Shown here: positions 1-64,000 of the stretch, in pieces
Layout of the letters: each line of letters starts with the position of its first letter
How positions within the stretch are numbered: the stretch's first letter is position 1
Origin: Marchantia polymorpha subsp. ruderalis
Lineage: Eukaryota; Streptophyta; Marchantiopsida; Marchantiales; Marchantiaceae
Reading direction: 5' to 3'
Assembly (NCBI GenBank): GCA_037833965.1
Contig: AP031352.1
Coordinates: forward strand, 20,812,501 to 20,876,500
DNA: 64,000 nt
Position numbers and translations under genes: made by a program
Notes under the pieces: generated by a model
The model's database searches: none
What the model was told of the DNA's origin: nothing
Seen by the model: the letters and a program-made list of their open reading frames with translations, nothing else

Positions 1-536
1 TTACTGGATCGTGTTTTCAGTAAGTTCTCAGTCGGGTCTGCACTCCCTGCGTTTGGTGTGATAGTCGAGGGTGACGTCCACGGCGTATGTAGAGGCTTCG
101 TTCCGAAGTGGGAAGTCCAGTCCGGGTACCCTACGCTAGTTCCTGGCGGAAGGGCAGTAAAAGCCGGAGTGGGAGGCACTACCTGCAGAACCTCTGAGTG
201 AACTTGTGAGACACTTTCCTCCTGAAATCCGAAGCGGAGGTCCTGACCGACCTCCGAGTTGTGCTTTTTGCCAGTTTCAGGTGTGTGTGTGTGTGTGTGT
301 TGAGTGACTACGCTGTACCGTGCATCCTCCGAGCATCCTCCGAGTCGAGATCCTCCTCCGAGTCGAGCCTCCGAGTCGAGCACTACAGTATTTCTGGGAG
401 TGACAGTCGCCTAGAATTCAAACTCTACAAAAGTCTGTTAAAACGTGACATTTTTACTCTGTGTGTTGCCTCTGTCCCTGTGGGTTCGATCTTTTTACCA
501 CCATACTGCAGTTTTAGCCTTTGGTGGGTTATTACA
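1..536 (+). mobile_element. 3' part (R/U5) of a family A LTR, left end outside window
   Basis: The segment matches the last ~570 bp of LTR C (to 21939): same GT run, same CCTCCGAGTCGAG minisatellite, and the same terminal GTGGGTTATTACA at 524-536. It abuts protease codons directly (CGGAG at 537-541), with no PBS or gag between. As the other LTRs here are solo insertions with 5-bp target duplications, the likely reading is a solo LTR inserted in the protease of the element at 537-3881. A deletion of PBS and gag is the alternative. The missing left end prevents a decision. Confidence 0.85.
281..382 (+). repeat. (GT)10 microsatellite and CCTCCGAGTCGAG minisatellite in LTR U5
   Basis: A pure GT run occupies 281-300. 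At about 323-382 the unit CCTCCGAGTCGAG(CAT) recurs four to five times with small changes. The same two repeats, longer, are at 21647-21678 and about 21705-21786 in LTR C. In S1, D and the minus-strand array the GT run is shorter and the minisatellite is nearly single-copy, so the block is length-polymorphic between subfamilies. Confidence 0.85.
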
Positions 537-1014
537 CGGAGGACACTGCGCGAGCCTTGGGGTTCAGTGAATACGAACCTTCCAGGCGTGTGTTGAGATT
601 AGCGGATCAGACACGGAGAATGCCTGTAGGTATGCTGCGCAATGTCCGAACAAACATCGGTGGTGCGGACTTTCGGTTGAACTATATCATCCTGCAGCCC
701 ATGCTGAAGCAAGGCTATGACATTCTGCTCGGACGACCATGGTTATATGGCGCCCAAGTACGATGTGACTGGCGTAGGCATCGCCTTAAGTTCCCCCATC
801 CTAAGGAGCCGACCAAGACAATCACTGTGCCCTGGACCAAGGTCCGACATGAAGGGGAGACACCGTCGACTAGTGCGGGTTACACATCGGGGGTGGACAG
901 TGATTCGGCCGCCCAATCAGATTCCAGTGCCACTAATCCAATTATTTTGTGGGATTCGTTGCCTGCTGTTCTGTGGAAGAGGAACCAGACGCTATTCAGC
1001 CGGAGGACGAATAG
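537..1014 (+). pseudogene. Family A Gag C-terminus / aspartic protease remnant
   Basis: The translation aligns with residues about 783-943 of the intact Gag-protease at 54210-57041. It begins just after the catalytic Asp-Ser-Gly, which is therefore absent here, and keeps the LLGRPWL flap-partner motif. A one-base deletion near 930 puts the acidic C-terminus out of frame. The closing TAG is still followed by CAATTA. Everything upstream (PBS, capsid, zinc knuckles) is missing from the window. The copy is not functional. Confidence 0.85.
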
Positions 1015-1020
1015 CAATTA
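1012..1020 (+). promoter_or_regulatory. Readthrough-type stop context TAG CAA TTA, old copy
   Basis: The nine bases TAGCAATTA at the gag/pol border are identical to those in the array units, although the next codons have diverged (ACG GTA here, ACT GTG there). They fit the UAG CAR YYA consensus known for tobamovirus replicase readthrough. Confidence 0.7.
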
Positions 1021-3844
1021 ACGGTAGGACTGGGAAGGAGTGAGACGAGTCACACAGAGGGCATTATCGACCCTAGTGACTGTCACGAAGTGCAACTCAG
1101 TCCTGACAAGTGCTTGAAGGTATCAAGCACGGTGAAAGGAGACGAGCTAAGGGAGGTACAGGCCTTCCTTCGCCATTACGTTGATGTCTTCGCCTAGAAG
1201 ATAGAAGACATGAAGGGGATACCTGCACGGTATGGAGAACACCGCATTGATTTACTGGATAAAGCAGTACCCATACGTCAACGCCAGTATTGCCTCAACC
1301 CAAAATACTCCTTGCTAGTTAAGGAGGAGATAGATAAGTACCTAAGCGCCGGTATTATTTACCCAGTGCTCAGCAGTGAATGGGAATCGCCGATTGTTAT
1401 CGTACCGAAGAAGTTGACGGGTAAGATACGGGTGTGTTAGGATTTCCGAAAGTTGAATGCAGCAACACGTAAGGATCACCACCCGCTGCCGTTCACAGAT
1501 GCCATTTTAGACCATGTCGCGGGACATGAGTGCTATAGCTTCCTAGACGGGTTCTCGGGCTACAATCAGGTGTCTATCCGAGAACAGGACAAGGATAAAA
1601 CGACATTCACAACCGATTGGAGAACTTATGCGTATCACAAGATGCCCTTCGGTTTGTGCAATGCACCTGCCACCTTTCAGCGGATGATGACCAATATTTT
1701 TCAGGAGCAGCTGAGGAAGTTCCTGGAAATATTCATAGACGACTTCTGTGTTTTTGGAAAGCGGTCAGACCACCTAAGTCACCTGAAGCAGATAAATGTA
1801 GGGAGAGCAGTTTATCGCTGCACCCTGAGAAGTGTTTTTTCTTTATGACTAGTGGAATCTTGTTGGGCCATCGTGTTTCGTCAAACGGCATTGCAGTGGA
1901 CATCGAGAAGGTCAAGGTTATACTCGAGCTTGAGCCACCAACGAGTCTGAGGGAGCTTCGAGCATTCCTGGGTCATGTGGGCTACTACCGAAGATTCATA
2001 CACATGTATGCAATCTTGGCGGCCGACCTGACCAAGTTGTTAAAGAAGGACGAGCCTTACGCTTGGGGTGCGAAGCAGCAGTTAGCATTCGAGGCTCTTA
2101 AAGCGAAACTCATGACTGCTCCGGTACTGAGGAGTCCAGACTGGGATCGACCCTTCCATGTTTACGTCGACACATCTGCATTTGCCATCGGCGTCGTCTT
2201 GAGTCAGAAGGATGACAACAAAAAGGACTACCCGATTTATTTCGCGAGCTGTCAGCTGTCTCTAGCAGAGAGGAAGTACCCCACAACAGAGAAGCGTTGG
2301 GGATGGTGTACTCCTGCAAAAAGTTTTGACACTACTTAATCTGCTACGAGTTTGTGTTCCATGTGGATCACTACGCATTGCAACACCTAGTCAAGAAAGC
2401 CGACCTATCCGGTCGGATAGCCAGATGGGTGCTGTTGCTACAGGAGTTCACCTACACGGTCCAGACCCGGAAAGGGGTGCATCACAAAAATGCAGATTAC
2501 TTATCCAGATTATGGACCCAGCCTACCGAGGAGGAACTGGTGGACGACTTTCCGGATGAACAATTGTTTCAGTTGTCTGCGGCACAGGAGTCCCGCTATG
2601 CAGAGCTGTACCGATATCTGCTAACGCTTCAGTGTCCCGAGGGCATGGACTTGGAACAAAGGACTGTCTTTATTCATAAGGCGGGCCCATACCAACTCCA
2701 GCAGGGAGTTTTGTTCAAGAAGATGGCAGAAAAACGCTTGTGCAGATGCCTGGAGGAATCAGAGATCCCAAGAGTAGTAAGCGCGATGCACACCGAGGAT
2801 GCGGGTGGACACTATGCCACCCGGAATACAGTCACGAAGATTGTAAATGCAGGGTATTGGTGGCCGACCATGTTTAAGGATGTTCTTGATTACATTCGAA
2901 AGTGCGATAGCTGCCAGAGGACAGGGAGACCAACGCCTACAACACGGTGGCCCCTGACTCCCATCATGCCTCTAGCACCTTTTGAGAAGTGGGGCATCGA
3001 CTTTGTAGGGCCGATACAACCAGTGACTAGGAACACACGAAGGCGCTACATTCTGGTAGCTACGGACTACGCCACCAAGATGGTGGAGGCCAAGGCCACG
3101 CGAAGAGATGATGCAGCCACAGTCGCAGCCTTCTTGTTCGAATCGATCATCACGCGCTACGGGTGTCCTTTAGAGCTAGTCAGCGACCGAGGCACACACT
3201 TTTTGAACTAGATTATCGAAGATCTGACACGGCATTTCCACATCAAGCACCGGAAGACTACCCCATACAATCCCAAGGCGAATGGATTGACGGAGAAATC
3301 CAATGGTCTGTTGTGTAAAATACTGCTCAAGGTCACGGTAAACCACGCTTACGACTAGGATACGAAGTTAGCAGCCGCTCTATGGGCGTACCGGACAGCT
3401 GAGAAAATTACGACCAAACAAACACCATACTTTCTGGTGTATGATCAACCCCCGATCCTCCCGATCGAATTCGAAGTACCCACCCAACGAACGTTGGACT
3501 TACAGAGGGTGAGTGCGGAGGAGAGTCAGCTCTACAGATTACAGGAGGTCATGCTACTGGAAGAAAGGAGACGAGAAGCCGAGGAGCGCACCAGGAGAAT
3601 TCAGCTCCGCCGGAAGGAGAGATACGATAAGAAGATCAAACCTGTACTCCTACAGAAGGGCGATTTGGCGCTGCTCTACGACAACAGGCATGCCAGATTC
3701 CCAGGCAAACTGCACCTAAGATGGATGGGACCATACAAGGTCGTCGAAGTCTTTTCGAATGGATCCATCCAGCTTGCGGACTTAACCGGCGATTTATTAG
3801 GCACCCGAGTGAATGGGTGGCGGTTGAAGAAATATCACGTGTGA
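1015..3844 (+). pseudogene. Family A pol (RT-RNaseH-integrase), decayed
   Basis: Aligns end to end with the intact pol at 51369-54209. RT keeps FIDD; RNase H and the HHCC and DDE regions of integrase are recognisable; it ends in the GPYKV and NGWRLKKYH motifs. The lesions are four TAG stops (1195, 1438, 3209, 3356), a 7-base deletion near 1790 and a 4-base deletion near 2290. Against the intact copy the stops are two CAG-to-TAG and two CTGG-to-CTAG changes. All lie at CHG sites, as expected from deamination of plant CHG-methylated cytosine. It was part of the same Gag-Pol frame as the protease before it and is followed by a PPT and LTR start. Confidence 0.92.
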
Positions 3845-3868
3845 GTGTTCGCGTGGGCGCTCACAATT

Positions 3869-3881
3869 GAGGAGGGGAGCA
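3869..3881 (+). promoter_or_regulatory. Polypurine tract of the plus-strand family A element
   Basis: GAGGAGGGGAGCA lies directly before the LTR start TGTGGTACCCCAC, 24 bp after the pol stop. This is the expected site of plus-strand DNA priming. The array units have GAGGAGGGGGGCA at the same place. Confidence 0.85.
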
Positions 3882-4469
3882 TGTGGTACCCCACTTTTGG
3901 TATCTTTGAGGAAATTAAAACATTTTTGGAAAACTGTACCGCGGCAGCAGTGTAAATAGCCTTCGGTGCACCAAAAGAGAGTGAAATCGGCAGATCGCAG
4001 AGATTCTCGGGAGAACTCATAGAATCCAGGAGTGGGGTGCAACGTCGGGGACGGACACCACCCTCCCTGCAGGCTCTGAAGGTATAACCCCTTCGGCGCA
4101 AGGCGCAAAATCCGCCTTCGGCGCTGCGCCTTCGGCGCTAGAGGAATCCTTCAGAATTGGGTCAATTCCTGAGCGCCTTGACTTGGTTAGGGTCTTGTTG
4201 GAAAGATCTTGATGCGCTGATTTCAACGAGCTCAAGAACGCCACGAACGGATGAGGACTCCGGGAGTTATGAAGGTCGCAAGATACTCAGCTTTCCGCCT
4301 ACGCACAGGCGAGGAAAGTTTTGTCCTATGCGCGGGCGAAGGCAGTTCGCCTACGCGTAGGCGAAATAGGGTTTTGACGTAGGCGCGAATGTCGCCTACG
4401 CATAGGCGAGGAAACCTCTGCCCAGGCGGACGAGCGAAGTTCGCCTACGCACAGGCGCTTCGGCGTCGG
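3882..4469 (+). mobile_element. Head of family A 3' LTR, truncated
   Basis: Starts TGTGGTACCCCACTTTTGG, right after the PPT, and follows the first ~590 bp of solo LTR S1 (6607 onward) closely. It carries the same palindromes. Similarity stops at 4469/4470 in a CTTCGGCGTCGG motif, where family B gag sequence begins. The U3 ORF, TATA box and R/U5 are missing. No target duplication is visible, so the junction is a deletion or illegitimate recombination point rather than a clean insertion. Confidence 0.85.
4346..4365 (+). repeat. Perfect 20-bp palindrome in U3
   Basis: TTCGCCTACGCGTAGGCGAA equals its own reverse complement. The same sequence is at 7046-7065 (S1) and 22703-22722 (D). The array LTRs have a different but also perfect palindrome at the homologous place (50808-50827). 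Confidence 0.9.
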
Positions 4470-6606
4470 GTACAGAGGGCCTCCTAGGAATCAGGTTGGT
4501 CAAAATGGGGAGAGAAAAGAATTGCATGCTTTTTGTGGTAGGTGGCACTATCCAGGTCAGTGTTGGTCTGAAGTTGGGGTTAATGGGTGTAGTAACTGTG
4601 GAGGTAGTCATCCTTCTGACCAATGTCGGCAGCCAGACAAAGTTATTAGGATGCCTCAGCTTGCTGTTAGTCCTCACCAGGCTAGAGAAAATATGAGGGG
4701 TGCAAGACCACAAAATGAGCATTCTAACAATCTTAGACTCCCTAACTTGTATGATGATCATGAGAACAGCAAGCAGACATTCAATCCACCTGTTGGACTG
4801 CAGACTATGAACTAATATATTCCCATCCAGAGTGAACCACAAGATGAACCTCGTAGTGACAGCAGAAAACAAGTTTCTTTTGCAGATCCATGTTCTTCAA
4901 ACTCTCAAGATGCTAGATTTGCAAATGGCGATGATAGAGATGTCCAGCGTAGTAGTTCTGATCTTGGTAAGGGGATAGTCGAACAAGGGCAGGATCAGTG
5001 GCCTCCACATGCTAACCTGATTACTTATAAGTTGAAAAATTTGGATGATGTGATTATGCATGAAGCTCCGACCCTTACTGTCACCACCAAAGCTATGCAT
5101 CGCAAGATGCAAACTGAGAAAAATGAGGATGAGCAAGGGGAGACTTCATCAGAGGAGACTCCTCATCTATCTTATCTTGAGAGAGTGGCGAGGAGAGCAA
5201 GGAGAATTACTAGGGCAAAGGAGAAAAGAGATGAGGTTCTGCATGATGCTGAAGTGCCACCTGTCACGCAAGATTCAGAAAGCAATGAACCAAGAGAGTG
5301 GGAAGGACCGGGGATTCCCATGAAAGAGTGGGAGGACATGAGATGTCAGAATAGGAGAGAGTCGAAGAAGTACAATTTGTAGTCAGATCAGAGTTCGCTG
5401 AAGGCAGACATTACTTTTGGTCAGCTGCTTGAAATATCTTTCATTGCTCGTAAGACTTTGAAGGAGGGCATTCCAGTGCATAGAAGGAGTGGAAAGACGA
5501 AGACTCGAGTCGTTGCTAGAGTTCATTTGCAAAAAGGAAGTCAAGATGTCAAACCTGTGGAGATAGAGGTGGTAGTGGTAGACAAGGTGATTCCCAATGT
5601 ATTAGTTGATGGAGGTAGTGGTTTGAACATTCTACCTGAACACACCATGAGAAGGTTAGGTTTGAATCTGACAAGCCCCTCACCTTTCATTATCAATATG
5701 GCCAATCAGACTTCGGCTGTACCAGTGGGGATGATTAAAGATTGCCGTTTGTCCACTGGTGGTGAGGAGTACATTGTCACATTTCATGTGATTAAGATGC
5801 ATTCGAAGAGGGACACTTTCCCTATTCTATTGGGCAGACCTTGGTTGAGAATGGCTAATGCCATTGTGGATTGGGGATGACTGAAGCCATCAATCACATA
5901 TGGTCCTCAGGATAACAGAGTCAAGTTGTCAATAGGATCCTTAGGTGGAAGGGTGAGAGAGGATCCTGAGTTATCTTCAGGGAAGGAAGAAGAGAAAAAC
6001 GAGGCCAAGTGTGATGACACTTTAGTGGGAGTGATTCAGTCGAATGACAGAAAAAATAGATTAGATGTAGGGTCAGGTAGCTTAGGTCCTAGTTTTTAAA
6101 GCAGAAGCGATGATGGAGAGTTTGCTCTGTGGTTGAGAGATTCTCCTGAGTTAGGTTGTGACGCCATGATGATTTCTCATCACGAAATTTTCAAGAAGGA
6201 GGTGATCAGTTCACAGAGAGAAGAGTATCTGTTGCTAGAACCATGTGAGGTTCTTATAGAAGAAGAGTGGATACATGGAGGTCTCACTCCATGGTTGGAC
6301 GAGTTGGATATTACTGAGGTGGATTCAGTGCAGGTTGATGGAACTCAAGAGGAGGAGAATACTGTTCAACCTGCGAAGTTGGAGGAACCCTTGCATTTCA
6401 AGACTACATCAACTGGAATAGTGGTGGGCCAAGACGTAAGGGACTATCCTCAGGTCCCTCCAGATTGGTATCAAAGCTCGGAGGAACAAACTCATGTGGC
6501 GGAGGAAGACTGGAAATACGTGGAGCTGTCCATCAGAGGAGGAGAGCTTAAGCAAATGAAGATGGGTACTAAGCTAGGAGAGGATGAGATACAAAAGTAT
6601 GGTGAG
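4470..6606 (+). pseudogene. Family B Gag (C-terminal part) and aspartic protease, piece 1 of 3
   Basis: One reading frame runs from about 4492 to 6606, broken only by four in-frame stops (TAA 4813, TAG 5380, TGA 5878, TAA 6097). There are two zinc-knuckle-like motifs near 4525-4635; the second is C-x2-C-x3-H-x4-C and the first has His for its leading Cys. An acidic/basic linker follows, then an aspartic protease (about 5530-5880) with DGGSG and LLGRPWL. After it comes a long linker leading toward RT. Codon usage is more AT-rich than in family A. The N-terminal Gag, PBS and LTR are missing at the 4469/4470 junction. The frame resumes at 11929 beyond solo LTR S1, where the codons join in phase at YGE/LVDEF. 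Confidence 0.88.
6602..6606 (+). repeat. Target site duplication GTGAG of solo LTR S1 (left; right copy 11924-11928)
   Basis: GTGAG stands directly before TGTGGTACC and again directly after the terminal TTACA at 11923. Removing one copy and the LTR restores the family B reading frame. Confidence 0.95.
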
Positions 6607-7045
6607 TGTGGTACCCCACTTTTGGTATTTTTGAGGAAATTAAAACATTTTTGGAAAACTGTACCGCGGCAGCAGTGTAAATAGCCTTAAGTGCACAAAA
6701 ACAGAGTGAAATCGGCAGATCGCAGAGATTCTCGGGAGAACTCGTAGAATCCAAGAGTGGGGTGCAACATCGGGGACGGACACCACCCTCCCTGCGGGCT
6801 CTGAAGGTATAACCCCTTCGGCGCTGCGCCTTCGGCGTTCGAGGAATCCTTCAGAATTGGATCCATTCCCAAGCGCCTCGACTTGGTTAGGATCTTGTTG
6901 GAAAGAGCTTGATGCGATGATTCCAACGAGTCCAAGAACGCCACGAACGGATGAGGACTCCGGGAGTTATGAAGGTCGCAAGATACTCAGCTTTCCGCCT
7001 ACGCACAGGCAAGGAAAGTTTTGTCCTATGCGCGGGCAAAGGCAG

Positions 7046-7065
7046 TTCGCCTACGCGTAGGCGAA
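7046..7065 (+). repeat. Perfect 20-bp palindrome, S1 copy
   Basis: TTCGCCTACGCGTAGGCGAA, identical to 4346-4365. It lies in a U3 head that also holds many GCCTACGCACAGGC-like and CGCCTTCGGCG hairpins in noncoding sequence. Confidence 0.9.
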
Positions 7066-8077
7066 ATAGGGTTTTGACGTAGGCGCAAATGTCGCCTACG
7101 CACAGGCGAGGAAACCTCTGCCCAGGCGGACGAGCGAAGTTTGCCTACGCACAGGCGCTTCGGCGTCGGTGGGAAATCCGCCTTCGGCCCTAGAAATGCG
7201 CCTTCGGGGGTAGAAATTGTACGGCGCCTTCCGCGCCAGCGCAACAGCGCGGACGGGCGAGGAACCACCGGAGTAGTTAAATCTGTACAGACCGTACGGA
7301 CTGTACGGACGGGACGGATGTATGCGCTTTCGATCGGACGGAGTTGCGGCGGCGAGAGCGCCGACGGAGAGGCAAGAAATGGACAGACTGGACGGAACCT
7401 GTTGACCGCGGTCAACGCCTTCCGCGCCAGCGCAGCAGCGCGGACGGAATTCGCCTACGCGCAGGCGAGCGCCTACGCACAGGTGGGTGAAGTTCCGCGC
7501 CGGCGGAGATTCCGCCGGGGATTCCGCCTACGCAGAAGGGAGTTCAACTTTTGTCCGATGCGCGGACGATCACCTTAGACAGGAGGCGGATTGGCCGAGG
7601 AGCGGTTCGAACGAGTGTACCGCGCAAGGCAGAAAATCCGCCTTCGGCGCTGCGCACCCATGTTCGCGGCGTAGTACGCTAGCGGAGTTCAAATTTGCCA
7701 ATTCGAGCGTGTGAGTTAAATCAGCGTCGGCGGAGCGTGAAGCCGCGCTTGAGAGTGGAGACTGTTTTAGCGCAGAGCCGGCGCGGCCATCAAGTGATTC
7801 GACCCTCACGACCAAGAGCCGACCATAACCTTCGACCGGGAGACGGAGAGCGCCCCATTCTTGAATTCGCGATTCCATTTTCTAGTGCGAGCTGCGCGCG
7901 TCCATCTGCTAGCTGCTAAGCATTCCTCACCTCGCCGTGCAGAGGATTACTTGTTGATTGAGAGAGAATTGAGTGCGCGCGATTTGGAATTGAGTGAGAT
8001 TAGAGTTTTTTATGGGAAGCAAGGAGCTCGAGCGGAGCAGAGAGAGAATTAGCGAGCAAGCGAATTCCAAGAACGCA

Positions 8078-10920
8078 ATGTCGAAGCTGAACCGATTGCG
8101 GATGCTGCCGCTCCGGCTTCCGCAGAACGGGTTGCGTGCCTACGAGGAGTGGCTGATTGCAAGAAAGCTCGATTTCTTGCTGTGGGATGGAATTACATCT
8201 GTGTGGACATGGTGCGCGAGTGGCTGGAGCCACAGCGACCAACTACGCGCGGATTGCATCCGCATGTCGATCGGTGGACCGTCCAAGATTGGGCGCAGGC
8301 GTTGGGGAGGTGTGCCGGCATCGAAGGGCACCTTCTCTTTGATAGTGAGAGCGTCAAGGTGTCGAAGCAAGACGAGGCGCAATTTGTGGAATTGTTCAAG
8401 CGGGAGAGGTCTACCAAGAATGGGTACAAGACCCGCGACTACAAAGATCGCTTCCGCCAAACTTTAGCGGCGGCGCTGCTGCAATTGCTGCAGCCACACC
8501 GCGCCTGCTACATCACCTTGTGGCAGGTTTCTTTCGTGGAGCTCATCATCGAGGGAGTTCCAATTCACTGGGCGAGCATCCTGCACAGAGTGATGCGACA
8601 ACACGCATTCGAGGAGAAGGGGGGAACTCTCAATCACCTCTCCCCTTTCTTGATCAATTTCTATCGGCAGAGAAATTGTTTGACCGCGGCGGAGCTAGCT
8701 CGTTTTCCGCCATTGTCCGTCGACCATCCCGGGAAGTATGTGCGGGATAACGAGGTCAACACCGATGCGGAGGATTCACCAGCTTCTACTCCACCGACGC
8801 CGAGGAACGAGGGAAGGGGCACAACCGCAGCAAGAGTGCCGCGGAAGCGTCGATGGAGAGAGGAGTCTGACGAGAAGCAGCATCGAGAACCCACTGCTCC
8901 CATACGACAGCGGCCACTACACGAAGCGTGCAGCCGGCCGAAGCAGAAGGCGCGCAGGCTTGTGTTACCAGCCAGCAGCGCGGACACGGCGACGATCGCC
9001 ACGGAGAAAGGAAGTGCGTCGCCGGAGAGAAACGAGGGAGCGCGGACGTCTACAGGTGCGGCGGACCACGCTGCACCTCCGACGGACGAGAGGCGGCCTT
9101 CGGGCCAAGGGCCTCCGGAGTTACCACGTGCAATGCGGACGAGTGTTCCGCCTGCGCACAGGCGAGCTTTAGCGGAAAGGCGACCTCACGCGGACGTGGA
9201 CCTCCGCCTACACGTAGGCAGAGAAAATTCGCCTACGCACAGGCGTTTGCCTGCGCAAAGGCAGCCTCCGCACAGGCAGGATTCACCCCCGGTCCAACGA
9301 AGGAAGGGAAAGGAGCCGGCGTAAGATCCGCCTTCGGGTCAAGGGCCTTTGGGACAAGACCCTCCGGCGTACAACGCGCCGCGATTTGCGCCTTCGGCGC
9401 CAGGACCTTCGAGTCAGCGAGTTTTGAGTAGGGAGCGTGCGGAGACCGCCCCTTCGGCGGGTAATCCGCCGGTAGATGCGCCTTCGGCGGTAGGGCCCTC
9501 GGGGCCAAGGACATCGGGCGAGCAGCCTCCGGCTATGTCGTCTTCGGCGATAGACGCCTTCGGCGCTGCGCTTGCGGCGGACAAGGCGCCGGTATTTGCG
9601 CCTACGCACAGGCCAGACGTAGCCCTCGCGTAGGACCGATCGAGGGAGCAGGCCTAACGGAGGAGCGGATTGTCTGTCCGCGGGACAAAATTCGGGTGCG
9701 CGATGCGCAATTACACCCCGCGCAGACACATTCCGCTCGATCGCCTTCGGCGGCGGACGTCGGCGGCGAAGAGGATACAGTCGAGGATCGATAGGCGGAT
9801 GATGGGGATGTAGCACGGCCACATTCACCCACCGCCTTGGACATTTTTTCCTGGGAGCAGCGAAGCTGCAGGAGTGCCTTCGGAGGCAGCACCCATAGAC
9901 GACGTGCAGCCCCACTCGGGTCAGTCGCCAACGCAATCAATGGCGACCGAAATCCTTCCCTCGGATGATGACGACGGAGGCTCCACAGAAGCAATGTCGG
10001 GATCCGGAGATACCGAGGAGGAGGAGGAGGAAATTGTTGGAGCGCCGGCGGCGGCGCTCTCTGAGCAGGTAATACCTTTGCTGAAGTACTTGGATCGCAA
10101 ATTTGATAAATACGCCGATCCACTCCAGCCGGGATCCTACATCGAATTAGTGCGCAGGCCGACTCGCACTAAAGTCCACACCAGCAAGCTACTAGCTAGG
10201 GTGGACCGAGAGCTGAAGGAGTTGCGGGAGAAGCATGACTGTTTGTGGGGACAGTATAATCTCGTGCGGAAGACGCACACCCACTACGACACATTGAAGA
10301 AGGCGAGACTGGACGAGCTCACCAGGGATGTGGTGAAGACCACGGAAGAATTGATTTTTGAGAAGACTCAGAATCAGATTCTGTAAGAGGAGCTCGTGCA
10401 ACAGACGCGGTTGTTGACGGAGTGTCAGCTCGCAGGACAGGCGGATGAGGATTTGATCCGCAGGCTACAGTCGGAGTGCGGGGAATTGAGAGCGCAGCGT
10501 GCGGAGGCCGAATTGCAGTTGGTGGTAATTGAAGATGATCGCAGGCGAGAGGCAGATCGCACGAAGGAGGAGATGGCGATGCGAGTCGCCCACTGTCTCA
10601 AGGGCTATGCCCACTGGGAAGTGGCGGCGCAGGAGAAACTCACACTGCGTGAGTTGGAGCTTCGTGCAGCCGGGTTGTTGTCAGGTGACAGTAGGAGTCG
10701 GCGGAAGGTGGCGAAGAAGTTAGACTCTTTTCTGTCGAAGGCGCGGGATACCATGTCCACCCTCGAGGCGGAGGTGTCCGCGGCGTTGCAGCGTTTGGGA
10801 CTGCGCATTCGAGCGGAAGACTGGCAGGGTAGGGAGTTAGTGCGCGGCAGTCGGTCGCGCAGGAGGCGAAGCACAGGTTCTGCGGAGTGTAGTGTAGCGT
10901 GGTTCCGTGCCGGCGCATAG
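8078..10920 (+). pseudogene. LTR-borne U3 protein, degraded copy in S1
   Basis: Begins at the conserved ATG of the MSKLNRLRM-type start. A one-base loss near 8185 (GGGATGG for GGGGGTGG) shifts the frame. The main frame then runs to TAA at 9322 (GAA to TAA compared with D). Further on there are a frameshift, a stop at about 9631, and a TAA at 10384 within the coiled coil. The C-terminal end at 10920 aligns with that of D. Domain layout as described for 23743-26565. Not expected to make a full protein. Confidence 0.85.
9160..9295 (+). repeat. Palindromic GCCTACGCACAGGC-type repeats inside the U3 ORF
   Basis: Five to six units of the type GCCTRCGCACAGGC, some imperfect, separated by 6-25 bp. 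In the ORF frame they encode P-x-H-R-R-like repeats. The homologous cluster in D lies at about 24820-24930. Confidence 0.75.
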
Positions 10921-10956
10921 TGTAGTGCAGTGTAGTGCTAGTTAGGATTTTGAAGG

Positions 10957-10985
10957 TATAAAGTAGTTCAAGGCGTCTTGCCTTG
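10957..10985 (+). promoter_or_regulatory. LTR core promoter: TATA box plus hairpin, S1
   Basis: TATAAAG at 10957, then 12 bp from the start of the TATA box a hairpin CAAGGC-GTCTT-GCCTTG (10969-10985). Transcription would start about 30 bp from TATA, just past the hairpin, which defines U3/R. Spacing is the same in all LTRs of the window. Confidence 0.7.
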
Positions 10986-11923
10986 GGAACTTTTCCAACA
11001 TCAGAAGTGCAGATCAGGAACTCATTTTCTCTGCGTGTTTGTGTCCTTAGTCCTGTCACCACGCAAGAGGAGCTACACCTTAGCGTTCCGCATTTTGTAG
11101 CTGAAGGCCTTCGGCCGAATGTTCAGAGCTAGTACATTGGTTAGAGACTTGAGTAGTTCAGATCTACACCTGCGGGTGATTGCCGATGCTCAGAGCCAGT
11201 GACTAGTTAGATACTTGAACAGTTTCGCCCCTACACCTTCGAGTGTTTGTTCCTGATTGTACTCCTTCAAAATTTTTCCCCTAAATGCCAAAGTGAAGTT
11301 TTGCTACTTCGTGCAAGCCTTGGTTGTAAATTCAGGTTACGCTGCAGCAGGTGCCTTTGGGGTAACCCCTATAGTATTTCTGGGAATGACAAGTGCCTGA
11401 GAATTCAAACTCTTCAATAGACTGTTATGGTGTGTTACTGGAATGTTTCTCAGTGAGTCCTTCTGTGCGGACCTGTGTTCTCTGCGCGTTTTGTGAGTTG
11501 AGAGTGTTGTTCACCGCGTATGAGTGACTTCGATCCGAAGTAGGCAGTCCAAACCGAGTTTCCTACGCTAGCAGCAAGCTAGTGGAAGTGTTGTAAAAGC
11601 CGGAGTTGGGAGTCACTACCCGCAGCTTCGCTGAGTGTACTCTTGAGAGACCTTCCCCCTAAAATCTTGAGTAGAGGTCCTAACAGATCTCAGGGTTGTG
11701 TTTCTGTAGTTTCAGGTGTGTGTGTTACGCTGCACTGTGCGACCTCCGAGTGCGCTCCAAGTGGACACTTGCAGTATTTCTAGGAGTGACAGTCGCCTGA
11801 GAATTCAAACTCCTCAATAGTCTGTTAAAACGTGACACTTTGTACCCTGTGTGTTCCTCTGTCCCTGTGGGTTCGACCTTTCTACCACTATATTGCAGTT
11901 TTAGCCTTTAGTGGGTTATTACA

Positions 11924-13429
11924 GTGAGTTGGTGGACGAATTCAGTGATACCTTTGCTTGGTCGTATGATGAGTTGAAGGGAGGACCTCGTGAAATGGTG
12001 GAGCATCGGATTTCGCTGGTCCCTGGAGCTAAGCCTATTAGACAGAAGGAGAGAAGGATGAACCCACAGTTACAATTGTTAGTTCGAGCAGAATTGGAGA
12101 GATTACTCAAAGCTGGATTCATTAAGCCTGTAGAGATCACGGATTGGGTTTCTCCTATGGTTTTGGTCAAGAAGAAGAATGGGAAACTTAGAGTGTGTGT
12201 GGATTATAGGAAGCTGAATGCCTGTACTCAGAAGGATCACTTTCCTTTACCTTTTATCACTCTGCTTTTGGAGGAAGTTGGAGGTCATGCGAGGTACACG
12301 TTCATGGATGGATATGCTGGCTACAATCAGATTTCCATAGCTGTGCAGGATGTTCATAAGACAGGCTTCACAACTCCGTGGGGAACTTTTGTATGGGTTG
12401 TTATGCCTTTCGGACTGTGCAATGCACTAGCCACATTCCAAAGGCTAGTGATGTATATTTTCACGGATCTGTTATACAAGTCTATGATAGTTTTTGTGGA
12501 CGATTTTAGCACTCAGTCAAGTGCTGGTGAGCATCTGCAGTGTGTTAGAGAAGCTCTCATTAGATGTTGAAGAATGCAGCTAGCTCTGAATCTTGAGAAG
12601 ACCTTCCTAGGTGTTTAGAGAGGAGTTCTTTTGGGTTATGTTGTGAGTGAGAAGGGAAGAGAACCGGATCGTGATAAGATTGCAGTCATTGAAGGATTGG
12701 CAACTCCCACGAATGCCAAGGGGGTAGCCAAGTTATTGGGACATGTAGGATGGTATAGAGAGTTGATTCCTGACTTTGCCAAGATTGTAGTGCCTATTAC
12801 TCAATTGTTGAGGAAGGAGAATAGATTTGAGTGGACAGATGCTTGTCAAGAAGCTTTTGAAGAGTTGAAGTCCAGGTTGTGTACTTATCCGGTATTGAGG
12901 CCTCCTGACTGGAGCATGCCTTTTCACGTTTTCTGCGATGCATGTAATGTAGCAGTGGGTAGTGCGTTGTGTCAGTCTACAGGGAAGAAGGGGAAGGACC
13001 TGCCAATCGCTTATGCCAGTAGGCAATTGAATCCAGCGGAGAGGAACTTTTCTACTACTGAGAGGGAGTGCTTGGCTATGATTTTTTCAGTCAAGAAGTT
13101 TAGACATTATCTGATCTGTAATCCAGTGGTTTTTTTCGTTGATCATATGGCAATCAAATATCTCGTGAACAAGGCGGAGCTTAGTGGAAGATTGGCCAGG
13201 TGGGTTTTATTGCTAGAGGAATTTGACTACACTGTGGAGTATAAACCTGGTCGCATGCACTTGCAGGCCGACCATCTATCTAGGTTGTCGGAGGATGTAG
13301 GGACTAGTCCATTAGATGATAGATTGATAGATGATAGTCTTTTCGTAGTAATAGCTCAGCTAGAATGGTATGTTGGAGTAGAGTTTTTCACAACTCAGCA
13401 GTTCTCAGGTGATTGAACTAAGGAGGAAA
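11924..13429 (+). pseudogene. Family B RT and RNase H, piece 2 of 3
   Basis: Continues the frame of 4470-6606 after the GTGAG duplication. RT shows the FAWSYDEL leader typical of Tat/Athila elements, the VDYRKLNA, TFMDGYAGYNQ and MPFGLCNA motifs, and FVDDF as catalytic box. RNase H follows (FCDACNVAVGSAL; FVDHMAIKYLV; LQADHLSRL). The frame is broken only by stops TGA 12568, TAG 12616 and TGA 13414; no indel is evident. It is cut at 13429 by LTR B' with target duplication GGAAA, and its codons join in phase with 27581. Confidence 0.92.
13425..13429 (+). repeat. Target site duplication GGAAA of LTR B' (left; right copy 27576-27580)
   Basis: GGAAA precedes TGTGGTAACCCAC at 13430 and follows TTACA at 27575, 14.1 kb away. 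Joining the flanks keeps the family B frame open from RNase H into the integrase zinc-binding region. Confidence 0.9.
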
Positions 13430-14902
13430 TGTGGTAACCCACTTTTTGCTTTTGTGCGGAATTTAAAACAATTTTGGAAAACAGTCCTGCAGTAGCCGTG
13501 TAAATGGTGATCGGTACATTTAAATAGAGTGAAGATGGATAATCGCGGATCTCGCATGATCTCGTAGAATCCTGAAGTTGAGCACAATGTCCGGAACAGG
13601 CGCCTGACCTGAACGATCGATTCTGAAGGAGTTCTCCTTTGGCGCAAGGCGCATAATCCGCCTTCGGCGGTACGCCTTTGGCGCTAAGGGGATCCCTCAG
13701 AGGTTATGCAATTCACAACTCCTCGACTTTCTCAAGATCTTGTTGAAAAGGTTTCGACGCGCTCGTTCTAACGAGCCCAAGAACGCCTGGAACGGATGAG
13801 GACTCAGGGAGTTGTGACTGTCGGAAGATGCGAAGACAAACGCCTACGCATAGGCGGAAGGAGTTCGTCGTCGGCGGGAAGTCCGCCGGGAATTCCGCCT
13901 ACGCATAGGCGGAAGGAATTCACCTACGCGTAGGCACTTCGCCATTGGCGGAATATCCGCCTTCGACTCTAGAAGTTTGCCTTCGGGGATGAAGCTCGTA
14001 CGGCGCCTACGGCGCAAGCGCATCAAGATTAGGTAAGTACCTACGGGGTAGCGAATCCGTACGGTCCGCCTTCGGCCCAACGCCTACGGCGGAACGGACT
14101 GGTTCGCCCTCGGCAGGACGAGACTCCGGAGGCGAGAGCGCATGCGGAGAGACGAGAGAGATTGACATACGGAACGAAATCCGTTGACCGCGATCAACGC
14201 CTTCGGCACAGCCGCCTTCGGCGCTGCGCCTACGCCGACGGACAACGTGATGCACCTACGCCAACAGACATCTTTGACGCTGGCGGTCAGCGCCTACGCA
14301 CAGGCGGATGGAGTTCGGAGCCGGCGGGAAGTCCGCCGGGAAATCCGTCTTCGGCGGAAGGAGAACGCCTTCGGCGGAGCGTGCGGAGGAACGCCTTCGG
14401 CGGTGCGGGATCGATGCGAGTCGGAGTGCGAATGCGAGTAGCGCATCGGCGAGAAAGACGCCTTCGGCGTTGCGCGACCATGGCCGCGGCGAAGTACGCT
14501 GGCGGAGTTCAAATTTACATTTCGAGCGTGCGAGTGCGCGCGACGGCGGAGCGTGAAGCCGTGCGTGCGAGAGGAGGGCCGTTACACCTCCGAGCCGGCG
14601 CATCCATCAAGTGAGTCGACATTCACGACCGAGTGCCGACCATGACATCCTGCGAGCGGAGAACGGACACTCCATTCTTGAATTTGCGATTTCAATTTCT
14701 TGTGCGAGCTGCGCGCGTCCACCTTCTAGCCGAGAGACATTCCAGACACCACCGCGCAGAGACTCACACGGTGACAGAGAGAGAATTGAGTGCGTGAAAG
14801 TCGGAATCGAGAGAGATTAGAGTTTGCAGGAGGATCGAAGTAGTGAGCAAGAAGCTTGAGGGTAGCGGAGGAAGGTTCACGAAATCAAATTTCAAGAACG
14901 CG

Positions 14903-17006
14903 ATGTCGAAGTCCACTCAGCTGCGGATGGTTCCACTCAAGCTTCCGCAGATTGGGTTGCGAGCTTTTCAGGACCGGCTGATTGCAGTAAAACTCGATTT
15001 CCTGCTATGGGGATGGAATTACGTGTGCCCGGACATGGTGCGCGAATGGCAAAGGGAGAGACACCAACCTACGCGCGGATTCCGACCGCACGTAGATCGT
15101 TGGACTGTCCACGATTGGGGACAAGTGCTGGGGAGATGTGCAGGCGAGGACGGGTTACTCCTATTTGATAGTGAGAGCGTCAAGGTGACGAAGGCGGAAG
15201 AAGCCTCCTTTGTGGAATTGTTCAAGAGAGAGAAGTCCACCAAGAACGGGTACAAGACCCGTGACTACAGGGATCGCTTCGGCAGGACCGTAGCGATGGC
15301 ACTTCTGCAACTCTTGCAGCCGCACCGAACAACGTACATCACTTCTTGGCAAGTGTCTTTCGTGGAGCTCACATTGGCCGGAGCTCCGGTTCACTGGTCG
15401 CGTATCTTGCATAGGGTAACGCGGCAGCATGCGTTTGAGGAGAGGGGAGGAACGATCAATCATCTCTTCCCCTTCTTGATAAACTTTTATCGGTCGATGG
15501 GTTGCTTAACCGCGACCGAGCGTATTCAGTATCCGCTGTTGTCACTCGACAATCCCGGGAGGTATGTGCGGAATAACGAGGTCAACTCCAACGCGGAGGA
15601 CATGCCGACCTCCACTCCACCGGCTCAACAGGATGCGGGGAGAGACGCATCCGCAGCGCGAGTGCCGCGGAAGCGGAGATGGAGAGAGGAACCGGAGAAA
15701 GAGCCACATCGAGACTCGACGGCTCTCAAACAGAAGCGCCCACTAGAAGAAATTTGCAGTCGGCCGAAGCAGAAAGCGCGCCGCCTTGTATTGCCTGCGA
15801 GTAGCGCAGAGACGGCGCGGGCCGCCGGAGAGAAGGAGACCCCATCCTCGGAGGAGGACGGGAATGCATGGACAGCAGAGGGGTCAGCGGACCTCCCTAC
15901 GCCGAAGGCACGGTCGCCCTCGGCGGAAGTGAGACGACCTTCGGGTCAAGAGCGACAACACGCGGCACGGATGAGTGTGCCGCCTACGGATAGGCGAATC
16001 CCTGCGGATAGGCGACTCCCTTCAGACAGGAGAACGCCTGCGGATAGGGGAGCGCCTACGCATAGGCGAGACTCGCCTCCGGTGCAGCGCAGGAAAGGAA
16101 AGGAGCCGGCGGAAGATCCGCCTTCGGCTCAAGGGCCTTCGGGGCAAGGTCCTTCGGCGGTGAGACCCCCGGGAAATGCGCCTTTGGCGCAAGGGCCTTC
16201 GGGCCACCAAGTTACAAGTAGGGAGCCGGCGGGAAACGCGCCCTCGGCGGGAAGTCCGCCGGAAGGTGCGCCTTCGGCGGAAGGGCCTTTGGGCCAAGGG
16301 ACATCAGGGGAGCCGCCTTCGGCTCAACCGCCTTTGGCGCTGAGCCTTCGGCGGAAGCGCCGCCGACAATAGCGCCTACGCATAGGCAAGACGCATCCCT
16401 GGCGCAGGACCTAATGAAGGAGCGGGACCTAATGGAGGAGCGGATTGACTGTCGGCAGGAACGAAATACGTGTGTGCGATGCACAATTGCACTCCGCGCA
16501 GACACCTTCCGCACGATCGCCTTCGGCGGTGGACGCCTTCGGCGATGAGGAGTTAGCAGAAGCCAGGCGGGCGGGTGATGTGAATTTGGCACAACCTCAT
16601 TCTCCCACCGCCTTGGACATTCTGGCAGGGAGCAGCAAGGCTGCAGCGGCGACAGTGGTGGCAGACGACGCAAACATTTCGAAGCCACGCTCAAGACAAT
16701 CGCCGGAGAATTCAGTGGCGACCGAAATCCTCAATTCAGAGGATGACGAAGAAGGAGGATCGACGGATTCGGCGTCGAGATCAGAATCGAGTGAGGAGGA
16801 GGAGCAGTCAGTGGCAGGCACGCCGACGGCGGCGCTTTGCGAGCAGGTGGTACCTCTATTGAGGTACCTTGATCGCAAAGTGGAGAAGTACGCGGACTCT
16901 CGCCAGCCTGGGTCCTACGTCGAATTAGTGAAAAGGCGAACCCGCACTAAAGTCCACACTAGCAAGTTGTTGGCCCATGTGGATCGGGAACTTAAGGATA
17001 TGCGGG
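14903..17006 (+). pseudogene. LTR-borne U3 protein in B', first part (rest at 21940-22252)
   Basis: Starts at ATG of MSKSTQLRM. The N-terminal domain (to about 15600) is fully open: WGWNYVCPDMVREW, DRWTVHDWGQVLGRCAG, YKTRDYRDRF, RILHRVTRQHAFEE. The central part carries (P)xDRR repeats encoded by GCCTGCGGATAGGC-type palindromes (15980-16080). One frame ends with TAG at 16370; the frame then shifts and picks up the acidic stretch and coiled-coil start (16445-17006). Insertion of LTR C splits the codons of the MREKHDCLWG region, which rejoin in phase at 21945. Amino-acid conservation with D and C despite many base changes shows this was a selected protein. Confidence 0.85.
17002..17006 (+). repeat. 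Target site duplication GCGGG of LTR C (left; right copy 21940-21944)
   Basis: GCGGG precedes TGTGGTAACACAC at 17007 and follows TTACA at 21939. Removal of LTR C and one copy restores the coiled-coil ORF of B'. Confidence 0.95.
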
Positions 17007-18392
17007 TGTGGTAACACACTTTTTGTTTTTTTTGCAGAATTTAAACAATTTAGAAAAGAAGTACCGAAGCAGTGTCTGTAGTTAGGGAATGGTACGTTAA
17101 AAAGAGTGGATTGAGGAGATCGTCACGAGGTCACGAAGAATCGCGAAGTTGGACGTACCCGCGCCAAATGCCTTCGGCGCCTTCGGCAAGATCTCCTTTA
17201 CTGAGGTGTCTCTACTCACGCGCTTCCAGCGTTTAGGGAAGGTACGCTTCCGGCACAGACACCTCCGGAGGAGATCTCGCTGAAGACGTCAGAAGCCGGC
17301 AAGGACCTCTGAAGGCTTCCGACCATGAGTGTGCCTTCAGCAATGCGCCGCTGGAGCGGGAGGGAAACCTTCATAACGATCAGGATTCACAATAGTTCCA
17401 GTTGCTTGAGGTCGCGTTGGAAAGAGCTCGGGACGCTCGTTCTAACGAGCCCAAGAGCGCCGGAGATGGATCAGGGACAAAGAAGTGATGAGCGTCGGAA
17501 AACTCGCATACGGACATGCCCTGTTCGCGCTAGGGTTCACCGTCGGAGAGGACGCCCGTACGCCTTCGGCGATGCGCCTTCGGCGGAACCACGCGCTCAT
17601 GAGAGGAGATCAACTCAGAGGCGGAAGCGCCTTTGACGGCTGCGCAACGGAAGAGAAGCGCCGGCCGGATGTACGCCTCCGACGTGGCGCGGATAGGCGA
17701 GTGCGCTGGCATGATTCGCGCCGGCGGGATATGCGCCGTCGGCAATATGCGGGGCAGAACGGACAAAACAAGTGGTACGAATACGCGCCGGTGTAATTCG
17801 CGCCGACTTGATGTGCGCCTCTAGCGAGGCGCCGACGGAGAAGGAATACGCCAGCGGCGATACGCCTCCGGCGATGGTCAGGTTAGGAAAAGACAACCTA
17901 GTCGACGCATACGCTCCACTGCGGCGAACTCGAGTCCGGAAGACGATGGCGGCGGAAGAATTCAACATTCACGCATGCGAATGCGCGCAGTGCGGAGTCG
18001 TGAATTCGAGCATGCGAGGGAGAACCGTTAGGCCGTATAGCCGGCTGAGTAATCAAGTTTGATTGGACCCAGTGAGAAACGTTGGGCGATCTTGAATTCG
18101 GAGAAGAAAAGACTGCTCTCCAGTCTCATTCTCTCATTCTTGATTGTGAGTTTTCCAGCTTCCAAGATTAAGCGCAAGGGCGGAGAGACCTGCAGTGAGA
18201 AGAGAGAGTGCGGAGACGAGTTGCGCGAGGATCTTGACGGACCTTGCAGAGAGTTTGCGAGCAGCAAAATTGAGAGCGCAAGAGAAGAGAGAGCGATTTC
18301 AGTCAGTGTCTGAGCGGCCGAAGCGCAGCGGCGATTGTGAGAGATCGAGCGGAAGGGAGAACGTCTGTGTGTGTGCAGGAACAGCAAGAGAG

Positions 18393-20897
18393 ATGTCGAA
18401 GGTCCCCCAGCTGCGAGTGTCCCCACTCAGAGTGCCGCAGATCGGTCTGCGCGCATTCCAAGATGTGTTAACAAGGCTGAAGCTTGATTTCCTCCTGTGG
18501 GGATGGAACTGGACATGTCCGGAGATGGTGCGCGAGTATCTGCAGGAGAAACACAAGCCCTCGCGCGGATTCCGCCCACATCACGAGAGGTGGGACATTA
18601 GTGACTAGGCGCAGGTGTTAGGAAGGTGTGCAGGCGAGGAAGGGTTTCTCCTCTTCGAGGTCGAGAGCGTGAAGGTGTCCAAGGAGGAAGAAATCTCCTA
18701 CAATGATCTTTTCAAAGTTGCCAGGCATCCCAAGAACGGTTTCCGGACACGGGATTACAAAGATCGATTGCGGAGATATGTCGCGACTGCATTGCTTCAG
18801 ATATTGCAGCCGACCAAGACCGCTTACATGCATGGTTGGCAAGTGGGATTTGTGGAGCTAGTGTTGTCAGGAGCTCCGGTTCATTGGGCACGGCTCCTGT
18901 GGAAGGTGACGCGCCAACATGCGCAAGAAGAGAGAGGAGGGACCCTCAATCATCTTTCGCCTTACCTGATCGTGTTTTATCGGGCGATGGGATGTTTGAC
19001 AACTTCAGAGCGGACACGGTTTCCGCTGCTGACCCGGAGTTATCCAGGTAGATACTTGCGGGAGGCCGAAGTGGACACAGATCCGGACGAAGCACCTGCT
19101 AGTCCAGCTCCAGCTCCGGCTCCAGCAAGAGCAGCAGAAGAGCGTCGAAGTGAGCGCGCACCACGGAAGCGGAAATGGGATGAGAGACCTGAAGACAGGC
19201 AGCCGGAAGCTCCCTCTGCGCCGACTCGGAGTCGGCCAACCAACGAGCCTCACAGCCGGCCAAAACAGAGGGCACTCAAAGTGGTGTTGCCAACTAGTAC
19301 TGAGGAGACCAGGCGTACTCCAATCCGGCGGAGTATCCTGCCCACGCAGGAAGAGATAATCGCGCAGATTCTGGGGAGGTCGGCGAACGCCTCTGCGCAG
19401 AAGGCACCGATGCCTCCAGAAGAAGACAGGCGAACTGACAGTCGGCCGACTGCGAGTTGGGCGACTGAAGGACGGCCAACTCAACAGCGCGTTGAACCGG
19501 ATAGCAGGCCAGAAGCAGAAGGGAGTTTGGCTGACGAGCCAACAACCCTCAGAGGGTCTTCTTCGGCAGAAGGCGCTTGTGGGGAAACGCCGCCAGCAAG
19601 CAGGCCAAGTGGAGTGAAGACGCGCAGGGTGGATCCGACTGCCAGTCGGACAACTGCTAGTCGGCCGACTCCGAGTCGATCAACTGAGAGTCGGCTAGAT
19701 TCGCCGACTGCGAGACGGACAGGGCCGGCGACCATTGTGAGGGCGCCTTCGGCGGACACACCTCCGGCGAAGACACCTTCCGCGCCGATCGCGCCGGAAG
19801 AGCAGGCCGTAGAAGCGGGCGGTGCAAGGGTGACAAAAGTAACTGCGGCGCCGACCCCTTCGAGAACCGAAGATCGAGCCGGAACAGGGGCTCAGGCAGT
19901 GGGATCCCCCACTGCCTTGGATATTTTAGCAGGGAGTGGAGCGGCAGTCGCGGCGGAAGCTGCCGCGCGCCACAGTTCCAGGGAGTCGCCAAGAGATTCT
20001 GTGGCGACCGAAATCCTTGAAACAGAGGATGAGACGAGTTCGGAAGAGCAGGAAGCGGACTCTGTGCAGAAGACGCCAACAGGAGTATTGTGCGAGCAGA
20101 TAGTGCCACTCCTACGATATTTGGATCGCAAGACATCAAAGTACTCGAGTTCCAGAAAACCGCAGTCTTATGTGGAGATTGTCAAGCGCACGACGAGGAG
20201 CAAGGTGGCCACTTGGGCCTCTAGGTGCCAAACATTGCAGGATAGGTATACTGCCCTCCGACAGCACCTGGCGATCACGCAGAGGCTACACCAAACCCTT
20301 CAACAACAGCGAGAGGATGTGGCGACGAAAGCCCAGGCGGATGCTGAGCTAATGCGGGCAAAGATCGAGTCGGAATTACAGGGAGAGCGGAGACAAAACC
20401 GCATCTTAACAGAGGAGCTTGCGCGCCAGACGCGCGCATTAGAAGAAAGTCAAAGTACACGCAAGGAGGATGAGGAGTTGTTGCGCAACTTGCAATCCGA
20501 GTGCGCAGATTTGAGGGTGCAGCGCGTAGATGCGGAGATGTAGCTAGCAGAGGTGGAAGGCAGCAGCCAGACGCGAGAAGAGTTGGTGACACGGGTGATT
20601 CACTGTCTAAAAGGATACGCCCATTGGGAGGTGGCAGCTCAAGAGAAGATCACACTCAGGGAGTTTGAGCTTCGGGCGGCGGCATTGACGGAGGTTGACA
20701 GTCGAAGTCGGCGGCGAGTAGCGAGGAAATTAGAAGCCTTCTTGTCGGGTGCGCGCGACACTATGGCGCACTTAGAGTCAGAAGTGACTGCCGTCCTTCG
20801 GCGACTGGGGTTGCGCAACCGGTCGGAAGATTGGCAGGGTAGAGATAGGGTGCGAGGCAGTCCGGCGCGCAGGAGGCGCAACACCGGATCTGCATAG
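18393..20897 (+). pseudogene. LTR-borne U3 protein, diverged copy in LTR C (two in-frame stops)
   Basis: A single frame of 834 codons from the conserved ATG (MSKVPQLRV) to the stop at 20895, interrupted only by TAG at codon 72 (18606; Trp in all relatives, CTGG to CTAG) and TAG at codon 717 (20541). The N-terminal domain of about 225 residues keeps LDFLLWGWN, MVREYL, FRPHHERW, VLGRCAGEEG, YKDRLRR, LLQILQP, VHWARLL and GGTLNHLSPYLIVFYR. The centre is Pro/Ser/Arg-rich with a different palindromic repeat from the other subfamilies. An SPRDSVATEIL motif and an acidic stretch follow, and the C-terminus is coiled coil. Frame preservation at this divergence argues for past selection on the protein. 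Function unknown. Confidence 0.85.
19433..19730 (+). repeat. AGTCGGCCGACT palindromic minisatellite in the C ORF
   Basis: The perfect 12-bp palindrome AGTCGGCCGACT occurs at 19440-19451 and 19669-19680, with several one- or two-base variants about 15 bp apart. It encodes S-R-P-T repeats. It lies in the low-complexity region that in other subfamilies is filled with unrelated GCCTACGCACAGGC-type palindromes. Confidence 0.75.
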
Positions 20898-20977
20898 TGC
20901 AGTAGTGTAGTTTGGTTTCGTGCAGGAATTTAGAGAAGCAGATAAGGTAGCGTAGTGTTAGTTAGGACCTTAGAGGG

Positions 20978-21006
20978 TATAAAGTAGTTCAAGGCGTTTT
21001 GCCTTG
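20978..21006 (+). promoter_or_regulatory. LTR core promoter: TATA box plus hairpin, LTR C
   Basis: TATAAAG at 20978; hairpin CAAGGC-GTTTT-GCCTTG at 20990-21006, again 12 bp from the TATA start. The surrounding sequence is diverged but the stem is intact. Confidence 0.7.
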
Positions 21007-21644
21007 GGACTCTTCCAGTTTCGGAAGTGCAGATCAGGGACTCACTTTCTCGGCGTGTTTGTGCATTTGGTCCTGGCACCACGTAGAGAAGCTGCAGCAT
21101 AGTGAAGTTACCGCATGTTGTAGCTGAAGGCCTTCGGCTGAATGTTCAGAGCTAGTACACCGGTTAGAGACTTGAGTAGTGCGGATCTGCACCTGCGGGT
21201 GATTTCTGATGCTAAGAGCCGGTTGCGAGTTAGAGACTTGAACAGTTCCCCCTTACTCCTTCGAGTGACATATCCTGATTGTACTCCTACGGGAAGTTTC
21301 CCCTGAATGCCAAAGTGAAGTTTTGTTACTTCGTGTAAACCTTGGTTTGCAATTCAGGTTGTGTGTGTGTGTTACTGGATTGTGTCTCAGTTAAGTTCTC
21401 AGTCGGGCCTGTACTCTCTGCGCTTGGTGTGAGTCGAGGGTGACGTCCACTGCGTATGAGGGACTTCGTTCCGAAGTGGGAAGTCCAGTCCGGGTTCCCT
21501 ACGCTAGTTCCTGGCGGAAGGGCTGTAAAAGCCGGAGTGGGAGTCACTACCTACAGAGCCTTTGAGTGAACTTTTGAGATACTTTCCCCCTGAAATCCTA
21601 AGCGGAGGTCTTGACCGACCTCTGAGTTGTGCTTTTTCAGTTTC

Positions 21645-21646
<2 letters not shown>

Positions 21647-21679
<33 letters not shown>

Positions 21680-21786
21680 GAGTGACCTACGCTGCACTGT
21701 GCATCCTCCGAGCATCCCCCGAGTCGAGCATCCTCCGAGTGACCTCCGAGTCGAGCATACTCCGAGTGGCCTCCGAGTCGAGCACT
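21647..21786 (+). repeat. (GT)16 microsatellite and CCTCCGAGTCGAG minisatellite in LTR C
   Basis: GT run at 21647-21678, followed from about 21705 by about five units built from CCTCCGAGTCGAGCAT with deletions. Longest version of the U5 block seen in the window. Confidence 0.85.
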
Positions 21787-21939
21787 GCAGTATTTCTGGG
21801 AGTGACAGTCACCTGAGAATTCAAACTCTACAAAAGTCTGTTAAACGTGACACTTTTTACTCTTTGTGTTGCCTCTATCCCTGTGGGTTCGATCTTTTTA
21901 CCACCATACTGCAGTTTTAGCCTTTGGTGGGTTATTACA

Positions 21940-22252
21940 GCGGGAGAAGCATGATTGCCTGTGGGGCCACCTCAATCTCACTAAGAAGGTGTACAAAGCT
22001 CTCGACAAGACGAAGGACGAGAAGCTGGAAGATTTCCCCAAGAAGAAGGCGAAGCTCGCAGAGGAGCTGGATTCTAAGCAGGCTCAGAATCGAATTTTGT
22101 CAGAGGAGCTCGTGCGACAGACACGGTTGTTAGAGCAGTGTTAGCTTGCACGGCAAGCGGACGAAGAATTAATCCGCAGACTGCAATCCGAGTGTGGAGA
22201 ATTGAGAGCGCAGTGTGCGGAGGCCGAATTGCAGTTGGTTGTAGTTGAAGAC
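21940..22252 (+). mobile_element. LTR B' continuation (coiled-coil coding part)
   Basis: After the GCGGG duplication the B' ORF resumes in phase: KHDCLWG, then an RILSEELVRQTRLLEQ heptad region, one TAG at 22141, and LQSECGELRAQ. It ends at 22252 in a VVVED motif, where LTR D begins. The remaining ~1.4 kb of B' (end of ORF, TATA, R/U5) is not found separately, which suggests that the tail of LTR D replaced it by recombination. Confidence 0.85.
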
Positions 22253-22702
22253 TGTGATACCCCACTTTTGGTATTTTTGAGGAAATTAAAACATTTTTGG
22301 AAAACTGTACCGCGGCAGCAGTGTAAATAGCCTTCGGTGCATCAAAACACAGTGAATTCGGAAGATCGCAGAGATTCTCACGGGAACTCGTAGAATCTAA
22401 AAGTAGGGTGCAACGTCAGGGACGGACACCACCCTCCCTGCGAGCTCTGAAGGTATGATCCCTTTGGCGCAAGGCGCAAAATCCGCCTTCGGCGCTAGAG
22501 GAATCGTTCAGAATTGGGTCAATTTCCAAACGCCTCGACTTGGTTAGGTTCTTGTTGGAAAGAGCTCGACGCGCTGATTCCAACAAGCCCAAGAACGCCA
22601 CAAACGGATGAGGACTCCGGGAGTTATGAAGGTCGCAAGATACTCAGCGTTCCGCCTGCGCACAGGCGAAGAAAGTTTTGTCCTATGCGCGGACGAAAGC
22701 AG

Positions 22703-22722
22703 TTCGCCTACGCGTAGGCGAA
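22703..22722 (+). repeat. Perfect 20-bp palindrome, LTR D copy
   Basis: TTCGCCTACGCGTAGGCGAA, flanked by TTGTCCTATGCGCGGACGAA on the left and ATAGGGTT on the right. The same flanks surround the altered palindrome of the array LTRs (50808-50827, minus strand), so the two are homologous. Confidence 0.9.
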
Positions 22723-23742
22723 ATAGGGTTTTGACGTAGGCGCGAATGTCGCCTACGCACAGGCAAGAAAACCTCTGCCCAGGCGGACGAGCGAAGGCCG
22801 CCTGCGCACAGGCGCTTCGGCGTCGGCGGGGAATCCGCCTTCGGCCCTAGAAATGCGCCTTCGGGAGTAGAAATTGTACGGCGCCTTCCGCGCCAGCGCA
22901 ACAACGCGGACGGGCGAGGAACCGCCGGAGTAGTAAAATCCGTATGGACCGTACGGACTGTACGGACGGGACGGATGGATGCGCTCTTGGTCGGACGGAG
23001 TTGCGGCGGCGAGAGCGCCGACGGAGAGACAAGAAACGGACAGTCTGGACGGAGTCTGTTGACCGCGGTCAACGCCTTCCGCGCCAGCGCAGCAGCGCGG
23101 ACGGAATTTGCCTACGCGCAGGCGAGCGCCTACGCACAGGCGGGTGAAGTTCCGCCCCGGCGGAGATTCCGCCTACGCACATGCGGGAGTTTAACTTTTG
23201 TCCGATGCGCGGACGATCGCCTTAGGCGGAATCCCCGGCGGAGATTCCGCCGGGGATTGGCCGAGGAGCGGTACGAACGAGTGTACCGCGCAAGGCGGAA
23301 AAGACGCCTTCGGCGCTGCGCACCCATGTCCGCGGCGTAGTACGCTCGCGGAGTTCAAATTTGCCAATTCGAGCGTGTGAGTTAAATCGGCGTCGGCGGA
23401 GCGTGAAGCCGCGCGTGAGAGCGGAGACCGTTTTAGCGTAGAGCCGGCGCGGCCATCAAGTGATTCGACCCTCACGATCAAGAGCCGACCATGACCTTCG
23501 ACCGGAAGACGGAAAGCGCCCCATTCTTGAATTCGCGATTCCATTTTCTAGTGCGAGCTGCGCGCGTCCATCTGCTAGCTGCTAAGCATTCCAGACATCG
23601 CCGCGCAGAGGATTACTTGTTGATTGAGAGAGAATTGAGTGCGCGCGATTTGGAATTGAGTGAGATTAGAGTTTGCAGAGGGAGCAAGGGGCTCGAGCGG
23701 AGCAGAGAGAGAATTAGCGAGCAAGCGAATTCCAAGAACGCA

Positions 23743-26565
23743 ATGTCGAAGCTGAACCGATTGCGGATGCTGCCGCTCCGGCTTCCACAGAACGGGTTGC
23801 GCGCCTACGAGGAACGGCTGATTGCAAGAAAGCTCGATTTCTTGCTATGGGGGTGGAACTACATTTGTGTGGATATGGTGCGCGAGTGGCTGGAGCCACA
23901 GCGACCACCTTCGCGCGGATTACGTCCGCATGTCGATCGGTGGACCGTCCAAGATTGGGCGCAGGCATTGGAAAGGTGTGCCGGCATCGAAGGGCACCTC
24001 CTCTTTGATAGTGAGAGCGTCAAGGTGTCGAAGCAGGACGAGGCGCAATTTGTGGAGTTGTTCAAGCGGGAGAGGTCTACCAAGAATGGGTACAAGACCC
24101 GCGACTACAAAGATCGCTTCTGCCGAACTTTGGCGACGGCGCTGCTGCAATTACTGCAGCCACACCGCGCCTGCTACATCACCTTGTGGCAGGTTTCTTT
24201 CGTGGAGCTCATCATCGAGGGAGCTCCAATTCACTGGGCGAGCATCTTGCACAGAGTGATGCGGCAGCACGCGTTTGAGGAGAAGGGGGGAACTCTCAAT
24301 CACCTCTCCCCTTTCTTGATCAATTTTTATCGACAGCAAAATTGTTTGACCGCGGCGGAGCTTGCTCGCTTTCCGCCATTGTCCGTCGACCATCCCGGGA
24401 AGTATGTGCGGGATAACGAGGTCGACACCGATGCAGAGGAATCACCAGCTTCTACTCCACCAAGGCGGAGGGACAAGGGAAGAAACACACCCGCAGCAAG
24501 AGTGCCGCGGAAGCGTCGATGGAGAGAGGAGTCTTAGGAGGAGCAGCATCGAGAACCCACTGCTCCCATTCGACAGCGGCCATTGCACGAAGTGTGCAGC
24601 CGGCCGAAGCAGAAGGCGCGCAGGCTTGTGTTACCAGCCAGCAGCGCGGACACGGCGACGATCGCCACGGAGAAAGGAAGTGCGTCGCCGGAGAGGAACG
24701 AGGGAGCGCGGACGTCTGCAGGAGCAACGGACCACGTTGCACCTCCGACGGACGAGAGGCGGCCTTCGGGCCAAGGGCCTCCGGAGTTACCACGTGCGAT
24801 GCGGACGAGCGTTCCGCCTGCGCACAGGCCAGCTTCAGCGGACAGGCAACCCCAAGCGGACGTGGACCTCCGCCTACGCGTAGGCAGAGAAAGTTCGCCT
24901 GCGCACAGGCTGCCTGCGCACAGGCAGGATTCACCCCCGGTCCAACATAGGAAGGGGAAGGAGCTGGCGGAAGATCCGCCTTCGGGTCAAGGGCCTTCGG
25001 GACCAGACCCTCCGGCGTACAACGCGCCGCGATTTGCGCCTTCGGCGCCAGGGCCTTCGGGTCAACGAGATGTGAGTAGTGAGCGTGCGAAGACCGCACC
25101 TTCGGCGGGTAATCCGCCGGTAGATGCGCCTTTGGCGGTAGGGTCTTCGGGGCCAGGGACATCGGGCGAGCGGCCTCCGGCTATGTCGCCTTCGGCGATA
25201 GACGCCTTTGGCGATGCGCCTGCGGCAGACAAGGCGCCGGTAATTGCGCCTGCGCACAGGCCAGACACAGCCCTTGCGCAGGACCGATCGAAGGAGCAGG
25301 ACCTAACAGAGGAGCGGACTGTCTATCCGCGGGACAAAATTTGGGTGCGCAATGCGCAATTACACCCCGCGCAGACACACTCCGCTCGATCGCCTTCGGC
25401 AGCGGACGTCGGAGGCGAAGAGGATACAGTCGAGGATCGACAGGCGGATGATGGGGATGTAGCACGGCCACATTCACCCACCGCCTTAGACATTTTGGCG
25501 GGGAGCAGCGAAGCTGCAGGAGTGCCTTCGGAGGCAGCACCTGTAGACGACGTGCAGCCCCACTCGGGGCAGTCGCCAACGCAATCAATGGCGACTGAAA
25601 TCCTTCCCTCGGATGATGACGACGGGGGCTCCACAGAAGCAACGTCGGGGTCAGGAGATACCGAGGAGGAGGAGGAGGAAATTGTTGGAGCTCCGGCGGC
25701 GGCGCTCTTTGAGCAGGTAATACCGTTGCTGAAGTACTTGGATCGCAAATTTGATAAATACGCCGATCCACTCCAGCCGGGATCCTACATCAAATTAGTG
25801 CGCAGGCGGACTCACACTAAAGTCCACACCAGCAAGCTACTAGCTAGGGTGGACCGGGAGCTGAAGGATTTGCGGGAGAAGCATGCCTGTTTGTGGGGAC
25901 AGTACAACCTTGTGCGGAAATCGCACGCCCTCGACAAGATGAAGAAGGAGAGAATGGAAGAGCTCACCAGGGATGTGGTGAAGACCACGACAGATTTGAT
26001 TTCTGAGAAAACTCAGAATCAGATTCTGTTAGAGGAGCTCGTGCGACAAACGCGGTTATTGGCGGAGTGTCAGCTCGCACGACAGGCGGATGAGGATTTA
26101 ATCCGCAGGCTACAGTCAGAGTGCGGGGAATTGAGAGCGCAGCGTGCGGAGGCCGAATCGCAGTTGGTGGTAATTGAAGATGATCGCAGGCGAGAGGCAG
26201 ATCGCACGAAGGAGGAGATGGCGAGGCGTGTCGCCCACTGTGTCAAGGGCTACGCCCACTGGGAAGTGGCGGCGCAGGAGAAACTCACACTGCGTGAGTT
26301 AGAGCTTCGTGCAGCCGGGTTGTTGACAGGTGACAGTAGGAGTCGGCGGAAGGTGGCGAAGAAGTTAGACTCTTTTCTGTCGAAGGCGCGGGATACCATG
26401 TCCACCCTCGAGGTGGAGGTGTCCGCGGCGTTGCAGCGTTTGGGACTGCGTAGTCGAGCAGAAGATTGGCAGGGTAGGGAGTTAGTGCGCGGCAGTCCGT
26501 CGCGCAGGAGGCGAAGCACAGGTTCTGCGGAGTGTAGTGTAGCGTGGTTTCGTGCAGGCGTGTAG
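23743..26565 (+). pseudogene. LTR-borne U3 protein, best plus-strand copy (one stop)
   Basis: 940 codons from ATG (MSKLNRLRM), broken only by TAG at codon 265 (24535; GAG or GAC in relatives). The start is chosen because this ATG is shared by all LTRs; the frame is also open upstream to 23491. Residues 1-235: conserved domain with LDFLLWGWNYICVDMVREW, DRWTVQDWAQAL, FVELFKRE, YKTRDYKDRF, LLQLLQPHRACYITLWQVSFVE and INFYR. Then basic motifs RVPRKRRWREE and RPKQKARRLV (possible nuclear signals), a Pro/Ser/Ala-rich centre with palindrome-coded repeats, SPTQSMATEIL, an acidic run (about 623-650), and coiled coil from about 660. The N-terminal layout recalls the plant transposon/mobile-domain proteins of Tat/Athila accessory ORFs; this is inference and no function is assigned. 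Confidence 0.85.
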
Positions 26566-26601
26566 CGTAGTGCAGTGTAGTGCTAGTTAGGATTTAGAAG
26601 G

Positions 26602-26630
26602 TATAAAGTAGTTCAAGGCGTTTTGCCTTG
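26602..26630 (+). promoter_or_regulatory. LTR core promoter: TATA box plus hairpin, LTR D
   Basis: TATAAAG at 26602 and hairpin CAAGGC-GTTTT-GCCTTG at 26614-26630, directly before the expected start of R (GGGATC). Confidence 0.7.
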
Positions 26631-27575
26631 GGATCTTTCCCAACATCAGAAGTGCAGATCAAGAACTCATTTTCTCTGCGTGTTTGTGTCCTTAGTTCTG
26701 TCACCACGCACGAGGAGCTACACCTTAGCGATCCGCATTGTGTAGCTGAAGGCCTTCGGCCGAATGTTCAGAGCTAGTACATTGGTTAGAGACTTGAGTA
26801 GTTCGGATCTATACCTGCGGGTGATTGCCGATGCTCAGAGCCAGTGACTAGTTAGATACTTGAATAGTTTCGCCCCTACACCTTCGAGTGTTTGTTCCGG
26901 ATTGTACTCCTTCGGGATTTTTCCCCTGAATGCCAAAGTGAAGTTTTGCTACTTCGTGTAAGCCTTGGTTGTAAATTCAGGTTACGCTGCAGCAGGTGCC
27001 TTGGGGTAACCCCTGTAGTATTTCTGGGAATGACAAGTGCCTGAGAATTCAAACTCTTCAATAGACTGTTATGGTGTGTTACTAGAATGTTCCTCACTGA
27101 GTCCTTCAGTGCGGACCTGTGTTCTCTGCGCGTTTTGTGAGTTGAGAGTGTTGTTCACCGCGTATGAGTGACTTCGATCCGAAGTAGGCAGTCCAGACCG
27201 GGTTTCCTACGCTAGCATCAAGCTAGTGGAAGTGTTGTAAAAGCCGGAGTTGGGAGTCACTACCCGCAGCTTCGCTGAGTGTACTCTTGAGAGACCTTCC
27301 CCCTGATTTCTTGAGTAGAGGTCCTAACGGATCTCTGGGTTGTGTCTCTGTAGTTTCAGGTGTGTGTGTGTGTGTGTCACACTGCACTGTGCGACCTCCG
27401 AGTGCGCTCCGAGTGAACACTTGCAGTATTTCTGGGAGTTACAGTCGCCTGAGAATTCAAACTCTTCAATAGTCTGTTAAATGTGACACTTTGTACCCTG
27501 TGTGTTGCCTCTGTCCCTGTGGGTTCGACCTTTCTACCACTATATTGCAGTTTTAGCCTTTGGTGGGTTATTACA

Positions 27576-27668
27576 GGAAAGGAGGAAGGTGAGAGTCAAC
27601 AGTAGACATTTTGCAGTGATTGGCCACAAATTGTTTAGAAGGGGAGCTGATGGTGTTCTGAGAAGGTG
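27576..27668 (+). pseudogene. Family B integrase start, piece 3 of 3
   Basis: After the GGAAA duplication the frame continues: a basic stretch, then a VIGHKLFRRGADGVLRRC motif typical of the region just before the integrase zinc-binding domain in Tat/Athila elements. It is cut at 27668 by the minus-strand array. The last five bases, AGGTG, are the predicted target duplication of the array; its partner would lie past the right edge of the window. Confidence 0.85.
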
Positions 27669-28426
27669 TGTAATAACCCACTAAAGGCTAAAACTGCAAT
27701 ATAGTGGTAGAAAGGTCGAACCCACAGGGACAGAGGAACACACAGGGTACAAAGTGTCACGTTTTAACAGACTATTGAGGAGTTTGAATTCTCAGGCGAC
27801 TGTCACTCCCAGAAATACTGCAAGTGTCCACTCGGAGCGCACTCGGAGGTCGCACAGTGCAGCGTAACACACACACACACACACCTGAAACTACAGAAAC
27901 ACAACCCAGAGATCCGTTAGGACCTCTACTTCAAGATTTCAGGGGGAAAGTCTCTCACGAGCACACTCGGCAAAGCTGCGGGCAGTGACTTCCAACTCCG
28001 GCTTTTACAACGCTTCCACTAGCTTACTGCTAGTGTAGGAAACCCGGTTTGGACTACCTACTTCGGATCGAAGTCACTCAGACGCGGTGAACAACACTCT
28101 CAACTCACAAAACGCGCAGAGAACACAGGTCCGCACTGAAGGACTCACTGAGAAACCTTCCAGTAACACAACAACAGTCTATTGAGGAGTTTGAATTCTC
28201 AGGCACTTGTCATTCCCAGAAATACTACAGGGGTTACCCCAAGGCACCTGCTGCAGCGTAACCTGAATTTACAACCAAGGCTTACACGAAGTAGCAAAAC
28301 TTCACTTTGGCATTCAGGGGAAAAATCCCGAAGGAGTACAATCCGGAACAAACACTCGAAGGTGTAGGGGCGAAACTATTCAAGTATCTAACTAGTCACT
28401 GGCAATCACCTCTGAATAGATCCAGA
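27669..28426 (-). mobile_element. Array LTR L1, only R/U5 end kept
   Basis: Starts on the plus strand with TGTAATAACCCAC (LTR 3' end). The part to about 28200 resembles the other array LTRs; the part from about 28220 matches LTR D (CCGAAGGAGTACAATCCGG), so it may be a recombinant. Similarity breaks at 28426/28427, where gag codons begin, after a 12-13 bp internal loss near 28402. No TATA box or U3 ORF remains. Confidence 0.85.
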
Positions 28427-30454
28427 CCCAAGGGAGGAGGTCAGGTCTGGCCGCGGTGGGTCCTTTTGAGTGCGGATCGCTTCCTGCAACAGGTTGGCTA
28501 CCTCGTTGCGGATATCCGGAGCATAGTCCCGTTTCAGTAGGCGCACTGGCTCGTCCTCGACTGCTGTCTGGGGGCGCACTGCTGGTGCCTCTCTCGTAGC
28601 CGAAGACTTCCGAGCAGGTCGCAAGTCGGACTTGCTGGATGTCTTCTCCTTCCCTTTTCTCGTCCGGTCGTCGGTTCTCCGTTCGTGCTTGCGAGTGTCA
28701 CGCTCTTGCTCCTTCGATTTCTTGGAACTACGAGTTTCGACCCGTGCGCACATGACCTCTTCAGCCGGCCATTCTTCGTCTTCGCCATCCCCGTCTGAAC
28801 CTACTTCGACCTGGTTAACTTGCACGTCCTCCTTGGCAGGAGTGTTCACAAATCGTACCGCTGGCCGAGGGACTGGTGGCTGATCACACTCTGGCGCAGT
28901 GTGCCCGACCTTCTTGCAATTACTACATGTCGGAGCATAATCGTTTCGCCTTTTTGGATGGGGACACTGCGGTGAGAAGTGCCCAACTTCCCCGCAATTA
29001 TAACAAGCTCGCGGTGGCGGTGGGTCAAACGTCCCTGGAGGTGCTCTCCGCCTCACAGGTACCGTAGTGGCCCGATCCACCGGAATATATCGTGGGACTT
29101 GCATTGCTGAAACTGCAGGAGGGGTAGGGACCGACTGGACGGCGTAGGCTGTCTCTTCGCTAGCCTCTCCATAGTACTGAGGGTGCTCTCCATAGTACGG
29201 TTGCGCCCACTCTACTGCGTTGACTGGATATGACGGCCGGGTGGTAAGGCACTCGGTGTTTGCATGTCCCACCGCCCCGCACGTAGTACACCATAAGTTC
29301 GCTCGCACTCTCCCGGGTGATTTTCTGCGATCATGCCCGCCTACCACTTGAACCTTGAGATCGGCGAAGTCCTTCACAAGGGTCTCCATCTTCGAAGCTA
29401 TATCTCCCGGCGCTCTGTCCGTAGTCACTCGTCGGATGCCCTTTTTCTTTGCTGACCCATGCTTCTTCCTCTTCTTCTCCTCCTCCGACGATGAGGTTTC
29501 CTCTTCCTCGGATGAAGAACGGTTCTCGTCCGAAGACGATTCCTCCGATGACGGAGTTGTACCTCTACGTCGTCTCCGCCCTCCCTTCGGTTTTCGTTCC
29601 TTCGACTCCCGTCTCTCTCTCCCTCTTCGGTTGAGAGTGGAAGTTTCGAAGGCTTCTGCCGATGCAATCACATCCTCAATAGTGTCGCACTTGCTACGTC
29701 GGCAAAAAGTCTCCATCTCCCTAGTTAAACCGGTCACGTACCAATCCACAGCTTGTTGTACCGAGAAAGGGGACCCTGGTCCTGTTTTCGGTATTCTGTC
29801 GAGGAGGTCCAGAAATCTCTCAGTGTAGTCACGCAGACTCTCCTTCTTCTCTCGCTGCAAATTACGTAACTTTGTCAAAACCCGGCTGTCGTAGCCGAGC
29901 TCGCGGAAGCGGCGAAGGAATTTCTCCTTCAGCTGGGCCCATGTTGTCAACCCAGTCGGATCGATGCTCTCGTGATTGTACCAACTCCTCGCTTTCTTCC
30001 GCAGAAGGCTTGGAAAGATCCTTAGTCGGTCGTCGTCTGCGATCTCGCGATTGGCAATAGACACCGACTCGAATAACTTGATGTATGAATCTGCATCGTC
30101 GTCATCCCCACTCCCTTTGTACTTCGGGTAGGAATGTTTAGTAATCGGTTGAGGTAGCCGCACATTGGCTTGTCCGTCCGCCATCGGTGTGTCTGTCGAC
30201 GGTTCTCGGGCGGTCGGTTCTACTTCACTAGGCGGGTCCGTACAAGGAATATCTAGTAGAACTGTAAGCACCAAGTTTGGTTCCGAGTCGCCGGGGGTAG
30301 TTTCCCCAAGGATGTCGGCCGAACTAGGCTTAGGTACTCTTTTTGGTGTTTTCTTGTTTTGACGCCGTGTCTCTTCCACGGCCTTCTCTGAATCTCGTCG
30401 GAACTTGCGGACAGCTCTAGCACTTAGGTTGCTCCCGCCAGCCCCAGTCGACAT
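28406..30454 (-). pseudogene. Gag of array unit 1, truncated at residue 676
   Basis: The first 676 residues are identical in translation to the intact 943-residue Gag-protease of units 3 and 4. The frame then runs seven codons into LTR L1 sequence and stops. Capsid and all three zinc knuckles are kept; protease, pol and most of the LTR are lost in one deletion of about 8.2 kb. Identity of the remaining part shows that the deletion is recent. A protein could still be made, but without protease. Confidence 0.9.
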
Positions 30455-30501
30455 TCACCGAGCATGGCTGCTCGTAAAAACCCCGGTGTTGACGCAACTG
30501 T

Positions 30502-30518
30502 CCCCGGCAGCGGCGCCA
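30502..30518 (-). promoter_or_regulatory. Primer-binding site (tRNA-Asp type), unit 1
   Basis: Minus-strand TGGCGCCGCTGCCGGGG is complementary to the 3' end of plant tRNA-Asp with one mismatch (C for T at position 9). It lies 22 nt from the LTR end, more than the usual 0-5. Confidence 0.8.
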
Positions 30519-30540
30519 AAAAGAAGTTGTCGGCTTCTTA

Positions 30541-30802
30541 TGTAATAACCCACTAAAGGCTAAAACTGCAATATAGTGGTAGAAAGGTCGAACCCACAGG
30601 GACAGAGGAACACACAGGGTACAAAGTGTCACGTTTTAACAGACTATTGAGGAGTTTGAATTCTCAGGCGACTGTCACTCCCAGAAATACTGCAAGTGTC
30701 CACTCGGAGCGCACTCGGAGGTCGCACAGTGCAGCGTAACACACACACACACACCTGAAACTACAGAAACACAACCCAGAGATCCGTTAGGACCTCTACT
30801 TC
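30541..30802 (-). mobile_element. Array LTR L2, terminal 262 bp only
   Basis: Matches 34944-35205, then joins RT codons abruptly at 30802/30803 with no clear microhomology. The TATA box and U3 ORF are missing, so the unit 1 gag next to it has lost its own promoter. Confidence 0.9.
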
Positions 30803-32025
30803 TAGTCCTTTTTGTTGTCATCCTTTTGACTCAGTACTACACCGATGGCGAATGCCGAGGTGTCAACGTAAACATGGAATGGTCGATTCCAGTCTGGACT
30901 CCTTAGTACGGGAGCAGTCGTGAGTTTTGCTTTTAGAGCCTCAAATGCTGACTGCTGGTTCGCACCCCAAGCATAGGGCTCGTCCTTCTTCAACAACTTG
31001 GTCAGGTCCGCCGCCAGTATTGCATACATGTGTATGAATCTTCGGTAGTAGCCCACATGACCCAGGAATGCTCGCAGCTCTCTTAGATTCGTGGGAGGCT
31101 CAAGCTCGAGTATAACCTTGACCTTCTCGATGTCCACCGCAATGCCGTCTGCCGAGACCCGATGACCCAACAAGATCCCACTAGTCATAAAGAAAAAGCA
31201 CTTCTCGGGATGCAGTGATAAACTGCTCTCTCTACATTTATCGAAGGTCTGCTTCAAGTGACTTAAGTGTTCAGACCGTTTCCCAAAGACACAGAAGTCA
31301 TCTATGAATATTTCCAGGAACTTCCTCAGTTGTTCCTGAAAGATATTGGTCATCATCCGTTGAAAGGTGGCAGGCGCGTTGCACAGACCGAAGGGCATCT
31401 TGTGGTATGCGTAAGTTCCCCAGTCGGTTGTGAACGTAGTTTTATCCTTGTCCTGTTCACGGATAGACACCTGATTGTAACCTGAGAACCCATCCAGGAA
31501 GCTATAACATTCATGTCCTGCGACATGGTCTAGAATGGCATCCGTGAATGGTAACGGGTGATGATCCTTGCGTGTTGCTGCATTCAACTTCCGGAAATCC
31601 TGACACACTCGTATCTTACCCGTCAACTTCTTGGGTACGATAACAATCGGCGACACCCACTCGCTGCTGAGCACAGGATAAATAATACCAGCGCTCAAGT
31701 ACTTATCTATCTCCTCTTTCACTAGCAAGGAGTACTTTGGGTTGAGGCGATACTGGCGCTGTCGTATGGGTACTGAGTCGTCCAGTAAATCGATACGGTG
31801 TTCCCCATACCGTGCGGGTATCCCCTTCATGTCTTCGATCTTCCAGGCGAAAACGTCGACATAATGGCTAAGGAAGGCCTGTACTTTCCTTAGCTCGTCT
31901 CCTCTCACTGCGCTTGATACCTTCAAGCACTTGCCGGGACTGAGTTGTACTTCGTGACAGTCACTAGGGTCGACAATGCCCTCAGTGTGACTCGTCTCAC
32001 TCCTTCCCAGTCCCACAGTTAATTG
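30803..32025 (-). pseudogene. Pol of array unit 2, truncated in RNase H
   Basis: The first 404 pol residues match units 3 and 4 exactly. RT with FIDD is complete, and RNase H stops soon after its first Asp, at the junction with LTR L2. Integrase, PPT and about 5 kb of LTR are deleted. Translation depends on readthrough of the TAG at 32026-32028. Confidence 0.9.
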
Positions 32026-32028
32026 CTA
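32020..32028 (-). promoter_or_regulatory. Leaky stop TAG CAA TTA, unit 2
   Basis: Minus-strand TAG CAA TTA between gag-protease and pol, in the same frame. Same sequence as units 3 and 4. Confidence 0.75.
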
Positions 32029-34857
32029 TTCATCTTCCGGCTGAATAGCTTCCTGCTCTTCTTCTTCTTCCACCGAACAGCAGGCAACGAATCCCACGAA
32101 GTAATCGGATTCGGTACCACTGGAATCCGATCGCGCGGTCGACTCACTGTCCTCGCCCGATGTGTAACCTGCACTTGTCGATGGGGTCTCTCCTTCGTGC
32201 CTGACCCTATTCCAGGGCACCGTAATGGTTTTGGTCGGTTCCGAAGGATGAGGAAACTTAAGGCGATGTCTTCGCCAATCACATCTGACTTGTGCACCGT
32301 ATAGCCATGGTCGCCCGAGCAGAACGTCATAGCCCTGCTTCATCATCGGTTGAAGGATGATATACGTCAACCGAAAGTCCGCACCCCCGATGGTTGTCTT
32401 GACATTGCGCAGCATACCTGCAGGCATTCTCCGCGTCTGATCCGCTAATCTCAACACACGCTTCGAGGGTTCGTATTGACTGTACCCCAAGGCTCTCGCT
32501 GTATCCTCCGTCATTATGTTGACTCCTGATCCAGAGTCGATTGGCACTCTGCGTACACAACACCCTGCGATTTCCACATCGATCTCGGGTGGCCCTTGGT
32601 CTTCGCTCTCTACTTGATATACTTGAGAGGATGTGGATGCGCGCGGCTTCCGCGGATGCCGTAGCGAAAGCATCAACATTCTCCGATACGTCTTATTGTC
32701 CTCCAAGAGCTGCTTGAACGTGATGTTCACTTTTCGACTCCCGAGATCTTCGACCAAGTCATAGTGGGCGCGTTGGGTCGCCGGGGTCGGCGACGCTCTG
32801 CGAGGTTCCACGGTGGCTGCTAACTTCGCCCCAAGGGAGGAGGTCAGGTCTGGCCGCGGTGGGTCCTTTTGAGTGCGGATCGCTTCCTGCAACAGGTTGG
32901 CTACCTCGTTGCGGATATCCGGAGCATAGTCCCGTTTCAGTAGGCGCACTGGCTCGTCCTCGACTGCTGTCTGGGGGCGCACTGCTGGTGCCTCTCTCGT
33001 AGCCGAAGACTTCCGAGCAGGTCGCAAGTCGGACTTGCTGGATGTCTTCTCCTTCCCTTTTCTCGTCCGGTCGTCGGTTCTCCGTTCGTGCTTGCGAGTG
33101 TCACGCTCTTGCTCCTTCGATTTCTTGGAACTACGAGTTTCGACCCGTGCGCACATGACCTCTTCAGCCGGCCATTCTTCGTCTTCGCCATCCCCGTCTG
33201 AACCTACTTCGACCTGGTTAACTTGCACGTCCTCCTTGGCAGGAGTGTTCACAAATCGTACCGCTGGCCGAGGGACTGGTGGCTGATCACACTCTGGCGC
33301 AGTGTGCCCGACCTTCTTGCAATTACTACATGTCGGAGCATAATCGTTTCGCCTTTTTGGATGGGGACACTGCGGTGAGAAGTGCCCAACTTCCCCGCAA
33401 TTATAACAAGCTCGCGGTGGCGGTGGGTCAAACGTCCCTGGAGGTGCTCTCCGCCTCACAGGTACCGTAGTGGCCCGATCCACCGGAATATATCGTGGGA
33501 CTTGCATTGCTGAAACTGCAGGAGGGGTAGGGACCGACTGGACGGCGTAGGCTGTCTCTTCGCTAGCCTCTCCATAGTACTGAGGGTGCTCTCCATAGTA
33601 CGGTTGCGCCCACTCTACTGCGTTGACTGGATATGACGGCCGGGTGGTAAGGCACTCGGTGTTTGCATGTCCCACCGCCCCGCACGTAGTACACCATAAG
33701 TTCGCTCGCACTCTCCCGGGTGATTTTCTGCGATCATGCCCGCCTACCACTTGAACCTTGAGATCGGCGAAGTCCTTCACAAGGGTCTCCATCTTCGAAG
33801 CTATATCTCCCGGCGCTCTGTCCGTAGTCACTCGTCGGATGCCCTTTTTCTTTGCTGACCCATGCTTCTTCCTCTTCTTCTCCTCCTCCGACGATGAGGT
33901 TTCCTCTTCCTCGGATGAAGAACGGTTCTCGTCCGAAGACGATTCCTCCGATGACGGAGTTGTACCTCTACGTCGTCTCCGCCCTCCCTTCGGTTTTCGT
34001 TCCTTCGACTCCCGTCTCTCTCTCCCTCTTCGGTTGAGAGTGGAAGTTTCGAAGGCTTCTGCCGATGCAATCACATCCTCAATAGTGTCGCACTTGCTAC
34101 GTCGGCAAAAAGTCTCCATCTCCCTAGTTAAACCGGTCACGTACCAATCCACAGCTTGTTGTACCGAGAAAGGGGACCCTGGTCCTGTTTTCGGTATTCT
34201 GTCGAGGAGGTCCAGAAATCTCTCAGTGTAGTCACGCAGACTCTCCTTCTTCTCTCGCTGCAAATTACGTAACTTTGTCAAAACCCGGCTGTCGTAGCCG
34301 AGCTCGCGGAAGCGGCGAAGGAATTTCTCCTTCAGCTGGGCCCATGTTGTCAACCCAGTCGGATCGATGCTCTCGTGATTGTACCAACTCCTCGCTTTCT
34401 TCCGCAGAAGGCTTGGAAAGATCCTTAGTCGGTCGTCGTCTGCGATCTCGCGATTGGCAATAGACACCGACTCGAATAACTTGATGTATGAATCTGCATC
34501 GTCGTCATCCCCACTCCCTTTGTACTTCGGGTAGGAATGTTTAGTAATCGGTTGAGGTAGCCGCACATTGGCTTGTCCGTCCGCCATCGGTGTGTCTGTC
34601 GACGGTTCTCGGGCGGTCGGTTCTACTTCACTAGGCGGGTCCGTACAAGGAATATCTAGTAGAACTGTAAGCACCAAGTTTGGTTCCGAGTCGCCGGGGG
34701 TAGTTTCCCCAAGGATGTCGGCCGAACTAGGCTTAGGTACTCTTTTTGGTGTTTTCTTGTTTTGACGCCGTGTCTCTTCCACGGCCTTCTCTGAATCTCG
34801 TCGGAACTTGCGGACAGCTCTAGCACTTAGGTTGCTCCCGCCAGCCCCAGTCGACAT
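32026..34857 (-). CDS. gag: Gag-protease polyprotein, unit 2 (943 aa)
   Basis: Intact 943-codon frame, identical in translation to the unit 3 and 4 copies; domain details at 54210-57041. It is the only intact gene of this deletion derivative. PBS and LTR L3 upstream are complete, so it could still be transcribed from the L3 promoter. Confidence 0.92.
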   Translation of the reverse strand: MSTGAGGSNLSARAVRKFRRDSEKAVEETRRQNKKTPKRVPKPSSADILGETTPGDSEPNLVLTVLLDIPCTDPPSEVEPTAREPSTDTPMADGQANVRLPQPITKHSYPKYKGSGDDDDADSYIKLFESVSIANREIADDDRLRIFPSLLRKKARSWYNHESIDPTGLTTWAQLKEKFLRRFRELGYDSRVLTKLRNLQREKKESLRDYTERFLDLLDRIPKTGPGSPFSVQQAVDWYVTGLTREMETFCRRSKCDTIEDVIASAEAFETSTLNRRGRERRESKERKPKGGRRRRRGTTPSSEESSSDENRSSSEEEETSSSEEEKKRKKHGSAKKKGIRRVTTDRAPGDIASKMETLVKDFADLKVQVVGGHDRRKSPGRVRANLWCTTCGAVGHANTECLTTRPSYPVNAVEWAQPYYGEHPQYYGEASEETAYAVQSVPTPPAVSAMQVPRYIPVDRATTVPVRRRAPPGTFDPPPPRACYNCGEVGHFSPQCPHPKRRNDYAPTCSNCKKVGHTAPECDQPPVPRPAVRFVNTPAKEDVQVNQVEVGSDGDGEDEEWPAEEVMCARVETRSSKKSKEQERDTRKHERRTDDRTRKGKEKTSSKSDLRPARKSSATREAPAVRPQTAVEDEPVRLLKRDYAPDIRNEVANLLQEAIRTQKDPPRPDLTSSLGAKLAATVEPRRASPTPATQRAHYDLVEDLGSRKVNITFKQLLEDNKTYRRMLMLSLRHPRKPRASTSSQVYQVESEDQGPPEIDVEIAGCCVRRVPIDSGSGVNIMTEDTARALGYSQYEPSKRVLRLADQTRRMPAGMLRNVKTTIGGADFRLTYIILQPMMKQGYDVLLGRPWLYGAQVRCDWRRHRLKFPHPSEPTKTITVPWNRVRHEGETPSTSAGYTSGEDSESTARSDSSGTESDYFVGFVACCSVEEEEEQEAIQPEDE

Positions 34858-34904
34858 TCACCGAGCATGGCTGCTCGTAAAAACCCCGGTGTTGACGCAA
34901 CTGT

Positions 34905-34921
34905 CCCCGGCAGCGGCGCCA
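34905..34921 (-). promoter_or_regulatory. Primer-binding site, unit 2
   Basis: Same TGGCGCCGCTGCCGGGG as in unit 1. Between it and the LTR end lies AAGAAG-CCGACAA-CTTCTT, able to form a 6-bp hairpin. Confidence 0.8.
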
Positions 34922-35885
34922 AAAAGAAGTTGTCGGCTTCTTATGTAATAACCCACTAAAGGCTAAAACTGCAATATAGTGGTAGAAAGGTCGAACCCAC
35001 AGGGACAGAGGAACACACAGGGTACAAAGTGTCACGTTTTAACAGACTATTGAGGAGTTTGAATTCTCAGGCGACTGTCACTCCCAGAAATACTGCAAGT
35101 GTCCACTCGGAGCGCACTCGGAGGTCGCACAGTGCAGCGTAACACACACACACACACACCTGAAACTACAGAAACACAACCCAGAGATCCGTTAGGACCT
35201 CTACTTCAAGATTTCAGGGGGAAAGTCTCTCACGAGCACACTCGGCAAAGCTGCGGGCAGTGACTTCCAACTCCGGCTTTTACAACGCTTCCACTAGCTT
35301 ACTGCTAGTGTAGGAAACCCGGTTTGGACTACCTACTTCGGATCGAAGTCACTCAGACGCGGTGAACAACACTCTCAACTCACAAAACGCGTAGAGAACA
35401 CAGGTCCGCACTGAAGGACTCACTGAGAAACCTTCCAGTAACACAACAACAGTCTATTGAGGAGTTTGAATTCTCAGGCACTTGTCATTCCCAGAAATAC
35501 TACAGGGGTTACCCTCAAGGCACCTGCTGCAGCGTAACCTGAATTTACAACCAAGGCTTACACGAAGTAGCAAAACTTCACTTTGGCATTCAGGGGAAAA
35601 ATCCCAAGGAGTACAATCAGAAAGAAACACTCAAAGGTGTAGGGGCGAAACTGTTCAAGTATCTAACTAGTCACTGGCTCTGAGCATCGGCAGTCACCCG
35701 CAGGTGCAGATCCGAACTACTCAAGTCTCTAACCAATGTACTAGCTCTGAACATTCGGCCGAAGGCCTTCAGCTACAAAATGCGGAACGCTAAGTTGTAA
35801 CTCCTCGTGCGTGGTGACAGAACTCAAGGACACAAACACGCAAAGGAAATGGGTTCCTGATCTGCACTTCTGATGGGAAAGAACC

Positions 35886-35914
35886 CCAGGCAAAACGCCT
35901 GGAACTATTTTATA
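35886..35914 (-). promoter_or_regulatory. LTR core promoter: TATA box plus hairpin, L3
   Basis: Minus-strand TATAAAA (35914-35908), then hairpin CCAGGC-GTTTT-GCCTGG (35902-35886). Compared with S1, C and D (CAAGGC/GCCTTG) one A-T pair has become C-G, with both sides changed. Confidence 0.72.
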
Positions 35915-35950
35915 CCTTCTAAGTCCTACCTAACACTACACTGCACTACG

Positions 35951-38852
35951 CTACACGCCTGCACGGAACCACGCTACACTACACTCCGCGGAACCTGTAC
36001 TGCGTCTCCTGCGCGGCCGACTGCCGCGCACTAACTCCCTACCCTGCCAATCTTCCGCTCGACTGCGCAGTCCCAGACGCTGCAACGCCGCGGTCACTTC
36101 CACTTCGAGGGCGGACATGGTATCCTGTGCCTTCGACAGAAAGGCCTCGAGCTTCTTCGCTACCTTCCGCCGACTCCTACTGTCGCCTGACAACAACCCG
36201 GCTGCGCGCAATTCAAACTCACGCAGTGTGAGTTTCTCCTGCGCCTTTACTTCCCAGTGGGCGTAGCCCTTGAGACAGTGGGCGACTCGCCTCGCCGTCT
36301 CCACCTTCGTGCGATCCGCCTCCTTCCTGCGATCCTCTTCAATCGTTACTAATTGCGATTCGGCTTCAGCACGTTGCGCTCTCAATTCGCCACACTCTGA
36401 CTGCAAACTGCGGATTAATTCTTCATCCGCCTGCCGTGCGAGCTGACATTGTTCCAACAACCGCGTCTGTCGCACGAGCTCCTCTGACAAAATCCGATTC
36501 TGGGCCTGCTCAGAATCGAGTGCTTCCTTGACCTTCACCTGCTCCTTGGTGAGCTCGCCCAGTTTCTCATCCTTCATCTTCTCGGAGTGCTTGTAGAATT
36601 TCTGATTAAGCTTGTACTGTCCCCATAAGCACTCATGCTTCTCCTTCAAGTCCCTCAACTCCTGGTCCACTCTAGCTAATAGCTTGCTGGTGTGGACTTT
36701 AGTGCGAGTCCGCCTGCGCACTAATTCGATGTAAGATCCCGGCTGGAGTGGGTCGGCGTATTTATCGACCTTGCGATCCAAGTACCGCAGCAACGGAATC
36801 ACTTGCTCAGAGAGCGCCGCCGCCGGCGCTCCAACAATTTCCTCCTCCTCCTCCTCGGTGTCTTCTGCTCCTGACATTTCTTCCGTGGAGCCTCCGTCGT
36901 CATCATCCGAGTGGAGAATTTCAGTCGCCATTGATTGCGTCGGCGACTGCCCCGAGTGGGGCTGCACGTCCTCGACGTGTGCTGCCTGCGAAGGCACGGC
37001 TGCAGCCTCGCTGCTTGTCGCCAAAATTTCTAAGGCGGAAGGCGAATGTATCCGAGCGGCATCCCCTTCGCTCGCTGGTTGATTGCCTACCGCATTCTCT
37101 CTGTCGCCGTCGTCCGTCGCCGAAGGCGATTGAGCGGAGGGTGGCTGCGCGGGGTTGGATTGCGCGTCGCGCATCGAGATTTCATCCCGCGGACAGTCAC
37201 TCCGCTCCGTCGTCTGCTGCTCCCTCGATCGGTCCGTGGGGGCTGTGCCCGGCCCGTGCGCAGGCGCATTTGCCGGCGCCTTGTCCGTCGCAGGCGTAGC
37301 GCCGCGGACCTCTATCGCCGAAGGCGACATGGCCGGGGGCCGCACGCCCGATGTTCCTTGGCCTATAGGCCCTACCGCCGAAGGCGCATCTATCGGCGGA
37401 CTTCCCGCCGATGGTGCGGCCTCCGCACGCTCTCTGCTCGTATCTCCTCGGCTCGAAGGCCCTGGCGCCGAAGGCGCGAATTGCGGCGCGTGGTGCGCCG
37501 GTGGGTCTGGCCCCGAGGGTCGGTGTCTCGTAGGCGGTTCTTCCGCCGGCTCCTTCCCCTTCCTACGTTGGAACGGGGGTGATTCTTGCCTGTGCACAGG
37601 CGGCACGTGCGGAGGTGTTCTGTGCACAGGTGACCTGTGCACAGGCGACCTGTGCACAGGTGAGCGCCTGTGCACAGGCGGACTGCTCCTTCCCACGCGT
37701 AAGCGTAGATCCACGTCCACTTGCGTTCGCCGGTCCGCGGAGGCTCGTCCGTCCGCGGAGGTTCGCCTGTGCGCAAACGGAACCTCTGTCCGCATCGCAC
37801 GTGGTAACTCCGGAGGCCCTTGGCCCGTAGGCGGCCTCTCTCCCGACGAGGTTGCAGCGTGGCCCGTCGCTCCTGCGGCCGTCCGCGCTTCCTCTCGCCT
37901 CTCTGGCGACGCACTTCCTATCTCCGTCGCAATCGTCGCCGTGTCTGCACTGTCAGCTGGTAACACCAGTCTGCGTGCCTTCTGCTTCGGCCGGCTGTAT
38001 GGCTCGCACAGCGGCCGCGGTCGAATGGGAGCAGAGGGTTCTTGATGCTGCTCCTCTTCAGACTCTTCTCTCCATCGCCGCTTCCGCGGCACTCGCGCCG
38101 CAGGGGTGTGTCTCCCTTCGTCTCTCCGTCTTGATGGGGTAGAAGTCGGGGACTCCTCTGCGTCAGTATCGACCTCGTTCTCCCGCACATACTTCCCGGG
38201 ATGGTCGATGGACAATGGCGGAAAATGTTCAAGCTCCGCCGCTGTCAAACAATTCCGCTGTCGATAAAAATTGATGAGGAAAGGAGAAAGATGGTTTAGA
38301 GTTCCCCCCCTTCTCCTCAAACGCGTGCTGTCGCATCACCCTGTGCAGGATGCTCGCCCAGTGAATGGGAGTTCCCTCGATGACGCACTCCACAAAAGAG
38401 ACCTGCCACAATGTGATGTAGCAGGCACGGTGCGGCTGCAGTAATTGCATCAGCGCCGCGGACAAAGTCCGGCGAAATCGATCCTTGTAATCACGGGTCC
38501 TGTACCCATTCTTGGTTGACCTCCCGGTCTTGAACAGCTCCACAAATTGCGCCTCTTCTTGCTTGGTCACCTTGATGCTCTCGCTGTCGAAAAGGAGATG
38601 CCCTGGCATGCCAGCACATCTTCCCAACGCCTGCGCCCAATCTTGGACTGTCCACCGATCAACATGCGGACGCAATCCGCGCGAGGGTGGTCCCTGTGGC
38701 TCTAGCCACTCGCGCACCATATTCGCGCAGATGTAATTCCATCCCCATAGCAGGAAATCGAGCTTTCTTGCTATTAAGCGCTCTTCGAAAGCGCGCAGCC
38801 CGTTCTGCGGCAGGCGAAGTGGCACCATCCGCAATCTGCTCGGTCTCGTCAT
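35951..38852 (-). CDS. LTR-borne U3 protein, L3 (one +1 frameshift)
   Basis: Starts at ATG 38852 (MTRPSRLRM), the same start as in other LTRs; the frame is also open upstream to 39479. The conserved N-terminal domain runs in the first frame to a run of seven G (plus 38304-38310), where S1 and D have six. From there the relatives' protein continues in the +1 frame to 35951 (acidic and coiled-coil parts), while the first frame stops at 38229. About 967 codons in all. Either a fixed 1-base insertion or a recoding site; the former is simpler. Confidence 0.8.
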
Positions 38853-40239
38853 TGCGTTCCTGGGGTTCGCTCGCCCGCTCATTCTACTTCCGCACTGTCC
38901 GCGTTTCTTTCTCTCTCGGCAAACTCTAATCGCTCTCAATTCCAAATCACGCGCACTCACTCCTTCCTCAATCAACAAGAAATCTCCTGTGTGGCGGCGT
39001 CGAGAATGGTCCGCAGCCAGCAGATGGATGCGCGCAGCGCGCACAAGAGATTGGAATCGCGAATTCAAGAATGGGACGTTCTCCGCCGCCCGGTCGATTA
39101 AACTCTCACGCTCGAATTGGCGGATTTGAACTCCGCGAGCGTGTCGCCCTGCGGACATGGGGGCGTAGCGCCGAAGGCGAGTTTTCCGCCTTGCGCGGTA
39201 CACTTGTTCGTACCGCCCCTCGGCCAATCTCCTTCTGCCTTGACGCGTGTGTCCGCATGTCGGACAAAAATTCAACTCCTGCCTGTGCGTAGGCAGGGGC
39301 CTCGGCGGATTCTCCGCCGGCGCGGAACTTGAACATCCTCCTGTGCACAGGCGCTCGCCTGTGCGCAGGCGAATTCCGTCCGCGGCGCTGCGCTGGCGCG
39401 GAAGGCGTTGACCGTGGTCAGCCGTCTCCGTCCAGTCTGTCCGTTCCTTGTCTCTCCGTCGGCGCTTCCGCCGCCGCAACTCCGTCCGTCCAAGAGCGCA
39501 TCCACCCGTGCCGTCCGCACGGTCCGTACCTGTTGGATTACTCTGGCGGCTCTTCCGACGTACGCGGCGCTGCGCTGGCGCGGAAGGCGCCGTACACTTT
39601 CTACCTCACAAGGCGCATTTCTAGGGCCCAATGCGGATTTTCCGCCGACGCCGAAGTGCCTGTGCACAGGCGTTCGCCTGTGCGTAGGCGCACTTCGCGC
39701 CTTCCCTAACCCTACTTCGCCTGTGCACAGGCGAACGCCTTCGTCCGCGCATAGGACAAAACTTGAATCCCCCTTCTGCGTAGGCGGAATTCGCGCCGGT
39801 GGCGAACTCCTTCCGCCGTAGGCGACCGCCTCCGTTTCTTCCAGTAGCGATAACTCCCTAAGTCCTCGTCCGTTCCAAGCGTTCTTGGGCTCGTTGGAAT
39901 CAGCGCGTCGAGCTCTTTCCAACGGGATCCTAACTTGGTCAAGGCGCCTGAGGGTTGACCTAATTACGGGGGTTTCCCTACAGCCGCGGACGCAACCTCC
40001 GAAGGCGGGTTTTGCGCCTTGCGCCGTAGAGATCCTAACTGCGGAGCTCGCAGGGAGGGTGGTGCCTGTCCTTACTGCGGCACCCCAAATCCCAGATTCT
40101 ACAAGATCCCTCGAGAATCCCCGCGATCTTCCGGATTCACTCTGTTTTGATGTACCGAAGGCTATTTACAATGCTGCCAGGGTACAGTTTTCCAAAAATG
40201 TTTTGATCTCCTCAAAATTGCCAAAAGTGGGGTACCACA

Positions 40240-40252
40240 TGCCCCCCTCCTC
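40240..40252 (-). promoter_or_regulatory. Polypurine tract, unit 3
   Basis: Minus-strand GAGGAGGGGGGCA directly before the LTR start TGTGGTACC and 24 bp after the pol stop. Confidence 0.88.
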
Positions 40253-40276
40253 AATTGTGAGCGCCCACGCGAACAC

Positions 40277-43117
40277 TCACATGTGGTATTTCTTCAACCG
40301 CCACCCGTTCACTCGGGTGCCTAACAAATCGCCGGCCAGGTCCGCAAGTTGGATGGATCCATTCGGGAAGACTTCGACAACCCTGTAAGGTCCCATCCAC
40401 CTTAGGTGTAGTTTGCCTGGGAATCTGGCATGCCTGCTGTCGTAGAGCAATGCCAAATCACCCGCCTGCAGGAGTACCGGTTTGATCTTTTTATCGTATC
40501 TCTCCTTTCGGCGGAGCTGGATTATCCTGGTGCGATCTTCGGCGTCTCTTCTCCTCTCATCCAGCAGCGTGACTTCCTGTAACCTGTAGAGCTGACTCTC
40601 CTCTGCGCCCATCCTCTGCAAATCCAACGTTCGTTGGGTGGGTACTTCAAATTCGATCGGGAGGATCGGGTGCTGCCCATACACCAGAAAGTATGGTGTC
40701 TGTTTGGTCGTGATCTTCTCAGCTGTGCGGTACGCCCATAGAGCGGCTGCTAGCTTCGTATCCCAGTCGTGAGCGTGATTCACCGTGACCTTGAGTAGTA
40801 TTTTACACAGCAGACCATTGGACTTCTCCGTCAGTCCATTTGCCTTGGGATTGTATGGAGTAGTCTTCCGGTGCTTGATGTGGAAGTACCGTGTCAGATC
40901 TTCGATGATCTGATTCAGAAAATGCGTGCCCCGGTCGCTGACTAGCTCTAAGGGACATCCGTAGCGTGTGATGATTGACTCAAACAAGAATGCTGCCACT
41001 GTGGCAGCATCATCCCTTCTGGTGGCTCTGGCCTCTACCATTTTGGTGGCGTAGTCCGTTGCTACCAGAATGTAGCGCCTTCGTGTACTTCTAGTCACTG
41101 GTTGTATCGGCCCTACAAAGTCAATACCCCACTTTTCGAAAGGTGCTAGAGGCATGATGGGAGTCAGGGGCCAGCGTGTTGTAGGCGTCGGTCTCCCCGT
41201 CCTCTGGCAACTGTCGCACTTGCGGATGTAATCGAGAACATCCTTAAACATGGTCGGCCACCAATATCCCGCATTTAGGATCTTTGTGACCGTGTTCCTG
41301 GTGGCATAGTGTCCACCCGCCTCCTCTGTATGCATCGCACTCACTATTCTTGGTACTTCTGATTCCTCCAGGCATCTGCATAAGCGTTCATCCGCCATCT
41401 TCTTAAACAAAACCCCCTGCTGGAGTTGGTACGGGCCTGCCTTATGAATAAAGACAGTTCGCTGTTCCAAATCCATGCCTTCGGGGCACTGGAGGGTTAA
41501 CAGATATCGATACAGGTCGGCATAGCGGGACTCATGTCCTGCAGACAACTGAAATAACTCTTCATCTGGAAAATCGTCCACCAATTCCTCCTCTGTCGGC
41601 TGTGTCCATAATCGGGACAAGTAATCCGCATTTTCGTGGTGCACCCCTTTTCTGGTCTGGACTGTGTAGGTGAACTCTTGTAGTAACAACACCCACCTGG
41701 CGATTCGACCGGATAGGTCGGCTTTCTTGACTAGGTGTTGCAATGCGTAGTGGTCCACATGGAACACAAACTCGTAACAGATTAGGTAGTGACGGAACTT
41801 CTTACAGGAGTATACCATCCCCAACGCTTCTCTCTCCGTCGTGGTGTACTTCCGCTCTGCTAGAGACAGCTGTCGGCTCGCGAAGTAGATCGGGTAGTCC
41901 TTTTTGTTGTCATCCTTTTGACTCAGTACTACACCGATGGCGAATGCCGAGGTGTCAACGTAAACATGGAATGGTCGATTCCAGTCTGGACTCCTTAGTA
42001 CGGGAGCAGTCGTGAGTTTTGCTTTTAGAGCCTCAAATGCTGACTGCTGGTTCGCACCCCAAGCATAGGGCTCGTCCTTCTTCAACAACTTGGTCAGGTC
42101 CGCCGCCAGTATTGCATACATGTGTATGAATCTTCGGTAGTAGCCCACATGACCCAGGAATGCTCGCAGCTCTCTTAGATTCGTGGGAGGCTCAAGCTCG
42201 AGTATAACCTTGACCTTCTCGATGTCCACCGCAATGCCGTCTGCCGAGACCCGATGACCCAACAAGATCCCACTAGTCATAAAGAAAAAGCACTTCTCGG
42301 GATGCAGTGATAAACTGCTCTCTCTACATTTATCGAAGGTCTGCTTCAAGTGACTTAAGTGTTCAGACCGTTTCCCAAAGACACAGAAGTCATCTATGAA
42401 TATTTCCAGGAACTTCCTCAGTTGTTCCTGAAAGATATTGGTCATCATCCGTTGAAAGGTGGCAGGCGCGTTGCACAGACCGAAGGGCATCTTGTGGTAT
42501 GCGTAAGTTCCCCAGTCGGTTGTGAACGTAGTTTTATCCTTGTCCTGTTCACGGATAGACACCTGATTGTAACCTGAGAACCCATCCAGGAAGCTATAAC
42601 ATTCATGTCCTGCGACATGGTCTAGAATGGCATCCGTGAATGGTAACGGGTGATGATCCTTGCGTGTTGCTGCATTCAACTTCCGGAAATCCTGACACAC
42701 TCGTATCTTACCCGTCAACTTCTTGGGTACGATAACAATCGGCGACACCCACTCGCTGCTGAGCACAGGATAAATAATACCAGCGCTCAAGTACTTATCT
42801 ATCTCCTCTTTCACTAGCAAGGAGTACTTTGGGTTGAGGCGATACTGGCGCTGTCGTATGGGTACTGAGTCGTCCAGTAAATCGATACGGTGTTCCCCAT
42901 ACCGTGCGGGTATCCCCTTCATGTCTTCGATCTTCCAGGCGAAAACGTCGACATAATGGCTAAGGAAGGCCTGTACTTTCCTTAGCTCGTCTCCTCTCAC
43001 TGCGCTTGATACCTTCAAGCACTTGCCGGGACTGAGTTGTACTTCGTGACAGTCACTAGGGTCGACAATGCCCTCAGTGTGACTCGTCTCACTCCTTCCC
43101 AGTCCCACAGTTAATTG
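40277..43117 (-). CDS. pol: Pol (RT-RNaseH-integrase) by readthrough, unit 3
   Basis: Complete frame of 946 codons after the gag stop, identical in translation to unit 4; domain details at 51369-54209. All catalytic residues are present. With intact Gag, PBS, PPT and LTRs on both sides, unit 3 has every cis and trans component for retrotransposition apart from the shifted LTR ORF. Confidence 0.93.
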   Translation of the reverse strand, partial: QLTVGLGRSETSHTEGIVDPSDCHEVQLSPGKCLKVSSAVRGDELRKVQAFLSHYVDVFAWKIEDMKGIPARYGEHRIDLLDDSVPIRQRQYRLNPKYSLLVKEEIDKYLSAGIIYPVLSSEWVSPIVIVPKKLTGKIRVCQDFRKLNAATRKDHHPLPFTDAILDHVAGHECYSFLDGFSGYNQVSIREQDKDKTTFTTDWGTYAYHKMPFGLCNAPATFQRMMTNIFQEQLRKFLEIFIDDFCVFGKRSEHLSHLKQTFDKCRESSLSLHPEKCFFFMTSGILLGHRVSADGIAVDIEKVKVILELEPPTNLRELRAFLGHVGYYRRFIHMYAILAADLTKLLKKDEPYAWGANQQSAFEALKAKLTTAPVLRSPDWNRPFHVYVDTSAFAIGVVLSQKDDNKKDYPIYFASRQLSLAERKYTTTEREALGMVYSCKKFRHYLICYEFVFHVDHYALQHLVKKADLSGRIARWVLLLQEFTYTVQTRKGVHHENADYLSRLWTQPTEEELVDDFPDEELFQLSAGHESRYADLYRYLLTLQCPEGMDLEQRTVFIHKAGPYQLQQGVLFKKMADERLCRCLEESEVPRIVSAMHTEEAGGHYATRNTVTKILNAGYWWPTMFKDVLDYIRKCDSCQRTGRPTPTTRWPLTPIMPLAPFEKWGIDFVGPIQPVTRSTRRRYILVATDYATKMVEARATRRDDAATVAAFLFESIITRYGCPLELVSDRGTHFLNQIIEDLTRYFHIKHRKTTPYNPKANGLTEKSNGLLCKILLKVTVNHAHDWDTKLAAALWAYRTAEKITTKQTPYFLVYGQHPILPIEFEVPTQRTLDLQRMGAEESQLYRLQEVTLLDERRRDAEDRTRIIQLRRKERYDKKIKPVLLQAGDLALLYDSRHARFPGKLHLRWMGPYRVVEVFPNGSIQLADLAGDLLGTRVNGWRLKKYHM

Positions 43118-43120
43118 CTA
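43112..43120 (-). promoter_or_regulatory. Leaky stop TAG CAA TTA, unit 3
   Basis: Same motif as at 54204-54212; gag and pol are in one frame and only this stop separates them. Confidence 0.78.
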
Positions 43121-45949
43121 TTCATCTTCCGGCTGAATAGCTTCCTGCTCTTCTTCTTCTTCCACCGAACAGCAGGCAACGAATCCCACGAAGTAATCGG
43201 ATTCGGTACCACTGGAATCCGATCGCGCGGTCGACTCACTGTCCTCGCCCGATGTGTAACCTGCACTTGTCGATGGGGTCTCTCCTTCGTGCCTGACCCT
43301 ATTCCAGGGCACCGTAATGGTTTTGGTCGGTTCCGAAGGATGAGGAAACTTAAGGCGATGTCTTCGCCAATCACATCTGACTTGTGCACCGTATAGCCAT
43401 GGTCGCCCGAGCAGAACGTCATAGCCCTGCTTCATCATCGGTTGAAGGATGATATACGTCAACCGAAAGTCCGCACCCCCGATGGTTGTCTTGACATTGC
43501 GCAGCATACCTGCAGGCATTCTCCGCGTCTGATCCGCTAATCTCAACACACGCTTCGAGGGTTCGTATTGACTGTACCCCAAGGCTCTCGCTGTATCCTC
43601 CGTCATTATGTTGACTCCTGATCCAGAGTCGATTGGCACTCTGCGTACACAACACCCTGCGATTTCCACATCGATCTCGGGTGGCCCTTGGTCTTCGCTC
43701 TCTACTTGATATACTTGAGAGGATGTGGATGCGCGCGGCTTCCGCGGATGCCGTAGCGAAAGCATCAACATTCTCCGATACGTCTTATTGTCCTCCAAGA
43801 GCTGCTTGAACGTGATGTTCACTTTTCGACTCCCGAGATCTTCGACCAAGTCATAGTGGGCGCGTTGGGTCGCCGGGGTCGGCGACGCTCTGCGAGGTTC
43901 CACGGTGGCTGCTAACTTCGCCCCAAGGGAGGAGGTCAGGTCTGGCCGCGGTGGGTCCTTTTGAGTGCGGATCGCTTCCTGCAACAGGTTGGCTACCTCG
44001 TTGCGGATATCCGGAGCATAGTCCCGTTTCAGTAGGCGCACTGGCTCGTCCTCGACTGCTGTCTGGGGGCGCACTGCTGGTGCCTCTCTCGTAGCCGAAG
44101 ACTTCCGAGCAGGTCGCAAGTCGGACTTGCTGGATGTCTTCTCCTTCCCTTTTCTCGTCCGGTCGTCGGTTCTCCGTTCGTGCTTGCGAGTGTCACGCTC
44201 TTGCTCCTTCGATTTCTTGGAACTACGAGTTTCGACCCGTGCGCACATGACCTCTTCAGCCGGCCATTCTTCGTCTTCGCCATCCCCGTCTGAACCTACT
44301 TCGACCTGGTTAACTTGCACGTCCTCCTTGGCAGGAGTGTTCACAAATCGTACCGCTGGCCGAGGGACTGGTGGCTGATCACACTCTGGCGCAGTGTGCC
44401 CGACCTTCTTGCAATTACTACATGTCGGAGCATAATCGTTTCGCCTTTTTGGATGGGGACACTGCGGTGAGAAGTGCCCAACTTCCCCGCAATTATAACA
44501 AGCTCGCGGTGGCGGTGGGTCAAACGTCCCTGGAGGTGCTCTCCGCCTCACAGGTACCGTAGTGGCCCGATCCACCGGAATATATCGTGGGACTTGCATT
44601 GCTGAAACTGCAGGAGGGGTAGGGACCGACTGGACGGCGTAGGCTGTCTCTTCGCTAGCCTCTCCATAGTACTGAGGGTGCTCTCCATAGTACGGTTGCG
44701 CCCACTCTACTGCGTTGACTGGATATGACGGCCGGGTGGTAAGGCACTCGGTGTTTGCATGTCCCACCGCCCCGCACGTAGTACACCATAAGTTCGCTCG
44801 CACTCTCCCGGGTGATTTTCTGCGATCATGCCCGCCTACCACTTGAACCTTGAGATCGGCGAAGTCCTTCACAAGGGTCTCCATCTTCGAAGCTATATCT
44901 CCCGGCGCTCTGTCCGTAGTCACTCGTCGGATGCCCTTTTTCTTTGCTGACCCATGCTTCTTCCTCTTCTTCTCCTCCTCCGACGATGAGGTTTCCTCTT
45001 CCTCGGATGAAGAACGGTTCTCGTCCGAAGACGATTCCTCCGATGACGGAGTTGTACCTCTACGTCGTCTCCGCCCTCCCTTCGGTTTTCGTTCCTTCGA
45101 CTCCCGTCTCTCTCTCCCTCTTCGGTTGAGAGTGGAAGTTTCGAAGGCTTCTGCCGATGCAATCACATCCTCAATAGTGTCGCACTTGCTACGTCGGCAA
45201 AAAGTCTCCATCTCCCTAGTTAAACCGGTCACGTACCAATCCACAGCTTGTTGTACCGAGAAAGGGGACCCTGGTCCTGTTTTCGGTATTCTGTCGAGGA
45301 GGTCCAGAAATCTCTCAGTGTAGTCACGCAGACTCTCCTTCTTCTCTCGCTGCAAATTACGTAACTTTGTCAAAACCCGGCTGTCGTAGCCGAGCTCGCG
45401 GAAGCGGCGAAGGAATTTCTCCTTCAGCTGGGCCCATGTTGTCAACCCAGTCGGATCGATGCTCTCGTGATTGTACCAACTCCTCGCTTTCTTCCGCAGA
45501 AGGCTTGGAAAGATCCTTAGTCGGTCGTCGTCTGCGATCTCGCGATTGGCAATAGACACCGACTCGAATAACTTGATGTATGAATCTGCATCGTCGTCAT
45601 CCCCACTCCCTTTGTACTTCGGGTAGGAATGTTTAGTAATCGGTTGAGGTAGCCGCACATTGGCTTGTCCGTCCGCCATCGGTGTGTCTGTCGACGGTTC
45701 TCGGGCGGTCGGTTCTACTTCACTAGGCGGGTCCGTACAAGGAATATCTAGTAGAACTGTAAGCACCAAGTTTGGTTCCGAGTCGCCGGGGGTAGTTTCC
45801 CCAAGGATGTCGGCCGAACTAGGCTTAGGTACTCTTTTTGGTGTTTTCTTGTTTTGACGCCGTGTCTCTTCCACGGCCTTCTCTGAATCTCGTCGGAACT
45901 TGCGGACAGCTCTAGCACTTAGGTTGCTCCCGCCAGCCCCAGTCGACAT
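43118..45949 (-). CDS. gag: Gag-protease polyprotein, unit 3 (943 aa)
   Basis: Intact copy, identical in translation to that at 54210-57041. ATG (GTGAATGTCG context) is 48 nt past the PBS. A short out-of-frame ATG lies 11 nt upstream, at 45960, and could lower initiation. Confidence 0.94.
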   Translation of the reverse strand: MSTGAGGSNLSARAVRKFRRDSEKAVEETRRQNKKTPKRVPKPSSADILGETTPGDSEPNLVLTVLLDIPCTDPPSEVEPTAREPSTDTPMADGQANVRLPQPITKHSYPKYKGSGDDDDADSYIKLFESVSIANREIADDDRLRIFPSLLRKKARSWYNHESIDPTGLTTWAQLKEKFLRRFRELGYDSRVLTKLRNLQREKKESLRDYTERFLDLLDRIPKTGPGSPFSVQQAVDWYVTGLTREMETFCRRSKCDTIEDVIASAEAFETSTLNRRGRERRESKERKPKGGRRRRRGTTPSSEESSSDENRSSSEEEETSSSEEEKKRKKHGSAKKKGIRRVTTDRAPGDIASKMETLVKDFADLKVQVVGGHDRRKSPGRVRANLWCTTCGAVGHANTECLTTRPSYPVNAVEWAQPYYGEHPQYYGEASEETAYAVQSVPTPPAVSAMQVPRYIPVDRATTVPVRRRAPPGTFDPPPPRACYNCGEVGHFSPQCPHPKRRNDYAPTCSNCKKVGHTAPECDQPPVPRPAVRFVNTPAKEDVQVNQVEVGSDGDGEDEEWPAEEVMCARVETRSSKKSKEQERDTRKHERRTDDRTRKGKEKTSSKSDLRPARKSSATREAPAVRPQTAVEDEPVRLLKRDYAPDIRNEVANLLQEAIRTQKDPPRPDLTSSLGAKLAATVEPRRASPTPATQRAHYDLVEDLGSRKVNITFKQLLEDNKTYRRMLMLSLRHPRKPRASTSSQVYQVESEDQGPPEIDVEIAGCCVRRVPIDSGSGVNIMTEDTARALGYSQYEPSKRVLRLADQTRRMPAGMLRNVKTTIGGADFRLTYIILQPMMKQGYDVLLGRPWLYGAQVRCDWRRHRLKFPHPSEPTKTITVPWNRVRHEGETPSTSAGYTSGEDSESTARSDSSGTESDYFVGFVACCSVEEEEEQEAIQPEDE

Positions 45950-45996
45950 TCACCGAGCATGGCTGCTCGTAAAAACCCCGGTGTTGACGCAACTGT

Positions 45997-46013
45997 CCCC
46001 GGCAGCGGCGCCA
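45997..46013 (-). promoter_or_regulatory. Primer-binding site, unit 3
   Basis: TGGCGCCGCTGCCGGGG on the minus strand, 22 nt from the end of LTR L4. Confidence 0.8.
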
Positions 46014-46977
46014 AAAAGAAGTTGTCGGCTTCTTATGTAATAACCCACTAAAGGCTAAAACTGCAATATAGTGGTAGAAAGGTCGAACCCACAGGGACAG
46101 AGGAACACACAGGGTACAAAGTGTCACGTTTTAACAGACTATTGAGGAGTTTGAATTCTCAGGCGACTGTCACTCCCAGAAATACTGCAAGTGTCCACTC
46201 GGAGCGCACTCGGAGGTCGCACAGTGCAGCGTAACACACACACACACACACCTGAAACTACAGAAACACAACCCAGAGATCCGTTAGGACCTCTACTTCA
46301 AGATTTCAGGGGGAAAGTCTCTCACGAGCACACTCGGCAAAGCTGCGGGCAGTGACTTCCAACTCCGGCTTTTACAACGCTTCCACTAGCTTACTGCTAG
46401 TGTAGGAAACCCGGTTTGGACTACCTACTTCGGATCGAAGTCACTCAGACGCGGTGAACAACACTCTCAACTCACAAAACGCGTAGAGAACACAGGTCCG
46501 CACTGAAGGACTCACTGAGAAACCTTCCAGTAACACAACAACAGTCTATTGAGGAGTTTGAATTCTCAGGCACTTGTCATTCCCAGAAATACTACAGGGG
46601 TTACCCTCAAGGCACCTGCTGCAGCGTAACCTGAATTTACAACCAAGGCTTACACGAAGTAGCAAAACTTCACTTTGGCATTCAGGGGAAAAATCCCAAG
46701 GAGTACAATCAGAAAGAAACACTCAAAGGTGTAGGGGCGAAACTGTTCAAGTATCTAACTAGTCACTGGCTCTGAGCATCGGCAGTCACCCGCAGGTGCA
46801 GATCCGAACTACTCAAGTCTCTAACCAATGTACTAGCTCTGAACATTCGGCCGAAGGCCTTCAGCTACAAAATGCGGAACGCTAAGTTGTAACTCCTCGT
46901 GCGTGGTGACAGAACTCAAGGACACAAACACGCAAAGGAAATGGGTTCCTGATCTGCACTTCTGATGGGAAAGAACC

Positions 46978-47006
46978 CCAGGCAAAACGCCTGGAACTAT
47001 TTTATA
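46978..47006 (-). promoter_or_regulatory. LTR core promoter: TATA box plus hairpin, L4
   Basis: TATAAAA at 47006-47000 and hairpin CCAGGC-GTTTT-GCCTGG at 46994-46978. It would drive transcription of unit 3 starting near 46976. Confidence 0.72.
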
Positions 47007-47042
47007 CCTTCTAAGTCCTACCTAACACTACACTGCACTACG

Positions 47043-49944
47043 CTACACGCCTGCACGGAACCACGCTACACTACACTCCGCGGAACCTGTACTGCGTCTC
47101 CTGCGCGGCCGACTGCCGCGCACTAACTCCCTACCCTGCCAATCTTCCGCTCGACTGCGCAGTCCCAGACGCTGCAACGCCGCGGTCACTTCCACTTCGA
47201 GGGCGGACATGGTATCCTGTGCCTTCGACAGAAAGGCCTCGAGCTTCTTCGCTACCTTCCGCCGACTCCTACTGTCGCCTGACAACAACCCGGCTGCGCG
47301 CAATTCAAACTCACGCAGTGTGAGTTTCTCCTGCGCCTTTACTTCCCAGTGGGCGTAGCCCTTGAGACAGTGGGCGACTCGCCTCGCCGTCTCCACCTTC
47401 GTGCGATCCGCCTCCTTCCTGCGATCCTCTTCAATCGTTACTAATTGCGATTCGGCTTCAGCACGTTGCGCTCTCAATTCGCCACACTCTGACTGCAAAC
47501 TGCGGATTAATTCTTCATCCGCCTGCCGTGCGAGCTGACATTGTTCCAACAACCGCGTCTGTCGCACGAGCTCCTCTGACAAAATCCGATTCTGGGCCTG
47601 CTCAGAATCGAGTGCTTCCTTGACCTTCACCTGCTCCTTGGTGAGCTCGCCCAGTTTCTCATCCTTCATCTTCTCGGAGTGCTTGTAGAATTTCTGATTA
47701 AGCTTGTACTGTCCCCATAAGCACTCATGCTTCTCCTTCAAGTCCCTCAACTCCTGGTCCACTCTAGCTAATAGCTTGCTGGTGTGGACTTTAGTGCGAG
47801 TCCGCCTGCGCACTAATTCGATGTAAGATCCCGGCTGGAGTGGGTCGGCGTATTTATCGACCTTGCGATCCAAGTACCGCAGCAACGGAATCACTTGCTC
47901 AGAGAGCGCCGCCGCCGGCGCTCCAACAATTTCCTCCTCCTCCTCCTCGGTGTCTTCTGCTCCTGACATTTCTTCCGTGGAGCCTCCGTCGTCATCATCC
48001 GAGTGGAGAATTTCAGTCGCCATTGATTGCGTCGGCGACTGCCCCGAGTGGGGCTGCACGTCCTCGACGTGTGCTGCCTGCGAAGGCACGGCTGCAGCCT
48101 CGCTGCTTGTCGCCAAAATTTCTAAGGCGGAAGGCGAATGTATCCGAGCGGCATCCCCTTCGCTCGCTGGTTGATTGCCTACCGCATTCTCTCTGTCGCC
48201 GTCGTCCGTCGCCGAAGGCGATTGAGCGGAGGGTGGCTGCGCGGGGTTGGATTGCGCGTCGCGCATCGAGATTTCATCCCGCGGACAGTCACTCCGCTCC
48301 GTCGTCTGCTGCTCCCTCGATCGGTCCGTGGGGGCTGTGCCCGGCCCGTGCGCAGGCGCATTTGCCGGCGCCTTGTCCGTCGCAGGCGTAGCGCCGCGGA
48401 CCTCTATCGCCGAAGGCGACATGGCCGGGGGCCGCACGCCCGATGTTCCTTGGCCTATAGGCCCTACCGCCGAAGGCGCATCTATCGGCGGACTTCCCGC
48501 CGATGGTGCGGCCTCCGCACGCTCTCTGCTCGTATCTCCTCGGCTCGAAGGCCCTGGCGCCGAAGGCGCGAATTGCGGCGCGTGGTGCGCCGGTGGGTCT
48601 GGCCCCGAGGGTCGGTGTCTCGTAGGCGGTTCTTCCGCCGGCTCCTTCCCCTTCCTACGTTGGAACGGGGGTGATTCTTGCCTGTGCACAGGCGGCACGT
48701 GCGGAGGTGTTCTGTGCACAGGTGACCTGTGCACAGGCGACCTGTGCACAGGTGAGCGCCTGTGCACAGGCGGACTGCTCCTTCCCACGCGTAAGCGTAG
48801 ATCCACGTCCACTTGCGTTCGCCGGTCCGCGGAGGCTCGTCCGTCCGCGGAGGTTCGCCTGTGCGCAAACGGAACCTCTGTCCGCATCGCACGTGGTAAC
48901 TCCGGAGGCCCTTGGCCCGTAGGCGGCCTCTCTCCCGACGAGGTTGCAGCGTGGCCCGTCGCTCCTGCGGCCGTCCGCGCTTCCTCTCGCCTCTCTGGCG
49001 ACGCACTTCCTATCTCCGTCGCAATCGTCGCCGTGTCTGCACTGTCAGCTGGTAACACCAGTCTGCGTGCCTTCTGCTTCGGCCGGCTGTATGGCTCGCA
49101 CAGCGGCCGCGGTCGAATGGGAGCAGAGGGTTCTTGATGCTGCTCCTCTTCAGACTCTTCTCTCCATCGCCGCTTCCGCGGCACTCGCGCCGCAGGGGTG
49201 TGTCTCCCTTCGTCTCTCCGTCTTGATGGGGTAGAAGTCGGGGACTCCTCTGCGTCAGTATCGACCTCGTTCTCCCGCACATACTTCCCGGGATGGTCGA
49301 TGGACAATGGCGGAAAATGTTCAAGCTCCGCCGCTGTCAAACAATTCCGCTGTCGATAAAAATTGATGAGGAAAGGAGAAAGATGGTTTAGAGTTCCCCC
49401 CCTTCTCCTCAAACGCGTGCTGTCGCATCACCCTGTGCAGGATGCTCGCCCAGTGAATGGGAGTTCCCTCGATGACGCACTCCACAAAAGAGACCTGCCA
49501 CAATGTGATGTAGCAGGCACGGTGCGGCTGCAGTAATTGCATCAGCGCCGCGGACAAAGTCCGGCGAAATCGATCCTTGTAATCACGGGTCCTGTACCCA
49601 TTCTTGGTTGACCTCCCGGTCTTGAACAGCTCCACAAATTGCGCCTCTTCTTGCTTGGTCACCTTGATGCTCTCGCTGTCGAAAAGGAGATGCCCTGGCA
49701 TGCCAGCACATCTTCCCAACGCCTGCGCCCAATCTTGGACTGTCCACCGATCAACATGCGGACGCAATCCGCGCGAGGGTGGTCCCTGTGGCTCTAGCCA
49801 CTCGCGCACCATATTCGCGCAGATGTAATTCCATCCCCATAGCAGGAAATCGAGCTTTCTTGCTATTAAGCGCTCTTCGAAAGCGCGCAGCCCGTTCTGC
49901 GGCAGGCGAAGTGGCACCATCCGCAATCTGCTCGGTCTCGTCAT
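47043..49944 (-). CDS. LTR-borne U3 protein, L4 (one +1 frameshift)
   Basis: As in L3: ATG 49944; seven-G run at 49402-49396; first frame ends 49321, second frame to 47043. The second frame encodes GGTLNHLSPFLINFYR, basic RVPRKRRWREE, five VHR repeats coded by GCCTGTGCACAGGC palindromes, SPTQSMATEIL, an acidic run, then a long coiled coil ending in RRRRSTGSAE. In genomic RNA the ORF lies after pol, within U3, so it would need a spliced or separate mRNA. Confidence 0.8.
48680..48773 (-). repeat. GCCTGTGCACAGGC palindrome cluster in the L4 ORF
   Basis: Perfect 14-bp palindrome GCCTGTGCACAGGC at 48680-48693, then four more copies or near-copies to 48773. Equivalent clusters at 37588-37681 (L3) and 59772-59865 (L5). 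S1, D and B' carry GCCTACGCACAGGC or GCCTACGCATAGGC in the same region. Confidence 0.85.
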
Positions 49945-50807
49945 TGCGTTCCTGGGGTTCGCTCGCCCGCTCATTCTACTTCCGCACTGTCCGCGTTTCT
50001 TTCTCTCTCGGCAAACTCTAATCGCTCTCAATTCCAAATCACGCGCACTCACTCCTTCCTCAATCAACAAGAAATCTCCTGTGTGGCGGCGTCGAGAATG
50101 GTCCGCAGCCAGCAGATGGATGCGCGCAGCGCGCACAAGAGATTGGAATCGCGAATTCAAGAATGGGACGTTCTCCGCCGCCCGGTCGATTAAACTCTCA
50201 CGCTCGAATTGGCGGATTTGAACTCCGCGAGCGTGTCGCCCTGCGGACATGGGGGCGTAGCGCCGAAGGCGAGTTTTCCGCCTTGCGCGGTACACTTGTT
50301 CGTACCGCCCCTCGGCCAATCTCCTTCTGCCTTGACGCGTGTGTCCGCATGTCGGACAAAAATTCAACTCCTGCCTGTGCGTAGGCAGGGGCCTCGGCGG
50401 ATTCTCCGCCGGCGCGGAACTTGAACATCCTCCTGTGCACAGGCGCTCGCCTGTGCGCAGGCGAATTCCGTCCGCGGCGCTGCGCTGGCGCGGAAGGCGT
50501 TGACCGTGGTCAGCCGTCTCCGTCCAGTCTGTCCGTTCCTTGTCTCTCCGTCGGCGCTTCCGCCGCCGCAACTCCGTCCGTCCAAGAGCGCATCCACCCG
50601 TGCCGTCCGCACGGTCCGTACCTGTTGGATTACTCTGGCGGCTCTTCCGACGTACGCGGCGCTGCGCTGGCGCGGAAGGCGCCGTACACTTTCTACCTCA
50701 CAAGGCGCATTTCTAGGGCCCAATGCGGATTTTCCGCCGACGCCGAAGTGCCTGTGCACAGGCGTTCGCCTGTGCGTAGGCGCACTTCGCGCCTTCCCTA
50801 ACCCTAC

Positions 50808-50827
50808 TTCGCCTGTGCACAGGCGAA
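50808..50827 (-). repeat. Perfect 20-bp palindrome, array version
   Basis: TTCGCCTGTGCACAGGCGAA. It differs from the homologous palindrome of D, S1 and 4346-4365 at four positions, two in each arm, all mutually compensating. Also at 39716-39735 and 61900-61919. Confidence 0.9.
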
Positions 50828-51331
50828 CGCCTTCGTCCGCGCATAGGACAAAACTTGAATCCCCCTTCTGCGTAGGCGGAATTCGCGCCGGTGGCGAACT
50901 CCTTCCGCCGTAGGCGACCGCCTCCGTTTCTTCCAGTAGCGATAACTCCCTAAGTCCTCGTCCGTTCCAAGCGTTCTTGGGCTCGTTGGAATCAGCGCGT
51001 CGAGCTCTTTCCAACGGGATCCTAACTTGGTCAAGGCGCCTGAGGGTTGACCTAATTACGGGGGTTTCCCTACAGCCGCGGACGCAACCTCCGAAGGCGG
51101 GTTTTGCGCCTTGCGCCGTAGAGATCCTAACTGCGGAGCTCGCAGGGAGGGTGGTGCCTGTCCTTACTGCGGCACCCCAAATCCCAGATTCTACAAGATC
51201 CCTCGAGAATCCCCGCGATCTTCCGGATTCACTCTGTTTTGATGTACCGAAGGCTATTTACAATGCTGCCAGGGTACAGTTTTCCAAAAATGTTTTGATC
51301 TCCTCAAAATTGCCAAAAGTGGGGTACCACA

Positions 51332-51344
51332 TGCCCCCCTCCTC
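51332..51344 (-). promoter_or_regulatory. Polypurine tract, unit 4
   Basis: Minus-strand GAGGAGGGGGGCA directly before LTR L4. Confidence 0.88.
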
Positions 51345-51368
51345 AATTGTGAGCGCCCACGCGAACAC

Positions 51369-54209
51369 TCACATGTGGTATTTCTTCAACCGCCACCCGT
51401 TCACTCGGGTGCCTAACAAATCGCCGGCCAGGTCCGCAAGTTGGATGGATCCATTCGGGAAGACTTCGACAACCCTGTAAGGTCCCATCCACCTTAGGTG
51501 TAGTTTGCCTGGGAATCTGGCATGCCTGCTGTCGTAGAGCAATGCCAAATCACCCGCCTGCAGGAGTACCGGTTTGATCTTTTTATCGTATCTCTCCTTT
51601 CGGCGGAGCTGGATTATCCTGGTGCGATCTTCGGCGTCTCTTCTCCTCTCATCCAGCAGCGTGACTTCCTGTAACCTGTAGAGCTGACTCTCCTCTGCGC
51701 CCATCCTCTGCAAATCCAACGTTCGTTGGGTGGGTACTTCAAATTCGATCGGGAGGATCGGGTGCTGCCCATACACCAGAAAGTATGGTGTCTGTTTGGT
51801 CGTGATCTTCTCAGCTGTGCGGTACGCCCATAGAGCGGCTGCTAGCTTCGTATCCCAGTCGTGAGCGTGATTCACCGTGACCTTGAGTAGTATTTTACAC
51901 AGCAGACCATTGGACTTCTCCGTCAGTCCATTTGCCTTGGGATTGTATGGAGTAGTCTTCCGGTGCTTGATGTGGAAGTACCGTGTCAGATCTTCGATGA
52001 TCTGATTCAGAAAATGCGTGCCCCGGTCGCTGACTAGCTCTAAGGGACATCCGTAGCGTGTGATGATTGACTCAAACAAGAATGCTGCCACTGTGGCAGC
52101 ATCATCCCTTCTGGTGGCTCTGGCCTCTACCATTTTGGTGGCGTAGTCCGTTGCTACCAGAATGTAGCGCCTTCGTGTACTTCTAGTCACTGGTTGTATC
52201 GGCCCTACAAAGTCAATACCCCACTTTTCGAAAGGTGCTAGAGGCATGATGGGAGTCAGGGGCCAGCGTGTTGTAGGCGTCGGTCTCCCCGTCCTCTGGC
52301 AACTGTCGCACTTGCGGATGTAATCGAGAACATCCTTAAACATGGTCGGCCACCAATATCCCGCATTTAGGATCTTTGTGACCGTGTTCCTGGTGGCATA
52401 GTGTCCACCCGCCTCCTCTGTATGCATCGCACTCACTATTCTTGGTACTTCTGATTCCTCCAGGCATCTGCATAAGCGTTCATCCGCCATCTTCTTAAAC
52501 AAAACCCCCTGCTGGAGTTGGTACGGGCCTGCCTTATGAATAAAGACAGTTCGCTGTTCCAAATCCATGCCTTCGGGGCACTGGAGGGTTAACAGATATC
52601 GATACAGGTCGGCATAGCGGGACTCATGTCCTGCAGACAACTGAAATAACTCTTCATCTGGAAAATCGTCCACCAATTCCTCCTCTGTCGGCTGTGTCCA
52701 TAATCGGGACAAGTAATCCGCATTTTCGTGGTGCACCCCTTTTCTGGTCTGGACTGTGTAGGTGAACTCTTGTAGTAACAACACCCACCTGGCGATTCGA
52801 CCGGATAGGTCGGCTTTCTTGACTAGGTGTTGCAATGCGTAGTGGTCCACATGGAACACAAACTCGTAACAGATTAGGTAGTGACGGAACTTCTTACAGG
52901 AGTATACCATCCCCAACGCTTCTCTCTCCGTCGTGGTGTACTTCCGCTCTGCTAGAGACAGCTGTCGGCTCGCGAAGTAGATCGGGTAGTCCTTTTTGTT
53001 GTCATCCTTTTGACTCAGTACTACACCGATGGCGAATGCCGAGGTGTCAACGTAAACATGGAATGGTCGATTCCAGTCTGGACTCCTTAGTACGGGAGCA
53101 GTCGTGAGTTTTGCTTTTAGAGCCTCAAATGCTGACTGCTGGTTCGCACCCCAAGCATAGGGCTCGTCCTTCTTCAACAACTTGGTCAGGTCCGCCGCCA
53201 GTATTGCATACATGTGTATGAATCTTCGGTAGTAGCCCACATGACCCAGGAATGCTCGCAGCTCTCTTAGATTCGTGGGAGGCTCAAGCTCGAGTATAAC
53301 CTTGACCTTCTCGATGTCCACCGCAATGCCGTCTGCCGAGACCCGATGACCCAACAAGATCCCACTAGTCATAAAGAAAAAGCACTTCTCGGGATGCAGT
53401 GATAAACTGCTCTCTCTACATTTATCGAAGGTCTGCTTCAAGTGACTTAAGTGTTCAGACCGTTTCCCAAAGACACAGAAGTCATCTATGAATATTTCCA
53501 GGAACTTCCTCAGTTGTTCCTGAAAGATATTGGTCATCATCCGTTGAAAGGTGGCAGGCGCGTTGCACAGACCGAAGGGCATCTTGTGGTATGCGTAAGT
53601 TCCCCAGTCGGTTGTGAACGTAGTTTTATCCTTGTCCTGTTCACGGATAGACACCTGATTGTAACCTGAGAACCCATCCAGGAAGCTATAACATTCATGT
53701 CCTGCGACATGGTCTAGAATGGCATCCGTGAATGGTAACGGGTGATGATCCTTGCGTGTTGCTGCATTCAACTTCCGGAAATCCTGACACACTCGTATCT
53801 TACCCGTCAACTTCTTGGGTACGATAACAATCGGCGACACCCACTCGCTGCTGAGCACAGGATAAATAATACCAGCGCTCAAGTACTTATCTATCTCCTC
53901 TTTCACTAGCAAGGAGTACTTTGGGTTGAGGCGATACTGGCGCTGTCGTATGGGTACTGAGTCGTCCAGTAAATCGATACGGTGTTCCCCATACCGTGCG
54001 GGTATCCCCTTCATGTCTTCGATCTTCCAGGCGAAAACGTCGACATAATGGCTAAGGAAGGCCTGTACTTTCCTTAGCTCGTCTCCTCTCACTGCGCTTG
54101 ATACCTTCAAGCACTTGCCGGGACTGAGTTGTACTTCGTGACAGTCACTAGGGTCGACAATGCCCTCAGTGTGACTCGTCTCACTCCTTCCCAGTCCCAC
54201 AGTTAATTG
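51369..54209 (-). CDS. pol: Pol (RT-RNaseH-integrase) by readthrough, unit 4
   Basis: 946 codons in frame with gag. Numbering from the GTG at 54200: RT about 85-260 (Asp175; FIDD with Asp239/240), RNase H about 375-500 (Asp385, Glu427, Asp452, Asp495), integrase zinc domain His593-His600-Cys631-Cys634, catalytic core Asp663-x61-Asp725-x35-Glu761 (DD35E), and a C-terminal GPYRV and NGWRLKKYH tail. No chromodomain. The first ATG in the frame is at residue 63, past the start of the conserved FAWKIEDM leader, so independent initiation would lose conserved sequence; fusion to Gag-protease through the UAG is more likely. Its products reverse-transcribe the RNA and integrate the DNA. Confidence 0.94.
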   Translation of the reverse strand, partial: QLTVGLGRSETSHTEGIVDPSDCHEVQLSPGKCLKVSSAVRGDELRKVQAFLSHYVDVFAWKIEDMKGIPARYGEHRIDLLDDSVPIRQRQYRLNPKYSLLVKEEIDKYLSAGIIYPVLSSEWVSPIVIVPKKLTGKIRVCQDFRKLNAATRKDHHPLPFTDAILDHVAGHECYSFLDGFSGYNQVSIREQDKDKTTFTTDWGTYAYHKMPFGLCNAPATFQRMMTNIFQEQLRKFLEIFIDDFCVFGKRSEHLSHLKQTFDKCRESSLSLHPEKCFFFMTSGILLGHRVSADGIAVDIEKVKVILELEPPTNLRELRAFLGHVGYYRRFIHMYAILAADLTKLLKKDEPYAWGANQQSAFEALKAKLTTAPVLRSPDWNRPFHVYVDTSAFAIGVVLSQKDDNKKDYPIYFASRQLSLAERKYTTTEREALGMVYSCKKFRHYLICYEFVFHVDHYALQHLVKKADLSGRIARWVLLLQEFTYTVQTRKGVHHENADYLSRLWTQPTEEELVDDFPDEELFQLSAGHESRYADLYRYLLTLQCPEGMDLEQRTVFIHKAGPYQLQQGVLFKKMADERLCRCLEESEVPRIVSAMHTEEAGGHYATRNTVTKILNAGYWWPTMFKDVLDYIRKCDSCQRTGRPTPTTRWPLTPIMPLAPFEKWGIDFVGPIQPVTRSTRRRYILVATDYATKMVEARATRRDDAATVAAFLFESIITRYGCPLELVSDRGTHFLNQIIEDLTRYFHIKHRKTTPYNPKANGLTEKSNGLLCKILLKVTVNHAHDWDTKLAAALWAYRTAEKITTKQTPYFLVYGQHPILPIEFEVPTQRTLDLQRMGAEESQLYRLQEVTLLDERRRDAEDRTRIIQLRRKERYDKKIKPVLLQAGDLALLYDSRHARFPGKLHLRWMGPYRVVEVFPNGSIQLADLAGDLLGTRVNGWRLKKYHM

Positions 54210-54212
54210 CTA
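54204..54212 (-). promoter_or_regulatory. Leaky stop TAG CAA TTA, unit 4
   Basis: Minus strand GAA TAG CAA TTA ACT GTG. UAG CAR YYA is the known tobamovirus-type readthrough context. Gag and pol share one frame with no frameshift signal needed. Protease lies before the stop, so it would be made in Gag amounts. Confidence 0.8.
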
Positions 54213-57041
54213 TTCATCTTCCGGCTGAATAGCTTCCTGCTCTTCTTCTTCTTCCACCGAACAGCAGGCAACGAATCCCACGAAGTAATCGGATTCGGTA
54301 CCACTGGAATCCGATCGCGCGGTCGACTCACTGTCCTCGCCCGATGTGTAACCTGCACTTGTCGATGGGGTCTCTCCTTCGTGCCTGACCCTATTCCAGG
54401 GCACCGTAATGGTTTTGGTCGGTTCCGAAGGATGAGGAAACTTAAGGCGATGTCTTCGCCAATCACATCTGACTTGTGCACCGTATAGCCATGGTCGCCC
54501 GAGCAGAACGTCATAGCCCTGCTTCATCATCGGTTGAAGGATGATATACGTCAACCGAAAGTCCGCACCCCCGATGGTTGTCTTGACATTGCGCAGCATA
54601 CCTGCAGGCATTCTCCGCGTCTGATCCGCTAATCTCAACACACGCTTCGAGGGTTCGTATTGACTGTACCCCAAGGCTCTCGCTGTATCCTCCGTCATTA
54701 TGTTGACTCCTGATCCAGAGTCGATTGGCACTCTGCGTACACAACACCCTGCGATTTCCACATCGATCTCGGGTGGCCCTTGGTCTTCGCTCTCTACTTG
54801 ATATACTTGAGAGGATGTGGATGCGCGCGGCTTCCGCGGATGCCGTAGCGAAAGCATCAACATTCTCCGATACGTCTTATTGTCCTCCAAGAGCTGCTTG
54901 AACGTGATGTTCACTTTTCGACTCCCGAGATCTTCGACCAAGTCATAGTGGGCGCGTTGGGTCGCCGGGGTCGGCGACGCTCTGCGAGGTTCCACGGTGG
55001 CTGCTAACTTCGCCCCAAGGGAGGAGGTCAGGTCTGGCCGCGGTGGGTCCTTTTGAGTGCGGATCGCTTCCTGCAACAGGTTGGCTACCTCGTTGCGGAT
55101 ATCCGGAGCATAGTCCCGTTTCAGTAGGCGCACTGGCTCGTCCTCGACTGCTGTCTGGGGGCGCACTGCTGGTGCCTCTCTCGTAGCCGAAGACTTCCGA
55201 GCAGGTCGCAAGTCGGACTTGCTGGATGTCTTCTCCTTCCCTTTTCTCGTCCGGTCGTCGGTTCTCCGTTCGTGCTTGCGAGTGTCACGCTCTTGCTCCT
55301 TCGATTTCTTGGAACTACGAGTTTCGACCCGTGCGCACATGACCTCTTCAGCCGGCCATTCTTCGTCTTCGCCATCCCCGTCTGAACCTACTTCGACCTG
55401 GTTAACTTGCACGTCCTCCTTGGCAGGAGTGTTCACAAATCGTACCGCTGGCCGAGGGACTGGTGGCTGATCACACTCTGGCGCAGTGTGCCCGACCTTC
55501 TTGCAATTACTACATGTCGGAGCATAATCGTTTCGCCTTTTTGGATGGGGACACTGCGGTGAGAAGTGCCCAACTTCCCCGCAATTATAACAAGCTCGCG
55601 GTGGCGGTGGGTCAAACGTCCCTGGAGGTGCTCTCCGCCTCACAGGTACCGTAGTGGCCCGATCCACCGGAATATATCGTGGGACTTGCATTGCTGAAAC
55701 TGCAGGAGGGGTAGGGACCGACTGGACGGCGTAGGCTGTCTCTTCGCTAGCCTCTCCATAGTACTGAGGGTGCTCTCCATAGTACGGTTGCGCCCACTCT
55801 ACTGCGTTGACTGGATATGACGGCCGGGTGGTAAGGCACTCGGTGTTTGCATGTCCCACCGCCCCGCACGTAGTACACCATAAGTTCGCTCGCACTCTCC
55901 CGGGTGATTTTCTGCGATCATGCCCGCCTACCACTTGAACCTTGAGATCGGCGAAGTCCTTCACAAGGGTCTCCATCTTCGAAGCTATATCTCCCGGCGC
56001 TCTGTCCGTAGTCACTCGTCGGATGCCCTTTTTCTTTGCTGACCCATGCTTCTTCCTCTTCTTCTCCTCCTCCGACGATGAGGTTTCCTCTTCCTCGGAT
56101 GAAGAACGGTTCTCGTCCGAAGACGATTCCTCCGATGACGGAGTTGTACCTCTACGTCGTCTCCGCCCTCCCTTCGGTTTTCGTTCCTTCGACTCCCGTC
56201 TCTCTCTCCCTCTTCGGTTGAGAGTGGAAGTTTCGAAGGCTTCTGCCGATGCAATCACATCCTCAATAGTGTCGCACTTGCTACGTCGGCAAAAAGTCTC
56301 CATCTCCCTAGTTAAACCGGTCACGTACCAATCCACAGCTTGTTGTACCGAGAAAGGGGACCCTGGTCCTGTTTTCGGTATTCTGTCGAGGAGGTCCAGA
56401 AATCTCTCAGTGTAGTCACGCAGACTCTCCTTCTTCTCTCGCTGCAAATTACGTAACTTTGTCAAAACCCGGCTGTCGTAGCCGAGCTCGCGGAAGCGGC
56501 GAAGGAATTTCTCCTTCAGCTGGGCCCATGTTGTCAACCCAGTCGGATCGATGCTCTCGTGATTGTACCAACTCCTCGCTTTCTTCCGCAGAAGGCTTGG
56601 AAAGATCCTTAGTCGGTCGTCGTCTGCGATCTCGCGATTGGCAATAGACACCGACTCGAATAACTTGATGTATGAATCTGCATCGTCGTCATCCCCACTC
56701 CCTTTGTACTTCGGGTAGGAATGTTTAGTAATCGGTTGAGGTAGCCGCACATTGGCTTGTCCGTCCGCCATCGGTGTGTCTGTCGACGGTTCTCGGGCGG
56801 TCGGTTCTACTTCACTAGGCGGGTCCGTACAAGGAATATCTAGTAGAACTGTAAGCACCAAGTTTGGTTCCGAGTCGCCGGGGGTAGTTTCCCCAAGGAT
56901 GTCGGCCGAACTAGGCTTAGGTACTCTTTTTGGTGTTTTCTTGTTTTGACGCCGTGTCTCTTCCACGGCCTTCTCTGAATCTCGTCGGAACTTGCGGACA
57001 GCTCTAGCACTTAGGTTGCTCCCGCCAGCCCCAGTCGACAT
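54210..57041 (-). CDS. gag: Gag-protease polyprotein, unit 4 (943 aa)
   Basis: Residues 1-100 are basic and then Pro/Ser-rich. About 105-270: retrotransposon Gag capsid domain (YPKYKGSGDDDDADSYIKLF; WAQLKEKFLRRF). About 275-345: Arg/Lys- and Ser/Glu-rich stretch. Three C-x2-C-x4-H-x4-C knuckles: C389-C402, C484-C497, C510-C523, for RNA binding. Basic/acidic linker 540-680. Aspartic protease about 755-870 with Asp774-Ser-Gly and LLGRPWL (846-852). Acidic C-terminus ending at the leaky UAG. Start chosen as the first ATG in frame after the PBS. Forms the particle and processes it. Confidence 0.95.
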   Translation of the reverse strand: MSTGAGGSNLSARAVRKFRRDSEKAVEETRRQNKKTPKRVPKPSSADILGETTPGDSEPNLVLTVLLDIPCTDPPSEVEPTAREPSTDTPMADGQANVRLPQPITKHSYPKYKGSGDDDDADSYIKLFESVSIANREIADDDRLRIFPSLLRKKARSWYNHESIDPTGLTTWAQLKEKFLRRFRELGYDSRVLTKLRNLQREKKESLRDYTERFLDLLDRIPKTGPGSPFSVQQAVDWYVTGLTREMETFCRRSKCDTIEDVIASAEAFETSTLNRRGRERRESKERKPKGGRRRRRGTTPSSEESSSDENRSSSEEEETSSSEEEKKRKKHGSAKKKGIRRVTTDRAPGDIASKMETLVKDFADLKVQVVGGHDRRKSPGRVRANLWCTTCGAVGHANTECLTTRPSYPVNAVEWAQPYYGEHPQYYGEASEETAYAVQSVPTPPAVSAMQVPRYIPVDRATTVPVRRRAPPGTFDPPPPRACYNCGEVGHFSPQCPHPKRRNDYAPTCSNCKKVGHTAPECDQPPVPRPAVRFVNTPAKEDVQVNQVEVGSDGDGEDEEWPAEEVMCARVETRSSKKSKEQERDTRKHERRTDDRTRKGKEKTSSKSDLRPARKSSATREAPAVRPQTAVEDEPVRLLKRDYAPDIRNEVANLLQEAIRTQKDPPRPDLTSSLGAKLAATVEPRRASPTPATQRAHYDLVEDLGSRKVNITFKQLLEDNKTYRRMLMLSLRHPRKPRASTSSQVYQVESEDQGPPEIDVEIAGCCVRRVPIDSGSGVNIMTEDTARALGYSQYEPSKRVLRLADQTRRMPAGMLRNVKTTIGGADFRLTYIILQPMMKQGYDVLLGRPWLYGAQVRCDWRRHRLKFPHPSEPTKTITVPWNRVRHEGETPSTSAGYTSGEDSESTARSDSSGTESDYFVGFVACCSVEEEEEQEAIQPEDE

Positions 57042-57088
57042 TCACCGAGCATGGCTGCTCGTAAAAACCCCGGTGTTGACGCAACTGT

Positions 57089-57105
57089 CCCCGGCAGCGG
57101 CGCCA
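57089..57105 (-). promoter_or_regulatory. Primer-binding site, unit 4
   Basis: TGGCGCCGCTGCCGGGG on the minus strand, 22 nt from the end of LTR L5. Confidence 0.8.
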
Positions 57106-58069
57106 AAAAGAAGTTGTCGGCTTCTTATGTAATAACCCACTAAAGGCTAAAACTGCAATATAGTGGTAGAAAGGTCGAACCCACAGGGACAGAGGAACAC
57201 ACAGGGTACAAAGTGTCACGTTTTAACAGACTATTGAGGAGTTTGAATTCTCAGGCGACTGTCACTCCCAGAAATACTGCAAGTGTCCACTCGGAGCGCA
57301 CTCGGAGGTCGCACAGTGCAGCGTAACACACACACACACACACCTGAAACTACAGAAACACAACCCAGAGATCCGTTAGGACCTCTACTTCAAGATTTCA
57401 GGGGGAAAGTCTCTCACGAGCACACTCGGCAAAGCTGCGGGCAGTGACTTCCAACTCCGGCTTTTACAACGCTTCCACTAGCTTACTGCTAGTGTAGGAA
57501 ACCCGGTTTGGACTACCTACTTCGGATCGAAGTCACTCAGACGCGGTGAACAACACTCTCAACTCACAAAACGCGTAGAGAACACAGGTCCGCACTGAAG
57601 GACTCACTGAGAAACCTTCCAGTAACACAACAACAGTCTATTGAGGAGTTTGAATTCTCAGGCACTTGTCATTCCCAGAAATACTACAGGGGTTACCCTC
57701 AAGGCACCTGCTGCAGCGTAACCTGAATTTACAACCAAGGCTTACACGAAGTAGCAAAACTTCACTTTGGCATTCAGGGGAAAAATCCCAAGGAGTACAA
57801 TCAGAAAGAAACACTCAAAGGTGTAGGGGCGAAACTGTTCAAGTATCTAACTAGTCACTGGCTCTGAGCATCGGCAGTCACCCGCAGGTGCAGATCCGAA
57901 CTACTCAAGTCTCTAACCAATGTACTAGCTCTGAACATTCGGCCGAAGGCCTTCAGCTACAAAATGCGGAACGCTAAGTTGTAACTCCTCGTGCGTGGTG
58001 ACAGAACTCAAGGACACAAACACGCAAAGGAAATGGGTTCCTGATCTGCACTTCTGATGGGAAAGAACC

Positions 58070-58098
58070 CCAGGCAAAACGCCTGGAACTATTTTATA
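58070..58098 (-). promoter_or_regulatory. LTR core promoter: TATA box plus hairpin, L5
   Basis: TATAAAA at 58098-58092 and hairpin CCAGGC-GTTTT-GCCTGG at 58086-58070. Drives unit 4. Confidence 0.72.
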
Positions 58099-58134
58099 CC
58101 TTCTAAGTCCTACCTAACACTACACTGCACTACG

Positions 58135-61036
58135 CTACACGCCTGCACGGAACCACGCTACACTACACTCCGCGGAACCTGTACTGCGTCTCCTGCGCGG
58201 CCGACTGCCGCGCACTAACTCCCTACCCTGCCAATCTTCCGCTCGACTGCGCAGTCCCAGACGCTGCAACGCCGCGGTCACTTCCACTTCGAGGGCGGAC
58301 ATGGTATCCTGTGCCTTCGACAGAAAGGCCTCGAGCTTCTTCGCTACCTTCCGCCGACTCCTACTGTCGCCTGACAACAACCCGGCTGCGCGCAATTCAA
58401 ACTCACGCAGTGTGAGTTTCTCCTGCGCCTTTACTTCCCAGTGGGCGTAGCCCTTGAGACAGTGGGCGACTCGCCTCGCCGTCTCCACCTTCGTGCGATC
58501 CGCCTCCTTCCTGCGATCCTCTTCAATCGTTACTAATTGCGATTCGGCTTCAGCACGTTGCGCTCTCAATTCGCCACACTCTGACTGCAAACTGCGGATT
58601 AATTCTTCATCCGCCTGCCGTGCGAGCTGACATTGTTCCAACAACCGCGTCTGTCGCACGAGCTCCTCTGACAAAATCCGATTCTGGGCCTGCTCAGAAT
58701 CGAGTGCTTCCTTGACCTTCACCTGCTCCTTGGTGAGCTCGCCCAGTTTCTCATCCTTCATCTTCTCGGAGTGCTTGTAGAATTTCTGATTAAGCTTGTA
58801 CTGTCCCCATAAGCACTCATGCTTCTCCTTCAAGTCCCTCAACTCCTGGTCCACTCTAGCTAATAGCTTGCTGGTGTGGACTTTAGTGCGAGTCCGCCTG
58901 CGCACTAATTCGATGTAAGATCCCGGCTGGAGTGGGTCGGCGTATTTATCGACCTTGCGATCCAAGTACCGCAGCAACGGAATCACTTGCTCAGAGAGCG
59001 CCGCCGCCGGCGCTCCAACAATTTCCTCCTCCTCCTCCTCGGTGTCTTCTGCTCCTGACATTTCTTCCGTGGAGCCTCCGTCGTCATCATCCGAGTGGAG
59101 AATTTCAGTCGCCATTGATTGCGTCGGCGACTGCCCCGAGTGGGGCTGCACGTCCTCGACGTGTGCTGCCTGCGAAGGCACGGCTGCAGCCTCGCTGCTT
59201 GTCGCCAAAATTTCTAAGGCGGAAGGCGAATGTATCCGAGCGGCATCCCCTTCGCTCGCTGGTTGATTGCCTACCGCATTCTCTCTGTCGCCGTCGTCCG
59301 TCGCCGAAGGCGATTGAGCGGAGGGTGGCTGCGCGGGGTTGAATTGCGCGTCGCGCATCGAGATTTCATCCCGCGGACAGTCACTCCGCTCCGTCGTCTG
59401 CTGCTCCCTCGATCGGTCCGTGGGGGCTGTGCCTGGCCCGTGCGCAGGCGCATTTGCCGGCGCCTTGTCCGTCGCAGGCGTAGCGCCGCGGACCTCTATC
59501 GCCGAAGGCGACATGGCCGGGGGCCGCACGCCCGATGTTCCTTGGCCTATAGGCCCTACCGCCGAAGGCGCATCTATCGGCGGACTTCCCGCCGATGGTG
59601 CGGCCTCCGCACGCTCTCTGCTCGTATCTCCTCGGCTCGAAGGCCCTGGCGCCGAAGGCGCGAATTGCGGCGCGTGGTGCGCCGGTGGGTCTGGCCCCGA
59701 GGGTCGGTGTCTCGTAGGCGGTTCTTCCGCCGGCTCCTTCCCCTTCCTACGTTGGAACGGGGGTGATTCTTGCCTGTGCACAGGCGGCACGTGCGGAGGT
59801 GTTCTGTGCACAGGTGACCTGTGCACAGGCGACCTGTGCACAGGTGAGCGCCTGTGCACAGGCGGACTGCTCCTTCCCACGCGTAAGCGTAGATCCACGT
59901 CCACTTGCGTTCGCCGGTCCGCGGAGGCTCGTCCGTCCGCGGAGGTTCGCCTGTGCGCAAACGGAACCTCTGTCCGCATCGCACGTGGTAACTCCGGAGG
60001 CCCTTGGCCCGTAGGCGGCCTCTCTCCCGACGAGGTTGCAGCGTGGCCCGTCGCTCCTGCGGCCGTCCGCGCTTCCTCTCGCCTCTCTGGCGACGCACTT
60101 CCTATCTCCGTCGCAATCGTCGCCGTGTCTGCACTGTCAGCTGGTAACACCAGTCTGCGTGCCTTCTGCTTCGGCCGGCTGTATGGCTCGCACAGCGGCC
60201 GCGGTCGAATGGGAGCAGAGGGTTCTTGATGCTGCTCCTCTTCAGACTCTTCTCTCCATCGCCGCTTCCGCGGCACTCGCGCCGCAGGGGTGTGTCTCCC
60301 TTCGTCTCTCCGTCTTGATGGGGTAGAAGTCGGGGACTCCTCTGCGTCAGTATCGACCTCGTTCTCCCGCACATACTTCCCGGGATGGTCGATGGACAAT
60401 GGCGGAAAATGTTCAAGCTCCGCCGCTGTCAAACAATTCCGCTGTCGATAAAAATTGATGAGGAAAGGAGAAAGATGGTTTAGAGTTCCCCCCCTTCTCC
60501 TCAAACGCGTGCTGTCGCATCACCCTGTGCAGGATGCTCGCCCAGTGAATGGGAGTTCCCTCGATGACGCACTCCACAAAAGAGACCTGCCACAATGTGA
60601 TGTAGCAGGCACGGTGCGGCTGCAGTAATTGCATCAGCGCCGCGGACAAAGTCCGGCGAAATCGATCCTTGTAATCACGGGTCCTGTACCCATTCTTGGT
60701 TGACCTCCCGGTCTTGAACAGCTCCACAAATTGCGCCTCTTCTTGCTTGGTCACCTTGATGCTCTCGCTGTCGAAAAGGAGATGCCCTGGCATGCCAGCA
60801 CATCTTCCCAACGCCTGCGCCCAATCTTGGACTGTCCACCGATCAACATGCGGACGCAATCCGCGCGAGGGTGGTCCCTGTGGCTCTAGCCACTCGCGCA
60901 CCATATTCGCGCAGATGTAATTCCATCCCCATAGCAGGAAATCGAGCTTTCTTGCTATTAAGCGCTCTTCGAAAGCGCGCAGCCCGTTCTGCGGCAGGCG
61001 AAGTGGCACCATCCGCAATCTGCTCGGTCTCGTCAT
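58135..61036 (-). CDS. LTR-borne U3 protein, L5 (one +1 frameshift)
   Basis: ATG 61036; seven-G run at 60494-60488, shared with L3 and L4; first frame ends 60413, second frame to 58135. One residue differs from L3/L4 (Phe for Ser in the MRDAQ-NPAQ stretch, from the 59342 change). Confidence 0.8.
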
Positions 61037-62423
61037 TGCGTTCCTGGGGTTCGCTCGCCCGCTCATTCTACTTCCGCACTGTCCGCGTTTCTTTCTCTCT
61101 CGGCAAACTCTAATCGCTCTCAATTCCAAATCACGCGCACTCACTCCTTCCTCAATCAACAAGAAATCTCCTGTGTGGCGGCGTCGAGAATGGTCCGCAG
61201 CCAGCAGATGGATGCGCGCAGCGCGCACAAGAGATTGGAATCGCGAATTCAAGAATGGGACGTTCTCCGCCGCCCGGTCGATTAAACTCTCACGCTCGAA
61301 TTGGCGGATTTGAACTCCGCGAGCGTGTCGCCCTGCGGACATGGGGGCGTAGCGCCGAAGGCGAGTTTTCCGCCTTGCGCGGTACACTTGTTCGTACCGC
61401 CCCTCGGCCAATCTCCTTCTGCCTTGACGCGTGTGTCCGCATGTCGGACAAAAATTCAACTCCTGCCTGTGCGTAGGCAGGGGCCTCGGCGGATTCTCCG
61501 CCGGCGCGGAACTTGAACATCCTCCTGTGCACAGGCGCTCGCCTGTGCGCAGGCGAATTCCGTCCGCGGCGCTGCGCTGGCGCGGAAGGCGTTGACCGTG
61601 GTCAGCCGTCTCCGTCCAGTCTGTCCGTTCCTTGTCTCTCCGTCGGCGCTTCCGCCGCCGCAACTCCGTCCGTCCAAGAGCGCATCCACCCGTGCCGTCC
61701 GCACGGTCCGTACCTGTTGGATTACTCTGGCGGCTCTTCCGACGTACGCGGCGCTGCGCTGGCGCGGAAGGCGCCGTACACTTTCTACCTCACAAGGCGC
61801 ATTTCTAGGGCCCAATGCGGATTTTCCGCCGACGCCGAAGTGCCTGTGCACAGGCGTTCGCCTGTGCGTAGGCGCACTTCGCGCCTTCCCTAACCCTACT
61901 TCGCCTGTGCACAGGCGAACGCCTTCGTCCGCGCATAGGACAAAACTTGAATCCCCCTTCTGCGTAGGCGGAATTCGCGCCGGTGGCGAACTCCTTCCGC
62001 CGTAGGCGACCGCCTCCGTTTCTTCCAGTAGCGATAACTCCCTAAGTCCTCGTCCGTTCCAAGCGTTCTTGGGCTCGTTGGAATCAGCGCGTCGAGCTCT
62101 TTCCAACGGGATCCTAACTTGGTCAAGGCGCCTGAGGGTTGACCTAATTACGGGGGTTTCCCTACAGCCGCGGACGCAACCTCCGAAGGCGGGTTTTGCG
62201 CCTTGCGCCGTAGAGATCCTAACTGCGGAGCTCGCAGGGAGGGTGGTGCCTGTCCTTACTGCGGCACCCCAAATCCCAGATTCTACAAGATCCCTCGAGA
62301 ATCCCCGCGATCTTCCGGATTCACTCTGTTTTGATGTACCGAAGGCTATTTACAATGCTGCCAGGGTACAGTTTTCCAAAAATGTTTTGATCTCCTCAAA
62401 ATTGCCAAAAGTGGGGTACCACA

Positions 62424-62436
62424 TGCCCCCCTCCTC
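62424..62436 (-). promoter_or_regulatory. Polypurine tract, unit 5
   Basis: Minus-strand GAGGAGGGGGGCA directly before LTR L5. Confidence 0.88.
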
Positions 62437-62460
62437 AATTGTGAGCGCCCACGCGAACAC

Positions 62461-64000
62461 TCACATGTGGTATTTCTTCAACCGCCACCCGTTCACTCGG
62501 GTGCCTAACAAATCGCCGGCCAGGTCCGCAAGTTGGATGGATCCATTCGGGAAGACTTCGACAACCCTGTAAGGTCCCATCCACCTTAGGTGTAGTTTGC
62601 CTGGGAATCTGGCATGCCTGCTGTCGTAGAGCAATGCCAAATCACCCGCCTGCAGGAGTACCGGTTTGATCTTTTTATCGTATCTCTCCTTTCGGCGGAG
62701 CTGGATTATCCTGGTGCGATCTTCGGCGTCTCTTCTCCTCTCATCCAGCAGCGTGACTTCCTGTAACCTGTAGAGCTGACTCTCCTCTGCGCCCATCCTC
62801 TGCAAATCCAACGTTCGTTGGGTGGGTACTTCAAATTCGATCGGGAGGATCGGGTGCTGCCCATACACCAGAAAGTATGGTGTCTGTTTGGTCGTGATCT
62901 TCTCAGCTGTGCGGTACGCCCATAGAGCGGCTGCTAGCTTCGTATCCCAGTCGTGAGCGTGATTCACCGTGACCTTGAGTAGTATTTTACACAGCAGACC
63001 ATTGGACTTCTCCGTCAGTCCATTTGCCTTGGGATTGTATGGAGTAGTCTTCCGGTGCTTGATGTGGAAGTACCGTGTCAGATCTTCGATGATCTGATTC
63101 AGAAAATGCGTGCCCCGGTCGCTGACTAGCTCTAAGGGACATCCGTAGCGTGTGATGATTGACTCAAACAAGAATGCTGCCACTGTGGCAGCATCATCCC
63201 TTCTGGTGGCTCTGGCCTCTACCATTTTGGTGGCGTAGTCCGTTGCTACCAGAATGTAGCGCCTTCGTGTACTTCTAGTCACTGGTTGTATCGGCCCTAC
63301 AAAGTCAATACCCCACTTTTCGAAAGGTGCTAGAGGCATGATGGGAGTCAGGGGCCAGCGTGTTGTAGGCGTCGGTCTCCCCGTCCTCTGGCAACTGTCG
63401 CACTTGCGGATGTAATCGAGAACATCCTTAAACATGGTCGGCCACCAATATCCCGCATTTAGGATCTTTGTGACCGTGTTCCTGGTGGCATAGTGTCCAC
63501 CCGCCTCCTCTGTATGCATCGCACTCACTATTCTTGGTACTTCTGATTCCTCCAGGCATCTGCATAAGCGTTCATCCGCCATCTTCTTAAACAAAACCCC
63601 CTGCTGGAGTTGGTACGGGCCTGCCTTATGAATAAAGACAGTTCGCTGTTCCAAATCCATGCCTTCGGGGCACTGGAGGGTTAACAGATATCGATACAGG
63701 TCGGCATAGCGGGACTCATGTCCTGCAGACAACTGAAATAACTCTTCATCTGGAAAATCGTCCACCAATTCCTCCTCTGTCGGCTGTGTCCATAATCGGG
63801 ACAAGTAATCCGCATTTTCGTGGTGCACCCCTTTTCTGGTCTGGACTGTGTAGGTGAACTCTTGTAGTAACAACACCCACCTGGCGATTCGACCGGATAG
63901 GTCGGCTTTCTTGACTAGGTGTTGCAATGCGTAGTGGTCCACATGGAACACAAACTCGTAACAGATTAGGTAGTGACGGAACTTCTTACAGGAGTATACC
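62461..64000 (-). CDS. pol: Pol of unit 5, C-terminal part (runs off window)
   Basis: Identical in translation to pol residues from about 432 on: the end of RNase H, all of the integrase (HHCC, DD35E) and the C-terminal tail. The RT and gag of this unit lie beyond the right edge. Confidence 0.93.
   Translation of the reverse strand, partial: VYSCKKFRHYLICYEFVFHVDHYALQHLVKKADLSGRIARWVLLLQEFTYTVQTRKGVHHENADYLSRLWTQPTEEELVDDFPDEELFQLSAGHESRYADLYRYLLTLQCPEGMDLEQRTVFIHKAGPYQLQQGVLFKKMADERLCRCLEESEVPRIVSAMHTEEAGGHYATRNTVTKILNAGYWWPTMFKDVLDYIRKCDSCQRTGRPTPTTRWPLTPIMPLAPFEKWGIDFVGPIQPVTRSTRRRYILVATDYATKMVEARATRRDDAATVAAFLFESIITRYGCPLELVSDRGTHFLNQIIEDLTRYFHIKHRKTTPYNPKANGLTEKSNGLLCKILLKVTVNHAHDWDTKLAAALWAYRTAEKITTKQTPYFLVYGQHPILPIEFEVPTQRTLDLQRMGAEESQLYRLQEVTLLDERRRDAEDRTRIIQLRRKERYDKKIKPVLLQAGDLALLYDSRHARFPGKLHLRWMGPYRVVEVFPNGSIQLADLAGDLLGTRVNGWRLKKYHM

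Follow-up and report, generated by a model that had tools for sequence, protein, structure and literature searches.

Our analysis indicates that the LTRs in the window, the 64,000-nucleotide stretch of Marchantia polymorpha DNA analysed here, likely belong to Ty3-type LTR retrotransposons of approximately 16.6 kb whose enlarged U3 holds a complete, selected accessory gene, with a proposed mode of expression and nuclear role. The gene, hereafter LTR-ORF, comprises 976–1051 codons from its ATG, a correction of the 830–970 codons given in the first-pass annotation. It lies in U3 in the sense orientation, and its stop is usually about 40 nt before one conserved TATA box. The presence of this complete gene appears to account for the growth of the GC-rich U3 to about 4.4 kb. 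Judged by its pattern of substitution, LTR-ORF is a real gene under purifying selection, very strong in the N-terminal domain, and sequence comparison indicates that it is carried by three diverged LTR families (A, B, and C). A U3 gene under strong selection in three families would be the reason for the giant LTRs, as their cargo, and a plant parallel to mouse mammary tumour virus (MMTV); the available parts of reviews place additional genes of LTR retrotransposons in plants within the internal region.

LTR borders and the place of the gene

The LTRs are 5.3–5.4 kb long with TG...CA ends, preceded by a purine tract (PPT) and followed by a tRNA-Asp primer site (PBS). For the genome sample, 40 of 3687 first-look candidates were scored, giving 40 full or nearly full rows, while 7 partial rows were left out; 3 of the 40 lay inside the window, and 37 loci were analysed outside it. 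These loci were chosen as those matching one LTR end of the window best, so that young copies are over-represented. Solo LTRs were found at 12 of the 37 loci, all 12 with a perfect 5-bp target site duplication (TSD), a 5′ LTR followed by the PBS at 11, the PPT followed by a 3′ LTR at 7, and internal sequence flanking the LTR on both sides at 1. The remaining 6 loci, without a single LTR with both ends, were set aside, which left 31 genome LTRs. The L015/L009 pair covers 16,588 bp, has the TSD CCTGT, and leaves 5,797 nt between its LTRs; a second pair (L022/L037), of which only the ends were read, has the TSD TGCAC and lies 22.0 kb apart. Paired direct LTRs, TG...CA ends, PBS, PPT, and TSDs, the features of an LTR retrotransposon, were thus all present.

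In the window, solo LTR S1 (family A; 6607..11923, plus strand) is flanked on both sides by GTGAG, and solo LTR C (third family; 17007..21939, plus strand) by GCGGG. With the 12 genome solos, these duplications place the borders where the first-pass annotation had drawn them. Its statement that S1 and C carry the ORF without internal sequence holds in that both are TSD-bounded LTRs with LTR-ORF; however, the ORF is broken in S1 (longest piece 8053–9324) and only a piece in C (18609–20543), and C is not a member of family A.

A tandem array of LTR-internal units occupies 27669..64000 on the minus strand, between CACCT target duplications, and extends beyond the window as far as contig position 20885985, for a total length of 45.8 kb. 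The window contains three near-identical 11,092-bp units, with LTRs L3 (34944..40239), L4 (46036..51331, identical to L3), and L5 (57128..62423, two differences from L4), all on the minus strand. These units alone leave the unit borders open, and the array could be read as a series of whole units with short true LTRs and the ORF as an internal gene. That reading is rejected by the solo-LTR TSDs, which lie exactly at the borders in 12 of 12 cases; moreover, the 11 PBS and 7 PPT junctions fall at the same borders and the outer TSDs of L015/L009 match, so that its probability is practically nil. In L3–L5, the PBS lies just 3′ of one LTR and the purine tract directly 5′ of the next. In the sole element measured end to end, of 16.6 kb, each LTR contains the ORF and the space between them leaves no room for another copy; elements with shorter LTRs and a single, internal ORF were not seen.

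An open frame was defined by a threshold of 1000 codons from stop to stop. By this measure, 23 of the 31 genome LTRs had an open LTR-ORF, compared with 0 of 6 full-length window LTRs tested; in L4 it is frameshifted, with open pieces at 49321–50697 and 47043–49427 (minus strand). TATAAAA occurs once in 33 of 37 LTRs, and that of L4 (LTR nt 4326; 47000..47006, minus strand), just after the LTR-ORF stop, is the presumed core promoter. The proposal that the ORF lies inside the LTR, upstream of the TATA box, is confirmed by the TSD-bounded solo LTRs, the PBS and PPT borders, and the end of the ORF before the TATA box. Another long frame, of 211–297 codons, is present near LTR nt 74–965 in some copies, in a region without periodicity.

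Selection on the LTR-ORF

Among 21 copies, changes in the ORF from the conserved Met were distributed over the codon positions as 73/76/197, and those in the N-terminal domain as 8/3/55, each matched by 0 of 2000 shuffles. Outside the ORF, no periodicity was detected (918 of 2000 shuffles for U3 upstream, 1440 of 2000 for R-U5). For 22 distinct open copies (231 pairs), dN/dS was 0.228, and in the N-terminal domain (21 copies) it was 0.022, while constraint was weak in the middle part (0.38) and in the stretch before the conserved Met (0.362). Shared changes in the N-terminal domain were 31 synonymous and 0 nonsynonymous. Distinct indels were multiples of 3 in 3 of 3 cases within the ORF and in 4 of 15 outside it, in open copies, the choice of which favours this result. 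At similar dS, the N-terminal A-D comparison gave 0.126 versus 0.037–0.078 for pieces of pol, indicating that the ORF is less constrained than pol.

Between the families, N-terminal amino acid identity was 159/230 for A and B, 125/219 for A and C, and 142/219 for B and C, and dN/dS was 0.11–0.27, a rough range since dS exceeds 1.3. A C-family solo LTR (L053; TSD CGTAT) carries LTR-ORF with one in-frame stop, and the frame ends about 45 nt 5′ of a TATA box. The GC-rich U3 and the second long frame mentioned above would suit a chance opening in GC-rich DNA, but the dN/dS, the conservation across families, and the lack of periodicity in upstream U3 argue against it, and the phase test leads us to reject a chance ORF, whose probability we regard as negligible.

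Selection could instead act on resident copies, if the gene worked mainly from dispersed solo LTRs or had been co-opted by the host. Resident copies are many, and the frame is open in 8 of 12 solo LTRs versus 15 of 19 other full-length genome LTRs. However, the copies are of recent origin (L015 and L009 differ at 9 of 5388 sites, and 1–6 of 5359 sites differ in the C9 array); therefore, frames would be expected to be open even in the absence of selection. The single-copy changes lend no support to stronger constraint in solos (38 nonsynonymous to 34 synonymous in solos, 59 to 80 in others), and no promoter is visible 5′ of the ORF. We consider selection on resident copies very unlikely and favor selection that would act through transposing copies. 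The first-pass claim that the gene persists as a copy in every solo LTR agrees with the open solos, but no promoter for the gene is evident in a solo LTR, because the only conserved TATA-like site (21 aligned copies) lies 3′ of the gene.

Internal region and relation to known elements

The internal region between L4 (5′) and L3 (3′) measures 5796 nt (40240..46035, minus strand) and consists, in order, of a leader, gag-pro, pol, and 37 nt. All features given here lie on the minus strand. The PPT GAGGAGGGGGGCA (51332..51344) stands directly before L4, and the PBS TGGCGCCGCTGCCGGGGA (45996..46013) is the complement of the 3′ end of host tRNA-Asp(GTC) plus CCA; of 31 places, 3 were sampled, and all 3 gave the tRNA-Asp match. 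A gag-protease ORF of 943 aa (43118..45949; domain scan on the copy at 54210–57041) is followed in the same frame, after one TAG, by the RT-RNase H-integrase frame (40277..43117; copy at 51369–54014 scanned). Retrotrans_gag, a zinc knuckle, and weak protease models, then RVT_1, RT_RNaseH, and rve, follow the Ty3/Gypsy order. Neither a copy of LTR-ORF nor an env ORF was found in this 5,796-nt region of the window.

The 881-aa pol ORF has no chromodomain, and the primer is tRNA-Asp, not tRNA-Met, both as in non-chromoviruses, which a tRNA-Asp primer fits generally (PMC6317226). The assumed membership in Tat/Athila found no support in the scanned ORFs. The second (archaeal-type) RNase H domain that marks the Tat lineage (PMC6317226) is absent from the scanned pol, which has one RNase H region (overlapping RT_RNaseH models). 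The scanned window ORFs and LTR-ORF contain no second RNase H, no chromodomain, and no Athila ORF-1 (PF03078), a marker present in only 16% of Athila (PMC6317226).

As anatomy, the earlier comparison with MMTV sag stands: the ORF follows pol within the 3′ U3, in sense. In lentiviral nef and foamy virus bel, which are retroviral, coding sequence also reaches into U3, but only partly. Here, the whole ORF lies between the LTR start and the predicted core promoter (the TATA box), downstream of the other genes; as with sag, the accessory gene in U3 would be last in the genomic RNA and the LTR is exceptionally long, that of MMTV being about 1.3 kb owing to sag (PMC3026287, PMC9412291). In contrast, MMTV is a mammalian retrovirus with env, whereas this is a plant retrotransposon whose internal region has no env ORF; sag has a second U3 promoter (PMC9412291), whereas no upstream TATA was found here; and, unlike sag, the present gene has about 1,000 codons and no database match.

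No plant precedent for a gene inside an LTR was found in the literature searched, part of which was available as excerpts. The Ogre/Athila (OTA) elements, plant non-chromoviruses, likewise combine very long LTRs (up to about 5 kb) with extra ORFs and have tRNA-Asp among their primers; the available part of that source sorts the extra ORFs as 5′ or 3′ and mentions none inside the LTR (PMC6317226), and elsewhere extra ORFs are placed in the internal region (PMC7264820). Retrosat2, RIRE3, and RIRE8 also have long LTRs (about 3 kb) and an extra ORF, ORF0, which, unlike LTR-ORF, is upstream of gag-pol and is not placed within the LTR in the available part of the source (PMC3485330). Retand (Tat) elements with TRP28 ORFs (Grande, RIRE2, Retand) likewise have an additional gene located after pol and before the 3′ end, whose protein has a possible nuclear, DNA-binding role (PMC7264820, PMC11963269). 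However, the TRP28 ORFs are antisense and lie after pol but before the 3′ LTR, in elements whose LTRs measure 315–1,194 bp (PMC11963269), whereas LTR-ORF is sense, inside a 5.4-kb LTR, and without a PF04195 domain.

The frame may derive from Tat/Athila/Retand accessory genes taken into the LTR by a border shift; its large size and its place in the genomic RNA, after pol, are those of angiosperm extra ORFs (PMC7264820, PMC11963269). Its orientation, opposite to that of the Retand ORFs, and the absence of a Pfam match or of a transmembrane segment as env would have argue against such descent. Genome searches gave three weak rows only, below cut-off, with Transposase_28 (PF04195), and no candidate with Transposase_32, which in the test had no match anywhere. 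We regard this descent as possible but doubtful. That a plant lineage independently evolved a far larger MMTV-type arrangement, in which its own 1,000-codon U3 gene is doubled with every insertion and solo LTRs spread free-standing gene copies that may supply protein in trans to the full elements that remain, seems unlikely.

Expression, protein features, and recombined LTRs

Under the favored reading, a U3 accessory gene of the element, genomic RNA would start downstream of the TATA box in the 5′ LTR and contain a single copy of the gene, its last cistron, within the 3′ U3. Both LTRs would receive the gene during reverse transcription, giving two identical copies per new insertion. The protein might be translated from a spliced or subgenomic RNA; alternatively, a TATA-less promoter within the first 1.2 kb of U3 might drive its gene. 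Upstream of the ORF, neither a TATA-like site nor an acceptor of the type sought was common to at least 12 of 21 copies; a donor-like AGGTGTG in R-U5 (LTR nt 5175) is present in 21 of 21.

For one intact LTR-ORF protein, no Pfam family, including the plant mobile domain of Ogre (PF10536), matched at E 10 or less, NCBIfam gave chance-level matches only, and the best PDB profile match had E 0.98. We detected no transmembrane segment (top 19-residue hydropathy 1.14) and no coiled coil by heptad power (125–349 of 1000 shuffles reached the heptad value), and 0 of 61 pattern matches among viral contigs were confirmed as relatives. Several basic clusters are present, and with the lack of a transmembrane segment they suggest a nuclear role. 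Our guess from the sequence is that the element uses the product in its own cycle as an accessory protein in the nucleus, probably for transcription, nuclear entry, or targeting.

LTR-LTR recombination normally removes an element's genes, but here it leaves the U3 gene behind. Annotators should be warned that these solo LTRs could pass for a gene family.

Rfam gave no match at gathering score within the window. LTR B, of the second family, has its 5′ part at 13430..17006 (plus strand), continues at 21940–22252, contains an ORF piece (14903–16372), and sits inserted in a different Ty3-type element. It was considered as the 3′ LTR of the preceding pol (11905–13416) and rejected, since that frame, which is part of another Ty3-type element, stops after RNase H. 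LTR D (family A; 22253..27575, plus strand) has the ends TGTGATACCC...GGGTTATTACA, of TG...CA type, and a single-frame LTR-ORF that one in-frame stop divides into two parts (23491–24537 and 24538–26565, plus strand). It lacks a TSD of its own, with GAAGAC preceding and GGAAAG following. Since GGAAA occurs both immediately 5′ of LTR B (13430) and after 27575, the end of LTR D, the 3′ end of D probably replaced that of B by recombination.

Position of the reading frame within the LTR

The claim that a ~1,000-codon sense frame, here termed the LTR-ORF, lies truly within the ~5.3-5.4 kb LTRs of this Ty3-type retrotransposon was borne out by the LTR borders. S1 (6607-11923, + strand), a solo LTR of family A, is bounded by the target site duplication (TSD) GTGAG, and LTR C (17007-21939), of another family, by GCGGG. 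D (22253-27575, + strand; family A) lacks its own TSD. GGAAA was found before LTR B (13430-17006 and 21940-22252) and after D (27575), suggesting that D probably inserted into LTR B and then underwent recombination with that LTR's 3' end.

Searching the genome (241 Mb, nine contigs; the window is C3:20812501-20876500) with the 3' end of a window LTR gave 37 full or nearly full matches outside the window (best 40 of 3687 candidates scored, 7 partial rows left out). At 31 of these loci, one LTR with both ends was present: 12 were solo, 11 were 5' LTRs, 7 were 3' LTRs, and 1 was flanked by internal sequence on either side; the other 6, where a single LTR with both ends was not found, were excluded. 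All 12 solo LTRs are flanked by a perfect 5-bp TSD, including one shortened to 4,717 bp (L020). The LTRs L015 and L009 bound one 16,588-bp element with TSD CCTGT and differ at 9 of 5,388 sites. L022 and L037, read at the LTRs and ends, have the common TSD TGCAC at a spacing of 22.0 kb.

The LTRs run from TGTGGTACCCCAC to GGGTTATTACA. A leader containing the primer site TGGCGCCGCTGCCGGGGA opens the internal region, which is closed by GAGGAGGGGGGCA, which abuts the 3' LTR. The primer site is complementary to the 3' terminus of the host's tRNA-Asp. A tRNA end that matches it is present at 31 genome places, and all three sampled were tRNA-Asp(GTC) genes. In the same genome, an open segment of an auxin response factor gene matched PDB chain 6sdg_A (Marchantia polymorpha ARF2) at 70 of 70 residues, so that the host is probably Marchantia or closely related to it. 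In the window array, the internal region comprises gag-pro, pol, and short spacers only. Gag-pro and RT-RH-INT share one frame, split by a single TAG at 43118-43120 (- strand), and also at 32026-32028, 54210-54212, and ~1012-1014 (+ strand). Its context, TAG CAA TTA, is conserved in an older, diverged copy and is of the CARYYA type, a class of leaky stop described in RNA viruses of plants (PMC3542737).

The frame was open in 23 of 37 LTRs (31 genome and 6 window LTRs), all 23 being among the genome LTRs, where open means at least 1000 codons from stop to stop; from the first ATG these span 976-1051 codons. TATAAAA occurs once in 33 of the 37 LTRs, usually ~40 nt beyond the ORF stop; L042, S1, C, and D are the exceptions. 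It was the sole TATA-like site common to at least 12 of the 21 aligned open copies, and was present in all 21. The first-pass annotation was correct in placing the frame upstream of the TATA box, a position that implies a U3 of ~4.4 kb containing the whole frame.

Selection on the encoded protein

The LTR-ORF gave a dN/dS of 0.228 (231 pairs, 22 distinct open copies). By part, in 21 copies, the ratio was 0.362 before the conserved Met (position 85 in the protein of L021, where the part common to families A, B, and C starts), 0.022 in the N-terminal domain, 0.38 in the middle, and 0.211 in the C-terminal part. Between this Met and the stop codon, variable sites were distributed over the codon positions as 73/76/197, which was matched in none of 2000 shuffles; three-periodicity was not found in U3 nt 1-1200 (918/2000) or after the stop (1440/2000). 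Shared changes in the N-terminal domain were 0 nonsynonymous to 31 synonymous (19 copies), at an opportunity ratio of 3.29 to 1. Distinct indels were multiples of 3 in 3/3 cases within the ORF and 4/15 outside it, a count from open copies only, a choice that favors this result. At similar dS, the LTR-ORF is looser than pol: dN/dS was 0.126 for the N-terminal domain (A-D) and 0.19-0.43 for longer ORF pieces against D and S1, versus 0.037-0.078 for pol pieces of an older element, all values being raised by broken copies. R-U5 (family A LTR nt 4560-5392) was the least variable LTR part in 21 open copies, at 0.3-1.3% per block versus ~1-6% upstream.

Since selection is seen in young copies, we infer that the protein serves the element's own cycle. 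Basic residues are clustered at several places in it and its middle is rich in proline, a composition from which a nuclear role might be guessed. No transmembrane segment was found, and a coiled coil sought in the C-terminal part had no support. One open protein had no Pfam match at E <=10 and only chance-level NCBIfam matches; the N-terminal profile had no relative in the PDB (best E 0.98), and none was confirmed among viral contigs. The layout gives the impression of Transposase_28, Transposase_32, and plant mobile domain proteins. A genome search with PF20167 returned no candidate, yet its controls were also silent, and PF04195 gave three rows, all below the cut-off.

Other LTR families and precedent

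LTR B and LTR C represent separate families, each with dozens of genome matches (best 40 of 3192 and of 2010 candidates scored). N-terminal identity was 159/230 for A-B, 125/219 for A-C, and 142/219 for B-C; dN/dS between families was 0.11-0.27, with dS saturated. The claim that solo LTRs keep a copy of the gene held as far as copies go. The C-family solo LTR L053 (TSD CGTAT) has the same order of ORF (with one in-frame stop), TATA, and LTR end. This shared layout suggests that the arrangement probably predates the split of the three families. Family B has an in-frame stop 102 nt upstream of the conserved Met (the frame's first codon is at 14798), and family C shows no similarity upstream of that Met; the protein may therefore be ~960 rather than 1045 residues. 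At 4378-6606 and 11905-13429 are remnants of another, distinct Ty3-type element, whose RT-RNase H is ~49% identical; S1 interrupts it and LTR B truncates it.

The mouse mammary tumor virus LTR is ~1.3 kb because Sag is encoded there (PMC3026287), and Sag is served by a second U3 promoter (PMC9412291). Papers on plant elements describe extra ORFs as internal (PMC7264820, PMC11963269), and passages of PMC6317226 report LTRs up to ~5 kb and extra ORFs, with none mentioned inside an LTR. No plant case of an ORF or gene inside an LTR was found among the open-licence papers listed on LTR genes and Marchantia retrotransposons (including PMC3485330, PMC1560396, PMC11117352, PMC13195028, PMC3026287, PMC9412291, and PMC9985172); precedent may exist elsewhere.

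Proposed cycle, tandem arrays and short repeats

Transcription from the 5' LTR TATA box would yield an RNA with a single copy of the gene, located in the 3' U3. In LTR retroelements, strand transfer copies U3 into both LTRs, and would here place the gene in both. Upstream of the ORF, the 21 aligned copies have no shared TATA and no shared acceptor of the type sought; a donor-like AGGTGTG is present in R-U5 of all 21. Recombination between such long LTRs would leave solo LTRs retaining the gene, with tandem arrays as the reciprocal product.

Comparing the window with itself revealed units of 11,092 bp that are nearly identical, as well as LTR copies in either orientation. The window array (LTR-internal-LTR-internal-LTR) runs from 27669 to 64000 and on to C3:20885985 (contig 20840169-20885985) between CACCT duplications; on C9, an array of the same layout (14390250-14419228; LTRs L014, L011, and L010) lies between ATGAG duplications. 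One TSD pair around each array suggests that each probably began as one insertion. L3 (34944-40239) and L4 (46036-51331), both on the - strand, are identical over 5,296 nt, and L5 (57128-62423, - strand) differs from L045 at 14 of 5,266 sites. The arrays probably reflect recent unequal exchange or concatemer insertion, or possibly an assembly error.

The window contains 46 copies of the short repeat CGCCTTCGGC, against a mean of 0.28 in shuffles, and all 46 are inside LTRs (e.g., 37119-37476 and 39170-39731). The 37 LTRs hold 170 sense and 0 antisense copies, 40 before the ORF and 130 in its middle; seven matches in 16,381 bases flanking the 12 solo LTRs indicate that the repeat is not LTR-only. 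CCTGTGCACAGG is similarly repeated in U3 and the ORF middle. Each holds one frame in the 23 open ORFs, read as PSA (86) and PVHR (67), respectively. When a 201-nt stretch of U3 was shuffled, 196 of 200 shuffled versions folded less well than the original.
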